Under the pieces are notes generated by a model. It ran no database searches. It was not told the DNA's origin and saw only the letters and a program-made list of their open reading frames with translations. DNA of 64,000 nucleotides, taken from the NCBI RefSeq assembly GCF_004216565.1, contig NZ_SGWV01000011.1:310001-374000 (forward strand), in the 5' to 3' direction. A program made the translations under genes and the position numbers. Source of the DNA: Sphaerotilus mobilis. Lineage in GTDB: Bacteria > Pseudomonadota > Gammaproteobacteria > Burkholderiales > Burkholderiaceae_C. How positions within the stretch are numbered: the first letter of the stretch is position 1; every line of letters begins with the position of its first letter. Below, piece after piece: positions 1 through 64,000 of this stretch.

Positions 1-2
1 AG

Positions 3-941
3 CGCCTGGTGCGCAGCGCCTTGCGCGAGGGCATGACCTCGGCCCTGTTCGCGCCGGCCCTCAAGCTCGGCCAGATGGTCAGGCCGCTGCTGCCGCCGTC
101 GCTGCGCAACAAGGTGCCGCCCAAGCCGTCGGACGACCAGCAGGCCCGCGCCCACCGCTGGCCGACCCGCAGCCATCCGCGCCGTGTGCTGATGCTGATG
201 GGCTGCGTGCAGCCGGCGCTGGCGCCCAACATCAACGCGGCGACTGCGCGTGTGCTCGATGCCTGCGGCATCCAGACCCTGGTGTCCGACGAGGCCGGCT
301 GCTGCGGCGCGATCCGCGCCCACCTGAACGACCACGACGGCGCGCTGGTCGACATGCGCCGCAACATCGACGCCTGGTGGCCGCTGGTCGAGGGCATTGG
401 CGACAACCAGCCGGTCGAGGCCATCGTCTTCAACGCGTCCGGCTGCGGCGTCACCGTCAAGGAATACGGCCACGCGCTGCGCCACGACCCGGCCTATGCC
501 GACAAGGCCGCGCGCATCAGCGCGGTGGCGCGCGACCTGTCGGAGCTGCTGGTCGACCTGCTGCCGGCACTGAAGTCGCGCCTGGGCCTGCGCCCGGCCG
601 GCTCGCCCAGCCGCGGCAAGCTGGCCTACCACCCGCCGTGCACGCTGCAGCACGGTCAGAAGCTGCGCGGCGGCGTCGAGACGGCCTTCACCGAACTGGG
701 CTATGAGGTCCACCTCGCCACCCAGGACCCGCACCTGTGCTGCGGCTCGGCCGGCACCTACTCGGTGCTGCAGCCGGAGATCGCCTACCAGCTGCGCGAC
801 CGCAAGGTCGGCACGCTCGATGCGCACCGGCCGCAGGCCATCATCAGCGCCAACGTGGGCTGCATCCAGCACCTGCAGACCGGCACCGACACGCCGGTGC
901 GCCACTGGGTCGAGGTGCTGGACGAGGCGCTCGAGCGCTGA
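3..941 (+). CDS. glcF: Glycolate oxidase iron-sulfur subunit GlcF, C-terminal part (5' end outside window)
   Basis: The reading frame is open from the first bases, so the gene starts upstream and its N-terminal ferredoxin-like 4Fe-4S region is missing here. The visible part carries two copies of the cysteine-rich CCG domain that in this family holds an additional cluster or acts in electron transfer: one around MLMGCVQP and EAGCCGAIRAH, the second around HPPCTLQHGQ and DPHLCCGSAGTY. The C-terminal SANVGCIQHLQ stretch is typical of GlcF. The protein is the electron-transfer subunit of membrane-associated glycolate oxidase (GlcDEF), which oxidises glycolate to glyoxylate. glcD and glcE would be expected just upstream. 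The family assignment is firm; only completeness is limited. Confidence 0.93.
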   Translation, partial: RLVRSALREGMTSALFAPALKLGQMVRPLLPPSLRNKVPPKPSDDQQARAHRWPTRSHPRRVLMLMGCVQPALAPNINAATARVLDACGIQTLVSDEAGCCGAIRAHLNDHDGALVDMRRNIDAWWPLVEGIGDNQPVEAIVFNASGCGVTVKEYGHALRHDPAYADKAARISAVARDLSELLVDLLPALKSRLGLRPAGSPSRGKLAYHPPCTLQHGQKLRGGVETAFTELGYEVHLATQDPHLCCGSAGTYSVLQPEIAYQLRDRKVGTLDAHRPQAIISANVGCIQHLQTGTDTPVRHWVEVLDEALER

Positions 942-956
942 GCCGGTCGCCCGGGC

Positions 957-1559
957 TCACTCGATCACGAGCCGATCCAGCCAGCGCACGCCCGGCGCGA
1001 TGTCGTCGCGCAGCGCCGGCCGGTACGGTGGCTCGCCGGGCCGATCCGGCGGTGCGCTGATGCGGTTGAGGTCGACGGCCTGAGGCTTGCCGACCAGCCG
1101 GTCGCCATCGACCTCGAAGCGGTAGTACAGCCCGTTCCACAACTTGGCCCCGAACTCGCGCGGCTGCTTGTAGAGGAACAGCAGGCTGTGCTCCAGCCAC
1201 CGCCAGTCGCCCGGCTTGACGCTGGCTGGCTGGGCATAGGGGTAGGGCACATGGCAGGCCAGCTCGACCGCGCCGCCGATGCACTTGAACTCCTTCATCG
1301 ACAGGAAATGGTCGGTGAAGACGGCAGGTTCCAGTGTCAGCGTGAAGCGCGCACTGCCGTCGCCTTGCGGCTCGAAGCGGACCCGGCCGAGCACGACCGG
1401 CTCGCCTTCGCCAGCGCGCGGATGAGCCGTCAGCGTGCGCTCACCTTGCGGTTCGAAAGCGGCATGCGCAGGGGCCAACGCGGCCAGCCCGGTGAGGCCC
1501 AGGGTGGCCAGCGCGGCCCGTGCGCCCCTTGCGCCGGGTCGCCTTGCTGGCGTGATCAG
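957..1559 (-). CDS. Conserved hypothetical exported protein
   Basis: Function not recognised. The frame runs upstream of any ATG through a hydrophobic stretch that reads as a signal peptide (LATLGLTGLAALAPAHA), so a start inside it would be wrong. The best start is a CTG at 1559, overlapping the stop of the upstream gene and preceded by AAGGA at a suitable distance. A TTG at 1478 would remove the leader. The mature part is about 165 residues, has one cysteine pair (KCIGG, ELACHV) and is rich in aromatic residues. It contains a YKQPREFGAKLWNGLYYRF block that looks conserved. It probably forms a two-gene unit with the YegP-like gene. The exact N-terminus is uncertain. Confidence 0.6.
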   Translation of the reverse strand: MITPARRPGARGARAALATLGLTGLAALAPAHAAFEPQGERTLTAHPRAGEGEPVVLGRVRFEPQGDGSARFTLTLEPAVFTDHFLSMKEFKCIGGAVELACHVPYPYAQPASVKPGDWRWLEHSLLFLYKQPREFGAKLWNGLYYRFEVDGDRLVGKPQAVDLNRISAPPDRPGEPPYRPALRDDIAPGVRWLDRLVIE

Positions 1560-1888
1560 GTGAGGTCCTTGACGCTGGTGGTCGGCCCGTTGGTCTGCAC
1601 CGAAGCGATGCCGTTGTCGCGCCCGTCCTCGGACTTGTAGAGCTGGCTGCTGCCGATGACCTGGTGGTTGCCGGCCTTCAGGTTGAAGTGGAAGCGGCCG
1701 TCGCTGGCGGTCTTGCGCTCGTAGCGGGCCTCGTCCGGGCTGTTCTTCTGCACCGAGGCGATGCCATTGCTGGCCGACGCCTTGCTGTCGTACTGCTCGC
1801 TGCGCAGGATCGTTTCGGCGTTGCCCGCCTTGAGCACAAACGAGAACTGTCCCTTGTCGTTCTTGCTGAGTTCATACCAACCGGCCAT
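1556..1888 (-). CDS. YegP family protein (DUF1508 tandem repeat)
   Basis: The 110-residue protein is built from two copies of the short DUF1508 repeat: residues about 1-50 (MAGWYELSKNDKGQFSFVLK, then ASNGIASVQKN) and about 55-105 (DGRFHFNLKAGNHQVIGSS, then DNGIASVQTN). This matches E. coli YegP closely in length and order. The start at MAGWYEL is chosen because that is where the family begins and because GGAG lies about eight bases upstream. The molecular role of the family is not established; it forms a small beta-rich cytoplasmic fold. The stop overlaps the start of the downstream exported protein. Confidence 0.9.
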   Translation of the reverse strand: MAGWYELSKNDKGQFSFVLKAGNAETILRSEQYDSKASASNGIASVQKNSPDEARYERKTASDGRFHFNLKAGNHQVIGSSQLYKSEDGRDNGIASVQTNGPTTSVKDLT

Positions 1889-1975
1889 GAGGTTTGCTCC
1901 ACCTTGCATCGATGCAGGCGGCGCCCGTCGCCCCTGCTTGGGTTCGATGCTATCGGCCGCTCGTGCGGGTGCGGA

Positions 1976-3256
1976 TCAGGGCCTGCCCAGGGCTGACCGT
2001 TCTGGCGCGGCACGCCGTGCCAGCAGCAGGTAGATCAGCAGCCCCGTCAGCAGGGCGGCGATCGCGCTCAGCAGGGACACGGTGAAGCCGTCATGCGGCG
2101 TCGCGCTGCGGGCCAGCACGGCGGCGACCACCAGCGGACCGGCGATCTGGCCCAGGCCATAGCTGGCGGTCAGCAGACCGATGAAGGCCGAGGCGCCGTG
2201 CGGGCGCAGCCGGCGCGCCTCCTGCAGCGCGAACAGCGTGATGGCGGTGAAGGGCAGGCCCAGCAACAGGCTGCCAAACGCGAAGCCCGCCAGCGTCGGC
2301 AGCAGCACGCTCAGCGCCACACCGAGCGCCTGCAGGGCATAGCAGCTGGCCAGCAGGTGACGGCGGTCCCAGGCCATCGGCAGGCGCAGCGTCAGCAAGG
2401 CGCCCAGCGACACGCCCAGGCCGAACAGCGGCCAGAACAGGTCCAGCCAGACGGATCCCGGCAGGGCCTGCCGCGCGATCACCGGCAGAAAGGTGGCCGT
2501 GACGATGTAGCCGTAGCCGGCCAGTCCGTAGGCCAGCGCGAAGGCGGCCAGCGCGCCGCGCCGGGGCGGGTCGTCGGCCTGCGCGGCGCCGCCGGTCACG
2601 CCGACGCTGCCCTGCAGGCGCGGCCAGGCCAGCGCCATCAGCACGACGGCCAGCGCCGCCATCGCCAGCCAGCCCTGTGCCGCGCGCCAGCTGTGCGCCA
2701 CCATGGCACTGGCGGCCAGGCCGCTGACGCTGATGCCCAGGCCCGGCCCGATGTAGATCACCCCGGCCAGCGCGGGCGCACCCAGCGCCGTCAGCCGGGC
2801 CAGGCACCAGCCCGAGGTGTAGACAAACACCAGCGCGCTGGCCAGCCCGGCCAGAAAGCGCCACCAGGGCCAGGCCGCCGGCCAGGGCAGGGCCATGCCG
2901 GCGGTCAGCAGCAAGGTGGCGACCAGCCCGAAGCGGATCGCCCGGGTGGGCACCACCGGCCCTTGCCAGCCCAGCCGGCGCCACAGCCAGGGCTGCAGGG
3001 CACACGCCAGCGCGCCCAACCAGTAGCCCAGGTAGTTGGCGGTGGCCAGCAGGCTGCCACCGCGCAGGTCGACCAGGCCATCGGCCAGCATCATCGGCAG
3101 CAGGGGGGTGAAGGCAAAACGGCCGATCCCCATGGCCGTGGCCAGGCAGAGCAGGCCGGCCAACGCGGTGGGCCAGGGGCTGATGCCTGGGGTGGGCAAG
3201 GGCTGGGCGGACGGCTGGGGCAAGGGCGGTGACGAGGGCGGTGACAAGGACGGCAT
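1976..3256 (-). CDS. YbfB/YjiJ family MFS transporter
   Basis: This is a membrane carrier of about 426 residues with roughly twelve hydrophobic segments. The first segment contains GIGRFAFTPLLPMM, the hallmark of the YbfB/YjiJ branch of the major facilitator superfamily. Substrates of this branch are mostly unknown; export or uptake of small organic compounds is usual for MFS. The start at MPSLSPPSS is chosen over upstream in-frame ATGs because the proline-rich N-terminus leads directly into the first membrane segment. The gene is divergent from the amino-acid ABC operon, and the roughly 150 bases between them would hold both promoters. Confidence 0.85.
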   Translation of the reverse strand: MPSLSPPSSPPLPQPSAQPLPTPGISPWPTALAGLLCLATAMGIGRFAFTPLLPMMLADGLVDLRGGSLLATANYLGYWLGALACALQPWLWRRLGWQGPVVPTRAIRFGLVATLLLTAGMALPWPAAWPWWRFLAGLASALVFVYTSGWCLARLTALGAPALAGVIYIGPGLGISVSGLAASAMVAHSWRAAQGWLAMAALAVVLMALAWPRLQGSVGVTGGAAQADDPPRRGALAAFALAYGLAGYGYIVTATFLPVIARQALPGSVWLDLFWPLFGLGVSLGALLTLRLPMAWDRRHLLASCYALQALGVALSVLLPTLAGFAFGSLLLGLPFTAITLFALQEARRLRPHGASAFIGLLTASYGLGQIAGPLVVAAVLARSATPHDGFTVSLLSAIAALLTGLLIYLLLARRAAPERSALGRP

Positions 3257-3410
3257 CGGCGGATTGTCGAGGCGGGCGGCGAGCCTGTCCCGGGCTGGCA
3301 TGGCTCGTGCGTACAAACGTTGCATACAAGCGCTTCAGCACCGATGCGGTGCAGACCGCCGTCGATTCCTTGCCACCCGCACCGCCACGCACCCACCCGG
3401 AGCCCTGCCC

Positions 3411-4196
3411 ATGCAACGTCGTTCACTCATCGGCCTGACGCTGGCCGTCGCCACCCTGTTCTCGACCGGCGCGCAAGCCCAGGCCGCGCTTGATGAGGTC
3501 ATGGCCCGCAAGGTCATCAACATCGCCGTGCCGACCGACTTCCCGCCGTATGGCTTTGTCGGCATCGACCTGCAGCCGCAGGGTCTGGATGTCGACATGG
3601 CCCGGCTGATCGCGGCCAAGCTGGGTGTCAAGGTTGAACTGGTGCCGGTGACGAGCGCCAACCGCATTCCCTACCTGCAGACCAAGAAGGCGCATCTGGT
3701 GATCTCCACGCTGGGCAAGAACCCGGAGCGCGAGAAGGTGATCGACTTCACCGCCGCCTATTCGCCCTTCTTCCAGGCGGTGTTCGCCGCCAAGTCGCTG
3801 CCGCTCAAGTCCTTTGCCGATCTGGCCGGCAAGAGCGTGGGCGTGACCCGCGGCGCGATCGAGGACATGGAGCTGACCAAGCTCGCGCCCGCGACGGCCG
3901 ACATCAAGCGCTTCGAGGACAACAACGCGACCGTCTCGGCCTTTGTCGCCGGCCAGGTCCAGGTCATCGCCACCGGTGCCTCGGTGGCCGGCAACATGAT
4001 GCAGCGCAACCCGCAGCTGGGCGCCGAATACAAGCTGCTGATCAAGGACTCGCCCAACTTCATCGGCGTGGCCAAGGGCGAAGACAAGCTGCGCCTGAAG
4101 GTCAACGAGGTGATCGCGGCGGCCAAGGCCTCGGGCGAGATCGACAAGCTGGCGCTCAAGTGGCTCGGCCGCCCCGCTGGCGAGCTGCCCAACTGA
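3411..4196 (+). CDS. Polar amino-acid ABC transporter substrate-binding protein
   Basis: The protein has 261 residues with a Sec signal peptide (MQRRSLIGLTLAVATLFSTG, cleavage after AQA). The mature part is a family-3 periplasmic binding protein: VINIAVPTDFPPYGFVG near the N-terminus, GLDVDMARLIAAKLG, then VISTLGKNPEREKVIDFT and the hinge FADLAGKSVGVTRGA. It would deliver a polar or charged amino acid to the permease pair encoded next. The exact substrate cannot be read from the sequence. It is the first gene of a four-gene importer operon on the plus strand. Confidence 0.9.
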   Translation: MQRRSLIGLTLAVATLFSTGAQAQAALDEVMARKVINIAVPTDFPPYGFVGIDLQPQGLDVDMARLIAAKLGVKVELVPVTSANRIPYLQTKKAHLVISTLGKNPEREKVIDFTAAYSPFFQAVFAAKSLPLKSFADLAGKSVGVTRGAIEDMELTKLAPATADIKRFEDNNATVSAFVAGQVQVIATGASVAGNMMQRNPQLGAEYKLLIKDSPNFIGVAKGEDKLRLKVNEVIAAAKASGEIDKLALKWLGRPAGELPN

Positions 4197-4240
4197 CACG
4201 CGCACGGGGACGACGCCATGCCTGACGCGGGGTGGCTCAG

Positions 4241-4906
4241 ATGCTGAGCCTGAGCCTGGACTTCGCGGCCGTCCTGGTCGAATGGCCGCTGCTGCTGCGC
4301 GGCATCGGCGCGACCGTCGTGCTGACCGCCATCGCGGCGGTGGCCGGCATGGCGCTGGGCGTGGCCTGCGCCTGGGCCCGCACCTGGGGCCCGCGGCCGC
4401 TGGGCATGCTGGTGTCGGCCTATGTCGAGCTGATCCGCAACACGCCCTTCATCGTCCAGCTCTTTTTCCTGTTCTTCGGCCTGCCCAGCCTGGGGCTGCG
4501 CCTGAGTCCGGAGGCGGCGTCGGTGCTGGCCATGGTGATCAACCTGGGCGCCTACGCGGCCGAGATCGTGCGGGCCGGCGTGCAGGCCACGCCCAAGGGC
4601 CAGATCGAGGCCGGCCTGAGCCTGGCGCTGAGCCGCACACAGGTCTTTCTGCGCGTGGTGTTGCCGCCGTCGCTGTCGCGGGTCTGGCCGGCGATGGTCA
4701 GCCAGATCGTCATCGTGATGCTGGGCTCGGCGGTCTGCGGCCAGATCGCCACGCAGGAGCTGTCGTACTACGCCAACCTGATCCAGAGCCGCAACTTCCG
4801 CGCCTTCGAGGCCTACATCGTCGTCACCGCGCTCTACCTCGCGCTGGCGGTGGGTCTGCGCGCGTTGCTGCGCTGGGTCGGCCCGCGCTTCCTGTTCGGT
4901 CGTTGA
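4241..4906 (+). CDS. Amino-acid ABC transporter permease (HisM/GlnP type)
   Basis: An inner-membrane permease of about 221 residues with five hydrophobic segments. It shows the amino-acid permease signatures ELIRNTPFIVQLFFLFFGLP and, in the EAA loop that docks the ATPase, EAGLSLALSRTQVFLRVVLP. A GTG at 4232 is an alternative start three codons upstream; ATG 4241 is preferred because GGTGG precedes it. It pairs with the second permease encoded 37 bases downstream to form the heterodimeric channel of the importer. Confidence 0.9.
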   Translation: MLSLSLDFAAVLVEWPLLLRGIGATVVLTAIAAVAGMALGVACAWARTWGPRPLGMLVSAYVELIRNTPFIVQLFFLFFGLPSLGLRLSPEAASVLAMVINLGAYAAEIVRAGVQATPKGQIEAGLSLALSRTQVFLRVVLPPSLSRVWPAMVSQIVIVMLGSAVCGQIATQELSYYANLIQSRNFRAFEAYIVVTALYLALAVGLRALLRWVGPRFLFGR

Positions 4907-4943
4907 GCGACGCCGATCCCTTCCAACGCAAAGCCCGCCGACC

Positions 4944-5594
4944 ATGGTCGATTTCAGCCTCTGGGACATCGTGCGCAACCTGCTGCTGGCCGCGCGCTGG
5001 ACGGTGGCGCTGTCCTTGATCGCCTTCATCGGCGGCGGCGTCGTGGCGCTGGCCTTGCTGCTGGCGCGCATCGCCCGGGTGCGGGGCGCCGAACGGGGCG
5101 TGGGCCTCTATGTGCAGGTCTTCCAGGGCACGCCGCTGCTGATGCAGCTCTTCCTCGCCTACTTCGGCCTGGCGCTGCTGGGGCTGGACGTGTCGGCCTG
5201 GCTGTCGGCGGCGCTGGCGCTGACGCTCTACACCAGCGCCTTCCTGGTCGAGATCTGGCGCGGCTGCGTGCTGGCGATCCCGAAGGGCCAGTGGGAGGCC
5301 GCTGCCAGCCTGGCGCTGACCCTGGGCGAGCAGCTGCGCCACGTCATCGCCCCGCAGGCGCTGCGCATCGCCGTGCCGCCCACCGTCGGCTTTCTGGTGC
5401 AGGTGGTCAAGGGCACGGCGCTGGCCTCGGTGATCGGCTTCATCGAGCTGACCAAGGCCGGCACCATGATCACCAACGCGACCTTCCAGCCCTTCACCGT
5501 CTATGCCTGCGTGGCGCTGATGTACTTCGTGTTGTGCTACCCGATCTCGGCCTGGAGCCGGGTGCTTGAAAGAAGGATGGCCCGTGCTCACTGA
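4944..5594 (+). CDS. Amino-acid ABC transporter permease, second subunit
   Basis: A 216-residue inner-membrane protein paralogous to the preceding permease. It has the family motif QVFQGTPLLMQLFLAYFGL and the EAA loop WEAAASLALTLGEQLRHVIAP, which contacts the ATPase. The 3' end overlaps the start of the ATPase gene by 11 bases, which implies translational coupling. With its neighbour it forms the membrane channel of a polar amino-acid importer. Confidence 0.9.
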   Translation: MVDFSLWDIVRNLLLAARWTVALSLIAFIGGGVVALALLLARIARVRGAERGVGLYVQVFQGTPLLMQLFLAYFGLALLGLDVSAWLSAALALTLYTSAFLVEIWRGCVLAIPKGQWEAAASLALTLGEQLRHVIAPQALRIAVPPTVGFLVQVVKGTALASVIGFIELTKAGTMITNATFQPFTVYACVALMYFVLCYPISAWSRVLERRMARAH

Positions 5595-6402
5595 CCCGTC
5601 GGCGCAGTCCGCCCCTGTCCTCTCCGTGGCTCCCGTTGCAGCCGTTGCACCCGTTGCACCCGTTGCCGCAGGCCCGATCGTCGAGATCCACGCGCTGCGC
5701 AAGCGTTATGGCGAGCATGAGGTGCTCAAGGGCATCGACCTCGTCGTACAGCCCGGCGAGGTCATCGCCATCATCGGCAAGAGCGGCTCGGGCAAGAGCA
5801 CGCTGCTGCGCTGCATCAACGGCCTGGAGGAATTCCAGGAAGGCACGCTGCAGGTCGCAGGACAGGCGCTGCGCCACGGCAACGCGGCCGCCTTGCGCGC
5901 GCTGCGCCAGCAGGTCGGCATGATCTTCCAGAGCTTCAACCTGTTCCCGCACCTCGACGTCGGTCACAACGTCATGCTGGCCCCGGCACTGGTCAAGGGC
6001 CGTCGCGGCGCGCCGGCCGAGGCGCGTGCGCGTGAGCTGCTCGAACGGGTCGGTCTGGGCGAGAAGTTCCAGGCCTGGCCGGACCAGCTCTCCGGCGGAC
6101 AGCAGCAGCGCGTGGCCATCGCCCGCGCGCTGGCGATGGACCCGGCCGTGCTGCTGTGCGACGAGATCACCTCGGCGCTCGACCCCGAACTGGTCGGCGA
6201 GGTGCTCAAGGTCGTTGAATCGCTGGCCGACGAGGGCATGACGCTGCTGATGGTCACGCACGAGATGAACTTCGCCCGCAAGGTCGCCGACCGGGTTGTC
6301 TTCATGCACGCCGGCCGCATCCACGAGATGGGCCCGCCCGCCGACCTGTTCGGCGCGCCGCAGACACCGGAGCTGCGGCAGTTCCTGTCGGCGCTGCATT
6401 GA
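5584..6402 (+). CDS. Amino-acid ABC transporter ATP-binding protein (GlnQ/HisP type)
   Basis: This is the ATPase subunit of about 272 residues. It contains Walker [11 protein letters not shown]-loop [13 protein letters not shown], signature [15 protein letters not shown], Walker [14 protein letters not shown] and the switch histidine in [11 protein letters not shown] 5584 is chosen because GAAGGA lies seven bases upstream and it overlaps the permease stop. The first 27 or so residues form an alanine/valine/proline-rich leader ([16 protein letters not shown]) that is not part of the fold and is encoded by a 9-base tandem repeat. Together with the three genes before it, this completes the importer. 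Confidence 0.9.
5632..5667 (+). repeat. Four-copy 9-bp tandem repeat inside ATPase gene
   Basis: Four consecutive 9-base units of the form SCCGTTGCA run from 5632 to 5667; the last unit ends in C. The unit is in frame and encodes Val-Ala-Pro or Val-Ala-Ala. Slippage would change the leader length of the ATPase without breaking the frame. Confidence 0.8.
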
Positions 6403-6471
6403 CGAAGCCGCCGATGCGTTGATGTCCGGATGTGGTGAAGATGGTGGCCCCGCCACTGCCCAAGCCTTGCC

Positions 6472-6912
6472 GTGACCGCTGACGCCCGCCCCCAGCCCAC
6501 CGAACGCAGCCGCTACCGCCACTTCAGCGCCATCCCTACGCGCTGGGCCGACAACGATGCCTACGGGCATGTCAACAACGTCGTCTATTACGCCTGGTTC
6601 GACACGGCGGTGAACCAGCACCTGATCGAGGCGGGCGTGCTCGATGTCGTCGCCAGCCCGGTCATTGGCCTGGTGGTCGAGACACGCTGCAACTACTTCT
6701 CGTCGATCGCCTTCCCGGACACCGTGCACGCCGGTTTGCGGGTCGTGCACCTGGGCGGCGCCAGCGTGCGTTATGAAATCGGTTTGTTCCGCGAGGACGC
6801 CCCGCTGGCCTCGGCGGTCGGCGAGTTCGTGCATGTCTACGTCGACAGGGCCACACAACGGCCGGTGGCGATCCCTGAAACGGTGCGTAATCTGTTGTCA
6901 ACGCTGCGTTGA
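6472..6912 (+). CDS. Acyl-CoA thioesterase, hotdog fold (4HBT family)
   Basis: The protein has 146 residues. It starts with a GTG and carries the 4-hydroxybenzoyl-CoA thioesterase signature [20 protein letters not shown], in which the aspartate of the WxDxDxxGHVNN motif is the usual catalytic residue. The central helix and strands ([29 protein letters not shown]) fit the single hotdog domain. It would hydrolyse an acyl-CoA thioester; substrate unknown. It follows the ABC operon by 69 bases and could be co-transcribed or independent. Confidence 0.87.
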
Positions 6913-6999
6913 CTGGCGACGGTGTTAACCCCGGAAGCGGGCGGGACCTCGGGTTTGCTCGGATGTCTGAACGTTTAAAGACTGATTAAATTCAGCCAA

Positions 7000-7046
7000 T
7001 GGAAACGGTTCCATTTGTTCCATCGTGAGCGTTGAACCGGTTCCAA
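7000..7046 (+). promoter_or_regulatory. Two LacI-type operator-like palindromes before the sugar operon
   Basis: Two inverted repeats lie in the 202-base gap before the GH1 gene. TGGAAACGGTTCCA at 7000-7013 has symmetric TGGAA/TTCCA arms around a CG centre. TTGAACCGGTTCCAA at 7032-7046 contains a perfect 10-base palindrome GAACCGGTTC. Their centres are 32 bases apart, about three helical turns. The form (central CG, GGAA/TTCC arms) is that of LacI/GalR-family operators, and a LacI gene lies downstream at 15639. Binding is inferred. The gap is also locally AT-rich around 6970-6995, as expected for a promoter. Confidence 0.6.
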
Positions 7047-7114
7047 CAACGCTTCAGTGAGGTGGCCGCTTTGGGTCACTTCCGGCCCCCGACACAGCCC
7101 GAGACCGACCCGAC

Positions 7115-8521
7115 GTGACTTCGCCCGCTGTTCCGAACCCGATCGCGCCGCCTGCCGACTCCGTGATGTCGCAGCCCGGTTTCACCTGGGGCGTGGCCAC
7201 GGCCTCGTTCCAGATCGAAGGTTCGACCCAGGCCGATGGCCGCCTGCCCAGCATCTGGGACACGTTCTGCGCGACGCCCGGCAAGGTCCTCGGTGGCGAC
7301 ACCGGCGAGCCCGGCTGCGACCACTACCGGCGCGCCGACGCGGACCTCGACCTGATCGCCGATCTCGGTGTTGACGCCTACCGCCTGTCGATCGCCTGGC
7401 CGCGTGTCATGCATGCCGACGGCACGCCCAACGAGGCCGGCATCGCCTTCTACGTGCGCCTGCTCGACGGCATGGCGGCGCGCGGCGTCAAGGCCATGGT
7501 CACGCTCTACCACTGGGACCTGCCGCAGCATCTGGAAGACGCTGGTGGCTGGCTCAACCGCGACACCGCCTACCGCTTCGCCGACTACGCCGACCTGATG
7601 AGCCGCCGCCTGGCGGGCAAGGTCCATGCGTGGGCGACCCTCAACGAGCCGTGGTGCTCGGCCTTCCTGGGCTATGGCAATGGCCACCACGCGCCGGGCC
7701 TGTCCGACCCGAAGCTGGCGACCCAGGCGATGCATCACCTGCTGCTGGGCCATGGCCTCGCGCTGGCGCACCTCGAAGCCAACGACCCCGGCGCCCAGCG
7801 CGGCATCGTCGCCAACATCGGCCGTGGCGGCACGCCCGGCGAAGGCCCGGGCGGCGGCACGAGCGGCTCGGCCGAGGACCTCGATGCGGTCAGGCTGTTC
7901 GAGATGCAGCACAACGACTGGGTGCTGCAGCCGCTGCTGCAAGGCAGCTATCCGCAAGAGCTGTTCGACCGCCTGTGGCCGGGCAGTGCGCCGGTCATGC
8001 ACGACGGCGACCTGGCGGTGATCTCGCGCCCGATCGACTTCCTGGGCATCAACTACTACTTCCGCAGCACCGTGAAGGCCGATGGCCGCGGCGGCTTTGA
8101 CATGGTTGAGCGGCCTGGCATCGAGCGCACGCAGATGGGCTGGGAAGTGCATCCGCAAGGGCTGGACGAGCTGCTGGTCGGCTTCAAGGCCCGCTACGCC
8201 AACCTGCCGCCCATCCACATCACCGAAAACGGCATGGCCAGCGACGACCAGGTGGTCATCGAGGCCGATGGCCCGCGTGTCCACGATGTCCAGCGCACCG
8301 CCTACCTGCGTCGCCACTTCGAGGCCATCGACCGCGCCATCCGCGCCGGTGTCGATGTGCGTGGCTACTACGTCTGGTCGCTGATGGACAACTTCGAATG
8401 GGCCTTTGGCTACGAGCGCCGCTTCGGTCTGGTGCACGTCGACTACACGACCCAGGTCCGCACCCTCAAGGACAGCGCCCGGCACTTCCGGGACTTCCTG
8501 CACCGACGCCGCGAGGGCTGA
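7115..8521 (+). CDS. Beta-glucosidase, glycoside hydrolase family 1
   Basis: A 468-residue retaining GH1 enzyme without a signal peptide, so probably cytoplasmic. The acid/base lies in ATLNEPW (E178) and the nucleophile in HITENGMA (E371). The N-terminal FTWGVATASFQIEGS and the internal YHWDLPQHLED blocks are standard for the family. It would cleave terminal beta-glucosyl, or in some family members beta-mannosyl or galactosyl, units from imported oligosaccharides. It starts with GTG. It is the first gene after the putative LacI operators and precedes the sugar importer, which fits intracellular hydrolysis of imported beta-glycosides. Confidence 0.93.
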   Translation: MTSPAVPNPIAPPADSVMSQPGFTWGVATASFQIEGSTQADGRLPSIWDTFCATPGKVLGGDTGEPGCDHYRRADADLDLIADLGVDAYRLSIAWPRVMHADGTPNEAGIAFYVRLLDGMAARGVKAMVTLYHWDLPQHLEDAGGWLNRDTAYRFADYADLMSRRLAGKVHAWATLNEPWCSAFLGYGNGHHAPGLSDPKLATQAMHHLLLGHGLALAHLEANDPGAQRGIVANIGRGGTPGEGPGGGTSGSAEDLDAVRLFEMQHNDWVLQPLLQGSYPQELFDRLWPGSAPVMHDGDLAVISRPIDFLGINYYFRSTVKADGRGGFDMVERPGIERTQMGWEVHPQGLDELLVGFKARYANLPPIHITENGMASDDQVVIEADGPRVHDVQRTAYLRRHFEAIDRAIRAGVDVRGYYVWSLMDNFEWAFGYERRFGLVHVDYTTQVRTLKDSARHFRDFLHRRREG

Positions 8522-8660
8522 GCGCCAGGCTGATCCAGACACCGGTTTTCCCCGCCTGACGCAGCGGCAGGCTCAACGGGGCCACGACCCCACCGCTGCA
8601 CGTCCTGCAAATCTGCAAACCTGCATCCCGCAGTTCCGTTCCCATCCAACAGGAGACTCC

Positions 8661-9893
8661 ATGATCGTTCGACCCACTCAACTTGTCGCCGCGCTCATCG
8701 CGGGCTTTGCCATGGTCGGCGCCGCTCAGGCGCAGAAGGCCGAGGTCATCCACTGGTGGACCTCCGGTGGCGAAGCTGCCGCGATCAAGGAATTCGCCAA
8801 CATGTACAACAAGATGGGCGGTTCCTGGCAGGACAACCCCGTCGCCGGTGGCGGCGGTGGCGCTGCCCGCACCGTGATCATCAACCGCATGCAGGGTGGC
8901 GACGCCCCGACGGCGGCCCAGTTCAACTACTCGAACCAGTATCGCGAAGCGATCACGGCCGGCCTGCTGAACAACCTGGACGACCTGGCCAAGAAGGAAA
9001 ACTGGGACGCCGCGCTGCCCGAGTCGATCAAGACCTCGATCAAGGTCAACGGCAGCTACTACGCCGTGCCGGTGAACCTGCACATGCCGCACTGGGTGTG
9101 GTCCAACAAGGCTGTGCTGGCCAAGGCTGGCGTGACCAAGGATCCGCAGAACCTGGCCGAAGTCATGGCTGCGATGGACCAGGTCAAGGCCAAGTTGCCT
9201 GGCGTCGTGCCGCTGGCCCTGGGTGGTCAAGGCTGGCAGGAAGCCATCCTGTTCCAGGACGTGCTGCTGGCCAACGGCGGCAAGGACCTGTGGCTGAAGG
9301 TCTTCAAGGACAAGGACCTGTCGAGCAAGGAATTCCGCAAGACGCTGGAAGACTTCCGCAAGCTCAAGGGCTATGTCGACGCCGGCTCGCCGGGCCGCGA
9401 CTGGAACCTGGCCACCGGCATGGTCATCGAAGGCAAGGCTGCTTTCCAGTACATGGGTGACTGGGCCAAGGGCGAGTTCATCAACGCCGGCAAGGTGCAG
9501 GGCAAGGACTTCGGTTGCGCCCTGGTGGCCGGCCCGAACACGCCTTACATCATCGGCGGCGACGTGTTCGTCTTCCCGAAGAGCGACAAGCCTGGCGTGA
9601 AGGAAGCTCAGGCCAAGCTGGCAGCCATGATGTATTCGAAGGACGGCCAGGTCGCCTTCAACAACAAGAAGGGCTCCATCCCCATCCGCACCGACGTGGA
9701 CCTGACCAAGGTCGACGCCTGCGCAGCCATCGGCGTGAAGGCGCTGAAGGAGCGCCGTCTGCTGGAAAGCCAGGACCAGCTGATGTCGCCGGACGCCAAC
9801 GGCGCGATGAACGATGCCATCAGCAAGTTCTGGAACTCTGACCAGTCGGTTGACGACGCGCTGAAGGCCATGCAGGTCGCTGTGAAGCGCTGA
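8661..9893 (+). CDS. Sugar ABC transporter substrate-binding protein
   Basis: A 410-residue periplasmic protein with signal peptide (LVAALIAGFAMVGAAQAQ) and family-1 solute-binding features: VIHWWTSGGEAAAIKEF, MQGGDAPTAAQFN, and a C-terminal FVFPKSDKPGVKEA. It resembles glucose/mannose-type binding proteins (GtsA-like) of proteobacteria. AGGAG precedes the ATG at a good distance. A degenerate operator-like ACACCGGTTTTC lies at about 8540 in the gap before it. It feeds the two permeases downstream. The substrate is inferred to be a beta-linked gluco- or manno-oligosaccharide or monosaccharide from the neighbouring hydrolases. Confidence 0.92.
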   Translation: MIVRPTQLVAALIAGFAMVGAAQAQKAEVIHWWTSGGEAAAIKEFANMYNKMGGSWQDNPVAGGGGGAARTVIINRMQGGDAPTAAQFNYSNQYREAITAGLLNNLDDLAKKENWDAALPESIKTSIKVNGSYYAVPVNLHMPHWVWSNKAVLAKAGVTKDPQNLAEVMAAMDQVKAKLPGVVPLALGGQGWQEAILFQDVLLANGGKDLWLKVFKDKDLSSKEFRKTLEDFRKLKGYVDAGSPGRDWNLATGMVIEGKAAFQYMGDWAKGEFINAGKVQGKDFGCALVAGPNTPYIIGGDVFVFPKSDKPGVKEAQAKLAAMMYSKDGQVAFNNKKGSIPIRTDVDLTKVDACAAIGVKALKERRLLESQDQLMSPDANGAMNDAISKFWNSDQSVDDALKAMQVAVKR

Positions 9894-9917
9894 GGCGCTG
9901 CGCGGCGGATCGTTTGA

Positions 9918-9986
9918 GGCTGGGCGTCTCGCCCAGCCCACGAACCGGTCCGTCGCACCGGACGGCGCGCCGCGTGCGCGCCGTCC
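9918..9986 (+). terminator. Two consecutive hairpins between binding-protein and permease genes
   Basis: The first stem is GGCTGGGCG at 9918-9926 with CGCCCAGCC at 9930-9938 (loop TCT). The second is an 11-bp perfect stem, GGACGGCGCGC at 9960-9970 with its complement at 9976-9986, followed by a pyrimidine run TCTTTCTCTTCCCC. Their place directly after the binding-protein gene fits partial termination or mRNA 3'-end protection, which commonly keeps binding-protein expression above permease expression. An operator-like AACCGGTC lies between the two stems. Confidence 0.65.
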
Positions 9987-10068
9987 TCTTTCTCTTCCCC
10001 GATTTCTGCCCTCAGGCGCCCAAGCGGGCCAGCCTGCGGACATCGTGTTGCCGATGGAGTGCCCAACG

Positions 10069-10968
10069 ATGGCGGCGAACAAGCGACCCCGACGGTTGAA
10101 CCTGGCCGTGCACATGGCCCTGCTGCCGATGGCGATCACGGCCCTGCTGGCCTATGTCGGCTCGGTGCTGTGGAGCATCCGCATCTCCTTCACCTCGTCG
10201 AAGATGTTCACGTCATCCGACTTCGTCGGCATGGCCCAGTACACCCGCCTGTGGGAGACCGACCGCTGGACGGCGGCCGTGCAGAACATGGGCGTGCTGG
10301 TGTTTGTCTACATCGTCGCGGTGATCGTGCTGGGCACCCTGATGGCGATCTTCATCGACCAGCAGGTCAAGGCCGAGAGCTGGTTCCGCACCATCTTCCT
10401 CTACCCCTACGCGATGAGCTTCGTGGTCACCGGCCTGATCTGGCAGTGGCTGTTCAACCCGACCATGGGCCTGCAGAACGTGGTCGTCGGCCTGGGCTTC
10501 GAGAGCTTCCGGCTGGACTGGACGGTGAGACCCGAGACCGCGATCTACGCCATCGGCCTGGCCATGGTGTGGCAGGGCAGTGGCACCACCATGGCGATCA
10601 TCCTCGCGGCGCTGCGTGGCGTCGATGAAGAGCAGTGGAAGGCCGCCCGCCTGGACGGTGTCTCCAAGCCGCGCTATTACTTCAACGTCGTGCTGCCCCA
10701 GCTCGGCCCGGCCTATGCGACCGCGCTGGTGCTGCTGGCCGTGGCGCTGGTGCGCACCTATGACATCGTGCTGATCATGACCAGCGGCGGCCCCGGTGAT
10801 GCCAGCGAGGTGCCGGCGAAATTCATCATCGACCACCTCTTTGGACGCAACAACATCGGCCTGGCCTCGGCCGCCTCGGTGGTGCTGCTGCTGACCGTGT
10901 TCTCGGTGCTGGCACCGCTGCTGTACTGGCGCTCGCGGGTCGAGGCTCGCCAGAACGCCGGCCATTGA
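10069..10968 (+). CDS. Sugar ABC transporter permease (MalF/UgpA type)
   Basis: An inner-membrane protein of about 299 residues with six hydrophobic segments. It has the typical EAA loop EEQWKAARLDGVSKPRYYFNV near the C-terminus and the early LLPMAITALLAYVGSVLWSI segment. ATG 10069 is chosen because GGAG stands nine bases upstream; an ATG at 10054 and a GTG at 10045 are in frame. It forms the channel heterodimer with the next gene. Confidence 0.9.
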   Translation: MAANKRPRRLNLAVHMALLPMAITALLAYVGSVLWSIRISFTSSKMFTSSDFVGMAQYTRLWETDRWTAAVQNMGVLVFVYIVAVIVLGTLMAIFIDQQVKAESWFRTIFLYPYAMSFVVTGLIWQWLFNPTMGLQNVVVGLGFESFRLDWTVRPETAIYAIGLAMVWQGSGTTMAIILAALRGVDEEQWKAARLDGVSKPRYYFNVVLPQLGPAYATALVLLAVALVRTYDIVLIMTSGGPGDASEVPAKFIIDHLFGRNNIGLASAASVVLLLTVFSVLAPLLYWRSRVEARQNAGH

Positions 10969-10979
10969 AAGGGTTCCCC

Positions 10980-11897
10980 ATGACCACCCATCAGAACCTG
11001 TCGTCCCCCGCCGCCAAGCCGGCGGTGGCCCAGCGGCCGCGCAAGCCGCTGTTCACGCCGGCGCGCATCGGCATCTACGCCTTCCTGATCAGCGTCTCGG
11101 CCTTCTTCCTGCTGCCGCTCTACGTGATGCTGATCACGTCGCTGAAGACCACGGACGAGGTGCGCCAGGCCATGCTGTTCGGCTGGCCGGCCATCCCGCA
11201 GTTCGGCAACTGGGTCGAGGCCTGGTCGACTGCCTGCATCTCGATCGCCTGCGAGGGCATCCAGGGCGGCTTCTGGAACTCGGTGCGCATCGTCGTGCCG
11301 GCCACCCTCATCTCGGTGCTGCTGGGCGCGCTCAACGGCTACGCGTTGAGTTTCTGGCGCAACAAGTGGGGTGACCTGCTGTTCGGGATCATCCTGCTGG
11401 GTGCCTTCGTGCCCTTCCAGATCATGATCTTCCCGCTGGTGACGTGGTTCCGCATGGGCGGCTTCTACAACACCTACTGGGCCATCGTGCTGACGCACTG
11501 CATCTTCGGCATGCCGGTGCTGACCATCCTGTTCCGCAACTACTACGTCGCCGTGCCGCAGGAGCTGTTCAAGGCCGCGCGCATCGACGGCGGCGGCTTC
11601 TGGCGCATCTTCTTCCAGCTGATGCTGCCCATGGCCACGCCGATGCTGATCGTCGCGGTGATCCTGCAAGTGACCGGCATCTGGAACGACTTCATGTTCG
11701 GCCTGATCTTTGCCGGCAAGGACAACTACCCGATGACGGTGCAGCTCAACAACCTGGTCAACACGACCCTGGGCGAGCGTCGCTACAACATCGACATGGC
11801 CGCCACCATCCTGACCTCGCTGGTGCCGCTGGCGGTGTACTTCTTCTCCGGTCGCTGGTTCGTGCGCGGCATCGCCGCAGGCGCGGTCAAAGGCTGA
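10980..11897 (+). CDS. Sugar ABC transporter permease (MalG/UgpE type)
   Basis: An inner-membrane protein of about 305 residues. The first membrane segment is IGIYAFLISVSAFFLLPLYV, followed by the periplasmic loop TSLKTTDEVRQ. The EAA loop is PQELFKAARIDGGGFWRIFF, and it ends with a typical FVRGIAAGAVKG tail. It starts 12 bases after the first permease's stop. The pairing of two dissimilar permeases with one ATPase follows the CUT1 sugar-importer plan. Confidence 0.91.
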   Translation: MTTHQNLSSPAAKPAVAQRPRKPLFTPARIGIYAFLISVSAFFLLPLYVMLITSLKTTDEVRQAMLFGWPAIPQFGNWVEAWSTACISIACEGIQGGFWNSVRIVVPATLISVLLGALNGYALSFWRNKWGDLLFGIILLGAFVPFQIMIFPLVTWFRMGGFYNTYWAIVLTHCIFGMPVLTILFRNYYVAVPQELFKAARIDGGGFWRIFFQLMLPMATPMLIVAVILQVTGIWNDFMFGLIFAGKDNYPMTVQLNNLVNTTLGERRYNIDMAATILTSLVPLAVYFFSGRWFVRGIAAGAVKG

Positions 11898-11926
11898 ACC
11901 CTCCAAACCTCTAGCACCTACACATC

Positions 11927-13006
<1,080 letters not shown>

Positions 13007-13016
13007 ACGGAGCCCG

Positions 13017-13060
13017 CCCCCGCGACGGCGCCCGCTGGCGACGTCGACGGGGGTTTTCTT
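13017..13060 (+). terminator. Rho-independent terminator after sugar importer
   Basis: The arm CCCCCGCGACG at 13017-13027 pairs with CGTCGACGGGGG at 13042-13053 (one-base bulge), and TTTTCTT follows directly. It ends the importer operon and separates it from the mannosidase gene, which has its own operator-like site. Confidence 0.75.
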
Positions 13061-13071
13061 GGAACGCCGAC

Positions 13072-13083
13072 GAAACCGGTTCC
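13072..13083 (+). promoter_or_regulatory. LacI-type operator-like site before beta-mannosidase gene
   Basis: GAAACCGGTTCC contains the perfect 8-base palindrome AACCGGTT at 13074-13081, the same core as the site at 7034-7043. It lies 35 bases before the mannosidase start and just after the upstream terminator, where a repressor could block initiation. Confidence 0.6.
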
Positions 13084-13117
13084 ACTGTCCGCCCCGCGCG
13101 GACCTGGGAGGACGGAC

Positions 13118-15634
13118 ATGCACGACCAGGCATCCCCATCGATCGCCCGTTGCCTGCACCAGGGCTGGCAGCTGCGTGAGGTCGATCCCGCCCAGGATCT
13201 CGCCACGCAGGCCGCGTCCGGCGAGGGCTGGATCGCGGCGCAGGTGCCCGGCACCGTCTACCGCGACCTGCAGGACGCCGGCCGCATCCCCGATCCCTAC
13301 ATCGCTCGCCACGAGGCCGAGGTGCAATGGGTGGCCGAACGCGACTGGCTCTGGCGGCTCGACTTCCAGGTCGATGCCAGCGAGGTCCGCCGCCACATGG
13401 CCTTGTGTTTCGACGGTCTGGACACCATCGCGCAGGTCTGGCTGGACGGCCGGCTGATCGCCCGCAGCGAGAACATGTTCGTGCCGCTGCAGGTCGACCT
13501 CGACCCGGCCCGTGACCTCACCCCCGGCCCGCACCGGCTGTTGATCCGCTGCGACAGCGCCCTGAACCACGGCCGCATGCTGCAAGCCCGGCTGGGCACG
13601 CGCCCGCTCTGGAACGGTGACAGCAGCCGCCTCTATGTGCGCAAGGCGCCCTACCACTACGGCTGGGACTGGGGTCCGACACTGTTGACGGCCGGCCCCT
13701 GGAAGCCGGTGCGGCTGCAGGCCGACGACGTCCGTCTGGTGTCGCTGCACAGCCCCGTCTGGCTGGCCGACGACCTGGGCCGCGCCCGCATCGACGTGGC
13801 GCTCGAACTGGCCGGGATGCTCGATGGCATCGAGGTCGAACATGTGCTGGTCGATGCCGACGGTGCCGAGGTGGCACGCCAGCGCAGCCCGGCCAGTGGC
13901 TCGCACCAAGCCGGTCTGGCCATCGCCCAGCCGCGCCTGTGGTGGCCGGCAGGGCAGGGCGGCCAGCCGCTCTACACCTTGACGACGCGCTTGTGGCGCG
14001 GCGAGGTCGAACTCCGGCGTGAGCAACGTCGCATCGGCCTGCGCCGCATCCGGCTGGTGCAGGAGCCTGTCGCTGGCGAGGCTGGCCTGAGCTTCTACTT
14101 CGAGGTCAACGGCCGCGCCTTCTTCTGCGGCGGCGCCAACTGGATTCCGGACGACCTGCTGCTCGAACGTGTCAGCCCGGCGCGCTACCGCGACCGCGTG
14201 CTGACCGCCGTCGACGGTGGCCACACGATGCTGCGTGTCTGGGGCGGCGGCATCTACGAGGACGAGGCCTTCTACGACGCCTGCGATGAACTCGGCGTGC
14301 TGGTCTGGCAAGACTTCCTGTTCGCCTGCGGCCTCTACCCGGCGCATGACGCCTACCTGGCCAGCGTCGAGGCCGAGGCGCGTGCCGCCATCACCCGGCT
14401 GCGCCACCGCGCCAGCCTGGCGATCTGGTGTGGCAACAACGAGGACTACACGCTGGCCGAATCGGTCGGCGCACACGGCCCCGGCAGCGACACGGTGCGC
14501 TTCGAAGCCCGCCGCATCTACGAACAGCTGCTGCCCACGCTGTGCGCCGAGCTCGACCCGCTGCGGCCCTACTGGCCCGGCAGCCCCTACACGCCCGGTG
14601 TCGACGGCTTGCAGAACTCGCAGGACAAGACCGCCGGCGACCGTCACAGCTGGGAGGTCTGGCACCAGCTGATGCTGCCCTACCAGCGTTATGCCGAGGT
14701 CGGCGCGCGCTTTGTCAGCGAGTTCGGCCTGCAGTCGCATCCCTCGCTGGCGGTGCTGCATGCAGCGATCCCCGATGAGGCCGAGCGTCGACCGGGCAGC
14801 CGCACGCTGCAGTGGCACAACAAGGCCTCGTCGGTGGTCGGCGCGGACGGCCATCGCCGCCTGGCCGTCTACCTGGCCGACAACCTGCCGCCGGTGACGA
14901 CGCTGGCCGCCGAGGTGCAGGCCACCCAGTTCATCCAGGCCGAGGCGATGCGCCATGCCTACGAGGCCTTCCGGCGCCGCTGGCAGCGCCCGGGCGCTCG
15001 TGCCTGTGGCGGGGCGCTGGTCTGGCAGCTCAACGACTGCTGGCCGGTCTCCAGCTGGGCCATCGTCGACAGCGCCGGCCAGCGCAAGCCCGCCTGGCAT
15101 GTGATCCGCCGGGCGCTGGCGCCACTGGCTTGTGCGGTGCGGCGCGATGCGGCCGGGGTGAGCGCCTGGGCGATGTCGTCGCTGGACGTTGAGATTGAGG
15201 TTCAGGCCACCTGGGTGATCCAGCGATTGAATGGATTGCCTTTGGGTGAGCACGACGAACTCGTCCGCTTGGCTCCGAACGGAACCACCGAACTGAGTCC
15301 ACCCAAGCGGTGGTGCGACGGGCTTGACGTGCCACTGATCGCTGGCTTGCGCCTGAACCATGCTGGGCATGAGGTGGGTGCCACGTCATGGCCCGAGCCG
15401 TTGCGCTGGCACACGCTCAGGGATCCCCACGTCGAAGTTGTCCAGTCGTCTGATGGGTTTGTGACGGTCAGCGCGAGTCGCCCCGCCAAGGGCATCTGGC
15501 TCGATGCGCCAGGCGCCACCTTCGCCGACAACTTCATCGACCTGCTGGCCGGCGAATCGCGCGAGATCCGCGTCGAAGGCCCCATCGACGACCTGCGTGT
15601 CGTCAGCCTGTTCGACCTGCAGGCTGCGGCTTGA
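13118..15634 (+). CDS. Beta-mannosidase, glycoside hydrolase family 2
   Basis: An 838-residue enzyme with the GH2 domain order: N-terminal sugar-binding jelly roll (DGLDTIAQVWLDGRLIARSEN), immunoglobulin-like domain, then a TIM barrel. The acid/base is E442 in WCGNNED and the nucleophile E535 in FVSEFGLQS. The KAPYHYGWDWGP block is specific to beta-mannosidases within GH2. It would release mannose from the non-reducing end of beta-1,4-manno-oligosaccharides. No signal peptide is visible, so it is probably cytoplasmic and acts on imported oligomers. The segment coding for roughly residues 690-790 is noticeably less GC-rich than the rest of the gene. The gene ends four bases before the lacI-type gene. 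Confidence 0.92.
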   Translation: MHDQASPSIARCLHQGWQLREVDPAQDLATQAASGEGWIAAQVPGTVYRDLQDAGRIPDPYIARHEAEVQWVAERDWLWRLDFQVDASEVRRHMALCFDGLDTIAQVWLDGRLIARSENMFVPLQVDLDPARDLTPGPHRLLIRCDSALNHGRMLQARLGTRPLWNGDSSRLYVRKAPYHYGWDWGPTLLTAGPWKPVRLQADDVRLVSLHSPVWLADDLGRARIDVALELAGMLDGIEVEHVLVDADGAEVARQRSPASGSHQAGLAIAQPRLWWPAGQGGQPLYTLTTRLWRGEVELRREQRRIGLRRIRLVQEPVAGEAGLSFYFEVNGRAFFCGGANWIPDDLLLERVSPARYRDRVLTAVDGGHTMLRVWGGGIYEDEAFYDACDELGVLVWQDFLFACGLYPAHDAYLASVEAEARAAITRLRHRASLAIWCGNNEDYTLAESVGAHGPGSDTVRFEARRIYEQLLPTLCAELDPLRPYWPGSPYTPGVDGLQNSQDKTAGDRHSWEVWHQLMLPYQRYAEVGARFVSEFGLQSHPSLAVLHAAIPDEAERRPGSRTLQWHNKASSVVGADGHRRLAVYLADNLPPVTTLAAEVQATQFIQAEAMRHAYEAFRRRWQRPGARACGGALVWQLNDCWPVSSWAIVDSAGQRKPAWHVIRRALAPLACAVRRDAAGVSAWAMSSLDVEIEVQATWVIQRLNGLPLGEHDELVRLAPNGTTELSPPKRWCDGLDVPLIAGLRLNHAGHEVGATSWPEPLRWHTLRDPHVEVVQSSDGFVTVSASRPAKGIWLDAPGATFADNFIDLLAGESREIRVEGPIDDLRVVSLFDLQAAA

Positions 15635-15638
15635 CGCC

Positions 15639-16691
15639 ATGAGCACCATCCGCGACGTGGCCAGGCTCGCCGGCGTGGGCGTGGCCACCGCCAGCCGCGC
15701 ACTGTCGGGCAACGGATCGGTCGCCGAGGACACCATCCTGCGGGTGCGCGACGCCGCTGAGCGGCTGGACTACCGGCCATCGAGCATCGCGCGGGCGCTG
15801 TCGCTGCGGCGCTCCGGCGCCATCGGCGTCTATGTGCCGAGCTTCGATGCGGCGTTCTACTCGTCCATCCTGAGCAGCGTCGACGAGGTGCTGCGCGCCG
15901 CCGGCCGCCACATGATTGCCTCCAACGGCTGCGGCCATGGCTCGCTGCGCCAGGAGGCGCTCGACGGCATCGACTTCCTGCTCGAACGCGACTGCGACGG
16001 CCTGCTGATCGCCAGCCACAGCCTGACCGATGACGACCTGGCCGGGCTGTTGCAGCGCCGCCCCCGCACCGTCGTCGTCAACCGCATGGTCGCCGGCCAT
16101 GAGGACCGCTGCTTCTCGGTCGACCACGAGCAGGCTGGCGTGCTGGCCGCACGCACGCTGATGAGCCAGGGCCACCGCGAGATCGCCACCATCGCCGGCC
16201 CGGACGATGCGCCCGACAACGTCGCCCGCATGCGCGGCTTCTATGCCGAGCTGGCCCGCCACGACATCCTCGTGCGGCCCGAGCACCAGGGCGGCGGCAC
16301 CTTCATGTTCGCCACCGGCGACCAGGCCACCCGGCGCCTGCTGCCCGCCCTGTGTGGCGAGGTGCCAGGCGCCGCCCGCGTCACCGCCATCTTCATCGCC
16401 AACGACCTCATGGCCATGGCCTCGATCAGCTGCTTGACCCAGGCCGGGCTGCGCGTGCCCGAGGACGTCTCGGTGCTCGGCTACGACGATTCGGCCTTTG
16501 CCCGCTACACCTCGCCGCCGCTGACCACCGTGCGCGTGCCCATCACCGTCGTCAGCGCCGATGGCTGCCGCATGCTGCTCAACGAGTGCTACGACGCCCG
16601 CCTGCCGGTGCAGCGCGGCCACCTCGCCGAGGTGGTCTGGCGCGGCACCGTGGCGGCCGGGCCTCACCCTCCGACCGGCGTGAGGCCCTGA
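15639..16691 (+). CDS. LacI family transcriptional regulator
   Basis: The 350-residue protein begins with the classic DNA-binding headpiece STIRDVARLAGVGVATASRA and the hinge helix YRPSSIARALSLRRS. A periplasmic-binding-protein-like effector domain follows (GAIGVYVPSFDAAFYSSIL, ending DVSVLGYDDSAFARYTSPPL). The start codon follows four bases after the mannosidase stop. It probably represses the surrounding glycoside genes by binding the AACCGGTT-core palindromes at 7000-7046 and 13072-13083, and is released by a sugar ligand. The regulon is inferred from proximity and operator form only. Confidence 0.92.
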   Translation: MSTIRDVARLAGVGVATASRALSGNGSVAEDTILRVRDAAERLDYRPSSIARALSLRRSGAIGVYVPSFDAAFYSSILSSVDEVLRAAGRHMIASNGCGHGSLRQEALDGIDFLLERDCDGLLIASHSLTDDDLAGLLQRRPRTVVVNRMVAGHEDRCFSVDHEQAGVLAARTLMSQGHREIATIAGPDDAPDNVARMRGFYAELARHDILVRPEHQGGGTFMFATGDQATRRLLPALCGEVPGAARVTAIFIANDLMAMASISCLTQAGLRVPEDVSVLGYDDSAFARYTSPPLTTVRVPITVVSADGCRMLLNECYDARLPVQRGHLAEVVWRGTVAAGPHPPTGVRP

Positions 16692-16781
16692 CGCCGCGCG
16701 CCCCGTCCTTGCACGTCACCTGACACCCCGTTCACGACCTGCCCCAGGTCTCCCCACCACCGTCCCCTTCGGACCGCCCTC

Positions 16782-17864
16782 ATGACCACCACCCTCGGCA
16801 TCATTGGCACCGGGAACATCTTCCCGGCCTATCTGCGCAACATCCTGCGCGCCCAGCGCAGCGGCAAGCTGCGACTCGTCGGCGTGGCCGATGGCGACAT
16901 GGCGGCAGCCGAGCGCCGCGCGGCCGAGTTCGGCATCGTCGCGATGACGGTCGACGAGCTGCTCGCCAGCGAGGCCCAGGTCATCCTCAACCTGACCCCG
17001 CCGCTGGCCCACCACGCCATCGGCATGAAGGTGCTCGGCGCCGGCAAGCACCTGTTCTCCGAGAAGCCCATGGCCGCGACTTTCGCGCAGGGCCTGGAAC
17101 TGGTCGAGACCGCCCGCAAGGCCGGCCTGCGACTGGGCTGCGCGCCCGACACCTTCCTGGGTGCCGGCGCGCAGACCGTGCGGGCCCTGCTGGACGCCGG
17201 CACGATCGGTCCGGTGCGGCATGGCTACGGCTTCTTCATGAACCACGGCCCGGACCACTGGCACCCGAACCCGGCCTTCTTCTACCAGCCCGGCGCGGGC
17301 CCGCTGTTCGACGTCGGTGTCTACCACCTGACCCACCTGGTCAACCATTTCGGCCCGGTGCAGGCGGTGCGTGCCATCGCCCACAAGACCCATGCCGTGC
17401 GCACCATCCCGCTGGGTGAACGGGCAGGCCAGAAGCTGCCGGTGGACGTCGCCACCCACGTCATCGCCCACCTCGACTTCGCCAGCGGTCCGCAGATCGT
17501 GCTGACCAGCAGCTTCGACGTCTGGAAGCACGACCACGAGCCCTTCGAGTTCTATGGCGACGACGGCACGCTGCTCGGCCCGGACCCGAACAAGTTCGGC
17601 GGCAAGGTGCGCTGGAACGTCCAGACCGGCGACTGGCAACGCGCCACCGACAAGCGCCCCTACCACGCCAATGCGCGTGGCCTGGGTCTGGTCGACATGA
17701 TCCGCGCCATCTCCGAGCAGCGCCCGCACCGCTGCAGCGCCGAGCTGGCCCTGCATGTGCTGGAGGTCATGGAGAGCACCTTGAAGGCGGCCGACCAGGG
17801 CGGCGCCGTCACGCTGTCCACCACCTGCGATCGTCCGGCCCCGCTGGACACCAAGCTGTTCTGA
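16782..17864 (+). CDS. Gfo/Idh/MocA family oxidoreductase
   Basis: A 360-residue NAD(P)-dependent dehydrogenase. It has an N-terminal Rossmann fold with GIIGTGNIFPAYLRN and the diagnostic SEKPMAATFAQG, where the lysine of EKP is the catalytic base of the family. A C-terminal alpha/beta domain carries GPLFDVGVYHLTHLVNHFG. It oxidises or reduces a hydroxyl of a sugar or glycoside; the exact substrate is unknown. It sits with a second such gene (19816) and two TIM-barrel isomerase-like genes, a grouping known from oxidative sugar and glycoside catabolism. Confidence 0.9.
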   Translation: MTTTLGIIGTGNIFPAYLRNILRAQRSGKLRLVGVADGDMAAAERRAAEFGIVAMTVDELLASEAQVILNLTPPLAHHAIGMKVLGAGKHLFSEKPMAATFAQGLELVETARKAGLRLGCAPDTFLGAGAQTVRALLDAGTIGPVRHGYGFFMNHGPDHWHPNPAFFYQPGAGPLFDVGVYHLTHLVNHFGPVQAVRAIAHKTHAVRTIPLGERAGQKLPVDVATHVIAHLDFASGPQIVLTSSFDVWKHDHEPFEFYGDDGTLLGPDPNKFGGKVRWNVQTGDWQRATDKRPYHANARGLGLVDMIRAISEQRPHRCSAELALHVLEVMESTLKAADQGGAVTLSTTCDRPAPLDTKLF

Positions 17865-17918
17865 GCCGGGCGTTCACGCCCCGCTTCATTCCCACCCGCA
17901 TAGCCCAGGAGACGTTCC

Positions 17919-18683
17919 ATGAAGGCTTCCGTCCAGATCTATTCCATCCGTGAATCCGGTGACCTCGACCAACAGTTGGCGCTGCTGCGCAAGACCGGTT
18001 TCGACTGGGTCGAGAGCGTCGCCACGCACGGCCTGTCGGCCGTCGACTTCGCCGCCAAGCTCGATCAGCACGGGCTGAAACTCTCGTCGATGCACGTTGG
18101 ACTGGCCCTGCTGGAGAGCGCCGACGAACGCGCCCGCCTGATCGAGGCCTGCCGCCTGACCGGCTGCCGCCTGATCATCATGCCGTGGCTGCCGATGGGC
18201 GAACGCCCGGCCACGGGTGCCGGCTGGGTCGCGCTGGGCCAGCGCCTGGCCGGCCTGTCGGACCTGCTGCGCGCGGCGCTGCCCGACCTGCGCGTGGCCT
18301 ATCACAACCATGAGTGGGAGCTGCTGAGCTACGACGGCCGCCCGGCGCTGGACTGGATCTTCTCGGCCGCCACGCCCGCACAACTGGGCTGGGAAGCCGA
18401 CCTCGGCTGGGTGCGCCGCGCCGGTGCCGACCCGCTCGAATGGGCCACCCGGCACGGCGAGCGCCTGCTGGCGGTCCATGCCAAGGACATCGCCGCGCAC
18501 GGCACGGCGGTCGCTGAAGACGGCTGGACGGTGCTGGGTCAGGGCATCGTCGGCTGGCCGGCGCTGTTCGCCGCGCTGAAGTCCAAGGTCGACCTGTTCG
18601 TGTTCGAGCACGACAAGCCGGTCGACTTCGAGGCCACCTTGCGTGGCAGCCGCGCCTGCCTGCGCGAGCACCTGGGTGTCTGA
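17919..18683 (+). CDS. Xylose-isomerase-like TIM-barrel protein (sugar phosphate isomerase/epimerase)
   Basis: A 254-residue single-domain protein of the AP endonuclease 2/xylose isomerase-like barrel family. Candidate metal and substrate residues are in VAYHNHEWEL, LGWEADLGWVRRAG, AVHAKDIAAH and FVFEHDKP. Related proteins act as isomerases, epimerases or, next to Gfo/Idh/MocA enzymes, as lyases or hydrolases on 3-keto-glycosides. A clear Shine-Dalgarno (CAGGAGA) precedes the ATG. The substrate is unknown. Confidence 0.85.
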   Translation: MKASVQIYSIRESGDLDQQLALLRKTGFDWVESVATHGLSAVDFAAKLDQHGLKLSSMHVGLALLESADERARLIEACRLTGCRLIIMPWLPMGERPATGAGWVALGQRLAGLSDLLRAALPDLRVAYHNHEWELLSYDGRPALDWIFSAATPAQLGWEADLGWVRRAGADPLEWATRHGERLLAVHAKDIAAHGTAVAEDGWTVLGQGIVGWPALFAALKSKVDLFVFEHDKPVDFEATLRGSRACLREHLGV

Positions 18684-18725
18684 CGCCGACCTGTTCCTTG
18701 ACGACCTGCATCGAGGAGAGACCCG

Positions 18726-19802
18726 ATGAACACGAACCATTCGGCCCTGAGCCCGATCCGCGGCCCCGGCATCTTCCTGGCCCAGTTTGCCGGCGATGCC
18801 GCGCCGTTCAACTCGCTGGACAGCATCGGCCGCTGGGTCGCCTCGCTCGGCTATGTCGGCGTGCAGATCCCCAGCTGGGACGCGCGGCTGTTCAACCTGG
18901 CGTTGGCCGCCGAGAGCCAGACCTATTGCGACGAGGTGCGTGGCACGCTGGCCCAACACGGCCTGCAGGTCACCGAGCTGTCGACCCACCTGCAGGGCCA
19001 GCTGGTGGCGGTGCACCCGGCCTATGACCTGCCGATGGACGGCTTTGCGCCCGAAGCGCTGCGTGGCAAGCCGGCCGAGCGCACGGCCTGGGCGGTCGAG
19101 CAGCTCAAGCTGGCGGCGAAGGCCTCGCAGCGCCTGGGCCTGAGCGCGCACGCGACCTTCTCCGGCGCACTGGCCTGGCCCTACCTCTACCCGTGGCCGC
19201 AGCGGCCGGCGGGCCTGATCGAGACCGCCTTTGACGAGCTGGCGCGGCGCTGGCGGCCCATCCTCGATGCCTTCGACGCGGCCGGCGTCGACGTCTGCTA
19301 CGAGGTCCACCCCGGCGAGGACCTGTGCGACGGCGCGAGCTATGAGATGTTCCTCGAACGTGTGGGCAACCATCCGCGCGCCAACCTGCTCTACGACCCC
19401 AGCCACTTCGTGCTGCAGCAGCTCGACTACCTCGCCTACATCGATTGCTACCACGAGCGCATCAAGGCCGTGCACGTCAAGGATGCCGAGTTCAACCCGA
19501 CCGGCCGGCAAGGCGTCTACGGCGGCTTCCAGGGCTGGAAGGACCGCGCCGGGCGCTTCCGCTCCCTCGGCGATGGCCAGGTCGACTTCACCGCCATCTT
19601 CAGCAAGCTCACGCAACACGGCTACAAGGGCTGGGCGGTGTTGGAGTGGGAGTGCTGCATCAAGCACCCGGAGCAAGGCGCGGCCGAAGGCGCGCCCTTC
19701 ATCCGCGACCACCTGATCCGCGTGGCCGAGAAGTCCTTCGACGACTTCGCGGCGGCAGGCACCGACGAGGCCGCCAACCGCCGCATGCTCGGCATCGGCT
19801 GA
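18726..19802 (+). CDS. Second xylose-isomerase-like TIM-barrel protein
   Basis: A 358-residue protein of the same barrel superfamily as the preceding gene but longer and clearly a different subfamily. Motifs include GVQIPSWDARLFNLA, DVCYEVHPGEDLCDG, NLLYDPSHFVLQQLDY, IKAVHVKDAEFNP and the C-terminal AVLEWECCIKHPEQGA. The glutamate, aspartate and histidine ligands of the typical divalent metal site can be seen. It is annotated in many genomes as sugar phosphate isomerase/epimerase. GAGGAGA precedes the ATG. It probably acts on the keto product of one of the neighbouring dehydrogenases. Confidence 0.86.
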   Translation: MNTNHSALSPIRGPGIFLAQFAGDAAPFNSLDSIGRWVASLGYVGVQIPSWDARLFNLALAAESQTYCDEVRGTLAQHGLQVTELSTHLQGQLVAVHPAYDLPMDGFAPEALRGKPAERTAWAVEQLKLAAKASQRLGLSAHATFSGALAWPYLYPWPQRPAGLIETAFDELARRWRPILDAFDAAGVDVCYEVHPGEDLCDGASYEMFLERVGNHPRANLLYDPSHFVLQQLDYLAYIDCYHERIKAVHVKDAEFNPTGRQGVYGGFQGWKDRAGRFRSLGDGQVDFTAIFSKLTQHGYKGWAVLEWECCIKHPEQGAAEGAPFIRDHLIRVAEKSFDDFAAAGTDEAANRRMLGIG

Positions 19803-19815
19803 GGAGGATCACGCG

Positions 19816-21003
19816 ATGAGCCAGTCAAGCGATCCGCGCGGCGAGCTTCGCCCGATCCGTCTGGGCATGGTCGGTGGGGGCCAGGGGGCCTTCATCGGCG
19901 CGGTGCACCGCATCGCGGCCCGGCTCGATGGGCAGTACGAGCTTGTCGCTGGCGCCTTGTCCTCGGACGCCGCACGGGCCTTGGCCAGCGGTGCCGAACT
20001 CGGCATCGGCGCGGCGCGCTGCTACAGCGACTACCGGGACATGGCGCGTGCCGAGGCGGCGCGGCCCGATGGCATCGAGGCCGTCGCCATCGTCACGCCC
20101 AACCACCTGCACCACCCGGTTGCCTGCGCCTTCATCGATGCGGGCATCCACGTCATCTGCGACAAGCCGCTGACCACCACGCTGGCCGATGCGCTGGACC
20201 TGCGCCAGCGCGCCGCCGCACGCGGCGTGCGCTTTGCGCTGACGCACAACTACAGCGCCTACCCGCTGATCCGCGCGGCCCGCGCGATGGTCGCGGCCGG
20301 CCAGCTCGGCAGCGTGCGCATCGTGCAGGTCGAATACGCGCAGGACTGGCTGGCGGCCGACCTCGAAGCCACCGGCCATGTCAACGGACACAAACAGGCC
20401 GCCTGGCGCACCGACCCGGCGCTGGCCGGCCCGGCCGGCTGTCTCGGCGACATCGGCACGCATGCGGCCCAGTTGGCCGAATACGTCAGCGGCCTGAGTC
20501 CGGCCGAGATCAGCGCCGACTGCACGACCTTCGTGCCCGGCCGCCGGGTCGATGACCATGTCCAGGTCCAGCTGCGCTATGCCCAGGGCGCGCGCGGCCT
20601 GCTGTGGGCCAGCCAGGTCGCCTGTGGCGAAGAGAACCACCTGCGCTTGCGGGTCTACGGCACCCAGGCCGCGATCCACTGGGACCAGGACCTGCCCAAC
20701 GAACTGACCTGGCACCCGGCCGGCGAGCCGGCGCGTCGCCTGACACGCGGCATGGCCAGCCTGCCCGATGTCGCCGCCGCCGCGACCCGCACGCCACCGG
20801 GCCATCCGGAGGGCTACCTCGAAGCCTTCGGCAACCTCTACCGCGACTTCGCCGAAGACCTGCGCGACGCCCGCGCCGGTCGCCTCACGCCCGCCCGGGT
20901 GCCGGGCCTGGACGACGGCGTGCGCAGCCTTGCCTTCGTCGAAGCCGTGCTGGCCAGCAGCCGCGCCAACGCCGCCTGGACGACGCTGTCCGTGCCGGCC
21001 TGA
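19816..21003 (+). CDS. Gfo/Idh/MocA family oxidoreductase, second copy
   Basis: A 395-residue dehydrogenase with the Rossmann motif GMVGGGQGAFIGAVHRIA and CDKPLTTTLADA (EKP-type lysine present, D in place of E). It has a long insertion near AQDWLAADLEATGHVNGHKQ and GCLGDIGTHAAQLAEY. It starts 13 bases after the preceding stop with GAGGAGGATC upstream, so it is in the same transcript. It is not a recent duplicate of the gene at 16782, since the sequences differ throughout. Probable role: oxidation or reduction of a sugar hydroxyl, substrate unknown. Confidence 0.9.
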   Translation: MSQSSDPRGELRPIRLGMVGGGQGAFIGAVHRIAARLDGQYELVAGALSSDAARALASGAELGIGAARCYSDYRDMARAEAARPDGIEAVAIVTPNHLHHPVACAFIDAGIHVICDKPLTTTLADALDLRQRAAARGVRFALTHNYSAYPLIRAARAMVAAGQLGSVRIVQVEYAQDWLAADLEATGHVNGHKQAAWRTDPALAGPAGCLGDIGTHAAQLAEYVSGLSPAEISADCTTFVPGRRVDDHVQVQLRYAQGARGLLWASQVACGEENHLRLRVYGTQAAIHWDQDLPNELTWHPAGEPARRLTRGMASLPDVAAAATRTPPGHPEGYLEAFGNLYRDFAEDLRDARAGRLTPARVPGLDDGVRSLAFVEAVLASSRANAAWTTLSVPA

Positions 21004-21047
21004 ACACCTGTCAGAACACCCTTCACTCCACCGATACCGAATCCACC

Positions 21048-23519
21048 ATGACCGAACCGATCGACCTCGACGCCCTGCTCGACGCCATGACGCTGGACGA
21101 GCAGGCCAGCCTGCTGTCCGGCGCCGACTTCTGGTCCACCGTCGCCATTCCGCGCCTGGGCGTGCCCGCCGTCAAGGTCACCGACGGCCCCAACGGCGCG
21201 CGGGGCGGCATCTTCAAGGACGGCCCCAGCACCGCCTGCTTCCCGGTCGGCATCGCGCTGGCCGCGACCTGGCATCCTGAGCTGATCGCCGACGCCGGCG
21301 CCGCGCTCGGCACCGAGGCTCGCCTGAAGGGCGCGCGGGTGCTGCTGGCACCGACCGTCAACCTGCAGCGCACGGTCTACAACGGCCGCAACTTCGAATG
21401 CCATTCGGAGGATCCGTGGCTGTCCTCCGAGATGGCCGTGGCCTACATCAACGGCCTGCAGTCGACCGGCGTGGCCGCGACCATCAAGCACTACGTCGGC
21501 AACGAGAGCGAGTTTCAGCGCATGTCGGTCAGCTCGGACATCCCCGAGCGGCCGCTGCGCGAGCTCTACCTCCTGCCTTTCGAGCGTGCCGTCAAGGAAG
21601 CCAAGGTCCAGTGCGTCATGACCGGCTACAACCGCGTCGACGGCACCTTCATGGCCGACCACCACCGCCTGGTCACCCAGGTGCTGCGTGACGAGTGGGG
21701 CTTTGACGGCCTGGTGATGACCGACTGGATGGCCCACCACGACACCGTCCAGAGCGTGCTGGCCGGCTGCGACCTGGAGATGCCCGGCCCGGCCCGCGAG
21801 CGTGGCGACAAGCTGGTCGCCGCCGTGCGCGAGGGCCGCCTGTCGGCCGACGCGATCCGCGCCTGCGCCCGCCGCGTGCTGCAGCTGGCCGAGCGTGTCG
21901 GCAGCTTCGCCGACCCGGTGATCCCGGCCGAACGCGACGACGACCTGCCGGCCCACCGCGCGCTGATCCGCCGCCTCGGCGCCGAGGGCGCCGTGCTGCT
22001 GAAGAACGATGCCAACGCCCTTCCGCTGGCGCCGCAGGCCGGCCAGACCGTCGCGCTGATCGGCCATGCCGCCGTGACGCCGCAGATCATGGGTGGCGGC
22101 AGCGCCAACGTGAACGCGCACTACCGCGTCTCGCCCCTGGCCGGCTTGCAGGCCGCCTGCCCGGGCGTGAAGCTCGTGCACCGGCCGGGCGCCGACAACC
22201 ACCGCTACACGCCGCTGATGCCGGTGCCGATGACGGTGTCGTTCTGGGCCAATGACCACTTCGACGGCGAGATCGTCGCCACCCAGACCTCGCCCAACAC
22301 CGAGATCATGTGGTTCGGCAGCCTGCCGGCCGGGCTCGACCCCTACAACTTCTCGGCCCGCACGACGCTGCGCTTCGTCGCCGAGGCCGACGGCCAGCAC
22401 GCCTTCTCGCTGATCTCGACCGGCCTGGCGCGCGCCACGCTCAACGGCGAGGCGGTGCTCGATGCCTGGACGAACTGGCAACGCGGCGACACCTACTTCA
22501 CCTTCGGCTGCGACGAGGTCGTGCACCACCGCGCACTGAAGGCCGGCGATGTGGTCGACCTGCAGGTCGAGTTCAGCACCGCCGTCGCGGGAGGCGGCTT
22601 CGGCGTGCACGCGCTGCGGGTCGGTGCCAGCCGCCTCATGGGCGAGGCCGACATCGCCGCCGCCGTCGACGCGGCCCGCGCGGCCGACGTCGCCATCGTC
22701 TTCGCCGGCCTGAACGCCGAATGGGACAACGAAGGCCTGGACCGCCCCGGCATCGCCTTGCCGCATGCCCAGAACGAGCTGATCGCCCGCGTCGTTGCCG
22801 CCAACCCGCGCACCGTCGTCGTGCTGCAAAGCGGCTCGCCGCTGCTGCTGCCGTGGCTGGACGCGGTGCCCGCCGTGCTGCAGGCCTGGTATCCCGGACA
22901 GGAATGTGGCAACGCCATCGCCGACGTGCTGACCGGCGCGGTCGCGCCCGGCGGCCGCCTGCCGCAGACCTGGCCGCTGCGCCTGGACGACACCGTCGCC
23001 TTTGGCGACCCGGCGCAATACCCCGGTGTCGACGGCCATGTGCGCTACGGCGAGGACGTCTTCATCGGCTACCGCCACCATGAGGCACGCGGCCATGCCG
23101 TGTTGTTCCCCTTCGGCCATGGCCTGGGCTACACGAGCTTCGAGCAGACCGGCCTGACGCTCGATCGCACCGTGTTGCAGCCCGGCGAGGTGCTGAGCGC
23201 CAGCGTCACCGTGCGCAACACCGGCACGCGTGCGGGCAGCGAGGTGGTGCAGCTCTACGTGCACGACGCCGCCAGCACGCTGGCCCGTCCGCCGCAGGAG
23301 CTGAAGGCCTTTGCCAAGCTCAGCCTGCAGCCCGGCGAATCGCGCACCGTCCGCCTCACGCTGGACATGCGCGCCTTTGCCGCCTACGACGTCGACCGCG
23401 CCGCCTGGTGGGCCGAAGCGGGTGACTTCGAGATCCGGGTGGGCAGCAGCTCCGCCCGCATCCACCAGCGGGCCACGGTTCGTCTGTTGGCCGACTGGCG
23501 CGAGCCGGTCGGGCGCTGA
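21048..23519 (+). CDS. Glycoside hydrolase family 3 beta-glucosidase with PA14 insert
   Basis: An 823-residue enzyme. The N-terminal GH3 barrel contains VKVTDGPNGARGG, VAATIKHYVGNESE and the nucleophile D226 in LVMTDWMAHH. The alpha/beta sandwich domain follows, interrupted at about residues 390-530 by a PA14-type carbohydrate-binding insert. A fibronectin-III-like C-terminal domain ends the protein (VTVRNTGTRAGSEVVQLYVHD). No signal peptide is visible. It would remove beta-linked glucosyl or related units. Together with GH1 and GH2 it gives this island three intracellular exo-glycosidases. It is followed by the convergent ferredoxin reductase gene. Confidence 0.92.
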   Translation: MTEPIDLDALLDAMTLDEQASLLSGADFWSTVAIPRLGVPAVKVTDGPNGARGGIFKDGPSTACFPVGIALAATWHPELIADAGAALGTEARLKGARVLLAPTVNLQRTVYNGRNFECHSEDPWLSSEMAVAYINGLQSTGVAATIKHYVGNESEFQRMSVSSDIPERPLRELYLLPFERAVKEAKVQCVMTGYNRVDGTFMADHHRLVTQVLRDEWGFDGLVMTDWMAHHDTVQSVLAGCDLEMPGPARERGDKLVAAVREGRLSADAIRACARRVLQLAERVGSFADPVIPAERDDDLPAHRALIRRLGAEGAVLLKNDANALPLAPQAGQTVALIGHAAVTPQIMGGGSANVNAHYRVSPLAGLQAACPGVKLVHRPGADNHRYTPLMPVPMTVSFWANDHFDGEIVATQTSPNTEIMWFGSLPAGLDPYNFSARTTLRFVAEADGQHAFSLISTGLARATLNGEAVLDAWTNWQRGDTYFTFGCDEVVHHRALKAGDVVDLQVEFSTAVAGGGFGVHALRVGASRLMGEADIAAAVDAARAADVAIVFAGLNAEWDNEGLDRPGIALPHAQNELIARVVAANPRTVVVLQSGSPLLLPWLDAVPAVLQAWYPGQECGNAIADVLTGAVAPGGRLPQTWPLRLDDTVAFGDPAQYPGVDGHVRYGEDVFIGYRHHEARGHAVLFPFGHGLGYTSFEQTGLTLDRTVLQPGEVLSASVTVRNTGTRAGSEVVQLYVHDAASTLARPPQELKAFAKLSLQPGESRTVRLTLDMRAFAAYDVDRAAWWAEAGDFEIRVGSSSARIHQRATVRLLADWREPVGR

Positions 23520-23568
23520 CGCGAGCGGGCCCGGCGCCGGCGGCGCTGGAGGCTCGGACGACGGCGAC

Positions 23569-24882
23569 TCAGTCCGTCGCCAGGCTCTTCAGATCCAGCG
23601 CCGCATCGCCCACCTGGGCCGGGGAGGGCGAGCGGCCGGCGTCGAGCCACTGGCGCGCCAGCAGGTGGGTGCGCGGGTCGTTGACGGTGTCGACACCGAT
23701 CAGACGGCCGGCGCGGAAATGCCAGAGCGAGAAGGGCGCGCCGCTGGCCATGTCGCCGCGCAGGACGGCGTCATCGGCCGCCTGGGACAGCCCGGCCATC
23801 TGCAGCTTGCGGTCGTACTGGTCCGACCAGAACCAGGGCGTCGCGGTGAAAGGCCGGTCCTGACCCAGCAGCGCCGCCGCCGCGCTGCGGGCCTGTTCGG
23901 TGGCGTTCTGGACCGACTCCAGCCGCAACAGCGAACCGTCGTCCAGCCGCCGGGCGGTGCAGTCGCCGGCCGCGACGATGCGCGGGTCGTCGGTGCGGCC
24001 GCAGGCGTCGACCACGATGCCGCGGTCGCAGGCCAGGCCCGCCGCGCGGGCCAGCGCGTCGTTGGCGGCCACCCCCACACCCAGCAGCACGCAGGCGCAG
24101 GGCAGCGAGCGGCCATCGGCCAGAGACACGGCGCTGACCTGTCCGGCCGCGTCCGCCTCGATCGCCACGATGCGGGCATCCAGCACCAGCTCGACGCCGT
24201 GCTGGCGGTGCAGCGTGGCAAACCAGGCCGACAGCTGCGGCGTCAGCACCCGGCCGAGCAGGCGCGGCGCGGCCTCCATCACCGTCACCGCCACACCGTG
24301 CTGGCGGGCGGTGGCGGCCACTTCCAGGCCGATGAAGCCGCCGCCGATGACCACCAGCGGCAAGCCCCGTTTGCGGCAGTCGGCCAGGCCGGCGGCCAGC
24401 GCCGCCGCATCCGCATGGCTGCGCAATGGCAGCACGCCGGCCGCGTCGATGCCGGGGATGGGCAGGCTGCGCGGGCTGGCGCCGGTGGCCAGCACCAGGC
24501 CAGCCCAGGGCAGGGTCTCGCCGTTGGCGAGCGTGAGCGTGGCGCGTTCGCGGTCGATGGCCTCGACCCGGGCGCCGGTGCGCAACGTGATCTGCTTCTT
24601 GGCCAGCATCTCGGGCGTGCGCAAGGCCAGCGCGATGGGTTCGGCCGTGCCGGCCAGCTCGCCCGCCAGCCAGGCCTTGGACAGCGGCGGCCGGTGGTAG
24701 GGGCCTACGGACTCGTCGCCCAGCAAGGTGATGTCGCCGCTGTGGCCGCCGCTGCGCAGCGCCTCGGCGGTGAAGGTGGCGGCCTGACCCGCGCCGACGA
24801 TCAGGATCGGACCATCGGCCGGGACGGTCCTGTCTACCGGGGCGGTGTGGGCTGCGGGGGAGGGGTTGGGCGTCGTGTTCAT
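23569..24882 (-). CDS. FAD-dependent oxidoreductase, ferredoxin/rubredoxin reductase type
   Basis: A 437-residue flavoprotein of the phthalate-dioxygenase/putidaredoxin reductase class. It has an FAD-binding GxGxxG in PILIVGAGQAATFTAEAL, an NAD-binding motif in PLVVIGGGFIGLEVAATA, and the second FAD motif in RIVAAGDCTARRLD. A C-terminal reductase domain follows (PWFWSDQYDRKLQMAGL). It would pass electrons from NAD(P)H to a ferredoxin or Rieske protein. No partner gene is adjacent. The N-terminal 20 or so residues are low-complexity and lie before the fold; the start is the first ATG with a plausible upstream GGGGG-rich element. Confidence 0.88.
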   Translation of the reverse strand: MNTTPNPSPAAHTAPVDRTVPADGPILIVGAGQAATFTAEALRSGGHSGDITLLGDESVGPYHRPPLSKAWLAGELAGTAEPIALALRTPEMLAKKQITLRTGARVEAIDRERATLTLANGETLPWAGLVLATGASPRSLPIPGIDAAGVLPLRSHADAAALAAGLADCRKRGLPLVVIGGGFIGLEVAATARQHGVAVTVMEAAPRLLGRVLTPQLSAWFATLHRQHGVELVLDARIVAIEADAAGQVSAVSLADGRSLPCACVLLGVGVAANDALARAAGLACDRGIVVDACGRTDDPRIVAAGDCTARRLDDGSLLRLESVQNATEQARSAAAALLGQDRPFTATPWFWSDQYDRKLQMAGLSQAADDAVLRGDMASGAPFSLWHFRAGRLIGVDTVNDPRTHLLARQWLDAGRSPSPAQVGDAALDLKSLATD

Positions 24883-24962
24883 CCCCCGATGATTCCCGAT
24901 GTGCGCTGAACCGGTGCCGACCGGGCCGTTCATCGATCCGACAGGATGTGGGTGGCGGCGCT

Positions 24963-26213
24963 TCAGGACGTCGCCAGCGTGACCTCGGCGGGCGTGCGGC
25001 GCATCACCACGCGGCCTTCCCGCATCGACAGCAGCGCATGGCCCTGGGTGCGCAGCAGCTCGACGTCGCTGTCGGCCGACAGGATCAGCAGATTGGCCGG
25101 GCGGCCCACCGCGAGGCCGTGGCGCTCGCCCAGGCCCAGCAGCCGGGCCGGATGGTCGATGACGAAGTCCAGGCAGCGCTGCAGGTCGTCGTAGCCCAGC
25201 ATGTGGCAGATGTGCAGGCCGGCTTCGAGGATGCGCAGGATGTTGCCGTTGCCCAGCGGATACCAGGGGTCCTGAATCGAGTCCTGCGCGAAGGCGACCG
25301 TCATGCCGGCGCGGTCCAGTTCGGGCACGCGGGTCAGGCCGCGGCGCTTGGGGTAGCTGTCGAAGCGGCCCTGCAGGTGGATGCTCTCGGTCGGGCAGCA
25401 GATGAAGCCGATGCCCGACAGCTTCAGCAGCCGGAACAGCTTGGCGCAGTAGGCGTTGTCGTAGGAGCCCATCGCGGTGGTGTGGCTGGCGGTCACGCGC
25501 GCGCCCAGGCCGCGCTGGCGGGCGGATTCGGCCAGCACTTCGAGGAAGCGCGACTGCGGGTCGTCGGTCTCGTCGCAATGCACGTCGATCAGGCAGCCGC
25601 TGCGCTCGGCCAGGTCCATCAGGAAGTGGATCGAGGAGACGCCCTGGTCGCGCGTGTTCTCGAAGTGCGGAATGCCGCCGACCACGTCCGCGCCGACCGC
25701 GAGCGCCTCGGTCATCAGCTGGCGGCCGTTCGGGAAGGACTCGATGCCCTCCTGCGGAAAGGCCACGATCTGCAGGTCGATCAGGTGGCGGATCTCGTCG
25801 CGCACCTCGACCAGCGCGTGCAGGGCGGCCAGGCTCGGGTCCGTCACGTCGACATGGGTGCGCACATGCTGGATGCCGTGGCGGGCCAGCATCTGCAGGG
25901 CGACATGGGCGCGCGACTTGGTGTCCTCGTGCGTGACCATCGCCTTGCGCTCGGACCAGCGCTCGATGCCCTCGAACAGGGTGCCGCTCATGTTCCAGGC
26001 CGGCTGGCCGGCGGTCATCACCGCGTCCAGGTGGATGTGCGGCTCGATGAAGGGTGCGACGACCAGGTGGCCGGCCGCGTCGATGTCGGCCAGGCCGGCG
26101 CTGATGGGGGCCGGATCGGGCTGCGCCTCGATCGCGGCGATGCGGCCGGCCGAAAAGCGCAGGGTGTGCAGGCCAGCGCGGTCGCGCAGGCGGGCGTTCA
26201 GGATGCGGGGCAT
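24963..26213 (-). CDS. codA: CodA-family nucleobase deaminase, predicted 5-methylcytosine deaminase
   Basis: A 416-residue amidohydrolase that aligns along its whole length with E. coli cytosine deaminase. Metal ligands are H59 and H61 in EPHIHLD, H212 in DVHCDE and D311. The catalytic glutamate is E215, and H244 (ASHTTAM) and the substrate glutamine Q154 (VAFPQEG) are present. Numbering is two less than E. coli throughout. The residue matching E. coli Asp314 is Ser312 (AFAQDSIQDPW). Loss of that aspartate is the published marker of homologues that deaminate 5-methylcytosine to thymine. The start at MPRILNARLRD is chosen by family alignment; an in-frame upstream start at 26300 would add 29 non-homologous residues. 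Activity is predicted, not shown. Confidence 0.88.
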   Translation of the reverse strand: MPRILNARLRDRAGLHTLRFSAGRIAAIEAQPDPAPISAGLADIDAAGHLVVAPFIEPHIHLDAVMTAGQPAWNMSGTLFEGIERWSERKAMVTHEDTKSRAHVALQMLARHGIQHVRTHVDVTDPSLAALHALVEVRDEIRHLIDLQIVAFPQEGIESFPNGRQLMTEALAVGADVVGGIPHFENTRDQGVSSIHFLMDLAERSGCLIDVHCDETDDPQSRFLEVLAESARQRGLGARVTASHTTAMGSYDNAYCAKLFRLLKLSGIGFICCPTESIHLQGRFDSYPKRRGLTRVPELDRAGMTVAFAQDSIQDPWYPLGNGNILRILEAGLHICHMLGYDDLQRCLDFVIDHPARLLGLGERHGLAVGRPANLLILSADSDVELLRTQGHALLSMREGRVVMRRTPAEVTLATS

Positions 26214-26338
26214 GCTGGGTGTCCGTTCTGGAAGCTGGGGTGGCGTCGGTGCTTGCATCAAGCATGCCGCAAGGCCGTGACAGGCCGCCGGCGCTACCAT
26301 CTCCTCGCCTGGGTTTTCGCCTTGGCGGAAACCTGACC

Positions 26339-28108
26339 GTGAACCTGACCCTCGTCCCGCCAGCCACTGCCGTCGACCGCACGCCCCCGGGCCAGGCGCA
26401 ACGCACCCTCAGCCGCACCGCAGGCATGGCCGGTCTGGTGCTGCTGCTGCTGATTTGGATCGCCACCGGCCTGTTCTTGCAGTACGAGCGGCGCGAAGCC
26501 ATCGACAGCCGCTCGCGCGAGAACATGAACCTCGCCCGTGCGCTGGAGGAAACCAGCGTTCGGGTGCTGGCCACCGTCGATCAGGCAACCCGGCGGGTCA
26601 GTCAGGCGGTGCTTGCTGGCGACGAACCCTTGCGCCAGCTCGGTCAGTTCGCCAAGGAAACCGGCCTGACGCCGGGCATCCTGGTGCAGCTCTCGCTGGT
26701 CGGCCCGGACGGCCGCTTCATGGGCAGCAACCTGGATCCAGACGGCAGCCGCACCGGTCATGTCGACCTGAGCGAGCGCGAGCACATCCGCGTGCACCTC
26801 GCACCTGGGCTGGTCGACAGCGCCGCGCAGGGCTTGTTCGCGCAGGGCCTGTTCATCGGCAAGCCGGTGCTGGGCAAGGTCTCCGGGCGCTGGACGATCC
26901 AGCTGTCGCGCCGCATCGATGGGCCCGACGGCCGTGCGCTCGGCGTGGTCGTGGCCTCGGTCGATCCGAGCTACTTCGAGTCGGTCTACCGCAGCGTCAA
27001 CCTGGGCGGTGCCGGCGTGGTGACGCTGCTGGGCGAGGACCTGACGGTGCGCGCCCGCGTGGTCGATGGTCAGAGCGTGGGCATGGGCCAGCGCATCAGC
27101 ACGCGGGGTCCGCTGGCGCAGTCGGTCGTGCCCGAGAGCGGCAGCTACATCGCCCCCAGCGGCGTCGACGGCGTCGACCGGCTGTTCGCCTTCCAGCGCG
27201 TCAGCGGCTTTCCGCTGTTCGTGCTGGTGGGTTCGGCCACGTCGGTCGCTCTGGCCGACTGGGTGGTCATGCGCAACGTGCTGATGGCCTTGGTGGCGCT
27301 GTTGAGCGTGGCGGTCGCCGTGGGGCTGCGCGTGTTCACGCAGGGCTTGCGGCGGCTGGAGGCCAGCAACCGTGAACTGGCCGAAAGCGAGGCCCGGGCG
27401 CAGTCGGCCAACCAGGCGAAGTCGGAGTTCCTCGCCGCCATCTCGCATGAATTGCGCACGCCGCTGACCAGCATCCGCGGCTTTGCCGAGCTGATGGAGC
27501 TGCGACTGCCCGAGCCGCGTTTCCGTGAGCAGGCCGGGCTGATCCGCAAGTCGGCCGAGCACCTCAATGCGCTGCTCAACGAGATCCTGGACCTGGCCCG
27601 GGTGGAAGCCGGTGCGATGCCCTTGCGCAGCGCGCCGGTCGATCTGACCGCGCTGATCCGCGGGGTCACCGAGCTGTTTGCGGTGACCGCCAACGAGAAG
27701 GGGCTGGCGCTGAACGTGCGGCTGGCCGACGGCCTGCCAGCGACGCTGGACTGCGACGAGCTGAGGCTCAAGCAGATCCTCAACAACCTGATGTCCAACG
27801 CGCTGAAGTTCACCGTGGCGGGCAGCGTCTCGGTCGAGGTCGAGACGGTGCCGGGCGTGGACCAGATCCGGGTGCATGTTGCCGACACCGGACCGGGCAT
27901 CGCCCCCGAGCTGCATGAGCTGATCTTCGAGCGCTTCCGCCAGGCCGACGCCCGCGTCAGCCACCAGCACGGCGGCACCGGCCTGGGTCTGGCGCTGGCG
28001 CGTGCGCTGGCCGAGTTGATGGGCGGCACGCTGACGCTGGCCTCGGCGCCCGGCGAGGGCGCGCGTTTCACGCTGACCTTGCCGATGCAGCCACCGGCGC
28101 TCGGTTGA
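26339..28108 (+). CDS. Membrane sensor histidine kinase with periplasmic Cache-type domain
   Basis: The protein has about 589 residues and a GTG start. Domains in order: a first membrane segment at about 27-46 (AGMAGLVLLLLIWIATGLF), a periplasmic sensor at about 50-300 with double-Cache character (LVQLSLVGPDGRFMGSN, DGPDGRALGVVVASVDPSYF), a second membrane segment at about 310-330, the HisKA dimerisation domain with phospho-acceptor H370 in ISHELRTPLTS, then the ATPase domain with NNLMSNALKF, DTGPGIAPE and GGTGLGLALA. No response regulator gene is adjacent, so it is an orphan kinase. It is divergent from the deaminase gene. The signal is unknown; Cache domains usually bind small organic ligands. 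Confidence 0.9.
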   Translation: MNLTLVPPATAVDRTPPGQAQRTLSRTAGMAGLVLLLLIWIATGLFLQYERREAIDSRSRENMNLARALEETSVRVLATVDQATRRVSQAVLAGDEPLRQLGQFAKETGLTPGILVQLSLVGPDGRFMGSNLDPDGSRTGHVDLSEREHIRVHLAPGLVDSAAQGLFAQGLFIGKPVLGKVSGRWTIQLSRRIDGPDGRALGVVVASVDPSYFESVYRSVNLGGAGVVTLLGEDLTVRARVVDGQSVGMGQRISTRGPLAQSVVPESGSYIAPSGVDGVDRLFAFQRVSGFPLFVLVGSATSVALADWVVMRNVLMALVALLSVAVAVGLRVFTQGLRRLEASNRELAESEARAQSANQAKSEFLAAISHELRTPLTSIRGFAELMELRLPEPRFREQAGLIRKSAEHLNALLNEILDLARVEAGAMPLRSAPVDLTALIRGVTELFAVTANEKGLALNVRLADGLPATLDCDELRLKQILNNLMSNALKFTVAGSVSVEVETVPGVDQIRVHVADTGPGIAPELHELIFERFRQADARVSHQHGGTGLGLALARALAELMGGTLTLASAPGEGARFTLTLPMQPPALG

Positions 28109-28127
28109 GGACTGGGTCAGGCTGAGG

Positions 28128-28430
28128 TCACGCCTTCTTGGCCCAGGCGCTGCACCAGCCCGCGCCAGCGACCTGCTTGCCGGCAAACAACGCGCAGTTG
28201 CCGGCCTTGTCGCCCGCCTTGCCCTGGAAGACGGCGCAGTTGCCGCAGGACTGACCGGCGGCGTACTTCGGGAACTTCGCCGCATCGGCTCGGGTGGCAT
28301 CGGCCACATAACCCAGCGCGGCGGCCTGGGCGTCCTTCTCGTCGACCATGGTCTGGGCGCGCGCGCCCAGGGCGACGGTGGCGCAGGTGGCGGCGGTGGT
28401 GATCAGGAAGACGCGGCGTGGCAGGGTCAT
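28128..28430 (-). CDS. High-potential iron-sulfur protein (HiPIP)
   Basis: A 100-residue exported redox protein. A twin-arginine-like leader (MTLPRRVFLITTAATCATVA) ends near ARA. The mature domain of about 75 residues has the four cluster cysteines C62, C65, C79 and C93 in the HiPIP pattern: SCGNCAVFQG, GNCALFAGK, GWCSAW. It carries single electrons in the periplasm at high potential, classically between cytochrome bc1 and a reaction centre or oxidase. It is convergent with the kinase gene and followed upstream by unrelated genes, so it is probably a single-gene unit. Confidence 0.93.
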   Translation of the reverse strand: MTLPRRVFLITTAATCATVALGARAQTMVDEKDAQAAALGYVADATRADAAKFPKYAAGQSCGNCAVFQGKAGDKAGNCALFAGKQVAGAGWCSAWAKKA

Positions 28431-28548
28431 GGTGAAGGCTCCGGCAGATGGAAGGTTGGGTACCGTGAGGAATTCACGGCCTGAGCGCAGTCTCCGGTCC
28501 GCGCCCGTCGTGGCTGGCCTGCCGATGTTGCCGATGCAAGCGTTCGTG

Positions 28549-28929
28549 TCAGCGCCCCATCGCGATCCCGACCAGCGTCGCGCCCAGCAGCGCCAGGATC
28601 GGCAAGGCGCTCAGCGCGAAGCCCAGCGAGCGGCTGCCCGGCGCACGCAGGTAGGCCTGCCGATAGATGAGGCGCCCGACCAGGTAGACCGCACCCACGC
28701 CCGCGACGACGTCGGCGGGCCAGTAGCGCGCGGCCAGGTAGAGCGCCGGCAGCAAGGCCACCAGCAGCTCCAGCGTGTTCATCTGGACACGGTAGTTGCG
28801 TTCGAACATCGGGTCGCCGGTGACGGCCGGCGCGTGCACGCCGTAGCGGGCGCGGGCTTTGCCCACCAGCACGCCAAAGGCGATGAATTGCAGCACCGCG
28901 AGGGTGGCGACCAGGTCGATCCAGTTCAT
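28549..28929 (-). CDS. MAPEG family membrane protein
   Basis: A 126-residue protein with four hydrophobic segments. It has the MAPEG-like block RNYRVQMNTLELLVALLPALY followed by GRLIYRQAYLRAPGSRSLGF. The family covers membrane glutathione- and eicosanoid-linked enzymes; bacterial members are mostly of unknown substrate. The glutamate-asparagine-rich NTLE and the arginine-rich loop fit the glutathione site. It is likely an inner-membrane protein. Confidence 0.85.
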   Translation of the reverse strand: MNWIDLVATLAVLQFIAFGVLVGKARARYGVHAPAVTGDPMFERNYRVQMNTLELLVALLPALYLAARYWPADVVAGVGAVYLVGRLIYRQAYLRAPGSRSLGFALSALPILALLGATLVGIAMGR

Positions 28930-29003
28930 GGCTTCGTGTGACTCGGGTTGGGGTTGAGGTTGGTGGATGTGGGCGTGGCGGTGGCCGTGGGGATGGCCGT
29001 GAT

Positions 29004-29396
29004 CTATCGCGGTGCCGAGCCCTTCAGCGCGGTCACCTCGATCTCGATCTTCATGCGCGGGTCGGCCAGCCCGGCGCTGACCATCATCGCCGCCGGCCTG
29101 ACCTCGCCAAAGGCCGTGCGCAAGGCCGGCCAGCAGGCCGGGAAGTCGCCACCGTCGGGCAGCACATAGGTCACCCGCACAACCTCGCGCAGGCTGCTGC
29201 CGGCCTGGTCGAGCGCGTGGGCGATGTTGCGCAGGCACTGCGCGGCCTGCTCGGCCACGTCGTCGCTGATGGCCATGGTGGCGTAGTCGAAGCCGGTGGT
29301 GCCCGAGACGAACACCCAGTCGCCGACGACGACGGCGCGCGAGTAGCCGATGTCGGCCTCGAAGGGGGAGCCGGAGGAGATGAGCTGGCGGGGCAT
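29004..29396 (-). CDS. RidA family protein (YjgF/YER057c/UK114)
   Basis: A 130-residue protein with the RidA fold signatures GDWVFVSGTTGFDY near residue 25, the helix AEQAAQCLRNIAHALDQAGSSLREVVRVTYVL, and a C-terminal MKIEIEVTALKGS. Strict RidA enzymes hydrolyse reactive enamine/imine intermediates and have an arginine in the C-terminal R-[VI]-E-[IV] motif. Here the corresponding triad reads MKIEIEV, so this is more likely one of the Rid subfamilies of unknown role. It lies between the cupin and MAPEG genes on the same strand. The stretch 28930-29003 downstream is a G/T-rich low-complexity run (repeated GTGGC/GGTTG) with no gene. Confidence 0.87.
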   Translation of the reverse strand: MPRQLISSGSPFEADIGYSRAVVVGDWVFVSGTTGFDYATMAISDDVAEQAAQCLRNIAHALDQAGSSLREVVRVTYVLPDGGDFPACWPALRTAFGEVRPAAMMVSAGLADPRMKIEIEVTALKGSAPR

Positions 29397-29406
29397 CGCG
29401 TCGTCC

Positions 29407-29904
29407 TCAGTAGGGTGAACCGTCCTTGTGGGCGAAGACCCAGCGGCCGTCGACCATCACGGCCTGCAGGTCGTCATCCGGGTAGCTGCCCTCGTCGCCG
29501 GGCGTGCGGTCACCGACCTCCAGGTAGAGCACGTCCGCATCCGACTCGTTGACCAGGCAATGCCCGTCGCCACTGCCAGCCCGGAAGCCAGCACACATGC
29601 CCGGCGACAGCAGCGTGCGCCCGGCATCGGTCAGCAGCGTCGGCCGGCCTTCGAGGATGTAGACGAACTCGTCCTGCCGGCTGTGCGCATGCCGCAGCGA
29701 CGACACCGCACCCGGCGCCAGCCGCGTCAGGTTGACCCCGAAGTTGCTCAGCCCGAACAACTCGCCCAACACCCGCTTCTGCCGCCCCGACATGCGCGCG
29801 GCATAAGGCTGCGGGTAGTTCGACGGCTTGCTGCGCAGCGGGGCGTCGGTGGCGAGCAAGGCGATGGGGGGTGGTGGGGCAGGCATCTTGTCGGTCATGG
29901 TCAT
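29407..29904 (-). CDS. Cupin domain protein
   Basis: A 165-residue single-domain cupin. Motif 1 is LRHAHSRQDEFVYILEG, giving metal ligands H, H and E, and motif 2 is GDGHCLVNESDADVLYLEVG. The second-motif histidine is present, so a metal site is likely. Similar proteins are annotated as transcriptional-regulator-like or sugar-binding cupins without a known reaction. It ends 10 bases before the RidA-like gene and could share its transcript. Confidence 0.83.
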   Translation of the reverse strand: MTMTDKMPAPPPPIALLATDAPLRSKPSNYPQPYAARMSGRQKRVLGELFGLSNFGVNLTRLAPGAVSSLRHAHSRQDEFVYILEGRPTLLTDAGRTLLSPGMCAGFRAGSGDGHCLVNESDADVLYLEVGDRTPGDEGSYPDDDLQAVMVDGRWVFAHKDGSPY

Positions 29905-29947
29905 CGCGGGTGGTTGGAGGGGGGCAGAAGAAGTGGGCGCGTCATGG

Positions 29948-30463
29948 TCACTCCCGCCCGATCACCCGCTCCAGATACACCACGTCCAGCCAGCGGTCGA
30001 ACTTGCGGGCGACCTCGTGGAAGTGGGCGCAGCGGGTGTAGCCGACGCGTTCGTGCAGGCGGATGCTGGCGAGTTGTTCGGTGCAGGCGCCGGCGATCAG
30101 GCTGTGGTGGCCGATCTGTTTGGCGCTGGCGATCAGTTGGGTCATCAAGGCGGTGCCGTAGCCGCGGCCGAGGTGCTCGGGGTGCAGGTAGATCGAGCTT
30201 TCGGCCGTGTGGCCGTAGGCGCTGCGGGGCTGGTGCAGGGACAGGGCGGCCCAGCCGATGCATTGGCCGTCGAGTTCGGCGACCCAGATCGGCAGGTCGG
30301 CACTGCGTTCGCCGATGAAGGCGACGCGGCTGGCGACACTGACCGGCTCCGTCATGAAGGTCGAGGTGGTGTGCGCGATGTGATGGTTCAGGATCGCCGC
30401 CAGCGCAGGGGCGTCGCGTTCGGCGCCGGGGCGGATCAGGAAGCTGGGCAGGGCAGGGCGCAT
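29948..30463 (-). CDS. GNAT family N-acetyltransferase
   Basis: A 171-residue acetyltransferase with the acetyl-CoA loop HLGRGYGTALMTQLIASAKQ (Q/RxxGxG/A type), preceded by the strand AESSIYLHPE and followed by SIRLHERVGYTRCAHFHEV. The overall pattern, including ILNHHIAHTTSTFMTEP at the N-terminus, resembles phosphinothricin/methionine-sulfone acetyltransferase-like proteins. The exact acceptor is unknown. It is divergent from the H4MPT island and shares its 196-base promoter region. Confidence 0.87.
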   Translation of the reverse strand: MRPALPSFLIRPGAERDAPALAAILNHHIAHTTSTFMTEPVSVASRVAFIGERSADLPIWVAELDGQCIGWAALSLHQPRSAYGHTAESSIYLHPEHLGRGYGTALMTQLIASAKQIGHHSLIAGACTEQLASIRLHERVGYTRCAHFHEVARKFDRWLDVVYLERVIGRE

Positions 30464-30590
30464 GGCATGGTGGGAACGAGTCAGGGGCGATGATGGGCCC
30501 GCCCGGCGTGACAGTGTGTGCCGCAGCCGCATCAAGCCGCCCGTCAGGCTGGGCCCGCAGCCTGTGTCCGAGGCCTGTTCTGCGGGTAAA

Positions 30591-30612
30591 CCACATGTGG
30601 AATATCGCTTGC
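30591..30612 (+). promoter_or_regulatory. Perfect palindrome and sigma-54-like promoter before mptG
   Basis: CCACATGTGG at 30591-30600 is a perfect 10-base palindrome. Overlapping it, TGG at 30598-30600 is separated by exactly ten bases from GC at 30611-30612, in TGGAATATCGCTTGCT. The -12 part TTGCT matches the sigma-54 consensus fully; the -24 part keeps TGG but not CACG. The expected start of transcription would be near 30624, giving a leader of about 36 bases for the start codon used here. A sigma-54 activator gene lies in the island at 38600. Confidence 0.5.
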
Positions 30613-30659
30613 TAACTGGCTCCACGATGCCAAGCAGTCTCCCCAACCATCCAGACCTC

Positions 30660-31721
30660 ATGACCGGCGTGCGCACCGTCGAGGTGGAAGCGCCTGCGCG
30701 CCTGCACCTGGGCTTCCTCGATCCTGCCGGCACGCTCGGTCGGCCCTTCGGCAGCCTGGGCCTGACGGTCGATGCGCCGCAGACGCGGCTGAGCCTGCGG
30801 GCCTCCAGCCGTGCTGATGCGGGCCCTGTCAGTGCCGACCCGGGCGTGCCCGCCGCCGAGGTCGAGAGGGCCGCGCGTCACCTGTTGACGATGCAGCAGC
30901 GCACCGGCCTGGCCGACAAGGCCCTGCACCTGAGGCTGCACGAGACCTTGCCGGCGCACGCCGGGCTGGGCTCGGGCACCCAGCTGGCGCTGGCGGTGGG
31001 CCGGGCCTTTTGTGGCTGGCATGGCCTGGACCTGCCCACGGCGACGCTGGCGGCCTGGCTGGGCCGCGGTCTGCGGTCGGGCGTCGGCATCGCCGGCTTC
31101 GATGCCGGCGGGCTGCTGCTGGACGGTGGACCGCTGGCCCATGGCGCGCCCGCGCCGCTGCTGGCGCGCATCGAGGTGCCGGCCGACTGGCGTGTGCTGG
31201 TCGTGACCGATCCGGCCACACGCGGCCTGTCGGGCGATGCCGAAAGGGCCGCGCTGGCGCAGTTGCCGCCGCTGTCGCGCGAGCAGGCCGCCGCGATCTG
31301 CCACGAGACCCTGATGCGCCTGTTGCCGGGCTGTGCCGGCGCCGGCTTCGCGGTCGCCGCCGCCGGCTTGAGCGCCATCCAGGACGTGCTGGGCCAGCAT
31401 TTCGCGCCGGCCCAGGACGGCGAGCCCTACACCAGCCCGGCGGTTGGCCGCCTGATGCGCTGGCTGCGGCAGGCCGCTGCCACCGGCGCCGGTCCGGACG
31501 AGCAGGGTGCGGGCATCGGCCAGAGCTCCTGGGGCCCGACCGGCTTTGCCTTGCTGCCATCGGCCGCGCGGGCCCAGGCGCTGATGGGCGCCGCGCAGGC
31601 CGCCGGTGTCGTCGCACCCGGCCTTCAGTGGCGCGTCGCGACGCCCTTGAACCGGGGCGCCCGGCTGAGCGATCGCATCGCTGCTGCGCAACCCGGTGAT
31701 GCGGCGCGCTGCCTGGCCTGA
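30660..31721 (+). CDS. mptG: Beta-ribofuranosylaminobenzene 5'-phosphate synthase
   Basis: A protein of about 353 residues of the GHMP-kinase-like beta-RFAP synthase family. It begins TVEVEAPARLHLGFLDPAG and has the GHMP motif PAHAGLGSGTQLALAVG, then GLRSGVGIAGFDAGGLLLDGG and the late QSSWGPTGFALLPS. The enzyme condenses p-aminobenzoate with PRPP, losing CO2 and pyrophosphate. This is the step that commits the aryl part of H4MPT instead of folate. ATG 30660 is preferred: the conserved region begins directly after it, and the candidate promoter would leave ATG 30627 almost leaderless. It is the first gene of a run in which mtdB follows after 34 bases. Confidence 0.93.
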   Translation: MTGVRTVEVEAPARLHLGFLDPAGTLGRPFGSLGLTVDAPQTRLSLRASSRADAGPVSADPGVPAAEVERAARHLLTMQQRTGLADKALHLRLHETLPAHAGLGSGTQLALAVGRAFCGWHGLDLPTATLAAWLGRGLRSGVGIAGFDAGGLLLDGGPLAHGAPAPLLARIEVPADWRVLVVTDPATRGLSGDAERAALAQLPPLSREQAAAICHETLMRLLPGCAGAGFAVAAAGLSAIQDVLGQHFAPAQDGEPYTSPAVGRLMRWLRQAAATGAGPDEQGAGIGQSSWGPTGFALLPSAARAQALMGAAQAAGVVAPGLQWRVATPLNRGARLSDRIAAAQPGDAARCLA

Positions 31722-31755
31722 ACCTTCTTCCCACGACTTCCGAGCAGGCACCGCC

Positions 31756-32667
31756 ATGGAACGCCCCTACGTCCTCCACATGTTCACGCCGGGCTCGCAG
31801 ATGAGCCCCTTCGACATCAACATGGCCGCCGACGCCGGCTGGCAGGTCATCACGCCTTATTGCGGCGTGGCGCTGGCGGGCATCCGGGGGCTGACGCAGG
31901 ACGCCATCTTTTCGCGCAGCCCCAAGGGCCTGGCGCGCACCGGCATCTTCATTGGCGGGCGCGACGCCCTGCTGGCCGCCGACATGCTGGACGCGGCGCG
32001 GGCCGCGCTGGTCGGCCCGTTCGCGGTCTCGCTCATGGCCGACCCCAGCGGCGCCTACACAACCGCCGCCGCGATGGTGGCGTGTGTCGAGCAGGGCCTG
32101 CAGCGCCAAGGCCTGGTCGACGGCTTGGCCGGCCGGCGCGTGGTGGTGCTGGGCGGCACCGGGCCAGTCGGGCGCATCGCCGGCGTGCTTGCGGCCACGG
32201 CAGGGGCTTCGGTGGCGCTGTCCAGCCGCAACGGCATCGACGCGGCCGACGAGGCCGCACAGGACACCGCCAAGCGCTTTGGCGTGACGCTTGAAGGCAT
32301 CAGCGGTGGCGACCGGGCCGCCGTGCGGTCCTCGATCGCCGACGCCGACGTGATCCTGGCCTGCGCCGCCGCTGGCGTGCAGGTGGTGTCGGCCGAGGAC
32401 CTGGCGCTGGCCCGTGCGCTGCGCGTGGCCGCCGACGTCAACGCGGTGCCGCCGGCCGGTGTCGCCGGGGTCGACGTGATGGCCAGCCACGCGCCGATCG
32501 CCGGCCATGTGGCCACCGGCATCGGCGCGCTCGCGATCGGCAACGTCAAGTACCAGACCCAGCAGCAACTGATGCGGCGCATGCACGAGGCCGGCAGCCC
32601 GCAGGTGCTGGGCCATGCCCAGGCCTTCGAGACGGCGCGGGCCCATCTCGCGTCCGTCCAGGGATGA
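31756..32667 (+). CDS. mtdB: NAD(P)-dependent methylene-H4MPT dehydrogenase
   Basis: A 303-residue cytoplasmic enzyme that oxidises methylene-H4MPT to methenyl-H4MPT with NAD+ or NADP+. It starts MERPYVLHMFTPGSQMSPFD, as in methylotroph MtdB/MtdA proteins. A Rossmann motif VVVLGGTGPVGRIAGVLA lies at about 130-148, and the folded C-terminal region contains ADVNAVPPAGVAGVDVM. MtdB rather than MtdA is inferred from the island context between beta-RFAP synthase and mch. The stop overlaps the next start by four bases. Confidence 0.93.
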   Translation: MERPYVLHMFTPGSQMSPFDINMAADAGWQVITPYCGVALAGIRGLTQDAIFSRSPKGLARTGIFIGGRDALLAADMLDAARAALVGPFAVSLMADPSGAYTTAAAMVACVEQGLQRQGLVDGLAGRRVVVLGGTGPVGRIAGVLAATAGASVALSSRNGIDAADEAAQDTAKRFGVTLEGISGGDRAAVRSSIADADVILACAAAGVQVVSAEDLALARALRVAADVNAVPPAGVAGVDVMASHAPIAGHVATGIGALAIGNVKYQTQQQLMRRMHEAGSPQVLGHAQAFETARAHLASVQG

Positions 32668-34004
32668 CGGCCCCCGCGTCCGGCCTGCTGGTGGTCGCCG
32701 GCCTGTCGGTGCGTGCGCTGGCGCAGGCGGCCCGGCGCGACGGCTACGACGTCATCGGCCTGGACCTGTTCGGCGATGCCGACACCCGCAGCGCCTGCCG
32801 CCACTGGTTGCCGCTGGCGCTGGCCGAGGGCACGGCGCCGGGCGTCTGGCAGGTTGACGCAGCCAGCCTGCGCGCGGCCTGGCAACAGGCCTGTCGCTGG
32901 GCCGCCGCACAAGGTCTCGGCGCGCCGCTGGGCCTGTGGCTGGCCAGCGGCTTTGCCCGCGAAGGTGCCGAGCTGGGCGACCTGCCGCTGCTGGGCACCG
33001 CCGCGTCCGACATCGCGGTGCTGCGCGACCCGGCCCGCTTCTTCGGCGCCCTGAAGGCGCTGGGCGTTGAACACCCGCCGGTCTCGTTGCGGCCGGTGAC
33101 GGCGCCCGGCTGGCTGCGCAAGGACCTGGCGGCCTGCGGCGGCGCGCATGTGATGCCGGCCGAACAGGCGGGTGTCGACGCCAAACCGGCCGCTGCCTCG
33201 GTCTACTGGCAGCAGCGGCTGCTGGGCGAGTCGATGTCCTTGACGCTGATCGGCTGCGCGAGCGACCACGCCGAGGACGGCGGCCACGCGGCCCTGCTCG
33301 GACTCAACCGCCTGCTGACCCATGCCGACGCGGTCGACCGCCGCAGCGGCGCTGCCCATGCCCACGGCCACGGCGGCGTGATCGGCCCGCTGCCCTGGGT
33401 CGGCGGCCAACAGGCCCCGTTGCAGGCGCTGGCTGACCGGCTGGTGCGACGGTTCCGGTTGCGCGGCCTGGTCGGGATCGACCTGCTGCTGGTGGCCGGC
33501 CGCTGGCAGGTGCTCGAGGTCAACCCACGTCCGACCGCCAGCCTGGTGCTCTACGGCGCACTGCAGGCCGACCTGGCCGGCGGCACCTGGGACGGACCGG
33601 GCGCCGGCCTGGTCCGGGCGCACCTGCAGGCCGTGCGCGACGACCGCTCGCCCGACGCCCGCATGCTGGCCGACTGGCGCGGCAGCAACAGCCTTCGCCT
33701 GCGTGGCTGCGAGCTGGTGCGTAGCCCGCGCAGCGGCACCTTGAGCGCCGCTGGCGTCGCCCGCCTGCAGGCCCAGGCCGCGACACTCGGCCTACATGAC
33801 CTGCCCGCCTTGCCGCAAGATCTGCAGGCCGGTGCGCCTGTCTGCAGCGTGCAGGTCGTGGCAGCCTCGGCCCAGGCCGACGTGGCGCTGGTGCGGCGTC
33901 TGCTCGAACGCCGCGTCGCCGCCGCGCAGGCCCTGCTGTTTGACGCGCCCGAGCCGACCCGCCCATCCGAATCCCCCGAATCCTCGACCGAGATCGCCGC
34001 ATGA
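32664..34004 (+). CDS. ATP-grasp protein of the H4MPT island
   Basis: The protein has 446 residues and a function not established. The N-terminus forms a Rossmann-like pre-ATP-grasp domain (LLVVAGLSVRALAQAARRDG, DVIGLDLFGDADTR). The ATP-grasp core has a lysine in GWLRKDLAACGG, VYWQQRLLGESMSLTLIG, and the magnesium-binding end LVGIDLLLVAGRWQVLEVNPRPTAS. A C-terminal extension of about 100 residues ends in low-complexity sequence. ATP-grasp enzymes make amide bonds through acyl-phosphates, so a ligase step on the pterin or furan cofactor (for example glutamate addition) is plausible. It is coupled by 4-base overlaps to mtdB before and mch after. Confidence 0.85.
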   Translation: MTAPASGLLVVAGLSVRALAQAARRDGYDVIGLDLFGDADTRSACRHWLPLALAEGTAPGVWQVDAASLRAAWQQACRWAAAQGLGAPLGLWLASGFAREGAELGDLPLLGTAASDIAVLRDPARFFGALKALGVEHPPVSLRPVTAPGWLRKDLAACGGAHVMPAEQAGVDAKPAAASVYWQQRLLGESMSLTLIGCASDHAEDGGHAALLGLNRLLTHADAVDRRSGAAHAHGHGGVIGPLPWVGGQQAPLQALADRLVRRFRLRGLVGIDLLLVAGRWQVLEVNPRPTASLVLYGALQADLAGGTWDGPGAGLVRAHLQAVRDDRSPDARMLADWRGSNSLRLRGCELVRSPRSGTLSAAGVARLQAQAATLGLHDLPALPQDLQAGAPVCSVQVVAASAQADVALVRRLLERRVAAAQALLFDAPEPTRPSESPESSTEIAA

Positions 34005-35047
34005 CGAGCCCCGCCACCCCTCCGAACGCCAGCCCGCTGGCCGGCTCGCCGCTGTCGGTCAACCGGCTGGCCGCGCCCATCGTGCGTGAGCTGATCGAGC
34101 GGGCCGACGCGTTGGGCGTCGCCGTCAGCCGCAGCGCCGATGGGGTCTGCCTGGTCGACGCCGGCATCGCGGTGCCCGGCAGCGTCGAGGCCGGCTTGCG
34201 CATCGCCGAGATCTGCCTGGGCGGGCTCGGCCGAGTCACGCAACGCCTCGCGCCGCAGGCCGGCTGGCCGCACTGGCTGGACGTCGCCAGCGCCCAGCCG
34301 GTGCTGGCCTGCCTGGGCAGCCAGTACGCCGGCTGGAGCCTGGCCGCGAGCGCCGAGGAAACCGGCGCGAAGAAGTTCTTCGCGCTCGGCTCCGGCCCGG
34401 CCCGGGCGCTCGCGCGGCGGGAGCCGCTGTACGCCGAGCTGGGCTATGTCGATGGCGGTGACCTGGGCGTGATCGTGCTGGAGGTCGACCGCGTGCCGCC
34501 GCCGGTGGTGCTGGCCAAGGTACTGCGCGACTGCCACCTGCCGCCCGAGGGCCTGACGGTGATCCTGACGCCCACGCGCAGCCTCGCCGGACTGACCCAG
34601 GTGGTGGCCCGGGTGCTGGAGGTGGCGCTGCACAAGGCCCATGCGCTGCACTTTGAGCTGGCCCACATCGTCGACGGCAGTGCCAGCGCGCCACTGCCCG
34701 CGCCGGTCACCGACGGCGTCGCCGCGATGGGGCGCAGCAACGACGCCATCCTCTATGGCGGTCAGGTGCGCCTGGCCGTGCGGGGTTCGGTCGACGCCGC
34801 CTGCGCGCTGGCCCGCCAGCTGCCCGCGCTCAACTCGCCCGACCATGGCAAGCCCTTTGCCGAGCTGTTCAAGGCCGCCGGCCACGACTTCTACAAGATC
34901 GATCCGATGCTGTTTGCGCCGGCCGAGGTCTGGGTCAGCCACCTCGACAGCGGCCTGACCTTCCACGCCGGCCGCACCGACCTGTCGCTGCTGCTGCCGG
35001 ACTGGTTGCAAGAGGCGACCTCTGGCGCTGCGGTCGTGCCGGCCTGA
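34001..35047 (+). CDS. mch: Methenyl-H4MPT cyclohydrolase
   Basis: A 348-residue cytoplasmic enzyme converting methenyl-H4MPT to N5-formyl-H4MPT. Recognisable blocks are LSVNRLAAPIVRELIERAD, GLRIAEICLGGLG, WSLAASAEETGAKKFFALGS, VSHLDSGLTFHAGRTD and the C-terminal SLLLPDWLQ. All are characteristic of Mch, a single-domain family with no close paralogues, so the call is secure. The first 18 residues are a poorly conserved leader. It lies between two ATP-grasp genes, an order known from other methylotrophic proteobacteria. Confidence 0.96.
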   Translation: MTSPATPPNASPLAGSPLSVNRLAAPIVRELIERADALGVAVSRSADGVCLVDAGIAVPGSVEAGLRIAEICLGGLGRVTQRLAPQAGWPHWLDVASAQPVLACLGSQYAGWSLAASAEETGAKKFFALGSGPARALARREPLYAELGYVDGGDLGVIVLEVDRVPPPVVLAKVLRDCHLPPEGLTVILTPTRSLAGLTQVVARVLEVALHKAHALHFELAHIVDGSASAPLPAPVTDGVAAMGRSNDAILYGGQVRLAVRGSVDAACALARQLPALNSPDHGKPFAELFKAAGHDFYKIDPMLFAPAEVWVSHLDSGLTFHAGRTDLSLLLPDWLQEATSGAAVVPA

Positions 35048-35059
35048 GGGGCTCACGCG

Positions 35060-36046
35060 ATGAGCCTGCCCGAGCCGCGTCGCCTGCGCGTCGCGATCAT
35101 GAGCGACGAGATCGGCTGGCACACGCGCCAGCTGCAACGCGCCTTGCGCGCACGCGGGGGGATCGGCCGCTGCATCGACCTGGCCGACTGCGAGGTCGAC
35201 ACCTCGACCGGCCCGCATGGCCTGTTGCTGCCAGGTTTCGGCCGGACCCTGCCCGACGCGGTGATCGTGCGCGGCATCGCCGCCGGCAGCTTCGAGCAGG
35301 TCACCCAGCGACTGGGCGTGCTGCATGCGCTGCAGGCGTTGGGCGTGCCGGTCTGGAACGAGGCGCGTGCGATCGAACGCAGCGTCGACAAGGGCATGAC
35401 CAGCCTGCTGCTGCACGCCGCTGGCATCGCCACGCCGCCGACCTGGGCCACCGAGTCGATGGCGCGGGCCCGCCGCGTGCTCGTGCGCGAGGCGGCGTCC
35501 GGCCATGCGGTCGTGCGCAAGCCGCTGTTCGGCTCGCAGGGCAAGGGCCTGATGCTGGTTGGCGCGACGCCCGATGGCTGGGTCGACCTGCCCGAGGCGC
35601 CGAACGGCCACCACTACCTGCAGCGCTTCCTGCCGCCGCTGGCCCAGCCGGGTCATGACTGGCGGGTGCTGGTGATCGGCGGGCGCGCCGTGGCCGCGAT
35701 GCGGCGCGTCAGCGCGCACTGGGTCCACAACGTCGCCCAGGGCGCACGCTGCGAGGCCGCCGCGCTGACGCCCGAACTGGGCTGCATTGCCGAGGCCGCC
35801 AGCGCCGCGCTGGGCCTGGACTACGCGGGCGTGGACGTCATGCCCAGCGCCGGTCCGCAGCCGCTGCAGGTGCTGGAGGTCAATGGCGTCGCCGCCTGGC
35901 GCGGCCTGCAGCAGGTCACGTCCTTCAACATCGCCCAGGCGCTGGTCGATGACCTGGTCGACCGCAAGATGGCCGGCCTGGCGCCCTGGCGGCCGAGCGA
36001 ACGCGAAGCCGCTCACCTGCAGGTCGTGCCGACCCGGCGGGCCTGA
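35060..36046 (+). CDS. RimK-type ATP-grasp ligase of the H4MPT island
   Basis: A 328-residue protein with the RimK/MptN-like ATP-grasp pattern: VAIMSDEIGWHTRQLQRAL, IRAIERSVDKGMTSLLLHAAG, the ATP-lysine region HAVVRKPLFGSQGKGLMLVG, and LDYAGVDVMPSAGPQPLQVLEVNGVAAWRG at the metal site. Family members add glutamate residues; archaeal MptN adds glutamate to H4MPT. A cofactor-glutamate ligase role is therefore likely but unproven. It starts 12 bases after mch. Confidence 0.87.
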   Translation: MSLPEPRRLRVAIMSDEIGWHTRQLQRALRARGGIGRCIDLADCEVDTSTGPHGLLLPGFGRTLPDAVIVRGIAAGSFEQVTQRLGVLHALQALGVPVWNEARAIERSVDKGMTSLLLHAAGIATPPTWATESMARARRVLVREAASGHAVVRKPLFGSQGKGLMLVGATPDGWVDLPEAPNGHHYLQRFLPPLAQPGHDWRVLVIGGRAVAAMRRVSAHWVHNVAQGARCEAAALTPELGCIAEAASAALGLDYAGVDVMPSAGPQPLQVLEVNGVAAWRGLQQVTSFNIAQALVDDLVDRKMAGLAPWRPSEREAAHLQVVPTRRA

Positions 36047-36050
36047 GGGC

Positions 36051-36974
36051 GTGCACCCCCAAACGCCCAAGGACACACCCGAGGACACGCCCGTGGATGC
36101 CGCCGTGCCCGACCCCACCCCCGGCCGCGCCTTCCTGCGCGCCTGCGCCTGGGACGTTGCCGTCCGCAAGCCCGGCAACGTCAGCCGGGCCTCGGACGGC
36201 CATGGCATGCAGGCGCAGACCTTTCTGGACAGCGCGGCCGCGTCGGTCGACGGACTCTGCATGCCCGGCGCGCGGGTGGGGGCGCGCATCGAGTCGGCCA
36301 CAGCCGCGAGCTGGGCCCGGGTGGGCTGCAACACCAACCTCGGGATCGTGCTGCTGTGTGCGCCGATCGCCGCAGCGGCCGAACGGGTCGATGCGCCCAG
36401 CGACTGGCGAGGGGCCGTTGTCGAGGTGATCAGGCACCTCGACGTGGCCGACGCAGAGGCGGCCTTTCGCGCCATCGTGCAGGCCAATCCGGGCGGTCTC
36501 GGTGATGCGGCTGAGCAGGACGTGCGCAGCGCGCCGAGCCTGAGCTTGCGGGCCGCCATGACGCTGGCCGCCGACCGCGACCGCATCGCCCGCCAGTACC
36601 GCGATGGCCTGGCCGAGCTGTTCGACCGGGGCCTGCCCGCGCTGGCCGGTGCGATCGGCCCGCTGGCCCCGGGCGATGAGGCCTGGGCGGTGCCCGAGGA
36701 TGCCGTGTCCACCGCGGCGGTCCAGCGGCTCTACCTGGGCTGGTTGGCCAGCGATCTCGATTCACACATTGTTCGCAAGCACGGCGAGGCGGTGGCACAC
36801 AGTGTCCTCAACGACGGCAGGGTCTGGCTGCGTCGCGCCGAGGCCGGCGAGCCGCTCGATGCCGATCCGGCCTGGGCTGCTTGGGACCACACGCTGAAGT
36901 CGCGCCGGATCAACCCCGGCACCAGCGCCGACCTCACCGTGGCCACGCTGATGTTGGCCTTGCTGGGCGCCTGA
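36051..36974 (+). CDS. Triphosphoribosyl-dephospho-CoA synthase-like protein (CitG family)
   Basis: A protein of about 307 residues that starts with GTG and has a poorly conserved first 25 residues. It then shows the CitG/MdcB-like pattern: WDVAVRKPGNVSRASDGHGM, CNTNLGIVLLCAPIA, and a C-terminal NPGTSADLTVATLMLALL. CitG enzymes transfer a triphosphoribosyl group from ATP to dephospho-CoA in making prosthetic groups. No citrate or malonate lyase genes are present here, so an H4MPT- or methylofuran-related ribosyl transfer is more likely. Homologues are regular members of H4MPT islands with unknown function. Confidence 0.85.
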   Translation: MHPQTPKDTPEDTPVDAAVPDPTPGRAFLRACAWDVAVRKPGNVSRASDGHGMQAQTFLDSAAASVDGLCMPGARVGARIESATAASWARVGCNTNLGIVLLCAPIAAAAERVDAPSDWRGAVVEVIRHLDVADAEAAFRAIVQANPGGLGDAAEQDVRSAPSLSLRAAMTLAADRDRIARQYRDGLAELFDRGLPALAGAIGPLAPGDEAWAVPEDAVSTAAVQRLYLGWLASDLDSHIVRKHGEAVAHSVLNDGRVWLRRAEAGEPLDADPAWAAWDHTLKSRRINPGTSADLTVATLMLALLGA

Positions 36975-37002
36975 TCGCCCTTGCCGCGTCCGGCATCGGG
37001 AC

Positions 37003-37059
37003 CGTCCCCAGGTGACACCCGATGTGGCACGGAACGTGATTAGGTAGAGGCTGGGGACG
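37003..37059 (+). promoter_or_regulatory. Inverted repeat flanking a weak sigma-54-like site before fae
   Basis: CGTCCCCAG at 37003-37011 is exactly complementary to CTGGGGACG at 37051-37059. Between them lies TGGCACGGAACGTGAT (37025-37040), with a perfect -24 element TGGCACG but GA where the -12 element should have GC. The region could be a regulated fae promoter of either class. No convincing sigma-70 hexamers were seen. Confidence 0.35.
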
Positions 37060-37115
37060 CCGTCCAGGGGGCGGGCCGTCACACCACAGAACCTTCAATT
37101 GGAGACGGAAACATC

Positions 37116-37625
37116 ATGGCAAAGATCGATCGCATGCTGGTGGGTGAGTCGCTCGTCGGCGACGGCAACGAGGTGGCCCACATCGACCTCATCATCGGCC
37201 CGCGCGGCAGTGCCGCTGAGACTGCCTTCGCGAACTGCCTGACCAACAACAAGGACGGCTTCACCTCGCTGCTGGCGGTGGTGGCGCCCAACCTGCTGTG
37301 CAAGCCCGCGACCGTGATGTTCAACAAGGTCACCATCAAGGGTGCCAAGCAGGCCGTGCAGATGTTCGGCCCGGCCCAGCGCGGCGTGGCCATGGCCGTG
37401 GCCGACTCGGTCGAGGACGGCACCATCCCGGCCGATGAAGCCGACAACGTCTTCATCTCGGTGGGCGTGTTCATCCACTGGGCCGCTGAAGACGACCGCA
37501 AGATCCAGGACTACAACTACGCCGCGACCAAGGAAGCCCTGGCACGCGCCGTGGCCAACTCGCCGACCGCTGCGGAAGTTGTCGCTCGCAAGGGCAGCGC
37601 CTCGCACCCGTTCGCCGCCCATTGA
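37116..37625 (+). CDS. fae: Formaldehyde-activating enzyme
   Basis: A 169-residue cytoplasmic enzyme that condenses formaldehyde with H4MPT to methylene-H4MPT. It is nearly colinear with Methylorubrum Fae: [75 protein letters not shown] and a final HPFAAH. The histidine of GNEVAHIDL (H22), proposed as the acid catalyst, is present. The Shine-Dalgarno GGAGACGG is strong and codons are highly biased, in keeping with an abundant protein. The gene is followed by a hairpin terminator. Confidence 0.97.
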
Positions 37626-37714
37626 GGTGGCGACAGAGGCGGCCCGTGTGGCTGCCTCTGGCCTGGGCATCGGCTGGCTCAAAGGCTGAGCCAGCGACAG
37701 AACCCTTCGACGAA

Positions 37715-37746
37715 TCGGGCCGGCCAGACCGGCCCGAAGTCGTTTG
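37715..37746 (+). terminator. Hairpin terminator after fae
   Basis: TCGGGCCGG at 37715-37723 pairs perfectly with CCGGCCCGA at 37729-37737 around a CCAGA loop, and AGTCGTTTGTT follows. It lies about 90 bases after fae. The rest of the 213-base gap to the convergent folB-like gene shows no gene. Confidence 0.65.
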
Positions 37747-37838
37747 TTCAGCGGCGTTTTTAGCGGCGCTTCAGGGAGGTCGATCTCAGCGGGCCGCCCC
37801 GCTGTCGGGTGAGTGGCCCGCTGTCGTGTCAGTGACGG

Positions 37839-38330
37839 TCAGTGACCTTGTGGCACCGTGCCCGCGCCGATCCAGCGCAGCACCTGGGCGCCCGTCTGCG
37901 TGCCGGCGCTGGCCGTGCCCTGTGGACGGCTGGTGTGGCGGCGCCGCTCGATCATCACGCCCACCGCCTGCACGTTGTCGAACTTGCGCGGCTTGACCAC
38001 CTTGACGCGCACCCAGGCCGCGCCGAAGTCGACCAGCAGCATCTGCGCGATGCGTTCGGCCAGCGCTTCGAGCAGGGTCACGCCGTGGTCCAGCATCAAG
38101 GCATCGAGGCGGTCGCGGACCACGCCGTAGTCGATGGTGTCGACGATCTGGTCGCTGTCGCAGGCATCGGCATGAGGCACGCCGGCATGCACGTCGATCA
38201 CCAGCGGCTGGGTGCGGTGGAACTCCGAGGGATGGATGCCGATGACGGTCTCGCCGGTGTAGCCCTCGATGAAGATCAGGTCGAGCGCATCGGTGCCGGT
38301 GTCGGCGGTCGGTGAAGGGTGGGTCGTCAT
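37839..38330 (-). CDS. folB: Dihydroneopterin aldolase family protein
   Basis: A 163-residue protein with the FolB fold: DLIFIEGYTGETVIGIHPSE at the N-terminus, VDTIDYGVVRDRLDALML, the helix VTLLEALAERIAQMLL and VRVKVVKPRKFDNVQAVGVMIER. The conserved glutamate and lysine of the aldolase site (LLEALAER, VKVVKPRK) are visible. It would cleave 7,8-dihydroneopterin to 6-hydroxymethyl-dihydropterin, a precursor shared by folate and H4MPT synthesis. Its place inside the island, rather than with other folate genes, suggests service to H4MPT synthesis. The 30 residues at the C-terminus are an unusual extension. Confidence 0.87.
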   Translation of the reverse strand: MTTHPSPTADTGTDALDLIFIEGYTGETVIGIHPSEFHRTQPLVIDVHAGVPHADACDSDQIVDTIDYGVVRDRLDALMLDHGVTLLEALAERIAQMLLVDFGAAWVRVKVVKPRKFDNVQAVGVMIERRRHTSRPQGTASAGTQTGAQVLRWIGAGTVPQGH

Positions 38331-38470
38331 GGACGGGGCGGCTTGCAGCAAGGGAAGGTCTCCTCGGGATCGCGGTCGGCGTGTGTTCGATGTGTCACCA
38401 GGGCGCGGCCATGCAGCAACCATGCCCGCGAACGCTGCGGTCAAGGTGTCGTGCCGGTTTCGTCAGGCTC

Positions 38471-38516
38471 GGGACAAACACCGCTTCCTTTCCCGGGGTG
38501 ACGGGAAAAAATCCCG
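38471..38516 (+). promoter_or_regulatory. Candidate regulatory elements before the sigma-54 activator gene
   Basis: GGGACAAACA at 38471-38480 shares GACAAACA with two copies upstream of fhcB (47779-47788 and 47942-47951). CGGGA-AAAAA-TCCCG at 38502-38516 is a small AT-centred dyad, rare in this GC-rich sequence. Both lie in the 269-base gap between the folB-like gene and the activator gene. A role as activator or regulator sites is only suggested by position and repetition. Confidence 0.35.
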
Positions 38517-38599
38517 ATCCTGTCTTGATGGCGGTTCGATCCGGACCGCCTGGGAAGACCCTGCATCAACGCGGCCATCCAGGGCCGCAGGAGTCCCCG

Positions 38600-40675
38600 A
38601 TGGCCATCACCGTTCTCAACACTGGCCGACACGCCGAGCGTGTCTTTGACGTCGTTCGCAGCGGCTTCGGCGAGGAGAACAACGACGTCGTCGCACGGTC
38701 CTGGCGGCGTTGCCTTGACGAGTACCTGCTGCATCCGGACCGCCCGCGCGAGCTGCGGGCGCTGGAAGCCCCGGCGCTGCACGAGCGGCTCGGTCGCATG
38801 GCCACCCTGGTCGACTGCGCCCGCCACGAAATGGCCACGCTGTTCCAGCAGCTCGCGGACCAGGAGGCGGCAGTCGTGTTGACCGACACCGACGGCGTCA
38901 TCCTGCACATGGTCGCCTCGCCGGAGTTCGCCGAAGAGGTCGCGCCGCTGGGCCTGCGCCCGGGCGTGTTCTGGAGCGAGACCGAGGCCGGCACCAATGG
39001 CATGGGCACCTGCCTGGCGGCGGCCGCGCCGGTCGCGGTGCGACGCGAGGACCACTTCTACACCCAGTACACCGGCCTGACCTGCTCGGCCGTGCCGGTC
39101 TACAACCCCGCTGGCGAAATGGCCGCGGTGCTCGACGTCTCCAGCCGCTCCTCGCTGATGCAGCAGCACCTGCTGGTGCTGCTGGGCATGACGGCCCGCA
39201 TGATCGAGAACCGCCTGATCGACCAGTGCTTCCGCCATGCCCACCCGGTCCACTTCCACAGCCGGCCGGAGTTCGTCTACACGCTGCATGAAGGCCGGCT
39301 GGCGGTCTCCGATGACGGCCACATCCTGGCGGCCAACCGCAGCGCGCTGTTCCAGCTCGGCCTGCAGTCGGTGGCCGACATCCGCTCGCGCCGCATCGAG
39401 GACATCTTCCAGACCTCGCAGGAAGACCTGCTGCATCGCAGCACGCTGTCGTCCTTCCACCCGGTCGTGACCTACCGTGCCCACGCCTCGCACCGCTTCT
39501 TTGCGGTCATGCGGCGCCCGGCGGTGGAGGCCAGTGCGCTGCAGGTCGGCGCGCTCGCCGGCCAGGCCGCCATGCCCGGCCGTGTCTTGACGCCCACCCG
39601 CACGCCGCTGCCGCGTCCGCTGACCCAGCCGGCCGCGCCGGTCGGGCCGACCCTGACCGATCCGACGCTGGCCCGTCAGCTCGACGTCGCCCGGCGCGTC
39701 ATCGCCCGCCAGACGCCGGTGCTGCTGTGCGGCGAGACGGGTTCGGGCAAGGAGGTCTTTGCCCGTGCCGTGCACGAGGGCAGCCCGCGCAGCAGCGGGG
39801 CCTTTGTGGCCGTCAACTGCGCCAGCCTGCCCGAGAGCCTGATCGAGTCCGAGCTGTTCGGCTATCGGGCCGGCGCCTTCACCGGCGCACAGCGCAATGG
39901 CCGGCGCGGCAAGATCCTGCAGGCCGACGGCGGCACGCTCTTCCTCGACGAGATCGGCGACATGCCGCTCGAACTGCAGGCCCGGCTGCTGCGCGTGCTG
40001 GAAGAGCGGCAGGTCACGCCGCTGGGCTCCGAGGAGACCGTCTCGGTCGACTTCCAGCTGCTCAGTGCCAGCCACCGCAACCTGATGGAGCTGGTCGAGG
40101 CCGGCCGCTTCCGCGAAGACCTGTACTACCGCCTCGCCGGTGTCGAAGTGCGCCTGCCCGCCTTGCGCGAGCGCAGCGACCGCGCCGAGCTGATCCGCAG
40201 CCTGCTGCAGGCCGAAGGCGGCGGCGATGCCCGCCTGTCCAGCGAGGCCGATCACCTGTTGATGGCCTATGCCTGGCCCGGCAACGTGCGCCAGCTGCGC
40301 CACGCGCTGCGCTCGGCCTGCGCGCTGGCCGACGGCGCGCCGGTGCGCCTGGAGCACCTGCCGCTGGCGCTGCAACGCGCCTCGATCGAGGCGGGCAGTC
40401 CGATGGTCACCTTGCCGATGGCCGACGCGCCACGCGACCTGCCCGTCGATGAGCCGGCATCGAACTTGCCTGTCTCGCCCATCGACGAGGCCGCCGACGA
40501 CGAGGCGGTCCAGAAGCTCAACCCGATCCAAGCCAACGAGCGGCAAATGCTGCTCAAGATGCTCGAACAGCACCGCTGGAACGTCAGCAGCGTGGCCAAG
40601 GCCTTCGATGTCAGCCGCAACACCCTGTACCGACGACTGCACAAGTTGCACATCCGGCTCTCCCACCCCGAGTGA
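38600..40675 (+). CDS. Sigma-54-dependent Fis-family transcriptional activator (AcoR-like)
   Basis: A 691-residue activator. An N-terminal GAF-type sensor region covers about 60-220 (EAAVVLTDTDGVILHMVASP, then SETEAGTNGMGTCLAAAAPV). A PAS-like segment lies at about 235-300, and the AAA+ domain at about 355-570. The AAA+ domain has Walker A GETGSGKEVFARAV, the sigma-54 contact loop YRAGAFTGAQ, Walker B GGTLFLDEIGDMPLELQ and the arginine-containing NVRQLRHALRS. A Fis-type helix-turn-helix (RWNVSSVAKAFDVSRNTLYR) ends the protein. CAGGAGT precedes the ATG. Related proteins sense small alcohols, aldehydes or ketones. It is the only regulator in the H4MPT island and probably acts on the sigma-54-like sites before mptG and fhcB. 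Confidence 0.92.
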   Translation: MAITVLNTGRHAERVFDVVRSGFGEENNDVVARSWRRCLDEYLLHPDRPRELRALEAPALHERLGRMATLVDCARHEMATLFQQLADQEAAVVLTDTDGVILHMVASPEFAEEVAPLGLRPGVFWSETEAGTNGMGTCLAAAAPVAVRREDHFYTQYTGLTCSAVPVYNPAGEMAAVLDVSSRSSLMQQHLLVLLGMTARMIENRLIDQCFRHAHPVHFHSRPEFVYTLHEGRLAVSDDGHILAANRSALFQLGLQSVADIRSRRIEDIFQTSQEDLLHRSTLSSFHPVVTYRAHASHRFFAVMRRPAVEASALQVGALAGQAAMPGRVLTPTRTPLPRPLTQPAAPVGPTLTDPTLARQLDVARRVIARQTPVLLCGETGSGKEVFARAVHEGSPRSSGAFVAVNCASLPESLIESELFGYRAGAFTGAQRNGRRGKILQADGGTLFLDEIGDMPLELQARLLRVLEERQVTPLGSEETVSVDFQLLSASHRNLMELVEAGRFREDLYYRLAGVEVRLPALRERSDRAELIRSLLQAEGGGDARLSSEADHLLMAYAWPGNVRQLRHALRSACALADGAPVRLEHLPLALQRASIEAGSPMVTLPMADAPRDLPVDEPASNLPVSPIDEAADDEAVQKLNPIQANERQMLLKMLEQHRWNVSSVAKAFDVSRNTLYRRLHKLHIRLSHPE

Positions 40676-41303
40676 GCCCACGCCCGTCTCGCCCCCTGCA
40701 GCCCGCCTGCCGGGCGATGACGACGACGGGTCCACGCTGGGCCCGGTCCGGTCCCGTTTCGCCTGGTGCCTGACCGGCTCGGGCCACGGCCTGCATGAAT
40801 CGCTCGAACTCGCGGCCCGCCTGCCGCAGGTCGACCTGTTCCTGTCGGCCGCTGGCGAGGAGGTGCTGGGCATCTACGAGATCACCCTCGAATCGCTGCG
40901 CCAGCGCTTTCGCGTGCTGCGTGACAAGACCGCCAGTTCGGTGCCGGTCGGGCGGCTCTACACCGACGTGTATCACACGGTGATCGTCGCGCCGGCCACC
41001 AGCAACACGGTGGCCAAGTGCGCCTACGGCTTCAGCGACACGCTGCCGACCAACATGTTTGCGCAGGCCGGCAAGCTGGGCATCCCGGGCATCGTGTTCG
41101 CGTGCGACACCGAGCCGGTGGTCGTCACGCAGGCACCGCATGGCTGGGTGACGCTGCGACCGCGCCGCATCGAGCTGGACAACGTCGAGCGTCTGCGCGC
41201 CATCGACCACGCCCGCGTCGTCGCCTCGGTCGACGAGCTGGAACAGGCGCTGACGCTGCGCCTGCATGAACTGTCGCTGTCGTGGATCACCTCGTCTTCC
41301 TGA
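40608..41303 (+). CDS. dmrB: Archaeal-type flavoprotein, dihydromethanopterin reductase
   Basis: A flavodoxin-like HFCD-fold protein: FAWCLTGSGHGLHESLEL (phosphate/flavin loop), FLSAAGEEVLGIYEITLES, TVIVAPATSNTVAKCAYGFSDTLPTN (flavin site) and ACDTEPVVV. It matches DmrB, which reduces dihydromethanopterin to H4MPT in the last step of cofactor synthesis. The start is uncertain. ATG 40608 is the only ATG in frame but lies 68 bases inside the activator gene and adds about 45 residues of non-homologous sequence. A CTG near 40709 would give a protein closer to the usual length. The 3' end overlaps the next gene by 22 bases. Confidence 0.85.
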   Translation: MSAATPCTDDCTSCTSGSPTPSEPTPVSPPAARLPGDDDDGSTLGPVRSRFAWCLTGSGHGLHESLELAARLPQVDLFLSAAGEEVLGIYEITLESLRQRFRVLRDKTASSVPVGRLYTDVYHTVIVAPATSNTVAKCAYGFSDTLPTNMFAQAGKLGIPGIVFACDTEPVVVTQAPHGWVTLRPRRIELDNVERLRAIDHARVVASVDELEQALTLRLHELSLSWITSSS

Positions 41304-42742
41304 CCGGCCGTCTGGCCGAACCGGCGCTGCGGCGCGTGCTCGGCGACATGGCCGAGGGCGGCGCGCTGCCCTTCAGCTGGGAGGTCCGCGAGATCGGCGT
41401 GCAGGTCGCTGCGCTGATGACGCCCACGCTGATCCAGCGACGTGTGCCGCGCCCGCTGGCTGCCACCAAGCTCATCGTGCCGGGCCGTTGCCGGGGCGAC
41501 CTGAGCGAACTGAGCGCCCACTACGGCCTGCCGGTCGAGCGCGGCCCGGAGGAGCTCAAGGACCTGCCGCAGCACTTCAAGCTGGCCGCCCGTGCGGTCG
41601 ACCTGAGCCGCTGGCGCACCCGCATCTTTGCGGAGATCGTCGACGCGCCGCAGCTGACCGTCGAGGCCACGCTCGCACGCGCTGCCGCCTTGCGGGCCGA
41701 GGGCGCCGACGTCATCGACCTGGGCTGCCTGCCGGGCACGGCCTACCCGCAGCTCGACGACAGCGTGCGCGCCTTGAAGGACGCCGGTTTCCAGGTCAGC
41801 GTGGACTCGCTCCAGCCCGAAGAACTGCTACGCGGCGGCCGGGCCGGCGCCGACTACCTGCTGAGCCTGCCGCCGTCCCTGCTGTGGATCGCCGACGAGG
41901 TGCCGTCCACCCCGGTGCTGATCGGCCGCGAGCCGGCCGACGAGGAAGGCCTGGCCAGCAGCATCGAGGCCTTGCAGCGCCGCGGCCGGGCCTTCCTGGC
42001 CGACGCCATCCTCGACCCGATTCCCTTCGGCCTGACCCGCTCCATCGTGCGCTACCAGCGCCTGCGCGACCGCTTTCCCGAGGCGCCCATCCTGATGGGC
42101 GTGGGCAACCTGACCGAGCTGACCGAGGCCGACACCAGCGGCATCCACGCGCTGCTGCTGGGCATCTGCGCCGAGCTGGATGTGGCCGCCATCCTGACCA
42201 CGCAAGTCAGCGCCCACGCCCGCCGCGCCGTGCGCGAGGCCGACGTCGCCCGGCGTGTCATGCATGTGGCTCAGACCCTGCGCACCTTGCCCAAGGGCCT
42301 GGGCGATGCGCTGCTGACGACCCATTCCAAGCAGCCCTGGCCCGACACGCCCGACGAGATCGCCGCCACCGCCGTCCAGGTGCGCGATCCGAACTTCCGC
42401 ATCCAGGTCTCCGAACGCGGCCTGCACGTCTACAACCGCGACGGCCTGCGCCTGGCTCAGGACCCGTACACGCTGTGGCCGCAGCTGGGCCTGCAGGGCG
42501 ATGCCGGCCATGCGTTCTACATGGGCGTCGAACTGGCCCGCGCGCAGATCGCCTGGCAGCTCGGCAAGCGCTATGTGCAGGACCAGCCGCTGCGCTGGGG
42601 CGTGGCGGCCGACACGCCTGACGATGTTTCCGGGCTGACCCAGGACAACGCCGCCGCCTGCGGACCCGCTCAGGCCGTGTCTGCCGCTGCGGCGACCGGC
42701 TCGCCCGCATCGACACCCTCAAGACCCGCGACATCGCCATGA
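41282..42742 (+). CDS. Dihydropteroate-synthase-like protein of the H4MPT island
   Basis: The 486-residue protein has a GTG start. The N-terminal domain of about 130 residues (FLTGRLAEPALRRVLGDMAE) is specific to this family. The central TIM barrel resembles pterin-binding DHPS: TRIFAEIVDAPQLTVEATLA, GADVIDLGCLPGTAYPQLDD, VSVDSLQPEELLRGG, PILMGVGNLTELTEADTSG. By comparison with archaeal non-canonical dihydropteroate synthase it probably joins the pterin alcohol diphosphate to beta-RFA-P. This is an inference from family and context. The C-terminal 40 residues are alanine/proline-rich and likely disordered. It overlaps dmrB before and the DUF447 gene after. Confidence 0.85.
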   Translation: MDHLVFLTGRLAEPALRRVLGDMAEGGALPFSWEVREIGVQVAALMTPTLIQRRVPRPLAATKLIVPGRCRGDLSELSAHYGLPVERGPEELKDLPQHFKLAARAVDLSRWRTRIFAEIVDAPQLTVEATLARAAALRAEGADVIDLGCLPGTAYPQLDDSVRALKDAGFQVSVDSLQPEELLRGGRAGADYLLSLPPSLLWIADEVPSTPVLIGREPADEEGLASSIEALQRRGRAFLADAILDPIPFGLTRSIVRYQRLRDRFPEAPILMGVGNLTELTEADTSGIHALLLGICAELDVAAILTTQVSAHARRAVREADVARRVMHVAQTLRTLPKGLGDALLTTHSKQPWPDTPDEIAATAVQVRDPNFRIQVSERGLHVYNRDGLRLAQDPYTLWPQLGLQGDAGHAFYMGVELARAQIAWQLGKRYVQDQPLRWGVAADTPDDVSGLTQDNAAACGPAQAVSAAAATGSPASTPSRPATSP

Positions 42743-43365
42743 GCCCCAGCCCCGCCAACGACGTCATCTACGAGGTCGTGCTGACCACCCGCTCGGCGCT
42801 GGGTGCGCTGCACATCGCGCCGATGGGCGTGCGCTACCGCCGCGAGGCGGGCGTCGACCAGGTCGTCGTCATGCCCTTCAAGCCCTCGACCACGCTGGAC
42901 AACATCCGCGCCCGACGTGGCGCGGTGCTCAACGTCGTCACCGACACGCGGGTCTTCGCCGGCTGCGTCACCGGCCGGCGCGACTGGGCTTGCGAGCCTG
43001 TGCCCGCCAACGACGGCCTGCGCCTGGCCTGCGGTCTGCGCCATCTGGCGCTCGAACTGGTCGATGACCATGACGACGTTCAGCGACCGGTGCTGACGCT
43101 GCGCGTGACCGAGCAGGTCGAGCACGCGCCCTTCCTCGGCTTCAACCGCGCCCAGGCGGCCGTCATCGAAGGGGCGGTGCTGATCAGCCGGCTGAAGCTG
43201 CTGCCGCTCGCGCGCATCGAGCGGGAACTGGCGCCGCTGCAGGTCGCCATCGACAAGACCGCCAGCGCCTGTGAACACGAGGCCTGGGGCTGGTTGCTGG
43301 AGGCCGTCGAGCGCCATCGGCAGACCTTGACGCCGACCGAGGCTGCTGCGCCGGAGGGCCGATGA
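42739..43365 (+). CDS. DUF447 family protein of the H4MPT island
   Basis: A 208-residue protein of a family shared with methanogens and methylotrophs. Its sequence fits a split-barrel flavin-binding fold: VIYEVVLTTRSALGALHIAPMGVRY, VVVMPFKPSTTLDNIRARRGA, then EHAPFLGFNRAQAAVIEGAV. No reaction is known. Its near-universal association with H4MPT genes points to cofactor synthesis or repair. It is coupled by 4-base overlaps to the genes on both sides. Confidence 0.85.
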   Translation: MSPSPANDVIYEVVLTTRSALGALHIAPMGVRYRREAGVDQVVVMPFKPSTTLDNIRARRGAVLNVVTDTRVFAGCVTGRRDWACEPVPANDGLRLACGLRHLALELVDDHDDVQRPVLTLRVTEQVEHAPFLGFNRAQAAVIEGAVLISRLKLLPLARIERELAPLQVAIDKTASACEHEAWGWLLEAVERHRQTLTPTEAAAPEGR

Positions 43366-44114
43366 ACACGGGGCTTGCGGCCATCGACCCGCTGCCGCTG
43401 GCCACCCGCCTGCATGCGCTGGTCAGCGTGCGCGACGTCGCCGAGGCCCTGCAGGCGGCGGCGGCCGGCGTCGACACCATCGACCTGAAGGACCCGTCCG
43501 ACGGCGCCCTCGGCGGCTTGCCGCTGCCGGTGATCGCGGCCATCGTCGCGGCCTTGCGGGGCTGGGCGGGCGACATGTCTGTCAATGCCATCTCCATCAG
43601 CGCGACGGTCGGCGACTGGCCGGCAGCGGCCCGCGCGGCGATCCTGCGCCGGGTTGACCGTGTCGCGGCCTGCGGCGTCGACCAGGTCAAGGTCGGCACA
43701 TCGATGCACGACGTCGATGCCGCCGTCGCGCTGATCGACGCGCTGGCCGCGCATGCGAGGTCCACCGGCATCGCGATCGTTCCGGTCCTGATCGCCGACG
43801 ACGGCATCGCATCGGCCTGCATCGCGGCGGTGCGGCGCGGCGGCTTTGCGGCCGTGATGCTCGACACCGCCGACAAGCGCGGTGGCTCGTTGCTGCAGCG
43901 CCGCCCGGCGGCCGAACTGGCGGCGTGGGTCGAGGCCTTGCGCGGCCCCGGCATGCGGGTCGGCCTGGCCGGCGCGCTGATGCCGGCCGACATCCCCGCC
44001 TTGCGTGCCCTGTCGCCCGACTACGCCGGCTTCCGCTCGGCGGTCTGTGCCGGCGATCGGCGGCTGGGGCTGGATGCGGGCAGGCTGGCGGCCTTGCTGG
44101 TCGCGCTGGGGTGA
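43362..44114 (+). CDS. mfnB: (5-formylfuran-3-yl)methyl phosphate synthase
   Basis: A 250-residue TIM-barrel protein of the DUF556/MfnB family. The Schiff-base lysine lies in IDLKDPSDGALGGL, with VSVRDVAEALQAAAAGVD before it, and FAAVMLDTADKRGGSLLQ carries the acidic catalytic residue. MfnB condenses two glyceraldehyde-3-phosphate molecules to the furan phosphate, the first step of methanofuran/methylofuran synthesis. In proteobacteria the product serves the FhcABCD complex encoded further on. The gene ends 14 bases before convergent mfnE. Confidence 0.92.
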   Translation: MNTGLAAIDPLPLATRLHALVSVRDVAEALQAAAAGVDTIDLKDPSDGALGGLPLPVIAAIVAALRGWAGDMSVNAISISATVGDWPAAARAAILRRVDRVAACGVDQVKVGTSMHDVDAAVALIDALAAHARSTGIAIVPVLIADDGIASACIAAVRRGGFAAVMLDTADKRGGSLLQRRPAAELAAWVEALRGPGMRVGLAGALMPADIPALRALSPDYAGFRSAVCAGDRRLGLDAGRLAALLVALG

Positions 44115-44127
44115 AGGAGACCGGCGT

Positions 44128-44736
44128 TCAGCCGTGATCCGCGCCCGCCGTGCGCTGCCCGAACAGCAGCAGTTCGCGCAGGCCTTCGCCCTGGTCGCGG
44201 CTGAGGATGTCGATGGGCAGGCCGGCCTGGCGGGCCAGAGGGCCGAAGCCGTCGTCGAGCACGGCGGCCTGGACCAGCTGGTCGACATCGAGGCTGGCGT
44301 CGATGGTGCAGCTCTTGACCAGCACCAGGCGTTCGGCGTTCAGGCGCCGCGCCAGGGCCAGCGCGATGCTGTCGGAGGTGTGCCGCCAGTTGGTCAGCGG
44401 ATCGGGCTGGTGGCGCAGCAGCTCCAGCGGCTGCCACAGGGCGACGCCGCCACGGCGCAAGGTCGGGGTGATGTCGGCCTCGCGGCTGACCAGGCGCAGG
44501 GCCGGGTTCAGGCTGTTGAGCAGGTAGGCGTTCTGGACCATGGTCAGCACCGCCATGTTGTGGGCGCTGAGGTCGTCGGTGTCCCAGCGTTCCTGCAGCT
44601 GGCGGACCTCATCGGCCAGCGTGCCACCGCCGCAGACCAGCGCGATGCGGCCACCGCCGAGCTGGCCCAGCAGCGTCAACCAGGCGGGCAGCAGCGGGTC
44701 GCCGCACAGGCTGCCCCCGATCTTGACCACCCACAT
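44128..44736 (-). CDS. mfnE: Amino-acid-kinase family protein, furan phosphate kinase
   Basis: A 202-residue protein of the amino-acid kinase fold: WVVKIGGSLCGDPLLPAWL (ATP loop), IALVCGGGTLADEVRQLQ, and AERLVLVKSCTIDASLD. It corresponds to MfnE, which phosphorylates the aminomethyl-furan monophosphate to the diphosphate. The start is an ATG overlapping the stop of the upstream mfnF gene (TGATG), so translation is coupled. It is convergent with mfnB. Confidence 0.9.
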   Translation of the reverse strand: MWVVKIGGSLCGDPLLPAWLTLLGQLGGGRIALVCGGGTLADEVRQLQERWDTDDLSAHNMAVLTMVQNAYLLNSLNPALRLVSREADITPTLRRGGVALWQPLELLRHQPDPLTNWRHTSDSIALALARRLNAERLVLVKSCTIDASLDVDQLVQAAVLDDGFGPLARQAGLPIDILSRDQGEGLRELLLFGQRTAGADHG

Positions 44737-45941
44737 CAGCGGCCTCCCACGCAGGTGCGCTGGTCCCACAGCGCAGCCACCGCGACGCAGGGCGCGCAGA
44801 CCCGCGCCCAGGCCGCATGGGCGTCGTGCGCGCGCGGTGCGGCGGTGATGTCGATCAGCCCGTGGCTGCCTTCCGGATCGGCCGGGCAGGCGATGTCGCG
44901 GCCGTAGTCGAGCAGGCGTGGCGGGGCGCCCGGACGCTGCGCCAGATCACGCAGACGCGTCAGCACGTCGGGCAAGAGGAAGGCGCCACAACCGGCGGCC
45001 ACCACGACCATGGCCGCCAGGTCCAGGTTGTGCGCACGACCGACCCGCAGGGCCTGGCCGGCGATCTCGCGCACCTGGGCCTCGCGCCAGGCCAGGGCGA
45101 GGTCCAGCCAGTCGGCGTCGCTGCCGTCGCGCACGTCGCAGCCGATCATGCGGGCCAGGCGGGCGCGGCTGGCCGGCACCGTCTTGGCGGCGCCGTCGGC
45201 GCTGGGCTGCTGGTCGTGCGCAGGGTCGAGTTCGCCGGTCAGCCGGTAGACGTCGGCGGTGGTGGCGAAGAACTCGTGCATCACGTTGAGGGTCTGGCCC
45301 TGGAAGGTGATGCGCGGGGCCAGCGCGCACAGCGGCGTGCGGACGACACCGTGGTAGACCAGCTCACCGGTCGCCAGCCGGTCGCGGTCGCTCAGGCTGC
45401 GGCCCTGGGGCCGGCCATCGGCCAGCGCGATGAGGTCGGTGGTGGTGCTGCCGATGTCGACCAGCAGGCCTTCGGCCTCGCGGCCCCAGCCGCGTCGCAA
45501 GGCCTGAGCCGCATGCCAGGCCGTGGCGCGCCAGTTGGCCGAGGCGATGCGCGGCCAGTGCAAGGCGGCCTCGTGCGCGGCGACCCAGTGCGCACCGTCG
45601 CCCCCGTCGTCCCCGTCATCCCCGTTGTCCCAGCCCCGCGCGTACAGCGCCACCGGGCCGGGCAGGGCGGCCGCCAGACGGGCGGCGATGCGCTGCACGC
45701 CGTCGGCCCGGTCGGCATAGAGGTCGACCATCTCGCCGGTCATCGTCACGGCATGGTGCGCGGCCAGGCCGTCGCCCCAGCGTTGGATGGCCAGGTCCAG
45801 CACGCGGTCGAGGTGGTGTTCGCCCTGCCAGAGCGGGCAGGGCCACTGGGCGACGTCCTCCAGCGCGCCATCGGACCAGCGGCAGGCCTTGACGTGGGCG
45901 CCGCCAATGTCCCAGCCGAAGACGTGACGCCGATCAACCAT
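44736..45941 (-). CDS. mfnF: Hydantoinase/oxoprolinase-like protein, methylofuran coupling enzyme
   Basis: A 401-residue protein with an actin-like ATPase fold: HVFGWDIGGAHVKACRWSDG (phosphate 1), LAAHHAVTMTGEMVDLYADR, and AEGLLVDIGSTTTDLIALAD (phosphate 2). It corresponds to MfnF of methanogens, which joins the furan diphosphate to the tyramine/tyrosine-glutamate part. An acidic, glycine-rich loop (GDDGDDGGDG) is encoded by a 9-base tandem repeat at 45597-45632. It starts inside the 3' end of mfnD by eight bases, so mfnD, mfnF and mfnE form one minus-strand unit. Confidence 0.9.
   Translation of the reverse strand: MVDRRHVFGWDIGGAHVKACRWSDGALEDVAQWPCPLWQGEHHLDRVLDLAIQRWGDGLAAHHAVTMTGEMVDLYADRADGVQRIAARLAAALPGPVALYARGWDNGDDGDDGGDGAHWVAAHEAALHWPRIASANWRATAWHAAQALRRGWGREAEGLLVDIGSTTTDLIALADGRPQGRSLSDRDRLATGELVYHGVVRTPLCALAPRITFQGQTLNVMHEFFATTADVYRLTGELDPAHDQQPSADGAAKTVPASRARLARMIGCDVRDGSDADWLDLALAWREAQVREIAGQALRVGRAHNLDLAAMVVVAAGCGAFLLPDVLTRLRDLAQRPGAPPRLLDYGRDIACPADPEGSHGLIDITAAPRAHDAHAAWARVCAPCVAVAALWDQRTCVGGR
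45597..45632 (+). repeat. Four-copy 9-bp tandem repeat inside mfnF
   Basis: Four imperfect 9-base units (GTCGCCCCC, GTCGTCCCC, GTCATCCCC, GTTGTCCCA) follow each other and encode the Gly/Asp/Asn-rich loop of the minus-strand protein. The unit is in frame, so copy-number change would lengthen or shorten the loop. Confidence 0.75.
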
Positions 45942-46926
45942 GGGTGTTCTCCGTTGACTGACCCATCCTCAGACCCAGAACCTCGTCCGCCAGCGAGCGC
46001 CCCAGCCAGTGCGACAGGCCGATGTAGGCGCAGGAGGTGCGCGCGTTCAGCTCGATCGCCACCGGACCGGCCTGCGGGTGCCAGACCAGGTCCAGCCCGA
46101 CCAGTCCGCGCAGCCCTGGCGCGGCCCTGTGCAACTGCTCGACCAGGGCCAGCAAGGCGGGCCAGCGCGCATCGCCGTCGCCCGGCCGGGCGACGGCCGT
46201 GACGCCGTCGAAGCGCACCTCGCCGGCGTCATCGACCACGATGTGCTGGCGGTTCAGGCTGAGCGCTTCCAGTTGCTCGGCATGGCCCAGCAGCGTCAGG
46301 CTCAGCGGCTCGCCGTCGATCCACGGTTGCAGCGTGACCGGACCGCTGCGCCCGGCGGCATCGGCCTGCGCGGCCACCAGGTCCTTGTGGCGGCGGGTGT
46401 CGGTCGCGCCAGCGCCGTCGTCCGGCTTGACGACCCAGTGGCTCACCGAGCGAGCCAGTGCCGGATCGAAGGGCGTGCGGGCACCGGCTTCGGCCAGGGC
46501 GGCGAGCGTGCGGGTCTTGCTGGCGCTCAAGCGCAGCGTGCGGGCGTCGCTGCCCAGCCAGCGGGCCGGGCCGACCCGTTCGAGGCAGGCCTGCATCAGG
46601 CCGTCGGTCTCGGGCGCGATCGCCCAGACGTGGTCGTGCGATCTGGCCAGCCGCGCCAGGGCGTCCAGCGCCGATTCGCCGGCTCGCGGCCGCACGGTCT
46701 GGCGGCGCGCCGGTCCGTCCGGCTCGGTGGCGTCTGCCCGCGCGTCGATCACGGTGACGGCGGCCACCCGATCGGCCGGCAGGGCCAGCAGGTCGGCGGC
46801 GACAGCCTCGCGCATCGCCGCGCCCATGGGCCACAACTCGGCCTCGGTGGCGGCCGGCGCCCAGCCGTGCAGGCCACCGGCGGTGACGTGTTCGTGAACC
46901 AGAATCCGGGCGGCGCGACGGCTCAT
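45934..46926 (-). CDS. mfnD: ATP-grasp amino-acid-glutamate ligase of methylofuran synthesis
   Basis: A 330-residue ATP-grasp protein. The N-terminus RILVHEHVTAGGLHG is typical of the MfnD family, and KTRTLAALAEAGARTPF, HWVVKPDDGAGATDTR (ATP lysine), SLTLLGHAEQLEALSLN and LVGLDLVWHPQAGPVAIELN (metal ligands) follow. Archaeal MfnD joins tyramine and glutamate. In methylotrophic bacteria the furan cofactor contains tyrosine, so the acceptor here is probably tyrosine. It is divergent from the HisA-like gene, with only 35 bases between the two starts. Confidence 0.88.
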   Translation of the reverse strand: MSRRAARILVHEHVTAGGLHGWAPAATEAELWPMGAAMREAVAADLLALPADRVAAVTVIDARADATEPDGPARRQTVRPRAGESALDALARLARSHDHVWAIAPETDGLMQACLERVGPARWLGSDARTLRLSASKTRTLAALAEAGARTPFDPALARSVSHWVVKPDDGAGATDTRRHKDLVAAQADAAGRSGPVTLQPWIDGEPLSLTLLGHAEQLEALSLNRQHIVVDDAGEVRFDGVTAVARPGDGDARWPALLALVEQLHRAAPGLRGLVGLDLVWHPQAGPVAIELNARTSCAYIGLSHWLGRSLADEVLGLRMGQSTENTHG

Positions 46927-46961
46927 CCTTCGCCCCCCCGAACCTGCCGAGGACCCGACCG

Positions 46962-47762
46962 ATGCGCTGTGAGCTGATCCCTGTTCTGGACCTGCTGGGC
47001 GGCCAGGTTGTGCATGCCGTGCGGGGCGAGCGGGCGAACTACCGGCCGATCCGCACGCCGCTGTGCGAGGGCGCCGCGCCCGAGCAGGTCGGTCCGGCCT
47101 TGCTGCGGGCGGCAGACAGCAACGTGCTCTACGTCGCCGACCTCGATGCCCTGATGGGCGGCACGGTCCAGGTCGATGCGCTGGCAGGCCTGCTGCGCGC
47201 GCTGCGCCGCGAGCGCCCGAACGCCAGGCTGTGGCTGGACGGCGGTTGGTGCGATGTCGGGGCGATGCGCGCCACGCTCGCCGCGCTGGGCCCTGAGCTG
47301 GCCGTGGCGGTCGACCCGGTGCTGGCCAGCGAGGCCTTGCGGCCACATGCGCTGGATGGCCTGGGCGACCAGGGTGTGCTGAGCGACCAGGTCGGCCCGG
47401 GCGGGGACACGATCGGCGCGCGCACCCTGCTGTCGCTGGACCGCCGCGACGGCCGGCGGCTCGATCCGGCCGGCTGCTGGGACCGCCCGGCGCAGTGGCC
47501 GGCGCGGGTCATCGTGATGACGCTGGAGCGGGTCGGCGCCGATGCCGGGCCGGACCTCGACACGCTGGCCGAGGTGGCGGCCCGGGCGGCGGCCGGCACC
47601 GTGTTGATCGGGGCTGGCGGCGTGCGCAATGACGCCGATCTGCAGGCGGCGGGCCGGGCCGGTGCGTCCGGCTGGCTGGTGGCCAGCGCCCTGCACGCGG
47701 GTCGCCTGCGCAGCGCGGCCGCGTCGGCGTCGACGGGTGACGGGCAGGTCAGCGCAGGTTGA
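46962..47762 (+). CDS. HisA/HisF-like TIM-barrel protein of the H4MPT island
   Basis: A 266-residue protein related to phosphoribosyl-formimino isomerase HisA. It keeps the first catalytic aspartate region (LIPVLDLLGGQVVHAVRG), LYVADLDALMGG, the fifth-strand ARTLLSLDRRDGRRLD and a phosphate-binding GAGGVRNDADLQAAGRAG. It is not in a histidine operon. HisA-like genes recur in H4MPT/methanofuran clusters, and the substrate is unknown. The last 20 residues are a low-complexity tail. Confidence 0.83.
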   Translation: MRCELIPVLDLLGGQVVHAVRGERANYRPIRTPLCEGAAPEQVGPALLRAADSNVLYVADLDALMGGTVQVDALAGLLRALRRERPNARLWLDGGWCDVGAMRATLAALGPELAVAVDPVLASEALRPHALDGLGDQGVLSDQVGPGGDTIGARTLLSLDRRDGRRLDPAGCWDRPAQWPARVIVMTLERVGADAGPDLDTLAEVAARAAAGTVLIGAGGVRNDADLQAAGRAGASGWLVASALHAGRLRSAAASASTGDGQVSAG

Positions 47763-47778
47763 CATCAGCATGAGGACG

Positions 47779-47991
47779 CGACAAACAGGAACCGTGCCAC
47801 CCGCCGGCGGGTGGTTCTGCCGGCCTTGGCTGCTGCGGCGACGGCACACAGTGTTGCGTGGCGCCGGGCTGGCGGGGCTGTCGCTGGGGACAGCCTGTCT
47901 CCGTAGGGACGCAAAGGGTGCACGAAGGGTGCGCGAAGGGGGCGACAAACACGCGTCTGGACGACCTGTGCGTGGTGGCATGGGCTTTGCC
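47779..47991 (+). promoter_or_regulatory. fhc promoter region: long palindrome, repeated GCGACAAACA, sigma-54-like site
   Basis: The 272-base gap before fhcB holds no gene but several elements. GCGACAAACA occurs at 47779-47788 and again at 47942-47951. CCACCCGCCGGCGGGTGG at 47798-47815 is a perfect 18-base palindrome, either the terminator stem of the HisA-like gene (no T run) or an operator. TGGCATGGGCTTTGC at 47976-47990 has the GG-N10-GC spacing of sigma-54 promoters, with 10 of 12 consensus positions matched. Transcription would start near 48002, about 33 bases before fhcB. Confidence 0.6.
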
Positions 47992-48034
47992 TCCCGACCC
48001 GGGGTTCCGGTGGGCGACGCCTGAAAGCCCGTAG

Positions 48035-49381
48035 ATGAGCCAGCACATGAGTCAAATTCTGCCGAGCGACGGTTTCGTCGACGCATCAGTTTCAACCTGG
48101 ACCTGTCCCTTCTGTCCGCTGCTGTGCGACGACGGCCCGACCTGCGCGGTGTCGCGCCAGCGGCTGGCGCTGCTCGATGCGGTGGCCGACCGGCCCGAGG
48201 CCGCCACGCCACGCGTCGCCGGCCAGCCGGTGACGCTGGCCGAGGCGCTGGCGGCCGCGACCACGCTGTTGCGCGACGCAGGCCAGCCGCTGATCGCCGG
48301 CTGGGGCACCGACGTGGCCGGCGCCCGCGCGCTCTACCGGCTGGCCTGTGCGAGCGGCGCCATCAGCGATGCCGGCCCGGACGCCGCCGCCAGCGATGCC
48401 CAGAGCGAGGCCCTGCGAGCGCTTCAGGACCGTGGCGGCTACACCACCACGCTGGCCGAGCTGCGCGAGCGCGCCGAGCTGATCGTCTTCATCGGCAGCT
48501 GGGCACCCGATCGTGCGCCGCGCCTGCTCGAACGTGCCTTGCAAGGCCGCGCCGACCGGCCGCCCCGGCTGGTCCACCTGGGACTGGCGGGTGGCGACGA
48601 CGCGGTGCCCGCTGAGGTCGCGGGCGACGGCTTTTGTGTGCCGGTCGAACGGCGGGTCTTTGCCGTGCCAGACGCCCAGCCAGCCCATCCCGCCAATCTG
48701 GCCGATCTGGCCGATCTGGCCGATCTGGCCCTGTCGCTCAAGCTCGCCATCGACCGCCGCCCCGGTGCCGATCCGATGCTGGCGACGCTGGCCGGCGAGC
48801 TGCTGGCCTCGCCCTATGCGGTGCTGGTCTGGGAGCCCGGCCGGCTCGGGCCCCATGCGGCGCTGGTGATCGAGCGCCTGCAGCAGGTCATCGCCCGCCT
48901 GAACGCGACGACCCGCGCCGCCGCGCTGCCGATCGGCGGGGCGCAGGGCATGTTGACGGCGCAACAGGTCCACGCCTGGCTCAGCGGCCTTCCGCTGCGC
49001 AGCCGGGTCGGGCCGCGTGGCCTTGAACATGACCCGCTGCGCTACGGGCTGGGTCGCTTGCTGGACGACGGCAGCGTCGATGCGCTGGTCTGGACCGGTG
49101 CCTTCCCGGCCATGCCCGCGCCAGACACAGTCTTGCCGCGCCTGCTGCTGGTCTCGGCCGACGTCGCCGCGACGCCCGGTGCCTGCGGTGATGAAGCGGC
49201 CGCCATCGTCATCCCGGTGGCCAGCCCGGGCGTCCAGCACGGCGGCCACCTGTTCCGCACCGACACCGTCGTGCTGATGCCCTTGCACCCGTCACCGACC
49301 GCGCCGATCGGGCTCGCCGGCCTGCCGTCGGTGGCGCGGGTCGTCGGCGACCTGCTGGCCTTGCTGGAGCACGCCCGATGA
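48035..49381 (+). CDS. fhcB: Formyltransferase/hydrolase complex subunit FhcB
   Basis: A 448-residue protein related to the molybdopterin subunit FwdB/FmdB of formylmethanofuran dehydrogenase. The N-terminal cysteine cluster motif is WTCPFCPLLCDDG. Later blocks are IAGWGTDVAGARALYRLA, VFIGSWAPDRAPRLLERA and ASPGVQHGGHLFRTDTVVL. In methylotrophs this subunit supports the complex but is not a dehydrogenase; formate is released hydrolytically by FhcA. Residues LADLADLADLA come from a 9-base repeat at 48692-48727. An in-frame ATG at 48047 is an alternative start. Its stop overlaps fhcA by four bases. Confidence 0.93.
   Translation: MSQHMSQILPSDGFVDASVSTWTCPFCPLLCDDGPTCAVSRQRLALLDAVADRPEAATPRVAGQPVTLAEALAAATTLLRDAGQPLIAGWGTDVAGARALYRLACASGAISDAGPDAAASDAQSEALRALQDRGGYTTTLAELRERAELIVFIGSWAPDRAPRLLERALQGRADRPPRLVHLGLAGGDDAVPAEVAGDGFCVPVERRVFAVPDAQPAHPANLADLADLADLALSLKLAIDRRPGADPMLATLAGELLASPYAVLVWEPGRLGPHAALVIERLQQVIARLNATTRAAALPIGGAQGMLTAQQVHAWLSGLPLRSRVGPRGLEHDPLRYGLGRLLDDGSVDALVWTGAFPAMPAPDTVLPRLLLVSADVAATPGACGDEAAAIVIPVASPGVQHGGHLFRTDTVVLMPLHPSPTAPIGLAGLPSVARVVGDLLALLEHAR
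48692..48727 (+). repeat. Four-copy 9-bp tandem repeat inside fhcB
   Basis: Four consecutive units GCC-RAT-CTG (first GCCAATCTG, then three identical GCCGATCTG) encode Ala-Asn/Asp-Leu repeats, probably extending a helix. The array keeps the frame. Confidence 0.85.
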
Positions 49382-51084
49382 ACGGCGCCACGACACCGCT
49401 GCAGACCCTGATCCGCAACGTCCGCGTGCACGACCCGGTGCATGGGCTGGACGGCGAGGTGCGCGACCTCGCCATCCGCGACGGCCGCTGCGTGACCCCT
49501 CAGCCCGGTGAGCCGGCCGGCGAGACGATCGACGCCAGCGGCTGCATCGCCATGGCCGGCGGCATCGACCTGCACACCCACATCGGCGGCGGCAAGGTCA
49601 ACCTGGCGCGGCTGCTGCTGCCCGAGGACCACCGAGACGCGCGTGGTCAACCCTGCGCGCGCAGCGACAACCCGCTGGAGCTGGACGCGTGCGGCCATGT
49701 CACGCCGGGCACGCTGGCCACCGGCTACCGCTACGTCCAGATGGGCTACACGGCGGCCTTCGAGCCGGCCATGGTGGCGGCCAATGCGCGCCACGCCCAC
49801 ATGGAGATGGGCGACACACCCATCCTCGACCACGGCGCCTACGTGATGCTGGGCAATGACGAGCTGTTCCTGCAGCGGCTCGCCGAAGGCGCCCACCCGG
49901 ACGAGCTGCGCGACCTGATCGGCTGGACCCTGCACGCCACCAAGGCCATGGGCGTGAAGGTCGTCAACCCGGCGGGCATCTCGGCCTTCAAGTTCAACCA
50001 GCGCAAGCTCGATGTCGACGAGGGCCACACCCACTGGGGCGTCACCCCGCGCCAGGTCGTGCATGCGCTGGCGCAGGGCCTGCACACGCTGGGGGTGCCG
50101 CACCCGCTGCACATCCATGGCAGCAACCTGGGCGTGGCCGGCAACATCGGCTCGACGCTGGCCATCATCGACGCGCTCGAAGGCCTGCCGGCGCACCTGA
50201 CCCATGTCCAGTTCCATGCCTACGGCAACGAAGGTCCGCGCAAGTTCTCGTCGGCCGCGCTGCAACTGGCCGAGGCGGTCAACGCCCACCCGGAAATCAG
50301 CATCGACGTCGGCCAGATCATGTTCGGCCAGACCGTCACCGCATCGGGCGACACCATGCGCCAGCACGCCAACGCCGGTCTGGCCAGCCCACGCAAATGG
50401 ATCGGCTCGGACATCGAATGCGACGCCGGCTGCGGCGTCGTGCCCTTCCGCTACCGCGAGCAGAGCTATGTCAACGCGCTGCAGTGGGCCATCGGGCTGG
50501 AGCTGTTCCTGCTGGTGCGCAACCCCTGGCAGGTGGTGCTGACGACCGACCATCCCAACGGCGGCCCCTTCACCAGCTACCCGCACCTGATCCGCTTGCT
50601 GATGGACCGGTCCTTCCGCCTCGAACAGCTCGCCAAGCTGCATCCGGACGTGGCCGCGCAGAGCGCGCTCAAGGACATCACGCGCGAGCTGACGCTGCAG
50701 GAGATCGCCGTCATGACCCGCGCCGCGCCCGCCCGCCTGCTGGGGCTGCACGACCGCGGCCAGCTGGGCGTGGGTGCGGCGGCCGACCTGGCGATCTACC
50801 GCGAGCACGCCGACCGCGAGCGCATGTTCACCACCCCCGAGCGGGTCTACAAGGACGGCCGCCTGGTGGCCCGCGAGGGCCGCATCACGGCCGTGCCGGT
50901 GGGCGGCACGCACTTCGTCGAGCCCGACTACGACCGCAGCTTCGACCGCGTCATGCGCGAGCGCCTGCGCCGCCACGGCAGCGTCCACCCCGACCATGCC
51001 GTGATCGGCCGCGACGAGCTGTGCAGCTGCTGCAACGGCGGCACGCTGCTGCCGACGGCCTGCCTGGCGGGAGCCCGCGCATGA
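49378..51084 (+). CDS. fhcA: Formyltransferase/hydrolase complex subunit FhcA (formyl-methylofuran hydrolase)
   Basis: A 568-residue amidohydrolase-fold protein, homologous to FwdA. The metal site includes GGIDLHTHIGGGKVNLARLL, HPLHIHGSNLGVAGN, HLTHVQFHAYG and VLTTDHPNGGPFTSYPHL. It hydrolyses formyl-methylofuran to formate plus methylofuran, the last step of H4MPT-linked formaldehyde oxidation. The C-terminal cysteine pair DELCSCCNGG is conserved in the family. It is coupled to fhcB and fhcD by 4-base overlaps. Confidence 0.95.
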   Translation: MNGATTPLQTLIRNVRVHDPVHGLDGEVRDLAIRDGRCVTPQPGEPAGETIDASGCIAMAGGIDLHTHIGGGKVNLARLLLPEDHRDARGQPCARSDNPLELDACGHVTPGTLATGYRYVQMGYTAAFEPAMVAANARHAHMEMGDTPILDHGAYVMLGNDELFLQRLAEGAHPDELRDLIGWTLHATKAMGVKVVNPAGISAFKFNQRKLDVDEGHTHWGVTPRQVVHALAQGLHTLGVPHPLHIHGSNLGVAGNIGSTLAIIDALEGLPAHLTHVQFHAYGNEGPRKFSSAALQLAEAVNAHPEISIDVGQIMFGQTVTASGDTMRQHANAGLASPRKWIGSDIECDAGCGVVPFRYREQSYVNALQWAIGLELFLLVRNPWQVVLTTDHPNGGPFTSYPHLIRLLMDRSFRLEQLAKLHPDVAAQSALKDITRELTLQEIAVMTRAAPARLLGLHDRGQLGVGAAADLAIYREHADRERMFTTPERVYKDGRLVAREGRITAVPVGGTHFVEPDYDRSFDRVMRERLRRHGSVHPDHAVIGRDELCSCCNGGTLLPTACLAGARA

Positions 51085-52067
51085 GTCCCAGCCTGACCCC
51101 GTTGAACGAAGCCACGCTGGTCGACGGCGCGCTCCACGGCGTGCGCATCGATGCCTCGTTCGCCGAAGCCTTCCCGATGCGGGCGACCCGCCTGATCGTG
51201 ACCGCCCACAACCTCACCTGGGCCCGCCACGCGGCGGTGGCGGCGACCGGCTTTGCGACCTCGGTGATCGCCTGCGGCTGCGAGGCCGGCATCGAACGCG
51301 AGCTGAGCCCCGACGAGACCCCGGACGGCCGGCCCGGTCTCGCCCTGCTGCTGTTTGCGATGAGCAGCAAGGAGCTGGGCAAGCAGATCGAGCGCCGCGT
51401 TGGCCAGTGCGTGCTGACCTGCCCGACCACCGCCATCTACGCCGGCCTGCCGCCCGAAGCCACGCCCGAGCGTGTCGCGCTGGGCCGCAACCTGCGCTTC
51501 TTCGGCGACGGCTGGCAGAGCGGCAAGGTGATCGCCGGCGAGCGCTACTGGCGCGTGCCGGTGATGGACGGCGAGTTCGTCGCGCAGGAGTCGACGCCGA
51601 TGCTCAAGGCCGTTGGCGGCGGCAACCTGCTGCTGCTGGCACGCGACACCGACAGCGCGCTGGCGGCGGCCGAAAGCGCCGTCGCCGCGATGCGTGCGGT
51701 GCCCGGCGTCGTCATGCCCTTCCCGGGCGGCGTGGTGCGCTCGGGCTCCAAGGTGGGCAGCAAATACCCGGCGCTGGGGGCCTCGACCAACGACGCCTTC
51801 TGCCCGACCCTGGTCGGCCTGGTGCGCCACACCGAACTCGATGCCGGCGTGCGCTGCGTGATGGAGATCGTCATCGACGGCCTGACCGAGTCGGCCGTCG
51901 GCGAGGCCATGCGCGTGGGCATGCTCGCGGCCAGCACGCCCGGCATCGGGCCAGGTCTGGCGGGTGGCCTGCTGCGCATCTCGGCGGGCAACTACGGCGG
52001 CAAGCTCGGGCCCTTCCATTTCCACCTGCGCCGGCTGCTCGGCGAACCTGCGGAAGCTCGGTCATGA
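51081..52067 (+). CDS. fhcD: Formylmethanofuran-H4MPT formyltransferase subunit FhcD
   Basis: A 328-residue protein colinear with archaeal Ftr: FPMRATRLIVTAHNLTWARH, VIACGCEAGIERELSPDETPDG, GQCVLTCPTTAIYAG, VMPFPGGVVRSGSKVGSKYP and NYGGKLGPFHFHLRRLL at the end. It moves the formyl group from N5-formyl-H4MPT to methylofuran inside the Fhc complex. Start ATG 51081 overlaps the fhcA stop; the stop overlaps the fhcC start. Confidence 0.95.
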   Translation: MSPSLTPLNEATLVDGALHGVRIDASFAEAFPMRATRLIVTAHNLTWARHAAVAATGFATSVIACGCEAGIERELSPDETPDGRPGLALLLFAMSSKELGKQIERRVGQCVLTCPTTAIYAGLPPEATPERVALGRNLRFFGDGWQSGKVIAGERYWRVPVMDGEFVAQESTPMLKAVGGGNLLLLARDTDSALAAAESAVAAMRAVPGVVMPFPGGVVRSGSKVGSKYPALGASTNDAFCPTLVGLVRHTELDAGVRCVMEIVIDGLTESAVGEAMRVGMLAASTPGIGPGLAGGLLRISAGNYGGKLGPFHFHLRRLLGEPAEARS

Positions 52068-52966
52068 AGGGTCATCGTCTGGACTTGAAGGCCGTGCCGG
52101 CCCTGCGGCTGGACCTGCGCGGCGTGCTGCCGATGGCGCTCGCGGCCTTGTCGCCCGATGAGATCGCCCACCTGCCCGTCGGTCATGGCCGCAGCTTGCA
52201 AGCCCTGGGCGACTGGTTCCGCATCGAGCCCTTCGAAGCCGACGCGCCGACCTTGCACCTGCACGGCGACGCCGCCGCGCTGGCCCGCTGTGACCACATC
52301 GGCGAGGGCATGGGCGGCGGTCTGCTGATGGTGCATGGCGATGCCGGCGACCATGTCGGCAGCGGCATGGGCGGCGGTGAACTGCGTGTGCTCGGCAGTG
52401 CCCGCGACCTGGCCGGCTGCGAGCTGGCCGGCGGCCTGTTGCGCATCGACGGCGACGTCGGCGCGGCCTGTGGCTCGCCACGGCCCGGCCAGCTCGACGG
52501 CATGCGCGGCGGCCTGCTGCTGGTCGGCGGCTCGGCGGGCGAGCGGCTGGCCGACCGGATGCGGCGCGGCACGCTGATCGTCGCCGGCGATGTCGGTGAA
52601 CACGCCGCCTCGCGCCTGGTGGCCGGCACGCTGGTGATCGGCGGCGCGCTGCGCGGCCGTCATGCCGGCTGGGGCCAGCGGCGGGGCAGCGTGATCTGGC
52701 TCGATGCCGATCAGGCCGGGCGCTGGCAGGACTCACCGCCCACCGGCTATGTCGCCGCGCAGGCCGATGCGCCGGTGGCCTGGGCGCTGCTGGCGCGTGA
52801 CCTGCGCCGCCTCGGCGCCGAGGTGGCCGCATCGGCCGATGTCGCGCCTGGCTGGTCCACCCTCGCCGCCCGGCTGGCGGCCTTGCCGTCCTTGCCCGCG
52901 CCGCCCCGTCTGCTGGGCGACATCGGCGTCGACGGCCGGGGTGAATGGCTGCTGCCATCGGGCTGA
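52064..52966 (+). CDS. fhcC: Formyltransferase/hydrolase complex subunit FhcC
   Basis: A 300-residue protein homologous to FwdC, with a right-handed beta-helix of repeated GxxGxGMGGGxLxVxG units: HIGEGMGGGLLMVHGDAGDH, VGSGMGGGELRVLGSA, MRGGLLLVGGSAGERL and MRRGTLIVAGDVGEH. It is the structural subunit that holds the methylofuran-binding FhcA/FhcD parts together. The gene order B-A-D-C with 4-base overlaps at every junction indicates one tightly coupled transcript. Confidence 0.94.
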   Translation: MKGHRLDLKAVPALRLDLRGVLPMALAALSPDEIAHLPVGHGRSLQALGDWFRIEPFEADAPTLHLHGDAAALARCDHIGEGMGGGLLMVHGDAGDHVGSGMGGGELRVLGSARDLAGCELAGGLLRIDGDVGAACGSPRPGQLDGMRGGLLLVGGSAGERLADRMRRGTLIVAGDVGEHAASRLVAGTLVIGGALRGRHAGWGQRRGSVIWLDADQAGRWQDSPPTGYVAAQADAPVAWALLARDLRRLGAEVAASADVAPGWSTLAARLAALPSLPAPPRLLGDIGVDGRGEWLLPSG

Positions 52967-53018
52967 GCGCGCCCTGTCTTTTTCTTTCCCCAACCCCTGG
53001 AACCTTGGAGATTTCCCG

Positions 53019-53561
53019 ATGAGCACTGCCGTGCCGCCCTACACCTTCCACGCCGGCGAGGCGACCGTGCTGGCCGCCGAGGGCCAAGCCACCGACGCGA
53101 TGCCCGAGATCCTGATCGGGCGCGTCGACGGCCCGGTCGGCCAGGCCTTCGCCAACATGCTGGCGCAGAGCAAGGGCCACACCGCGATGTTCGCGATCCG
53201 CGCCTGCAACCAGATGGTCCGCCCGGCCACCATCACCGTGCCCAAGGTGACGCTCAAGGACAGCGCCAACATCGACCTGTTCGGCGGCGTGGTCCAGAGC
53301 GCCACGGCCGACGCGGTGCTGGACTGCGTCATCGAGGGTGTCATCCCCAAGGACCTGGTCGACCAGCTCTGCATCATCAGCCTGGTCTGGATCGACCCGC
53401 GCTGCGCCAAGGACCCGAACCTCGACAAGAAGGACATGTACCGCACCAACTACGAGGCCACCAAGCTGGCGATCCGCCGTGCGCTGCGCAACGAGCCGTC
53501 GATCGACGAGCTGATTGCCAACCGCAGCACGATCCGGCACGACATGGACGACTGGAGCTGA
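53019..53561 (+). CDS. Fae paralogue lacking the catalytic histidine
   Basis: A 180-residue protein with the full-length Fae fold: IGRVDGPVGQAFANMLAQSK, VRPATITVPKVTLKDSANI, FGGVVQSATADAVLDCVIEG, VWIDPRCAKDPNLDKKDMYR and YEATKLAIRRAL. The region matching [12 protein letters not shown] of true Fae reads GQATDAMPEILIG, so the histidine is replaced by methionine (M28). Similar paralogues (Fae2 type) occur in methylotrophs, and their role is not settled. It lies 52 bases after fhcC with a good ribosome-binding site (TTGGAG), so it may be expressed with the Fhc complex. It is unlikely to be an efficient formaldehyde-condensing enzyme. Confidence 0.9.
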   Translation: MSTAVPPYTFHAGEATVLAAEGQATDAMPEILIGRVDGPVGQAFANMLAQSKGHTAMFAIRACNQMVRPATITVPKVTLKDSANIDLFGGVVQSATADAVLDCVIEGVIPKDLVDQLCIISLVWIDPRCAKDPNLDKKDMYRTNYEATKLAIRRALRNEPSIDELIANRSTIRHDMDDWS

Positions 53562-53628
53562 GCGCGCGCCCGGGCCGGGCCGCTAAGCTCGCCGCACCTG
53601 CTGTAGAGCGCGCCCGGCGCGGTCCGAC

Positions 53629-54327
53629 ATGAGCCTGCATCCACCTGCACAGGGCCCTGTGCTTGCCCTGTTCGACCTTGACCACACGCTGATCCCCTTC
53701 GACAGCGGCATGGCCTGGACCCGCTTCCTGATCGGACGTGGCCTGCTGCCGGCCGAGGCCGAGCGGCGCTACCTGGGCTACGCCGGCCAGTACGTCGCCG
53801 GCACGCTGGACATCCACGAGATGCACGCCAGCAACCTGGCCCCGCTGCTGCACCACCCACTGGCCGAATTGCGGCGCTGGCAGGGCGCCTTCGAGGTCGA
53901 CATGGCCAGCCGCATCCCGCCGGCCATGCGCGCCCTGGTGCGCAGCCACATCGCGGCCGGCCACCACTGCGCCATCGTCACCGCGACCACCCGGCTGATC
54001 GCCGAACCGCTGGCCCGCCTGTTCGGCGTGCGCCACCTGCTCTGCACCGAAGCCGGCCAGCGCACCGACGCCGACGGCACCGACTGGATCGAACCCCAGA
54101 TCATTGGCGAGCCCTGCTACCGCGAACACAAGATCACCCACGTCGAACGCTGGCTGACCCAGATCGGCGCGCCGTCGCTGGCCGAGGCCGGCCACAGCGT
54201 CTTCTACTCCGACTCGGTCAGCGATCTGCCGCTGCTCGAAGCCGTGCGCGAACCGGTGGCCGTGCGGCCCGATGCGCGCCTGCAGGAGATCGCGCTGGCA
54301 CGCGGCTGGCGGATCGTGGTGGCGTAG
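53629..54327 (+). CDS. HAD-IB family phosphatase (SerB-like)
   Basis: A 232-residue phosphohydrolase with HAD motif I ALFDLDHTLIPFDSG (nucleophile aspartate), motif II CAIVTATTRLIAEP, a lysine in YREHKITHVERWL, and motif IV FYSDSVSDLPLLEAV. This is the HAD subfamily IB pattern of phosphoserine-phosphatase-like and related enzymes. The substrate is unknown. It stands alone after the H4MPT island. Confidence 0.88.
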   Translation: MSLHPPAQGPVLALFDLDHTLIPFDSGMAWTRFLIGRGLLPAEAERRYLGYAGQYVAGTLDIHEMHASNLAPLLHHPLAELRRWQGAFEVDMASRIPPAMRALVRSHIAAGHHCAIVTATTRLIAEPLARLFGVRHLLCTEAGQRTDADGTDWIEPQIIGEPCYREHKITHVERWLTQIGAPSLAEAGHSVFYSDSVSDLPLLEAVREPVAVRPDARLQEIALARGWRIVVA

Positions 54328-54343
54328 CCGGGGCGGTGCGCCT

Positions 54344-54718
54344 CTAGGGCAGAGCCCATTCCTCCACCGCCAGGCCGGGCACTCGGTGGAATTCGCGGGC
54401 GTTGTTGGTGATCAGCACGCTGTCTTCGGCCAGGGCATGCGCCGCGATCATCAGGTCCATGCCCCCAATCGGCCGACCGGCTTGCTCCAGGGCCGTGCGA
54501 ACGCTGGCGCAGTGGTGGGTGGCCTCCAACGGCCAGGGATGCAGTTCGAAGCCTGACAGCCACGCGCCCATGTCCTGCTCCGGTGGCACCTGTGGCTGCA
54601 GCCAAAGCGCCGTGCCGATCTGTTCGACCCGCACCTCCTTGGCCTGTAGCCGCAACTTGGCCGGCAGGCGCAGGGCCTGGCTGCGCCCGCTCATGAAGAT
54701 CCTCGCAGTGATGCTCAT
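54344..54718 (-). pseudogene. VapB-VapC in-frame fusion remnant of a toxin-antitoxin pair
   Basis: One reading frame of about 124 residues joins two normally separate proteins. Residues 1-50 are a VapB-type antitoxin (SITARIFMSGRSQALRLPAK, DNA-binding beta-strand). From about residue 52 the sequence is the last part of a VapC PIN-domain toxin (GRPIGGMDLMIAAHALAED, then VLITNNAREFHRVPGLAVEE). The toxin's first 70-80 residues are absent, including the initial aspartate of the active site, so nuclease activity is not expected. The most likely origin is an internal deletion that fused the genes in frame. It could still act as an autoregulatory DNA-binding protein. An ATG 21 bases upstream is also in frame. 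Confidence 0.75.
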
Positions 54719-54797
54719 GTGGCGACCTTGGTGTGACATGACGACGTCATATGACTCGGCTCCCGGCTGAACACCAACACCGACCGCCCACGCCCCT

Positions 54798-55352
54798 TCA
54801 GTTCTCCAACCTCAGGATTTCCAGCTGCTCCGGCACCGTCTCGAAGGTGCCCGCTCCGGCGGGCATCTGCATCAGGGGCTGGCCGTCGGGGTCGAGCAGC
54901 CAGACGCTGGGGTAGACCAGCAGGCGGGCGCGCTGGTCGCCGATGGCGCGCTGGAAGTCGGCGTAGGGCAGGCGGTGGCGGTCGCTGCGCAGGATCATGC
55001 GCGGGGCCGTGACGTCCAGCGCGCTGCGCAGGTCGACCAGGAGGTATTTCTCGCGGAAATGCGGCAGCAGCGCGTTGGTGTTGGTGGCCAGGAAGGCCTC
55101 GTAGCGGCGGCAGTAGGGGCAGTCGCTGGCGCCCAGGTAAACGTAGAGCGACTTGCGTTGGGCGCGCGCCTGGGCGAGTGCCGGGCGCAGGTCGAATTCG
55201 AGCTTGTTGCCGTCTTGCTGGACCGGCTGGACGACGATGGCGTCATAGGCCGCCGGCAAGGCGGCGTGCGCTGGCAGGCCGATGGCCACGAGCATGGCGG
55301 CCAAGGTGCTGACGAGGATGGCGCGCAGGCTGCGCTGCGGTCGGGCGCGCAT
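54798..55352 (-). CDS. Thioredoxin-like periplasmic protein of the quinoprotein cluster
   Basis: A 184-residue exported protein: a signal peptide (LRAILVSTLAAMLVAIGLPA, cleavage near AHA), then a thioredoxin-type fold with YVYLGASDCPYCRRYEAFLA, i.e. a CPYC redox motif as in glutaredoxins. YPSVWLLDPDGQPLMQMPAG, with the cis-proline region, follows. The start overlaps the stop of the SoxYZ-like gene. It probably reduces or isomerises disulfides in periplasmic partners of the methanol dehydrogenase system. The partner is inferred. Confidence 0.83.
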   Translation of the reverse strand: MRARPQRSLRAILVSTLAAMLVAIGLPAHAALPAAYDAIVVQPVQQDGNKLEFDLRPALAQARAQRKSLYVYLGASDCPYCRRYEAFLATNTNALLPHFREKYLLVDLRSALDVTAPRMILRSDRHRLPYADFQRAIGDQRARLLVYPSVWLLDPDGQPLMQMPAGAGTFETVPEQLEILRLEN

Positions 55353-56254
55353 CACGCCACCCCGGCGCGGTCGAGGTCAAGCTCGCCGCGGGTGCGCAGC
55401 TCCTTGCTGTCCTCGACCTCGGCGCTCAGCAGGCCGACCTGTCCTTGGGCTGGCACGGCCAGCTGGAAGCGCCAGGTCGGGTTCTCGCTGACCGAGAAGT
55501 CCATGTCGGCGTCAAACACCGGCCGCTCGCCCAGCCGGACCCGGATGCTGCGCACGAAGTGTGGCGGGATGAACATCACCGTCACCTGGTTGAGCTCGAA
55601 GCCGGTGTCGTTGGGGTGCAGCACGGTCACGTCGACGGCGGTGTTGCCAGCCTCGCGTGTCAGGCCGTCCGGCAGGCGCAGCAAGGTCTTGCCGATCAGG
55701 TGCGGCGACTCGCGGTTGGGCGGTGCGCTGCAGCCGCCGGAGACCTTCACGTAGCGCGAGTCCATGTGCAGCGAGCCGTCGTCGAGCTGCTGGATGACGC
55801 GGATGTGGCTGTATTCGTCGACCCGCAGCCGGGTCTCGAAGTGCGCCGGACCGAGCGCCTCGCCCAGCGTCAGCGTGGCGGCCACCGGCGACGGGTTCTT
55901 GTCGACCAGCAGCGTCATCCGGCGCACACGCCGGCCGTCGCTGTTGGCCAGCTTGGAGACGATGCGCACCGGCACCGAGGCGCCGTAGGCCGCCCGCAGC
56001 GGCACGATCAGCTGGACCTGGCTGGCCGCGCCGGAAGCGATCGTCTGGGTGCCGAACAGGCGCTCGCGCAGCGTTTCCCACTGCGGCGAGCTGTCGGCAT
56101 GGCCCACGTTGGTGGGCAGACCGCCGATGGCGCCCAGCGCCGGGCCGGCGACGCTGGCCACGCCGAGCGCCAGGCCTTGCGCCAGCCGACGGCGGCGGGC
56201 GGGATCGGCGGGAGTCGTTGTCGTCAGTGGCTCGAACGGGCGGTGTGCGGTCAT
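55352..56254 (-). CDS. Quinoprotein dehydrogenase-associated SoxYZ-like carrier
   Basis: A 300-residue exported protein with a twin-arginine-like leader (RRRRLAQGLALGVASVAGPA). The N-terminal half is SoxY-like (VQLIVPLRAAYGASVPVRIV, RYVKVSGGCSAPPN) and the C-terminal half SoxZ-like (ADMDFSVSENPTWRFQLAVP). The cysteine in GGCSAPP is not at a GGCG C-terminal swinging arm as in true SoxY. The family is found next to PQQ-dependent dehydrogenases, where it is thought to help in electron relay or maturation. AAGGA precedes the ATG. A diverged paralogue lies at 59604-60509. Confidence 0.87.
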   Translation of the reverse strand: MTAHRPFEPLTTTTPADPARRRRLAQGLALGVASVAGPALGAIGGLPTNVGHADSSPQWETLRERLFGTQTIASGAASQVQLIVPLRAAYGASVPVRIVSKLANSDGRRVRRMTLLVDKNPSPVAATLTLGEALGPAHFETRLRVDEYSHIRVIQQLDDGSLHMDSRYVKVSGGCSAPPNRESPHLIGKTLLRLPDGLTREAGNTAVDVTVLHPNDTGFELNQVTVMFIPPHFVRSIRVRLGERPVFDADMDFSVSENPTWRFQLAVPAQGQVGLLSAEVEDSKELRTRGELDLDRAGVA

Positions 56255-56274
56255 GGTGTGTCCTTCGGGCCGAC

Positions 56275-57285
56275 TCATCGACCGAGCATGAGCTGTCGCT
56301 CCTGCCGCAGGTAGACGATGGAGGCGTTGCGCCGGTGGGTGGTGTCGTGGCGTGACCAGCCGGCGAACTCGCTCAGGGTGCTGGCCTCGGCGACGTCGCT
56401 GAGCGCCGTGCCCTTGCGCAGCAGGTCGGCGGTGCGGGCTTCGAGCTGGTCGAGGTAGCGGCGCTCCTGGGCGATCACGTCCAGCGCGTCGCCGGCCGGG
56501 CCGTGGCCGGGCAGGGCACGGTGTGGACCCAGCTGGACCAGCGCCGCCAGGGCGCGCCGCCAGCCGGCCAGGTCGGCGTCCTGGACGTCGGGGATGGTCT
56601 GCGCGTCCAGCAGCGCGCCGGTCACCAGGCTGGCGCTGCGGGCGTCCCACAGGGCGGTGTCGCCGGGGCTGGCGGCCAGGTCGCCGCTGATCGGGGCGAG
56701 CAGGCGCAGTGGCCGGCCGATGTCGGGCAGCGGGGCCAGGCTGGCGTCGGCATCGCGGGCGTCAAACAGGTGATCCGGGAGCGGCACGCGGGTGCCGGTC
56801 ATCTCGTCCTCGCCGAGCTGGCGCTGAAGCGACTTCAGGCAGGTCCCGCAGCGCGCGCCCATCAGGCGGGCGGCGTCGCGGTGCATCCAGACCGGCACGT
56901 CGGCGTCCTGGAAGGCGGTCGCGCCAAAGATGAATTCCTGCATCGCGTGGGTCAGCAGCAGGCCACGCACCGGCCGGTCGGTGAGCTGGCGCACGCTCGC
57001 CAGCAAGGCCTCGCCATCGCGCCGGGACACGCCCGCGTTGACCACCAGCGCGCCCCGGTCGCCGACCAGCAGCGCGGCATTGCCGATGCGGCCGCGGTTG
57101 ACGGGCTCGACATCCCCGGCATGGCCGCGCAGCAGCCAGACGCCGTCGGCGACGGCCTGCGGTGGCGGGCGTTCGGCGGGCGAGACCGCCAGCGGAGCGC
57201 CCTCGTCCAGCGCCGCACACGCGGCCAGCCAGGGCAGCCCGAGCAGGGCCAGCAGCTGGCGACGGCGTGTCGGCGCGTCGGCCAC
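56275..57285 (-). CDS. Quinoprotein relay system metallo-hydrolase-like lipoprotein with degenerate metal site
   Basis: The 336-residue protein has a GTG start. The N-terminus LLALLGLPWLAACAALDEG contains a lipobox (LAAC), so it is probably membrane-anchored in the periplasm. The rest follows the metallo-beta-lactamase fold (GNAALLVGDRGALVVNAG, then ALPGHGPAGDALDVIAQ). The usual THxHxDH metal motif reads THAMQEF: only the first histidine is kept. The final GHG histidine remains. Family members occur with SoxYZ-like carriers and PQQ dehydrogenases. A catalytic hydrolase role is unlikely here. It starts one base before the stop of the SRPBCC gene. Confidence 0.8.
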   Translation of the reverse strand: MADAPTRRRQLLALLGLPWLAACAALDEGAPLAVSPAERPPPQAVADGVWLLRGHAGDVEPVNRGRIGNAALLVGDRGALVVNAGVSRRDGEALLASVRQLTDRPVRGLLLTHAMQEFIFGATAFQDADVPVWMHRDAARLMGARCGTCLKSLQRQLGEDEMTGTRVPLPDHLFDARDADASLAPLPDIGRPLRLLAPISGDLAASPGDTALWDARSASLVTGALLDAQTIPDVQDADLAGWRRALAALVQLGPHRALPGHGPAGDALDVIAQERRYLDQLEARTADLLRKGTALSDVAEASTLSEFAGWSRHDTTHRRNASIVYLRQERQLMLGR

Positions 57286-57852
57286 TCAGCGGCCCTCGGC
57301 CAGGGTCTTGAGCTGCTTCAGGCCGGCCTGGTAGACGGCGGTGATGGCAGCCACGGCGGCCTCGTCGTTCTGGTCCGGCGGCGGGTCGTTGTTGGGGTAG
57401 CCACGGTAGAAGGCCCCGCGCCACTCGACGCTGGACTTGCCGCCACCCGCATCGCTGACCTGGATCTGCGAGGTGTAGTTGGTGACCGGCAGCGCGCCGC
57501 CGTCCTTGGCGCGGTAGGCGTAGCGCATCTGGCCGTCGTCGTAGCGCTCCAGCGTCTCGATCAGGCCGCCGCCGCCCTTGAGCGTCAGCGTGCGCACCGA
57601 GCCGACCGTGTTGCCCTGGTCGGCCGGACTGCTGGCGACGGCCGGGTGCCAGTCCTTGAGCGCGTCGAAGTTGCGGATCAGGCCCCAGACCTTGGCCGCT
57701 GGCGCGTCGATCTCGACCTTCTCGGTCACCTTCTGGCGGGTCGGGCCGTGGGCCATCGCGGTGCCGGACCATGCCAGGCTGGCGGCCAGCAGGCCAGCCA
57801 GCATCAGCGGGCGACGCTTCAGGCGACGGGGTGGGCACGGACGTGCGGGCAT
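57286..57852 (-). CDS. Exported SRPBCC (START-like) family protein
   Basis: A 188-residue protein with a signal peptide (LMLAGLLAASLAWSGTAMAH). An SRPBCC ligand-binding fold follows: VTEKVEIDAPAAKVWGLIRNF, ALKDWHPAVASSPA, VRTLTLKGGGGLIETLERYD and the C-terminal helix AAITAVYQAGLKQLKTLAE. The family binds hydrophobic or aromatic ligands. Its task in the quinoprotein cluster is unknown, but periplasmic SRPBCC genes recur near PQQ-dependent alcohol dehydrogenases. GGAG precedes the ATG. It is followed directly by the metallo-hydrolase-like gene. Confidence 0.85.
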   Translation of the reverse strand: MPARPCPPRRLKRRPLMLAGLLAASLAWSGTAMAHGPTRQKVTEKVEIDAPAAKVWGLIRNFDALKDWHPAVASSPADQGNTVGSVRTLTLKGGGGLIETLERYDDGQMRYAYRAKDGGALPVTNYTSQIQVSDAGGGKSSVEWRGAFYRGYPNNDPPPDQNDEAAVAAITAVYQAGLKQLKTLAEGR

Positions 57853-57892
57853 GTCGGGGTCTCCTTCGGGGGTGGGCAATCTTGGGTGGTGT

Positions 57893-58921
57893 TCAGTCCG
57901 GCAACTGGCCGATGAAGCGCCCGAAACCGCGGCTGTTCGAGCCGGTCGGCACGGTCGACAGCACGCGGCCGCTGCTGGCATCGAGCACGACCAGGTTGTC
58001 GTCCATCCAGTTGACGACGTGGACCTGATCACCGTGCGCGGCGATGCCTTCGGGGTAGGCGAAACCATCGAGCGTGCGCAGCGGTGCGAGCGTCTCGGCG
58101 TCGATCACGCTGACGCTGTCGGCGCGCTGGTTGGTGACGTAGATCAGCCGGCCGTCACGGGTCAGCGCCGCGCCGTAGGGTGCCTTGCCCACGGCCACAC
58201 GCGCCAGCGGCTGGCTGGTCTTGAGGTCGAACACGCTCAGGTCGTCGCTGTAGACGTTCAGCACGAACAGCCGCTCGCGGGCCGCGTCCAGCATCAGCGC
58301 GAAGGGATGGGCGCCGGTCGGCCAGCGGGCGATGACCTCGCCGCGATCGAGGTCCAGCACCGCGACGGTGTCGTCGTCGCGTTCGGCGACGAAGACCCGG
58401 CGGGCGTCCGGATGGGCCAGCACGCCGGCCGGGTAGCGACCGGTCGGGATGCTGCGCAGCGGCGCGGCATCGGGCCGGTCGATGGCCTCGGGGTCAAGCA
58501 CCAGCAGGCGGTTGCGCGACCAGTCGGCGGCCAGCACGCGCCGGCCATCGGGCGTGACGTCCAGCCCCATCGGCCCGCCACCTGCGGTGCCGGCGGCGAG
58601 CCGGCCCAGCACCCGCTGGCTGCGCATGTCGATGACCGAGACCGTGCCCGCTTCCGGATGACCGACATAGGCCCGGGCGGTCGCGCTGGCGGCCACCACG
58701 CCGGCCGGTGACTTGTCGACCTTCAGCGTGGCGATGACACGCCGGCTGGCGAGGTCGACCACGCTGACATCGTGGCTGCCCTGGTTGGTGATGTAGGCAA
58801 ACGGCGCGGCGACGGCCGGCAGGCCCATCGACGCCGCCCCGGCCAGCGAGGCCGCCAGCAACACGGCACGGACGCTGCATGTGCGCGCCCGGCGCGTTCC
58901 GCGTGTCACAGAGTGCGCCAT
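57893..58921 (-). CDS. Exported YVTN-type beta-propeller protein
   Basis: A 342-residue protein with a signal peptide (VRAVLLAASLAGAASMGLPA) and about seven repeats of the 40-residue YVTN blade: FAYITNQGSHDVSVVDLASR, RAYVGHPEAGTVSVIDMRSQ, RLFVLNVYSDDLSVFDLK, LIYVTNQRADSVSVIDAET. Such propellers occur beside PQQ alcohol dehydrogenases in quinoprotein clusters and may bind partner proteins or a redox cofactor. The role is not proven. It is divergent from the DUF gene at 58952, with a 30-base gap between the starts. Confidence 0.87.
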   Translation of the reverse strand: MAHSVTRGTRRARTCSVRAVLLAASLAGAASMGLPAVAAPFAYITNQGSHDVSVVDLASRRVIATLKVDKSPAGVVAASATARAYVGHPEAGTVSVIDMRSQRVLGRLAAGTAGGGPMGLDVTPDGRRVLAADWSRNRLLVLDPEAIDRPDAAPLRSIPTGRYPAGVLAHPDARRVFVAERDDDTVAVLDLDRGEVIARWPTGAHPFALMLDAARERLFVLNVYSDDLSVFDLKTSQPLARVAVGKAPYGAALTRDGRLIYVTNQRADSVSVIDAETLAPLRTLDGFAYPEGIAAHGDQVHVVNWMDDNLVVLDASSGRVLSTVPTGSNSRGFGRFIGQLPD

Positions 58922-58951
58922 CCTGGTCCCGTCACGAGCCGAAAGAACACC

Positions 58952-59530
58952 ATGTCCGACAAACGACCCCTCAGGCTCCGCCTGGCCACGCTGGTCCTGC
59001 TGGCCGGCTTGAACGCGGGTGTGGCAGCGGCCGAAGCCACCGCTGTCGTCACGCCAGCCGCACCTGCCACGCTCGCCTTCATCGGCTTCGAAGTCATCGA
59101 CGAACAGCCCGATGCCAGCCGCTGGCCGGCCTTGCGCGGGCGGGCCGAACGCATCGGCCTGCAGATGGCCGAGGGGCTGCAGGCCCGTGGGCTCTACGAG
59201 GTGCGTGACCTGGCGCCGGCGGAGGACGCGCTGCAGCGCACCCGCGATGCGAACGAGTTCCTGCACCGCTGCAACGCCTGCCTGAGCGAGATCGGCGCGG
59301 CGGCCGGTGCCCGGCTGGTGGGGGTGGGCTGGGTGCAGCGGGTCAGCAACCTGATCCTCAACATCAACCTGGGGATCTGGGACGTCAGTGATCCGAACGC
59401 AGACCGCATGGTGCTGACCAAGTCGGTCGACATCCGCGGCGACAACGACGAGTCCTGGCGGCGGGGCGTCGGCTTCATGCTGCGCGACATGGTCGAGCGG
59501 CGCGAGCGCCAACCCCGCTACGGCCTGTGA
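58952..59530 (+). CDS. Exported DUF2380/DUF3280-like protein
   Basis: A 192-residue protein with a signal peptide (LATLVLLAGLNAGVAAAEA). It then shows the pattern of the DUF2380/DUF3280 group: TLAFIGFEVIDEQPDASRWP, MAEGLQARGLYEVRDLAP, CNACLSEIGAAAGARLVGVG, LILNINLGIWDVSDPNADRM. These small periplasmic proteins occur in methanol/alcohol dehydrogenase clusters with no known function. It is the only plus-strand gene in the quinoprotein block and divergent from the YVTN gene. Confidence 0.78.
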   Translation: MSDKRPLRLRLATLVLLAGLNAGVAAAEATAVVTPAAPATLAFIGFEVIDEQPDASRWPALRGRAERIGLQMAEGLQARGLYEVRDLAPAEDALQRTRDANEFLHRCNACLSEIGAAAGARLVGVGWVQRVSNLILNINLGIWDVSDPNADRMVLTKSVDIRGDNDESWRRGVGFMLRDMVERRERQPRYGL

Positions 59531-59603
59531 AGCCGACCGTGCAGGCGCCCGCTGCGGCAGCGGCGGCGTGACAGGGTGTGGCATCGCGCGCCTGCGGTGC
59601 CAC

Positions 59604-60509
59604 TCAGCGCGGCGTGGCCAGCGCGGCCAGCGGGGTCGAGCCCTGCCAGCTCAGGCCCTGGGTGTCGCTGACCTCGGCACGCAGCGGTGCCGTGCCGCGT
59701 GGCACGAAGACCAGCCGCAGCGTCGGGTTCTCGCTGATCGCGAAGTCCAGGTCGGCGGTGAGCAGCAAGCGGTCGCCTTGCCAGAGCCGCGCGCTGCGCA
59801 GGTAGTGCGCGGGGGTGAAGTGGCGCGTCAGCTGGTCCATCGCCATGCCCGAGTGGTTGGGGTGGCTGACCATCCACTGCAGCGCCAGCGGCTGGCCGTC
59901 GACGGCCGGCTCGGACGCGCGGAACTGCATGCGGCCCATGGCCGCGCGCATCGCCGCCTCGTCGCCACCGGGCGGGGCCGAACAGCCGCCGGATGACTTG
60001 ACGTGCCGCAGCGCCATGCGCAGCGTGCCATCGGCCGATTCGGCGATGACGCGCACGAAGCTGTAGTCGTCGACCCGCACGCGGGTCTCGATCTGCGGCA
60101 GCACGCCATCGGCCGGCAGGTCGAACACCGCCGCGATCGGCGAGGGGTTGTTGTCGATCACCAGCGTGATGCGGCGGATGCCCGGTGCACCGGCGCTGGC
60201 CAGGGCGCTGCGCCAGGCCACTGGCACGAAGGCCGGGTCGTCGGCGCGGCGCGGCGCGCTCACGCTCAGCTCAGAGGCGCCGCCCGCTGCGGCCGGCTCG
60301 ATGGTGCGGATCGGCCGGTCACCCCACAGCGAGGCCCGCACCTGCCGCCAGCGCGGGCTGGCCTCGGGGTTGTCGGCGTCGCGGTAGATGCCGCTGGCGG
60401 GTTCGGCGGCCCTGAGCGGTCCGGCTGCAGCCAGCGCAAGGCCACCCAGTCCGCCGAGCAGGAGGTGACGTCGGTCGGTGGCTGATGGCAAGGAAGGCAA
60501 GGACGGCAT
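59604..60509 (-). CDS. Second quinoprotein dehydrogenase-associated SoxYZ-like carrier
   Basis: A 301-residue exported protein, paralogous to the one at 55352-56254. It shares the order leader, SoxY-like half (KSSGGCSAPPGGDEAA) and SoxZ-like half (TADLDFAISENPTLRLVFVP), and the NNPSPIAA and SENPT blocks are the same. The leader (RRHLLLGGLGGLALAAAGPL) is twin-arginine-like. The divergence is high, so the duplication is old. Two such carriers in one cluster suggest two relay partners or a heteromer. Confidence 0.87.
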   Translation of the reverse strand: MPSLPSLPSATDRRHLLLGGLGGLALAAAGPLRAAEPASGIYRDADNPEASPRWRQVRASLWGDRPIRTIEPAAAGGASELSVSAPRRADDPAFVPVAWRSALASAGAPGIRRITLVIDNNPSPIAAVFDLPADGVLPQIETRVRVDDYSFVRVIAESADGTLRMALRHVKSSGGCSAPPGGDEAAMRAAMGRMQFRASEPAVDGQPLALQWMVSHPNHSGMAMDQLTRHFTPAHYLRSARLWQGDRLLLTADLDFAISENPTLRLVFVPRGTAPLRAEVSDTQGLSWQGSTPLAALATPR

Positions 60510-60572
60510 GGCTGCAGCTTGGGCTGGGGCGGGTGTTGGGTCGCTCAGCGGCTCGGCAGGCTGCCGGGTCGT

Positions 60573-60977
60573 TCAGCGAATCACGTAGCAAGCCTTCTTG
60601 GACTTGGTCAGGAGCGCCCGGTAGCGCCGGATCTCGTCTTGCAGCTTCTCGACGTCGCGGATGTAGCTGCCGCGTTCACCGCCGATGGAGTTGGCGTTCA
60701 GCGCCGTGGACATCTCGATGTAGTCCTCGAACTTCAGCTCGGTGGCCATCTGGTCGAAGGCGCAGGCGCACTTGTTGACCATCTCGTAGTGACCGCCCGG
60801 GTGGTCGCGCAAGCAGGCCTGGACCCAGTTGAACCGTTCGGACGTCGGGTATTCGGACAGCTCGGCCGACACGGGTGCGGCGAACAGCGCCGCCAGGGTC
60901 ATGGCCGCGACCGGCAGCCAGGTCGACGGCCGGGGCGAGCGCTGGGGGAGGGCAATGCGCATGGGGTGGGAGGGCAT
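60573..60977 (-). CDS. Conserved hypothetical exported protein of the methanol dehydrogenase cluster
   Basis: The protein has 134 residues with a signal peptide (WLPVAAMTLAALFAAPVSA) and a function not recognised. The mature part of about 95 residues is helical with cysteines in VQACLRDHPG, KCACAFDQ and KKACYVIR. The spacing of the cysteines suggests two disulfides rather than heme or Fe-S binding. It lies between the second SoxYZ-like gene and another unknown, all on the minus strand downstream of xoxJ. A run of GTCGTGGTC repeats at about 60990-61012 lies just before it. Confidence 0.7.
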   Translation of the reverse strand: MPSHPMRIALPQRSPRPSTWLPVAAMTLAALFAAPVSAELSEYPTSERFNWVQACLRDHPGGHYEMVNKCACAFDQMATELKFEDYIEMSTALNANSIGGERGSYIRDVEKLQDEIRRYRALLTKSKKACYVIR

Positions 60978-61022
60978 GGTGGGTGAGGTCGTCGTGGTCG
61001 TCGTGGTCGTGGCAGGCGATGG

Positions 61023-61751
61023 TCAACCCGGCGCCGGCCAGGCGGGCGAGCGGGCGCCGTCGATCAGCAGTTCCTCGTCCAGCACGGCGGGTGCGCCATC
61101 GGCGCCGGCCACGCCGCTGCGGATCGAGACGATGGTGCCGGGCACAGCGTCTGACAGCACAAAGACGTACTGCTTGGCCGCGAGCTGGCTGAAGCGGTCC
61201 TTGTTGGGATCGTCCGCATAGGGGCGGATCACGATCTGCCGGGCCGCCACCATCTTGCCCCGGTAGCTGACCTGCAGGTCACTGACCGTCGCAGCCTCGT
61301 AGAGCGCCATGCGCAGGCGCTTGCGGAAGTAGCTGGCCGAGCCCTTGGTGCGGCGGTTCATCTCGCGGATGTCGCGCTCCAGGAAGAACAGCGTCACCGG
61401 GTTGCCCTCGACCTGCTCGACCTCGGGCAGGGCCAGCCGGCGCGCGCCGGTCAGGAACTCGCCACTGGCCTTGCAGCAGCGGCCCTTGGCCAGCGGGCTC
61501 AGCGTCAGCGTCACGCGGTCGTCGAAGGCGATCTCGTCCTTGAGCGTGCTGGTGAGGTGGAACTGGTAGCCGATCTTCATCGGCGGCTTGATGCCGGCGA
61601 ATTGCGGCGACATCAGCAGCAGGCGCTCGGCCTGCGAGAAGTCCTGCGCGTTGCCCGAAGCCGCGACGGGCGCCTGTGACCAGGCCAGACCCGCCAGCGC
61701 GAACGAGGTCGACAGCAGCGCAAACAGGCGGAACATCGTCGTGCGGGTCAT
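61023..61751 (-). CDS. Conserved hypothetical exported protein downstream of xoxJ
   Basis: A 242-residue protein with a signal peptide (MFRLFALLSTSFALAGLAWS). No domain is recognised. The mature part is mostly beta strands with PPMKIGYQFHLTSTLKDEIA, KGRCCKASGEFLTG, NRRTKGSASYFRKRLRMALY and VIRPYADDPNKDRF. Its ATG overlaps the stop of xoxJ by four bases, so it is translated with xoxJ. The tight coupling suggests a role in methanol dehydrogenase maturation or electron transfer. Confidence 0.75.
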   Translation of the reverse strand: MTRTTMFRLFALLSTSFALAGLAWSQAPVAASGNAQDFSQAERLLLMSPQFAGIKPPMKIGYQFHLTSTLKDEIAFDDRVTLTLSPLAKGRCCKASGEFLTGARRLALPEVEQVEGNPVTLFFLERDIREMNRRTKGSASYFRKRLRMALYEAATVSDLQVSYRGKMVAARQIVIRPYADDPNKDRFSQLAAKQYVFVLSDAVPGTIVSIRSGVAGADGAPAVLDEELLIDGARSPAWPAPG

Positions 61752-62629
61752 GGCAGCAGCGTGCCTCCTTCGGCGACCAGCGGCACGCGGAAGTCGCGCA
61801 GGATGGCGGTGATCTCGGCGCGCTGCGTCTCGATCACCTTCTCGACCTGCTGCTTCCATTCGCGCTCGCCGTGGCGCACGCCCATCGCCATCTCGAAGTC
61901 GAAGCGCACGCCGGGTTCGGACTGCATCGGCAGCACCGTCAGCCGGGGCTCTGCGACCCGCTTGGCGAAGAAGCCCGCGATCGGTCCCCAGACGATCGCC
62001 ACATCGACCTTGCCGGCGCTCAGTTCCTTCTCCAGCAGCTCGCCGGGGTACTGGGCCGGGTCGGGGCTCATCATCTGGTAGGGCACGCCTTGGTCGACCA
62101 GGCCGTGCTTGTTGAGCCAGGCGGCCGCCGGGGTGCGGTCGTACAGGCCGATGCGGACCTTCTGGCGGCGCTCGGGCGGCAGGGCCAGGAAGTCCTGCAC
62201 CGACTTCACGTCGTCCAGCCCGCGTCCTTGTGCATAGACCATGGCGTAGGTCGAGCGGTAGTAGGGCTTGGTGACGGAGACCTGGTCGAAGCCGACCGGC
62301 ACGCCCATCACGATGTCGCAGCGGAAGTCCTCGCCGGGCAGCTTGTAGCGCAGCGTGTTGCGGATGAAGGCCAGCCGGGCGGGGAAGGAGTAGTACTGCA
62401 CCGGCAGGCCCATGGCCTTGCCGAACAGGTCGGCCAGCCGGTTCTCGATGCCCTCGGCGGCGACGTTGGAGAAGGGCAGGTTGTTCGGGTCCTGACAGAC
62501 CTTCAGGGCCTTGCGCTCGGGCTCGTCCTGGGCTTGCGCGAGGGCGGGCAGGGCGACGGCGGCCAGGGCGACCAGCCCGGCGGCCAGGCGGCTCAGGGAC
62601 GCGGTGCGGGCCGGGCGGGTGTCGTTCAT
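61748..62629 (-). CDS. xoxJ: XoxJ periplasmic binding-protein-like accessory factor
   Basis: A 293-residue exported protein (leader LAAGLVALAAVALPALAQA) of the family-3 solute-binding fold typical of MxaJ/XoxJ: LKVCQDPNNLPFSNVAAEGI at the N-terminus, GLPVQYYSFPARLAFIRNTL, VMGVPVGFDQVSVTKPYYRS and VDVAIVWGPIAGFFAKR. XoxJ is thought to help assemble or activate the lanthanide methanol dehydrogenase. The ATG overlaps the xoxG stop by four bases. Confidence 0.93.
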   Translation of the reverse strand: MNDTRPARTASLSRLAAGLVALAAVALPALAQAQDEPERKALKVCQDPNNLPFSNVAAEGIENRLADLFGKAMGLPVQYYSFPARLAFIRNTLRYKLPGEDFRCDIVMGVPVGFDQVSVTKPYYRSTYAMVYAQGRGLDDVKSVQDFLALPPERRQKVRIGLYDRTPAAAWLNKHGLVDQGVPYQMMSPDPAQYPGELLEKELSAGKVDVAIVWGPIAGFFAKRVAEPRLTVLPMQSEPGVRFDFEMAMGVRHGEREWKQQVEKVIETQRAEITAILRDFRVPLVAEGGTLLP

Positions 62630-63045
62630 TTGGCTTCTTCCACCTTGGAACGGGTGATGGCGCCGTCAGAGCGGCCCTTGAGGTAGGCGTAGAGCTGGTC
62701 GATGTTGTCCATCACCACCTTGCTGGTGCCGAAGCTCTGCATGCCCTTCTCGAGCCGGCCGTCGCGCACGGTCTTGATGAACTCTTCCTTGGTGAGCACC
62801 TTCAGGCTGGCGAGCAGCGAGGGGCCCACCATGCCTTCCTGGTTGGCGCCGTGGCAGCGGTCACAGGCAGCCTGACGCCAGGCGCGGAAGCCCTTCATCG
62901 TGTTGGCATCGACCTTGTAGCCGTCAACGACGGTGTAGAGCGGCGTCTCGACCTTGTCCTGCGCCGATGCGGCCGGGCTGGTGACGAGGGTGGCCAGCGC
63001 GGTCAGTGCGAGGGCAAGGAGGGGAGCGGCTTTTCCAGTTCTCAT
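62626..63045 (-). CDS. xoxG: XoxG cytochrome c, electron acceptor of methanol dehydrogenase
   Basis: A 139-residue exported class-I cytochrome c with a leader (LLALALTALATLVTSPAASA), heme-binding ACDRCHGAN (C61, C64, H65) and the probable distal ligand M102 in EKGMQSFG. XoxG accepts electrons from PQQ in XoxF. Its size and its place between xoxF and xoxJ agree with this role. The distance to xoxF is 86 bases and holds a strong hairpin. Confidence 0.93.
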   Translation of the reverse strand: MRTGKAAPLLALALTALATLVTSPAASAQDKVETPLYTVVDGYKVDANTMKGFRAWRQAACDRCHGANQEGMVGPSLLASLKVLTKEEFIKTVRDGRLEKGMQSFGTSKVVMDNIDQLYAYLKGRSDGAITRSKVEEAK

Positions 63046-63075
63046 GACATCTCGGGATCAGGTGTTCATCGGGAC

Positions 63076-63112
63076 AGAAGGCCGGCGCGCCCGGGAGGCG
63101 CGCCGACCTTCT
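63076..63112 (-). terminator. Strong hairpin between xoxF and xoxG
   Basis: AGAAGGCCGGCGCGCC at 63076-63091 pairs with GGCGCGCCGACCTTCT at 63097-63112, a 16-base stem with one mismatch and a 5-base loop. It stands just after the xoxF stop on the minus strand. No T run follows in the direction of transcription, so it is more likely a partial terminator or mRNA stabiliser than a complete stop. It would explain much higher xoxF than xoxG expression. Confidence 0.7.
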
Positions 63113-63131
63113 CTTTCAGCACATGGCCAGA

Positions 63132-64000
63132 TCAGTTGGGCAGCGCGAACACGGTCAGCGAGCCGCCGAGTTCGGTGTACTGATTCAGCTCACGGTAGCC
63201 ACCCACGGCACCCAGGCCGTCGGTGTCCTTCTCGAGACCTGCGGCCATGCCGATGCCGGCCCAGCCACCGATGCCAGAGAACACGCCCAGGTACTGCTTG
63301 CCCTTGTGCTCATAGGTGAACACGTTGCCGATGATCCCGGAGGGCGTCTTGAACTTGAACAACTCCTTGTTGATGTCGTTCTTGTCGACGCACTTCAGGT
63401 AGCCCTCGAGCGTGCCGTAGCAGGACAGACCGCCAGCGGTGTTGAGCGAGCCGGACCAGACCGAGAACTTCTCGGCCTTGGACTGCACGATCTTGCCGGT
63501 GCCGGCATCCCAGGTGATGTAGTTGCCCATGCCACCGTGGCTGCCCGGGGCCGGGAACATCGACAGCGTCGCGCCGACGTACGGCTGGCCGGCGGTGTAC
63601 TCGACCTTGAACGGCTCGTAGTCCATGCAGACGTGGTTGGTCGGCACGTAGAACAGCTTGGTCTCGGGGTCGTAGGACGCCGGTTGCTGGTCCTTGGAAC
63701 CCAGCGCCGCCGGGCAGATGCCCTTGGTGTTGACGTCAGGTCCGTTCTGCGCGGTCGAGTACTTGGAGACGACCTGCGGACGGCCGCTCTTCATGTCGAC
63801 GTGCGTGGCCCAGTTCACCTTCGGGTCGTACTTCTCGGCCACCAGCAGCGCACCGCTGACGCGGTCCAGGGTGTAGGCAAAGCCGTTGCGGTCGAAGTGC
63901 ACCAGTGCCTTGGTCAGCTTGCCCTTGACGTTGATGTCCGCCAGGATCATCTCGTTGATGCCGTCGAAGTCCCACTCGTCGTACGGGGTCATCTGGTAGA
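63132..64000 (-). CDS. xoxF: Methanol dehydrogenase XoxF, C-terminal part (5' end outside window)
   Basis: The reading frame is open to the last base of the window, so only about 289 of the usual 600 residues are present. They are the second half of the eight-bladed PQQ propeller: [79 protein letters not shown] and [17 protein letters not shown]. The close xoxG and xoxJ genes and the [13 protein letters not shown] block identify XoxF rather than MxaF. The extra aspartate that marks lanthanide use lies just upstream of the window and cannot be checked. The enzyme oxidises methanol to formaldehyde or formate in the periplasm. Confidence 0.93.

Follow-up and report, generated by a model that had tools for sequence, protein, structure and literature searches.

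A putative cysteine-carrier gene block beside xoxF in Sphaerotilus mobilis

Organization of the gene block downstream of xoxF

The window, a 64,000-nucleotide stretch of S. mobilis DNA, closes within xoxF, the 3' part of which is an open frame on the minus strand (63132–63998) that runs beyond the window end. The full copy of this gene (locus L034) encodes a vicinal CC pair and a WDFDG motif, and its match to the PQQ alcohol dehydrogenase model TIGR03075 (719 bits) lies at G000:C5:373264-374877. Ten further genes follow on the same strand in the direction of transcription. The first two are xoxG (62626–63045), which encodes a cytochrome c with a CxxCH motif and was named by eye and from its neighbourhood, and xoxJ (61748–62629), whose product is a periplasmic binding protein that passes the XoxJ/MoxJ-like TIGR03871 cut-off (283 against 212 bits). 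They are followed by u2 (61023–61751) and u1 (60573–60977), two genes of unnamed families; a fused SoxY-SoxZ-like carrier, SoxYZ-1 or Y1 (59604–60509); a YVTN/YncE-type β-propeller (about 57893–58921); an SRPBCC protein (57286–57852); a metallo-β-lactamase (MBL)-fold protein, here MBL-C (56275–57285); a second fused carrier, SoxYZ-2 or Y2 (55352–56254); and a thioredoxin-like protein (54798–55352). Only a DUF3280 gene (58952–59530, plus strand) is divergent.

Every gene named in an earlier note on this DNA has its open frame at that place in the ORF list of the window, which bears out the genes and their order. Export of the block proteins was predicted by eye from their N-termini, and start codons were picked by eye from the list of candidate starts. 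With the chosen starts, the nine block junctions comprise three overlaps (two of 4 bases and one of 1 base), one direct abutment, four gaps of 20–63 bases and a 682-base gap containing the DUF3280 gene; overlaps of 1–4 bases thus exist, but their description as numerous was overstated. Searching other genomes through the carriers yielded 77 named loci, with u1 in 53, u2 in 45 and xoxF in 46, and the gene order was mostly the same. This recurrence indicates that the block is not a chance assembly. Apart from those at presumed signal or lipobox positions, the cysteines of the block proteins in the window are all conserved ones.

The smaller members have recognizable relatives. The DUF3280 protein (PF11684, 131 bits) carries a CxxC motif kept in 15/15 relatives, and the thioredoxin-like protein, with a CPYC motif, passes the PF13899 gathering threshold (31.3 against 27 bits) and has CxxC in 29/29 relatives. 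The propeller contains TIGR02276 repeats and scores below the cut-off of TIGR03866, a family associated with PQQ-dependent catabolism (132 against 287 bits). The SRPBCC protein (PF10604, 117 bits) matches the SRPBCC gene of a Methylocystis mxa operon (tblastn, 41% over 82%, E 2e-19; phmmer, E 5.6e-35), which is named only "SRPBCC family protein" in its record and which, from gene order, we take to occupy the mxaD position. On this similarity the window protein is probably an MxaD homologue. An MxaD would be expected to promote the passage of electrons from the dehydrogenase to cytochrome c. The claim that classical methanol dehydrogenase biology has no need of this set is not supported: the homology to an mxa-operon gene places part of the set within that biology, and a study of M. 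extorquens lists an MxaD homologue among the genes required in XoxF1-dependent growth (PMC7391723).

Two unnamed families track XoxF

Neither u1 nor u2 has a name in the libraries searched, and both track XoxF. No convincing Pfam, NCBIfam or PDB relative of the small protein u1 was found, while its four cysteines are all kept in 53/53 relatives. It occurs in 18 of 150 genomes of the family, and a PQQ alcohol dehydrogenase match lies no more than 3.7 kb away in every case. For u2, likewise, no convincing sequence relative was found in Pfam, NCBIfam or the PDB. Its vicinal CC is present in 32/44 relatives and absent in 12/44. The AF2 model of u2 (pLDDT 88.3) gave MucB as its best VIA match, which was borderline (Z 8.2, rmsd 4.3, 132 residues), and the top rows of the structure search were mostly RseB/MucB, LolA and LppX-type proteins; a LolA/RseB-like fold is weakly suggested.

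Two fused carriers with a single invariant cysteine

Both carriers exceed the 140-bit cut-off of TIGR04557, the quinoprotein dehydrogenase-associated SoxYZ-like carrier (Y1, 225.6 bits; Y2, 212.6 bits), and both fall short of the true SoxY and SoxZ cut-offs (TIGR04488, 125 bits; TIGR04490, 76 bits), with 67/46 bits for Y2 and 56/40 bits for Y1. One cysteine is invariant in each (67/67 and 31/31 relatives), at position 176 in Y1 and 175 in Y2, and in alignments it corresponds to the cysteine of the terminal GGC in SoxY proteins of known structure (4uwq_B, 2ox5_Y). The GGCSAPP segment with its one cysteine, noted earlier, is located where the SoxY half meets the SoxZ half.

Across the family, the carriers co-occur with PQQ alcohol dehydrogenases. 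A TIGR03075 match over cut-off is present in 27 of the 28 genomes that have a true fused carrier and in 31 of the 122 without one. No link to SoxB was found across the same 150 genomes (16/28 with a carrier; 68/122 of the others). Y2 forms its own clade (SH-aLRT 100), and in 28 of its 31 loci the stop of a thioredoxin gene lies within 900 bases after the Y2 stop; in one other the thioredoxin is 2 kb further on, and the remaining two loci stop at a contig edge. XoxF does not depend on the carrier, since the clusters xoxF-G-J-u1 (G092) and xoxF-G-J-u2-u1-propeller-SRPBCC (G119) have none. Conversely, u1, Y1, MBL-C and MBL-A, a SoxH-type gene described below, occur with neither xoxF nor xoxJ in the examined stretch of five loci (L099, L100, L121, L131 and L133).

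An MBL-fold protein with a degraded zinc motif

MBL-C belongs to the MBL superfamily (PF00753, 27.1 bits against a cut-off of 22.7), and its AF2 model (pLDDT 90.7) superimposes on 8d2z_A with a VIA Z of 31.5 (275 residues, rmsd 2.4). The earlier label of a hydrolase-like lipoprotein is apt for the fold and for the lipobox-like start but not for the active site, as the zinc motif is degraded: HxHxDH was found in 0/49 relatives, and the window protein reads HAMQEF. It also lies below the cut-offs of the related zinc metallohydrolases (160 and 149 bits against 280 for TIGR04559 and 300 for TIGR04558). A CxxC motif (residues 146–149) is instead present in 49/49 relatives. It sits within a long helix (136–157) of the model, which argues against a thioredoxin-like site. 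MBL-C represents a third branch of its family.

The SoxH-type branch with an intact zinc motif, MBL-A (42/42 covered alignment rows), adjoins the carrier in many relatives. Like MBL-C, the five TIGR04558-like proteins that were aligned depart from HxHxDH, reading NxHxDY. MBL-A (TIGR04559 over cut-off) is present in 9 of the 150 family genomes and was not found over cut-off in the window genome or its congener (G058). MBL-C is present in 14, all among the 18 with u1, although several of these have it at a distant site from the xox locus. The excess of SoxB in MBL-C genomes is weak and non-significant (11/14 against 73/136, p 0.09). Among 50 MBL-C loci, no thioredoxin was found in 25, two of which are cut at a contig end, and MBL-A and MBL-C occur together in 30 loci.

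A proposed cysteine-based system serving XoxF

XoxF, a methanol dehydrogenase of the type that depends on rare earths, is widespread in methylotrophs. The block holds the XoxF partners XoxG and XoxJ, the probable MxaD homologue, u2 and u1, and with them a cysteine-carrier system of two fused carriers, an MBL-fold protein lacking the zinc motif and a thioredoxin-like protein. Most of the exported helper genes are already known as companions of such dehydrogenases, and quinoprotein-associated NCBIfam names exist for XoxJ, the carriers and the related hydrolases. The MBL-C branch, the families u1 and u2 and the duplicated carrier are new, and together they suggest a cysteine-based upkeep system. 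We tentatively favour reading the block as an accessory operon of XoxF, most likely a periplasmic cysteine-carrier system that serves the enzyme. The earlier idea of a covalent carrier or redox relay is in part upheld by the invariant carrier cysteine, the conserved cysteine motifs in most block proteins and the association with PQQ dehydrogenases.

In the favoured scheme, each carrier would use its one arm cysteine to bind, at or close to XoxF, a small thiol-reactive species, with a sulfur species the likeliest and an aldehyde the second choice, so that the PQQ and disulfide site stays working. Where MBL-A adjoins the carrier, it may unload it by hydrolysis. In the window genus the carriers would probably be unloaded reductively via thioredoxin, while MBL-C would dock or hold them without hydrolysis. 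The MBL-C loci in which no thioredoxin was found and those with both MBL types show no simple exchange of one unloading route for the other. Also counting against the scheme are the XoxF clusters that have no carrier, the five loci with neither xoxF nor xoxJ, the mid-helix CxxC of MBL-C, and the minimal effects of disruption and the P. aeruginosa case in PMC12997753.

A rather unlikely alternative is disulfide-bond maturation, in which thioredoxin, DUF3280, u1, u2 and the carriers would act as a thiol-disulfide chain and, as XoxF is assembled, introduce or mend its vicinal disulfide. The vicinal CC of XoxF and the conserved CxxC, CC or four-cysteine motifs of u1, u2, thioredoxin, DUF3280 and MBL-C fit this proposal, which has been made for the P. 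putida relatives (PMC12997753). However, Pseudomonas aeruginosa lacks these genes and its ExaA still has the disulfide (PMC12997753), the SoxYZ arm offers a single cysteine rather than a CxxC, the MBL-C motif is mid-helix in the model and u2 lacks its CC in 12 of 44 relatives.

The carriers could, with low probability, handle aldehyde, formaldehyde forming a hemithioacetal with the carrier cysteine that a quinoprotein converts to a thioester and an MBL-fold hydrolase to formate, in a protein-bound version, located in the periplasm, of glutathione-dependent formaldehyde oxidation. This would explain the association with PQQ alcohol dehydrogenases rather than SoxB and the intact zinc motif of MBL-A, and the Y2 module adjoins fhc/fae-like genes in the window, in congener locus L037 and on one Rhizobacter contig (L050 = L065). 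Yet such genes were found in only 4 of 25 loci checked (L037, L050, L053 and L065), L053 being without Y2; the window genus has no over-cut-off MBL-A, its MBL-C has no zinc motif, and M. extorquens XoxF1 is reported to yield formaldehyde, not formate (PMC6414531). Similarly improbable is a broader version in which a protein-bound counterpart of the glutathione system evolved round XoxF, the duplicated carriers binding the aldehyde of methanol oxidation (or a sulfur by-product), one branch being unloaded through hydrolysis by the SoxH-type enzyme and the duplicated one through thioredoxin, while the CxxC of the metal-free MBL protein replaces the zinc site as a docking or transfer element.

We give an equally low chance to delivery of lanthanide or PQQ to XoxF by u1, u2 and the carriers. 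Both unnamed families track XoxF, and the LolA/RseB-like fold suggested for u2 is a ligand carrier in other proteins, but that match is borderline, no metal-binding motif was identified in the proteins and cysteines are poor lanthanide ligands. A role in ordinary Sox thiosulfate oxidation is very improbable: the carriers are homologous to SoxY and SoxZ, and SoxB and, on contig C3, a soxY-soxZ-like tandem are present in the same genome, but the fused carriers do not reach the true SoxY/SoxZ cut-offs, are independent of SoxB across the 150 genomes and are placed with XoxF, and PMC11237559 also argues against this role for such fusions.

The locus supplies testable candidates in u1 and u2, the zinc-motif-less MBL protein with its invariant CxxC and the duplicated carrier, which has a thioredoxin to itself. 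Should methanol oxidation be shown to load the carrier cysteine, the question of why a sulfur-oxidation-type carrier adjoins alcohol dehydrogenases would become directly testable.

Comparison with known systems

The Methylocystis mxa operon shares the homologous SRPBCC gene; in the window this gene lies in a xox block that lacks the operon's other mxa accessory genes. The P. putida ped genes PP_2666, PP_2677 and PP_2678 and M. extorquens META1p1703-1705 combine a carrier and a SoxH-like hydrolase next to a PQQ dehydrogenase, and the M. extorquens set includes a thioredoxin-like gene, as the window does (PMC12997753). The window differs from both in its two carriers, u1, u2 and MBL-C, and in having no intact SoxH-like hydrolase in the block. 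Disruption of the P. putida relatives, without rare earths, had minimal effects (PMC12997753). A plasmid of Azoarcus sp. KH32C (NC_020548) carries a xox locus with the order xoxF-xoxG-xoxJ-u2-u1-MBL-A-SoxYZ-MBL-C and SRPBCC and YncE genes nearby; it has one carrier, MBL-A alongside MBL-C (annotated as a hydrolase) and no thioredoxin that we found. Compared with the TIGR04559 and TIGR04558 proteins (SoxH-like quinoprotein relay system zinc metallohydrolases 2 and 1), MBL-C shares the fold and the SoxYZ-like carrier neighbours, and differs in scoring under both cut-offs, in the lost zinc motif and in the invariant CxxC. The link between carrier, xoxF and SoxH-like hydrolase has been published (PMC11237559, PMC12997753), and the TIGR04557 carrier is probably the SoxYZ-S4 of PMC11237559, the two being equated by context rather than by sequence comparison. 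Y1 and Y2 share with the TIGR04557 carrier the SoxY-SoxZ fusion, the GGC cysteine and the adjacency to xoxF and a SoxH-like gene, whereas the window has two diverged copies in one operon, with Y2 as a separate clade that accompanies thioredoxin and MBL-C.

Organization of the block and its dehydrogenase

The ORF listing of the window contains the exported block in the order that the earlier note had given. Starting from xoxF on the - strand, xoxG and xoxJ are followed by u2 and u1 (two unnamed families), a fused SoxY-SoxZ-like carrier (SoxYZ-1, or Y1), a propeller protein, an SRPBCC protein, an MBL-fold protein, a second fused carrier (SoxYZ-2, or Y2) and a thioredoxin. A divergent DUF3280 gene (+ strand) separates the SoxYZ-1 gene from that of the propeller. 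The junctions are tight, although overlaps of 1-4 bases are not as frequent as the note's "many" and occur at three of nine junctions with the starts chosen. The full xoxF from the window's own assembly encodes a vicinal CC, which presumably forms a vicinal disulfide, and a WDFDG motif, the second Asp of which we take to be a mark of lanthanide-type enzymes. No paper treating a vicinal disulfide of XoxF was found in the open-licence literature. XoxJ scores above the TIGR03871 cut-off in a profile search. A twin-arginine/lipobox pattern matched in every family and thus does not discriminate Tat export.

Just past the block, at 48035-53561, lie fhcB-, fhcA-, fhcD-, fhcC- and fae-like genes (named by eye) of the methanofuran/methanopterin formaldehyde route, with homologues in four of 25 loci checked (L037, L050, L053 and L065). 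The HAD-like phosphatase gene at 53629-54327 (+) adjoins fae-like genes also in L037, L050/L065 (one contig) and L053. At 54344-54739 (-), a 131-aa ORF that by eye combines an AbrB/VapB-type start with a PIN/VapC-type end is possibly a shrunken toxin-antitoxin remnant.

Carriers are associated with PQQ dehydrogenases and not with SoxB

The two SoxYZ-like proteins score 225.6 and 212.6 bits against TIGR04557 (cut-off 140), a family named 'quinoprotein dehydrogenase-associated SoxYZ-like carrier', and neither reaches the cut-offs for true SoxY and SoxZ. In an alignment with the solved SoxY structures 4uwq_B and 2ox5_Y, the GGC cysteine of the carriers falls on the GGC at the SoxY terminus. Across 150 family genomes, a PQQ alcohol dehydrogenase over the TIGR03075 cut-off accompanied the true fused carrier in 27 of 28 cases and was present in 31 of the 122 remaining genomes (p = 1.3e-12), by a Fisher test that, like those below, uses presence lists compiled by eye and rechecked once, and assumes independence, which is incomplete among these genomes (one per species, 141 genera). 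The 28 were obtained from 29 genomes over the carrier cut-off by removing G055, where a stop lies inside the match (tandem soxY-soxZ), and G101 was scored as lacking an over-cut-off dehydrogenase because its matches are fragments (best 433 bits). In the same 150 genomes, SoxB was not associated with the carriers (16/28 versus 68/122, p = 1), on which ground an ordinary Sox function of the carriers was rejected; it was not associated with u1 (12/18 versus 72/132, p = 0.45) and showed a weak, non-significant excess with MBL-C, the MBL-fold protein of the block (11/14 versus 73/136, p = 0.09). The XoxF clusters of the genomes G092 and G119 include no carrier within the sequence retrieved, and neither genome has a fused carrier over the cut-off.

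Distribution of u1, u2 and the locus

In the family set, u1 occurs in 18 of 150 genomes, in each case once and with a TIGR03075 match (17 over the cut-off and one fragment) 1.4 to 3.7 kb away, and u2 occurs in 16, all within the u1 set. For u1 and u2, searches of Pfam and of PDB sequences returned only weak, scattered matches; the u2 structure model took as input the window row and 28 of 45 u2 relatives.

A carrier scan of named genomes provided examples rather than the full range, namely the 80 top-ranked of 583 confirmed candidates, which represent 77 distinct loci (L058-L134, the only ones used in per-named-locus counts) and are topped by Y2-like loci because the query began with Y2. Some contigs appear twice, as an unnamed and as a named locus (L050/L065, L039/L075 and L138/L074), and gene labels are best phmmer matches to window or reference genes, uncurated and of at least 50 bits in the conservation and locus counts. 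Among the loci listed, the order xoxF-xoxG-xoxJ-u2-u1-[MBL-A]-SoxYZ-1, where MBL-A is a SoxH-like hydrolase of TIGR04559 type, is shared by various genomes, among them those of Sphaerotilaceae, Variovorax and Thauera type, and Nevskia relatives have u2 ahead of xoxG. Rubrivivax gelatinosus (L083/L126), a genetically tractable relative, carries the same block as the window. A short version in G013 (L141) reads xoxF-xoxG-xoxJ-u1-carrier-thioredoxin, with no u2 or MBL match in the stretch. Either xoxF or xoxJ is present in 45 of the 53 u1 loci listed, and the other eight include the short contigs L069 and L102. No xoxF or xoxJ was found in the stretch examined at L099, L100, L121, L131 and L133, which carry u1 with Y1, MBL-A and MBL-C genes, or at L128, which carries u1, Y1 and u2; such loci count against a strict tie to XoxF.

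The MBL-fold protein of the block belongs to a third branch

The one MBL-A member tested reached 371 bits to TIGR04559 (cut-off 280), and MBL-A keeps the zinc motif HxHxDH in 42 of 42 covered rows among the loci listed. A second SoxH-like branch, MBL-B (374 bits to TIGR04558), goes together with a third clade of carriers (Y3), and its own-genome copy is on contig C2. At 9601-11465 of that locus (L035), a third fused carrier with a GGGCTV arm adjoins the TIGR04558 hydrolase, whose HxHxDH position reads NxHxDY despite the zinc-hydrolase family name.

The window protein, which reads HAMQEF at the zinc motif, is under both cut-offs and constitutes a third branch, MBL-C. Among listed relatives with the region covered, the full HxHxDH is kept in 0 of 49 and a CxxC in 49 of 49, with single ligands left in 33 (first His), 2 (second His), 8 (Asp) and 4 (last His) of the 49. 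Given this loss, a classical zinc hydrolase was rejected. The model (pLDDT 90.7; input, the window row and 32 of 50 MBL-C relatives) retains the MBL fold, with a Z score of 31.5 to 8d2z_A. In the predicted structure C146 and C149 lie inside helix 136-157 and therefore not at a helix N-terminus, unlike in thioredoxin; this mid-helix position weakens the case for MBL-C as a thioredoxin-like redox partner, and the model would make a metal-binding, covalent or intermolecular role of the CxxC as likely as a disulfide switch.

MBL-C was found in 14 of 150 family genomes, each of which also has u1 (Fisher, p = 1.7e-16); the count was 15 at E 1e-60 before removal of G116 (207 bits), where MBL-A genes also reach that score level. 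Relative to the u1/xox locus, it lies more than 1 million bases away in G060 and G081 and on another contig in G074 and G101. No MBL-A over the cut-off was found in the window's genome or in its congener G058. In one MAG (L059, 8968-9960) the MBL-C gene is broken into two frames.

SoxYZ-2 travels with MBL-C and thioredoxin

In a quick tree of 63 rows, for which every other Y1 and Y2 row with 200 or more residues was taken from the named loci and joined by 12 rows of genome-fetched loci and the window pair, Y2 forms one clade (SH-aLRT 100), as does Y3; Y1 as one clade is not supported because it needs two changes. The family-ranked named Y2 rows of the tree come from Sphaerotilaceae, Comamonadaceae or Burkholderiaceae, and L123, a Y2 locus outside the tree, is labelled a Vitreoscilla MAG. 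Among the 31 Y2 loci listed, a thioredoxin stop lies no more than 900 bases after the Y2 stop in 28 and 2 kb after it in L063, and the contig edge is reached at that place in L082 and L086. MBL-C lies upstream of Y2 in 27 of the 31; the stretch starts within or just before Y2 in L076 and L084, and two Methylibium MAGs (L066 and L080) have Y2 and thioredoxin with no MBL-C match in 10 kb upstream. The module also stands apart from xoxF: on a single Rhizobacter contig (L065, identical to the L050 contig) it adjoins fhc/fae-like genes, and in Piscinibacter sakaiensis it shares the contig G053:C3, which has sequence in common with L074, with u1 at a distance of ~17 kb and with xoxF at ~21 kb.

Conserved cysteines and a possible mechanism

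Among the relatives listed, the four cysteines of u1 are conserved in 53 of 53, the CC of u2 in 32 of 44 and the carrier cysteines in 67 of 67 and 31 of 31, and the CxxC is kept in 29 of 29 thioredoxins and 15 of 15 DUF3280 proteins. The propeller and SRPBCC proteins have no cysteine column of at least 40% among their listed relatives, and the remaining cysteines of the window's block proteins are, by eye, at presumed signal or lipobox positions only. Relatives without the u2 CC include those of Nevskia and Paraburkholderia and others (L090, L091, L092, L096 and L134 among them).

Cysteine conservation across the block makes thiol chemistry the best candidate, at the level of sequence, for its common theme. 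The carrier cysteines would be loaded near XoxF with a thiol-reactive species, then unloaded through hydrolysis by MBL-A in other genomes and through thioredoxin here. Two published ideas, thiosulfate protection and disulfide formation, fit the data as well: one paper speculates that SoxYZ fusions shield methanol dehydrogenase from thiosulfate (PMC11237559), and another discusses disulfide formation or PQQ protection for relatives in P. putida and M. extorquens, with a co-transcribed thioredoxin-like gene (PMC12997753). An aldehyde may also be the carrier cargo.

Comparison with known systems

The window SRPBCC protein (PF10604) shares 41% identity over 82% with an SRPBCC gene product of a Methylocystis mxa operon, where the gene directly follows the MxaA, vWA, MxaK and vWA genes and is, from the gene order, presumably mxaD. 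The genes that M. extorquens requires for XoxF1-dependent methanol growth with lanthanum include orf6, orf7 and a homologue of MxaD (PMC7391723). The proposal that nothing in this set is needed by classical methanol dehydrogenase biology is therefore wrong in part.

PMC11237559 describes SoxYZ fusions with soxH as a neighbour: those of group S4 also lie near xoxF and formate dehydrogenase, those of group S2 near a PQQ alcohol dehydrogenase. From this paper and PMC12997753, the core carrier-quinoprotein association is therefore already known. What appears new are three parts, u1, u2 and the CxxC-bearing MBL branch, which were not found described in the open-licence literature, a weak absence because nameless families were searched through their neighbours' names and in open-licence papers only. 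In Azoarcus sp. KH32C, the xoxF-block order is found on a plasmid, in a record where u1 and u2 are each labelled 'hypothetical protein' and the annotation of MBL-C reads 'MBL fold metallo-hydrolase'. In Ruegeria sp. AD91A, u1, u2, MBL-A and a carrier lie near xoxF5 and adjoin glutathione-type formaldehyde genes. Overall, the block represents a known carrier system of quinoproteins in a form that includes these three parts and has expanded chiefly in Burkholderiales.
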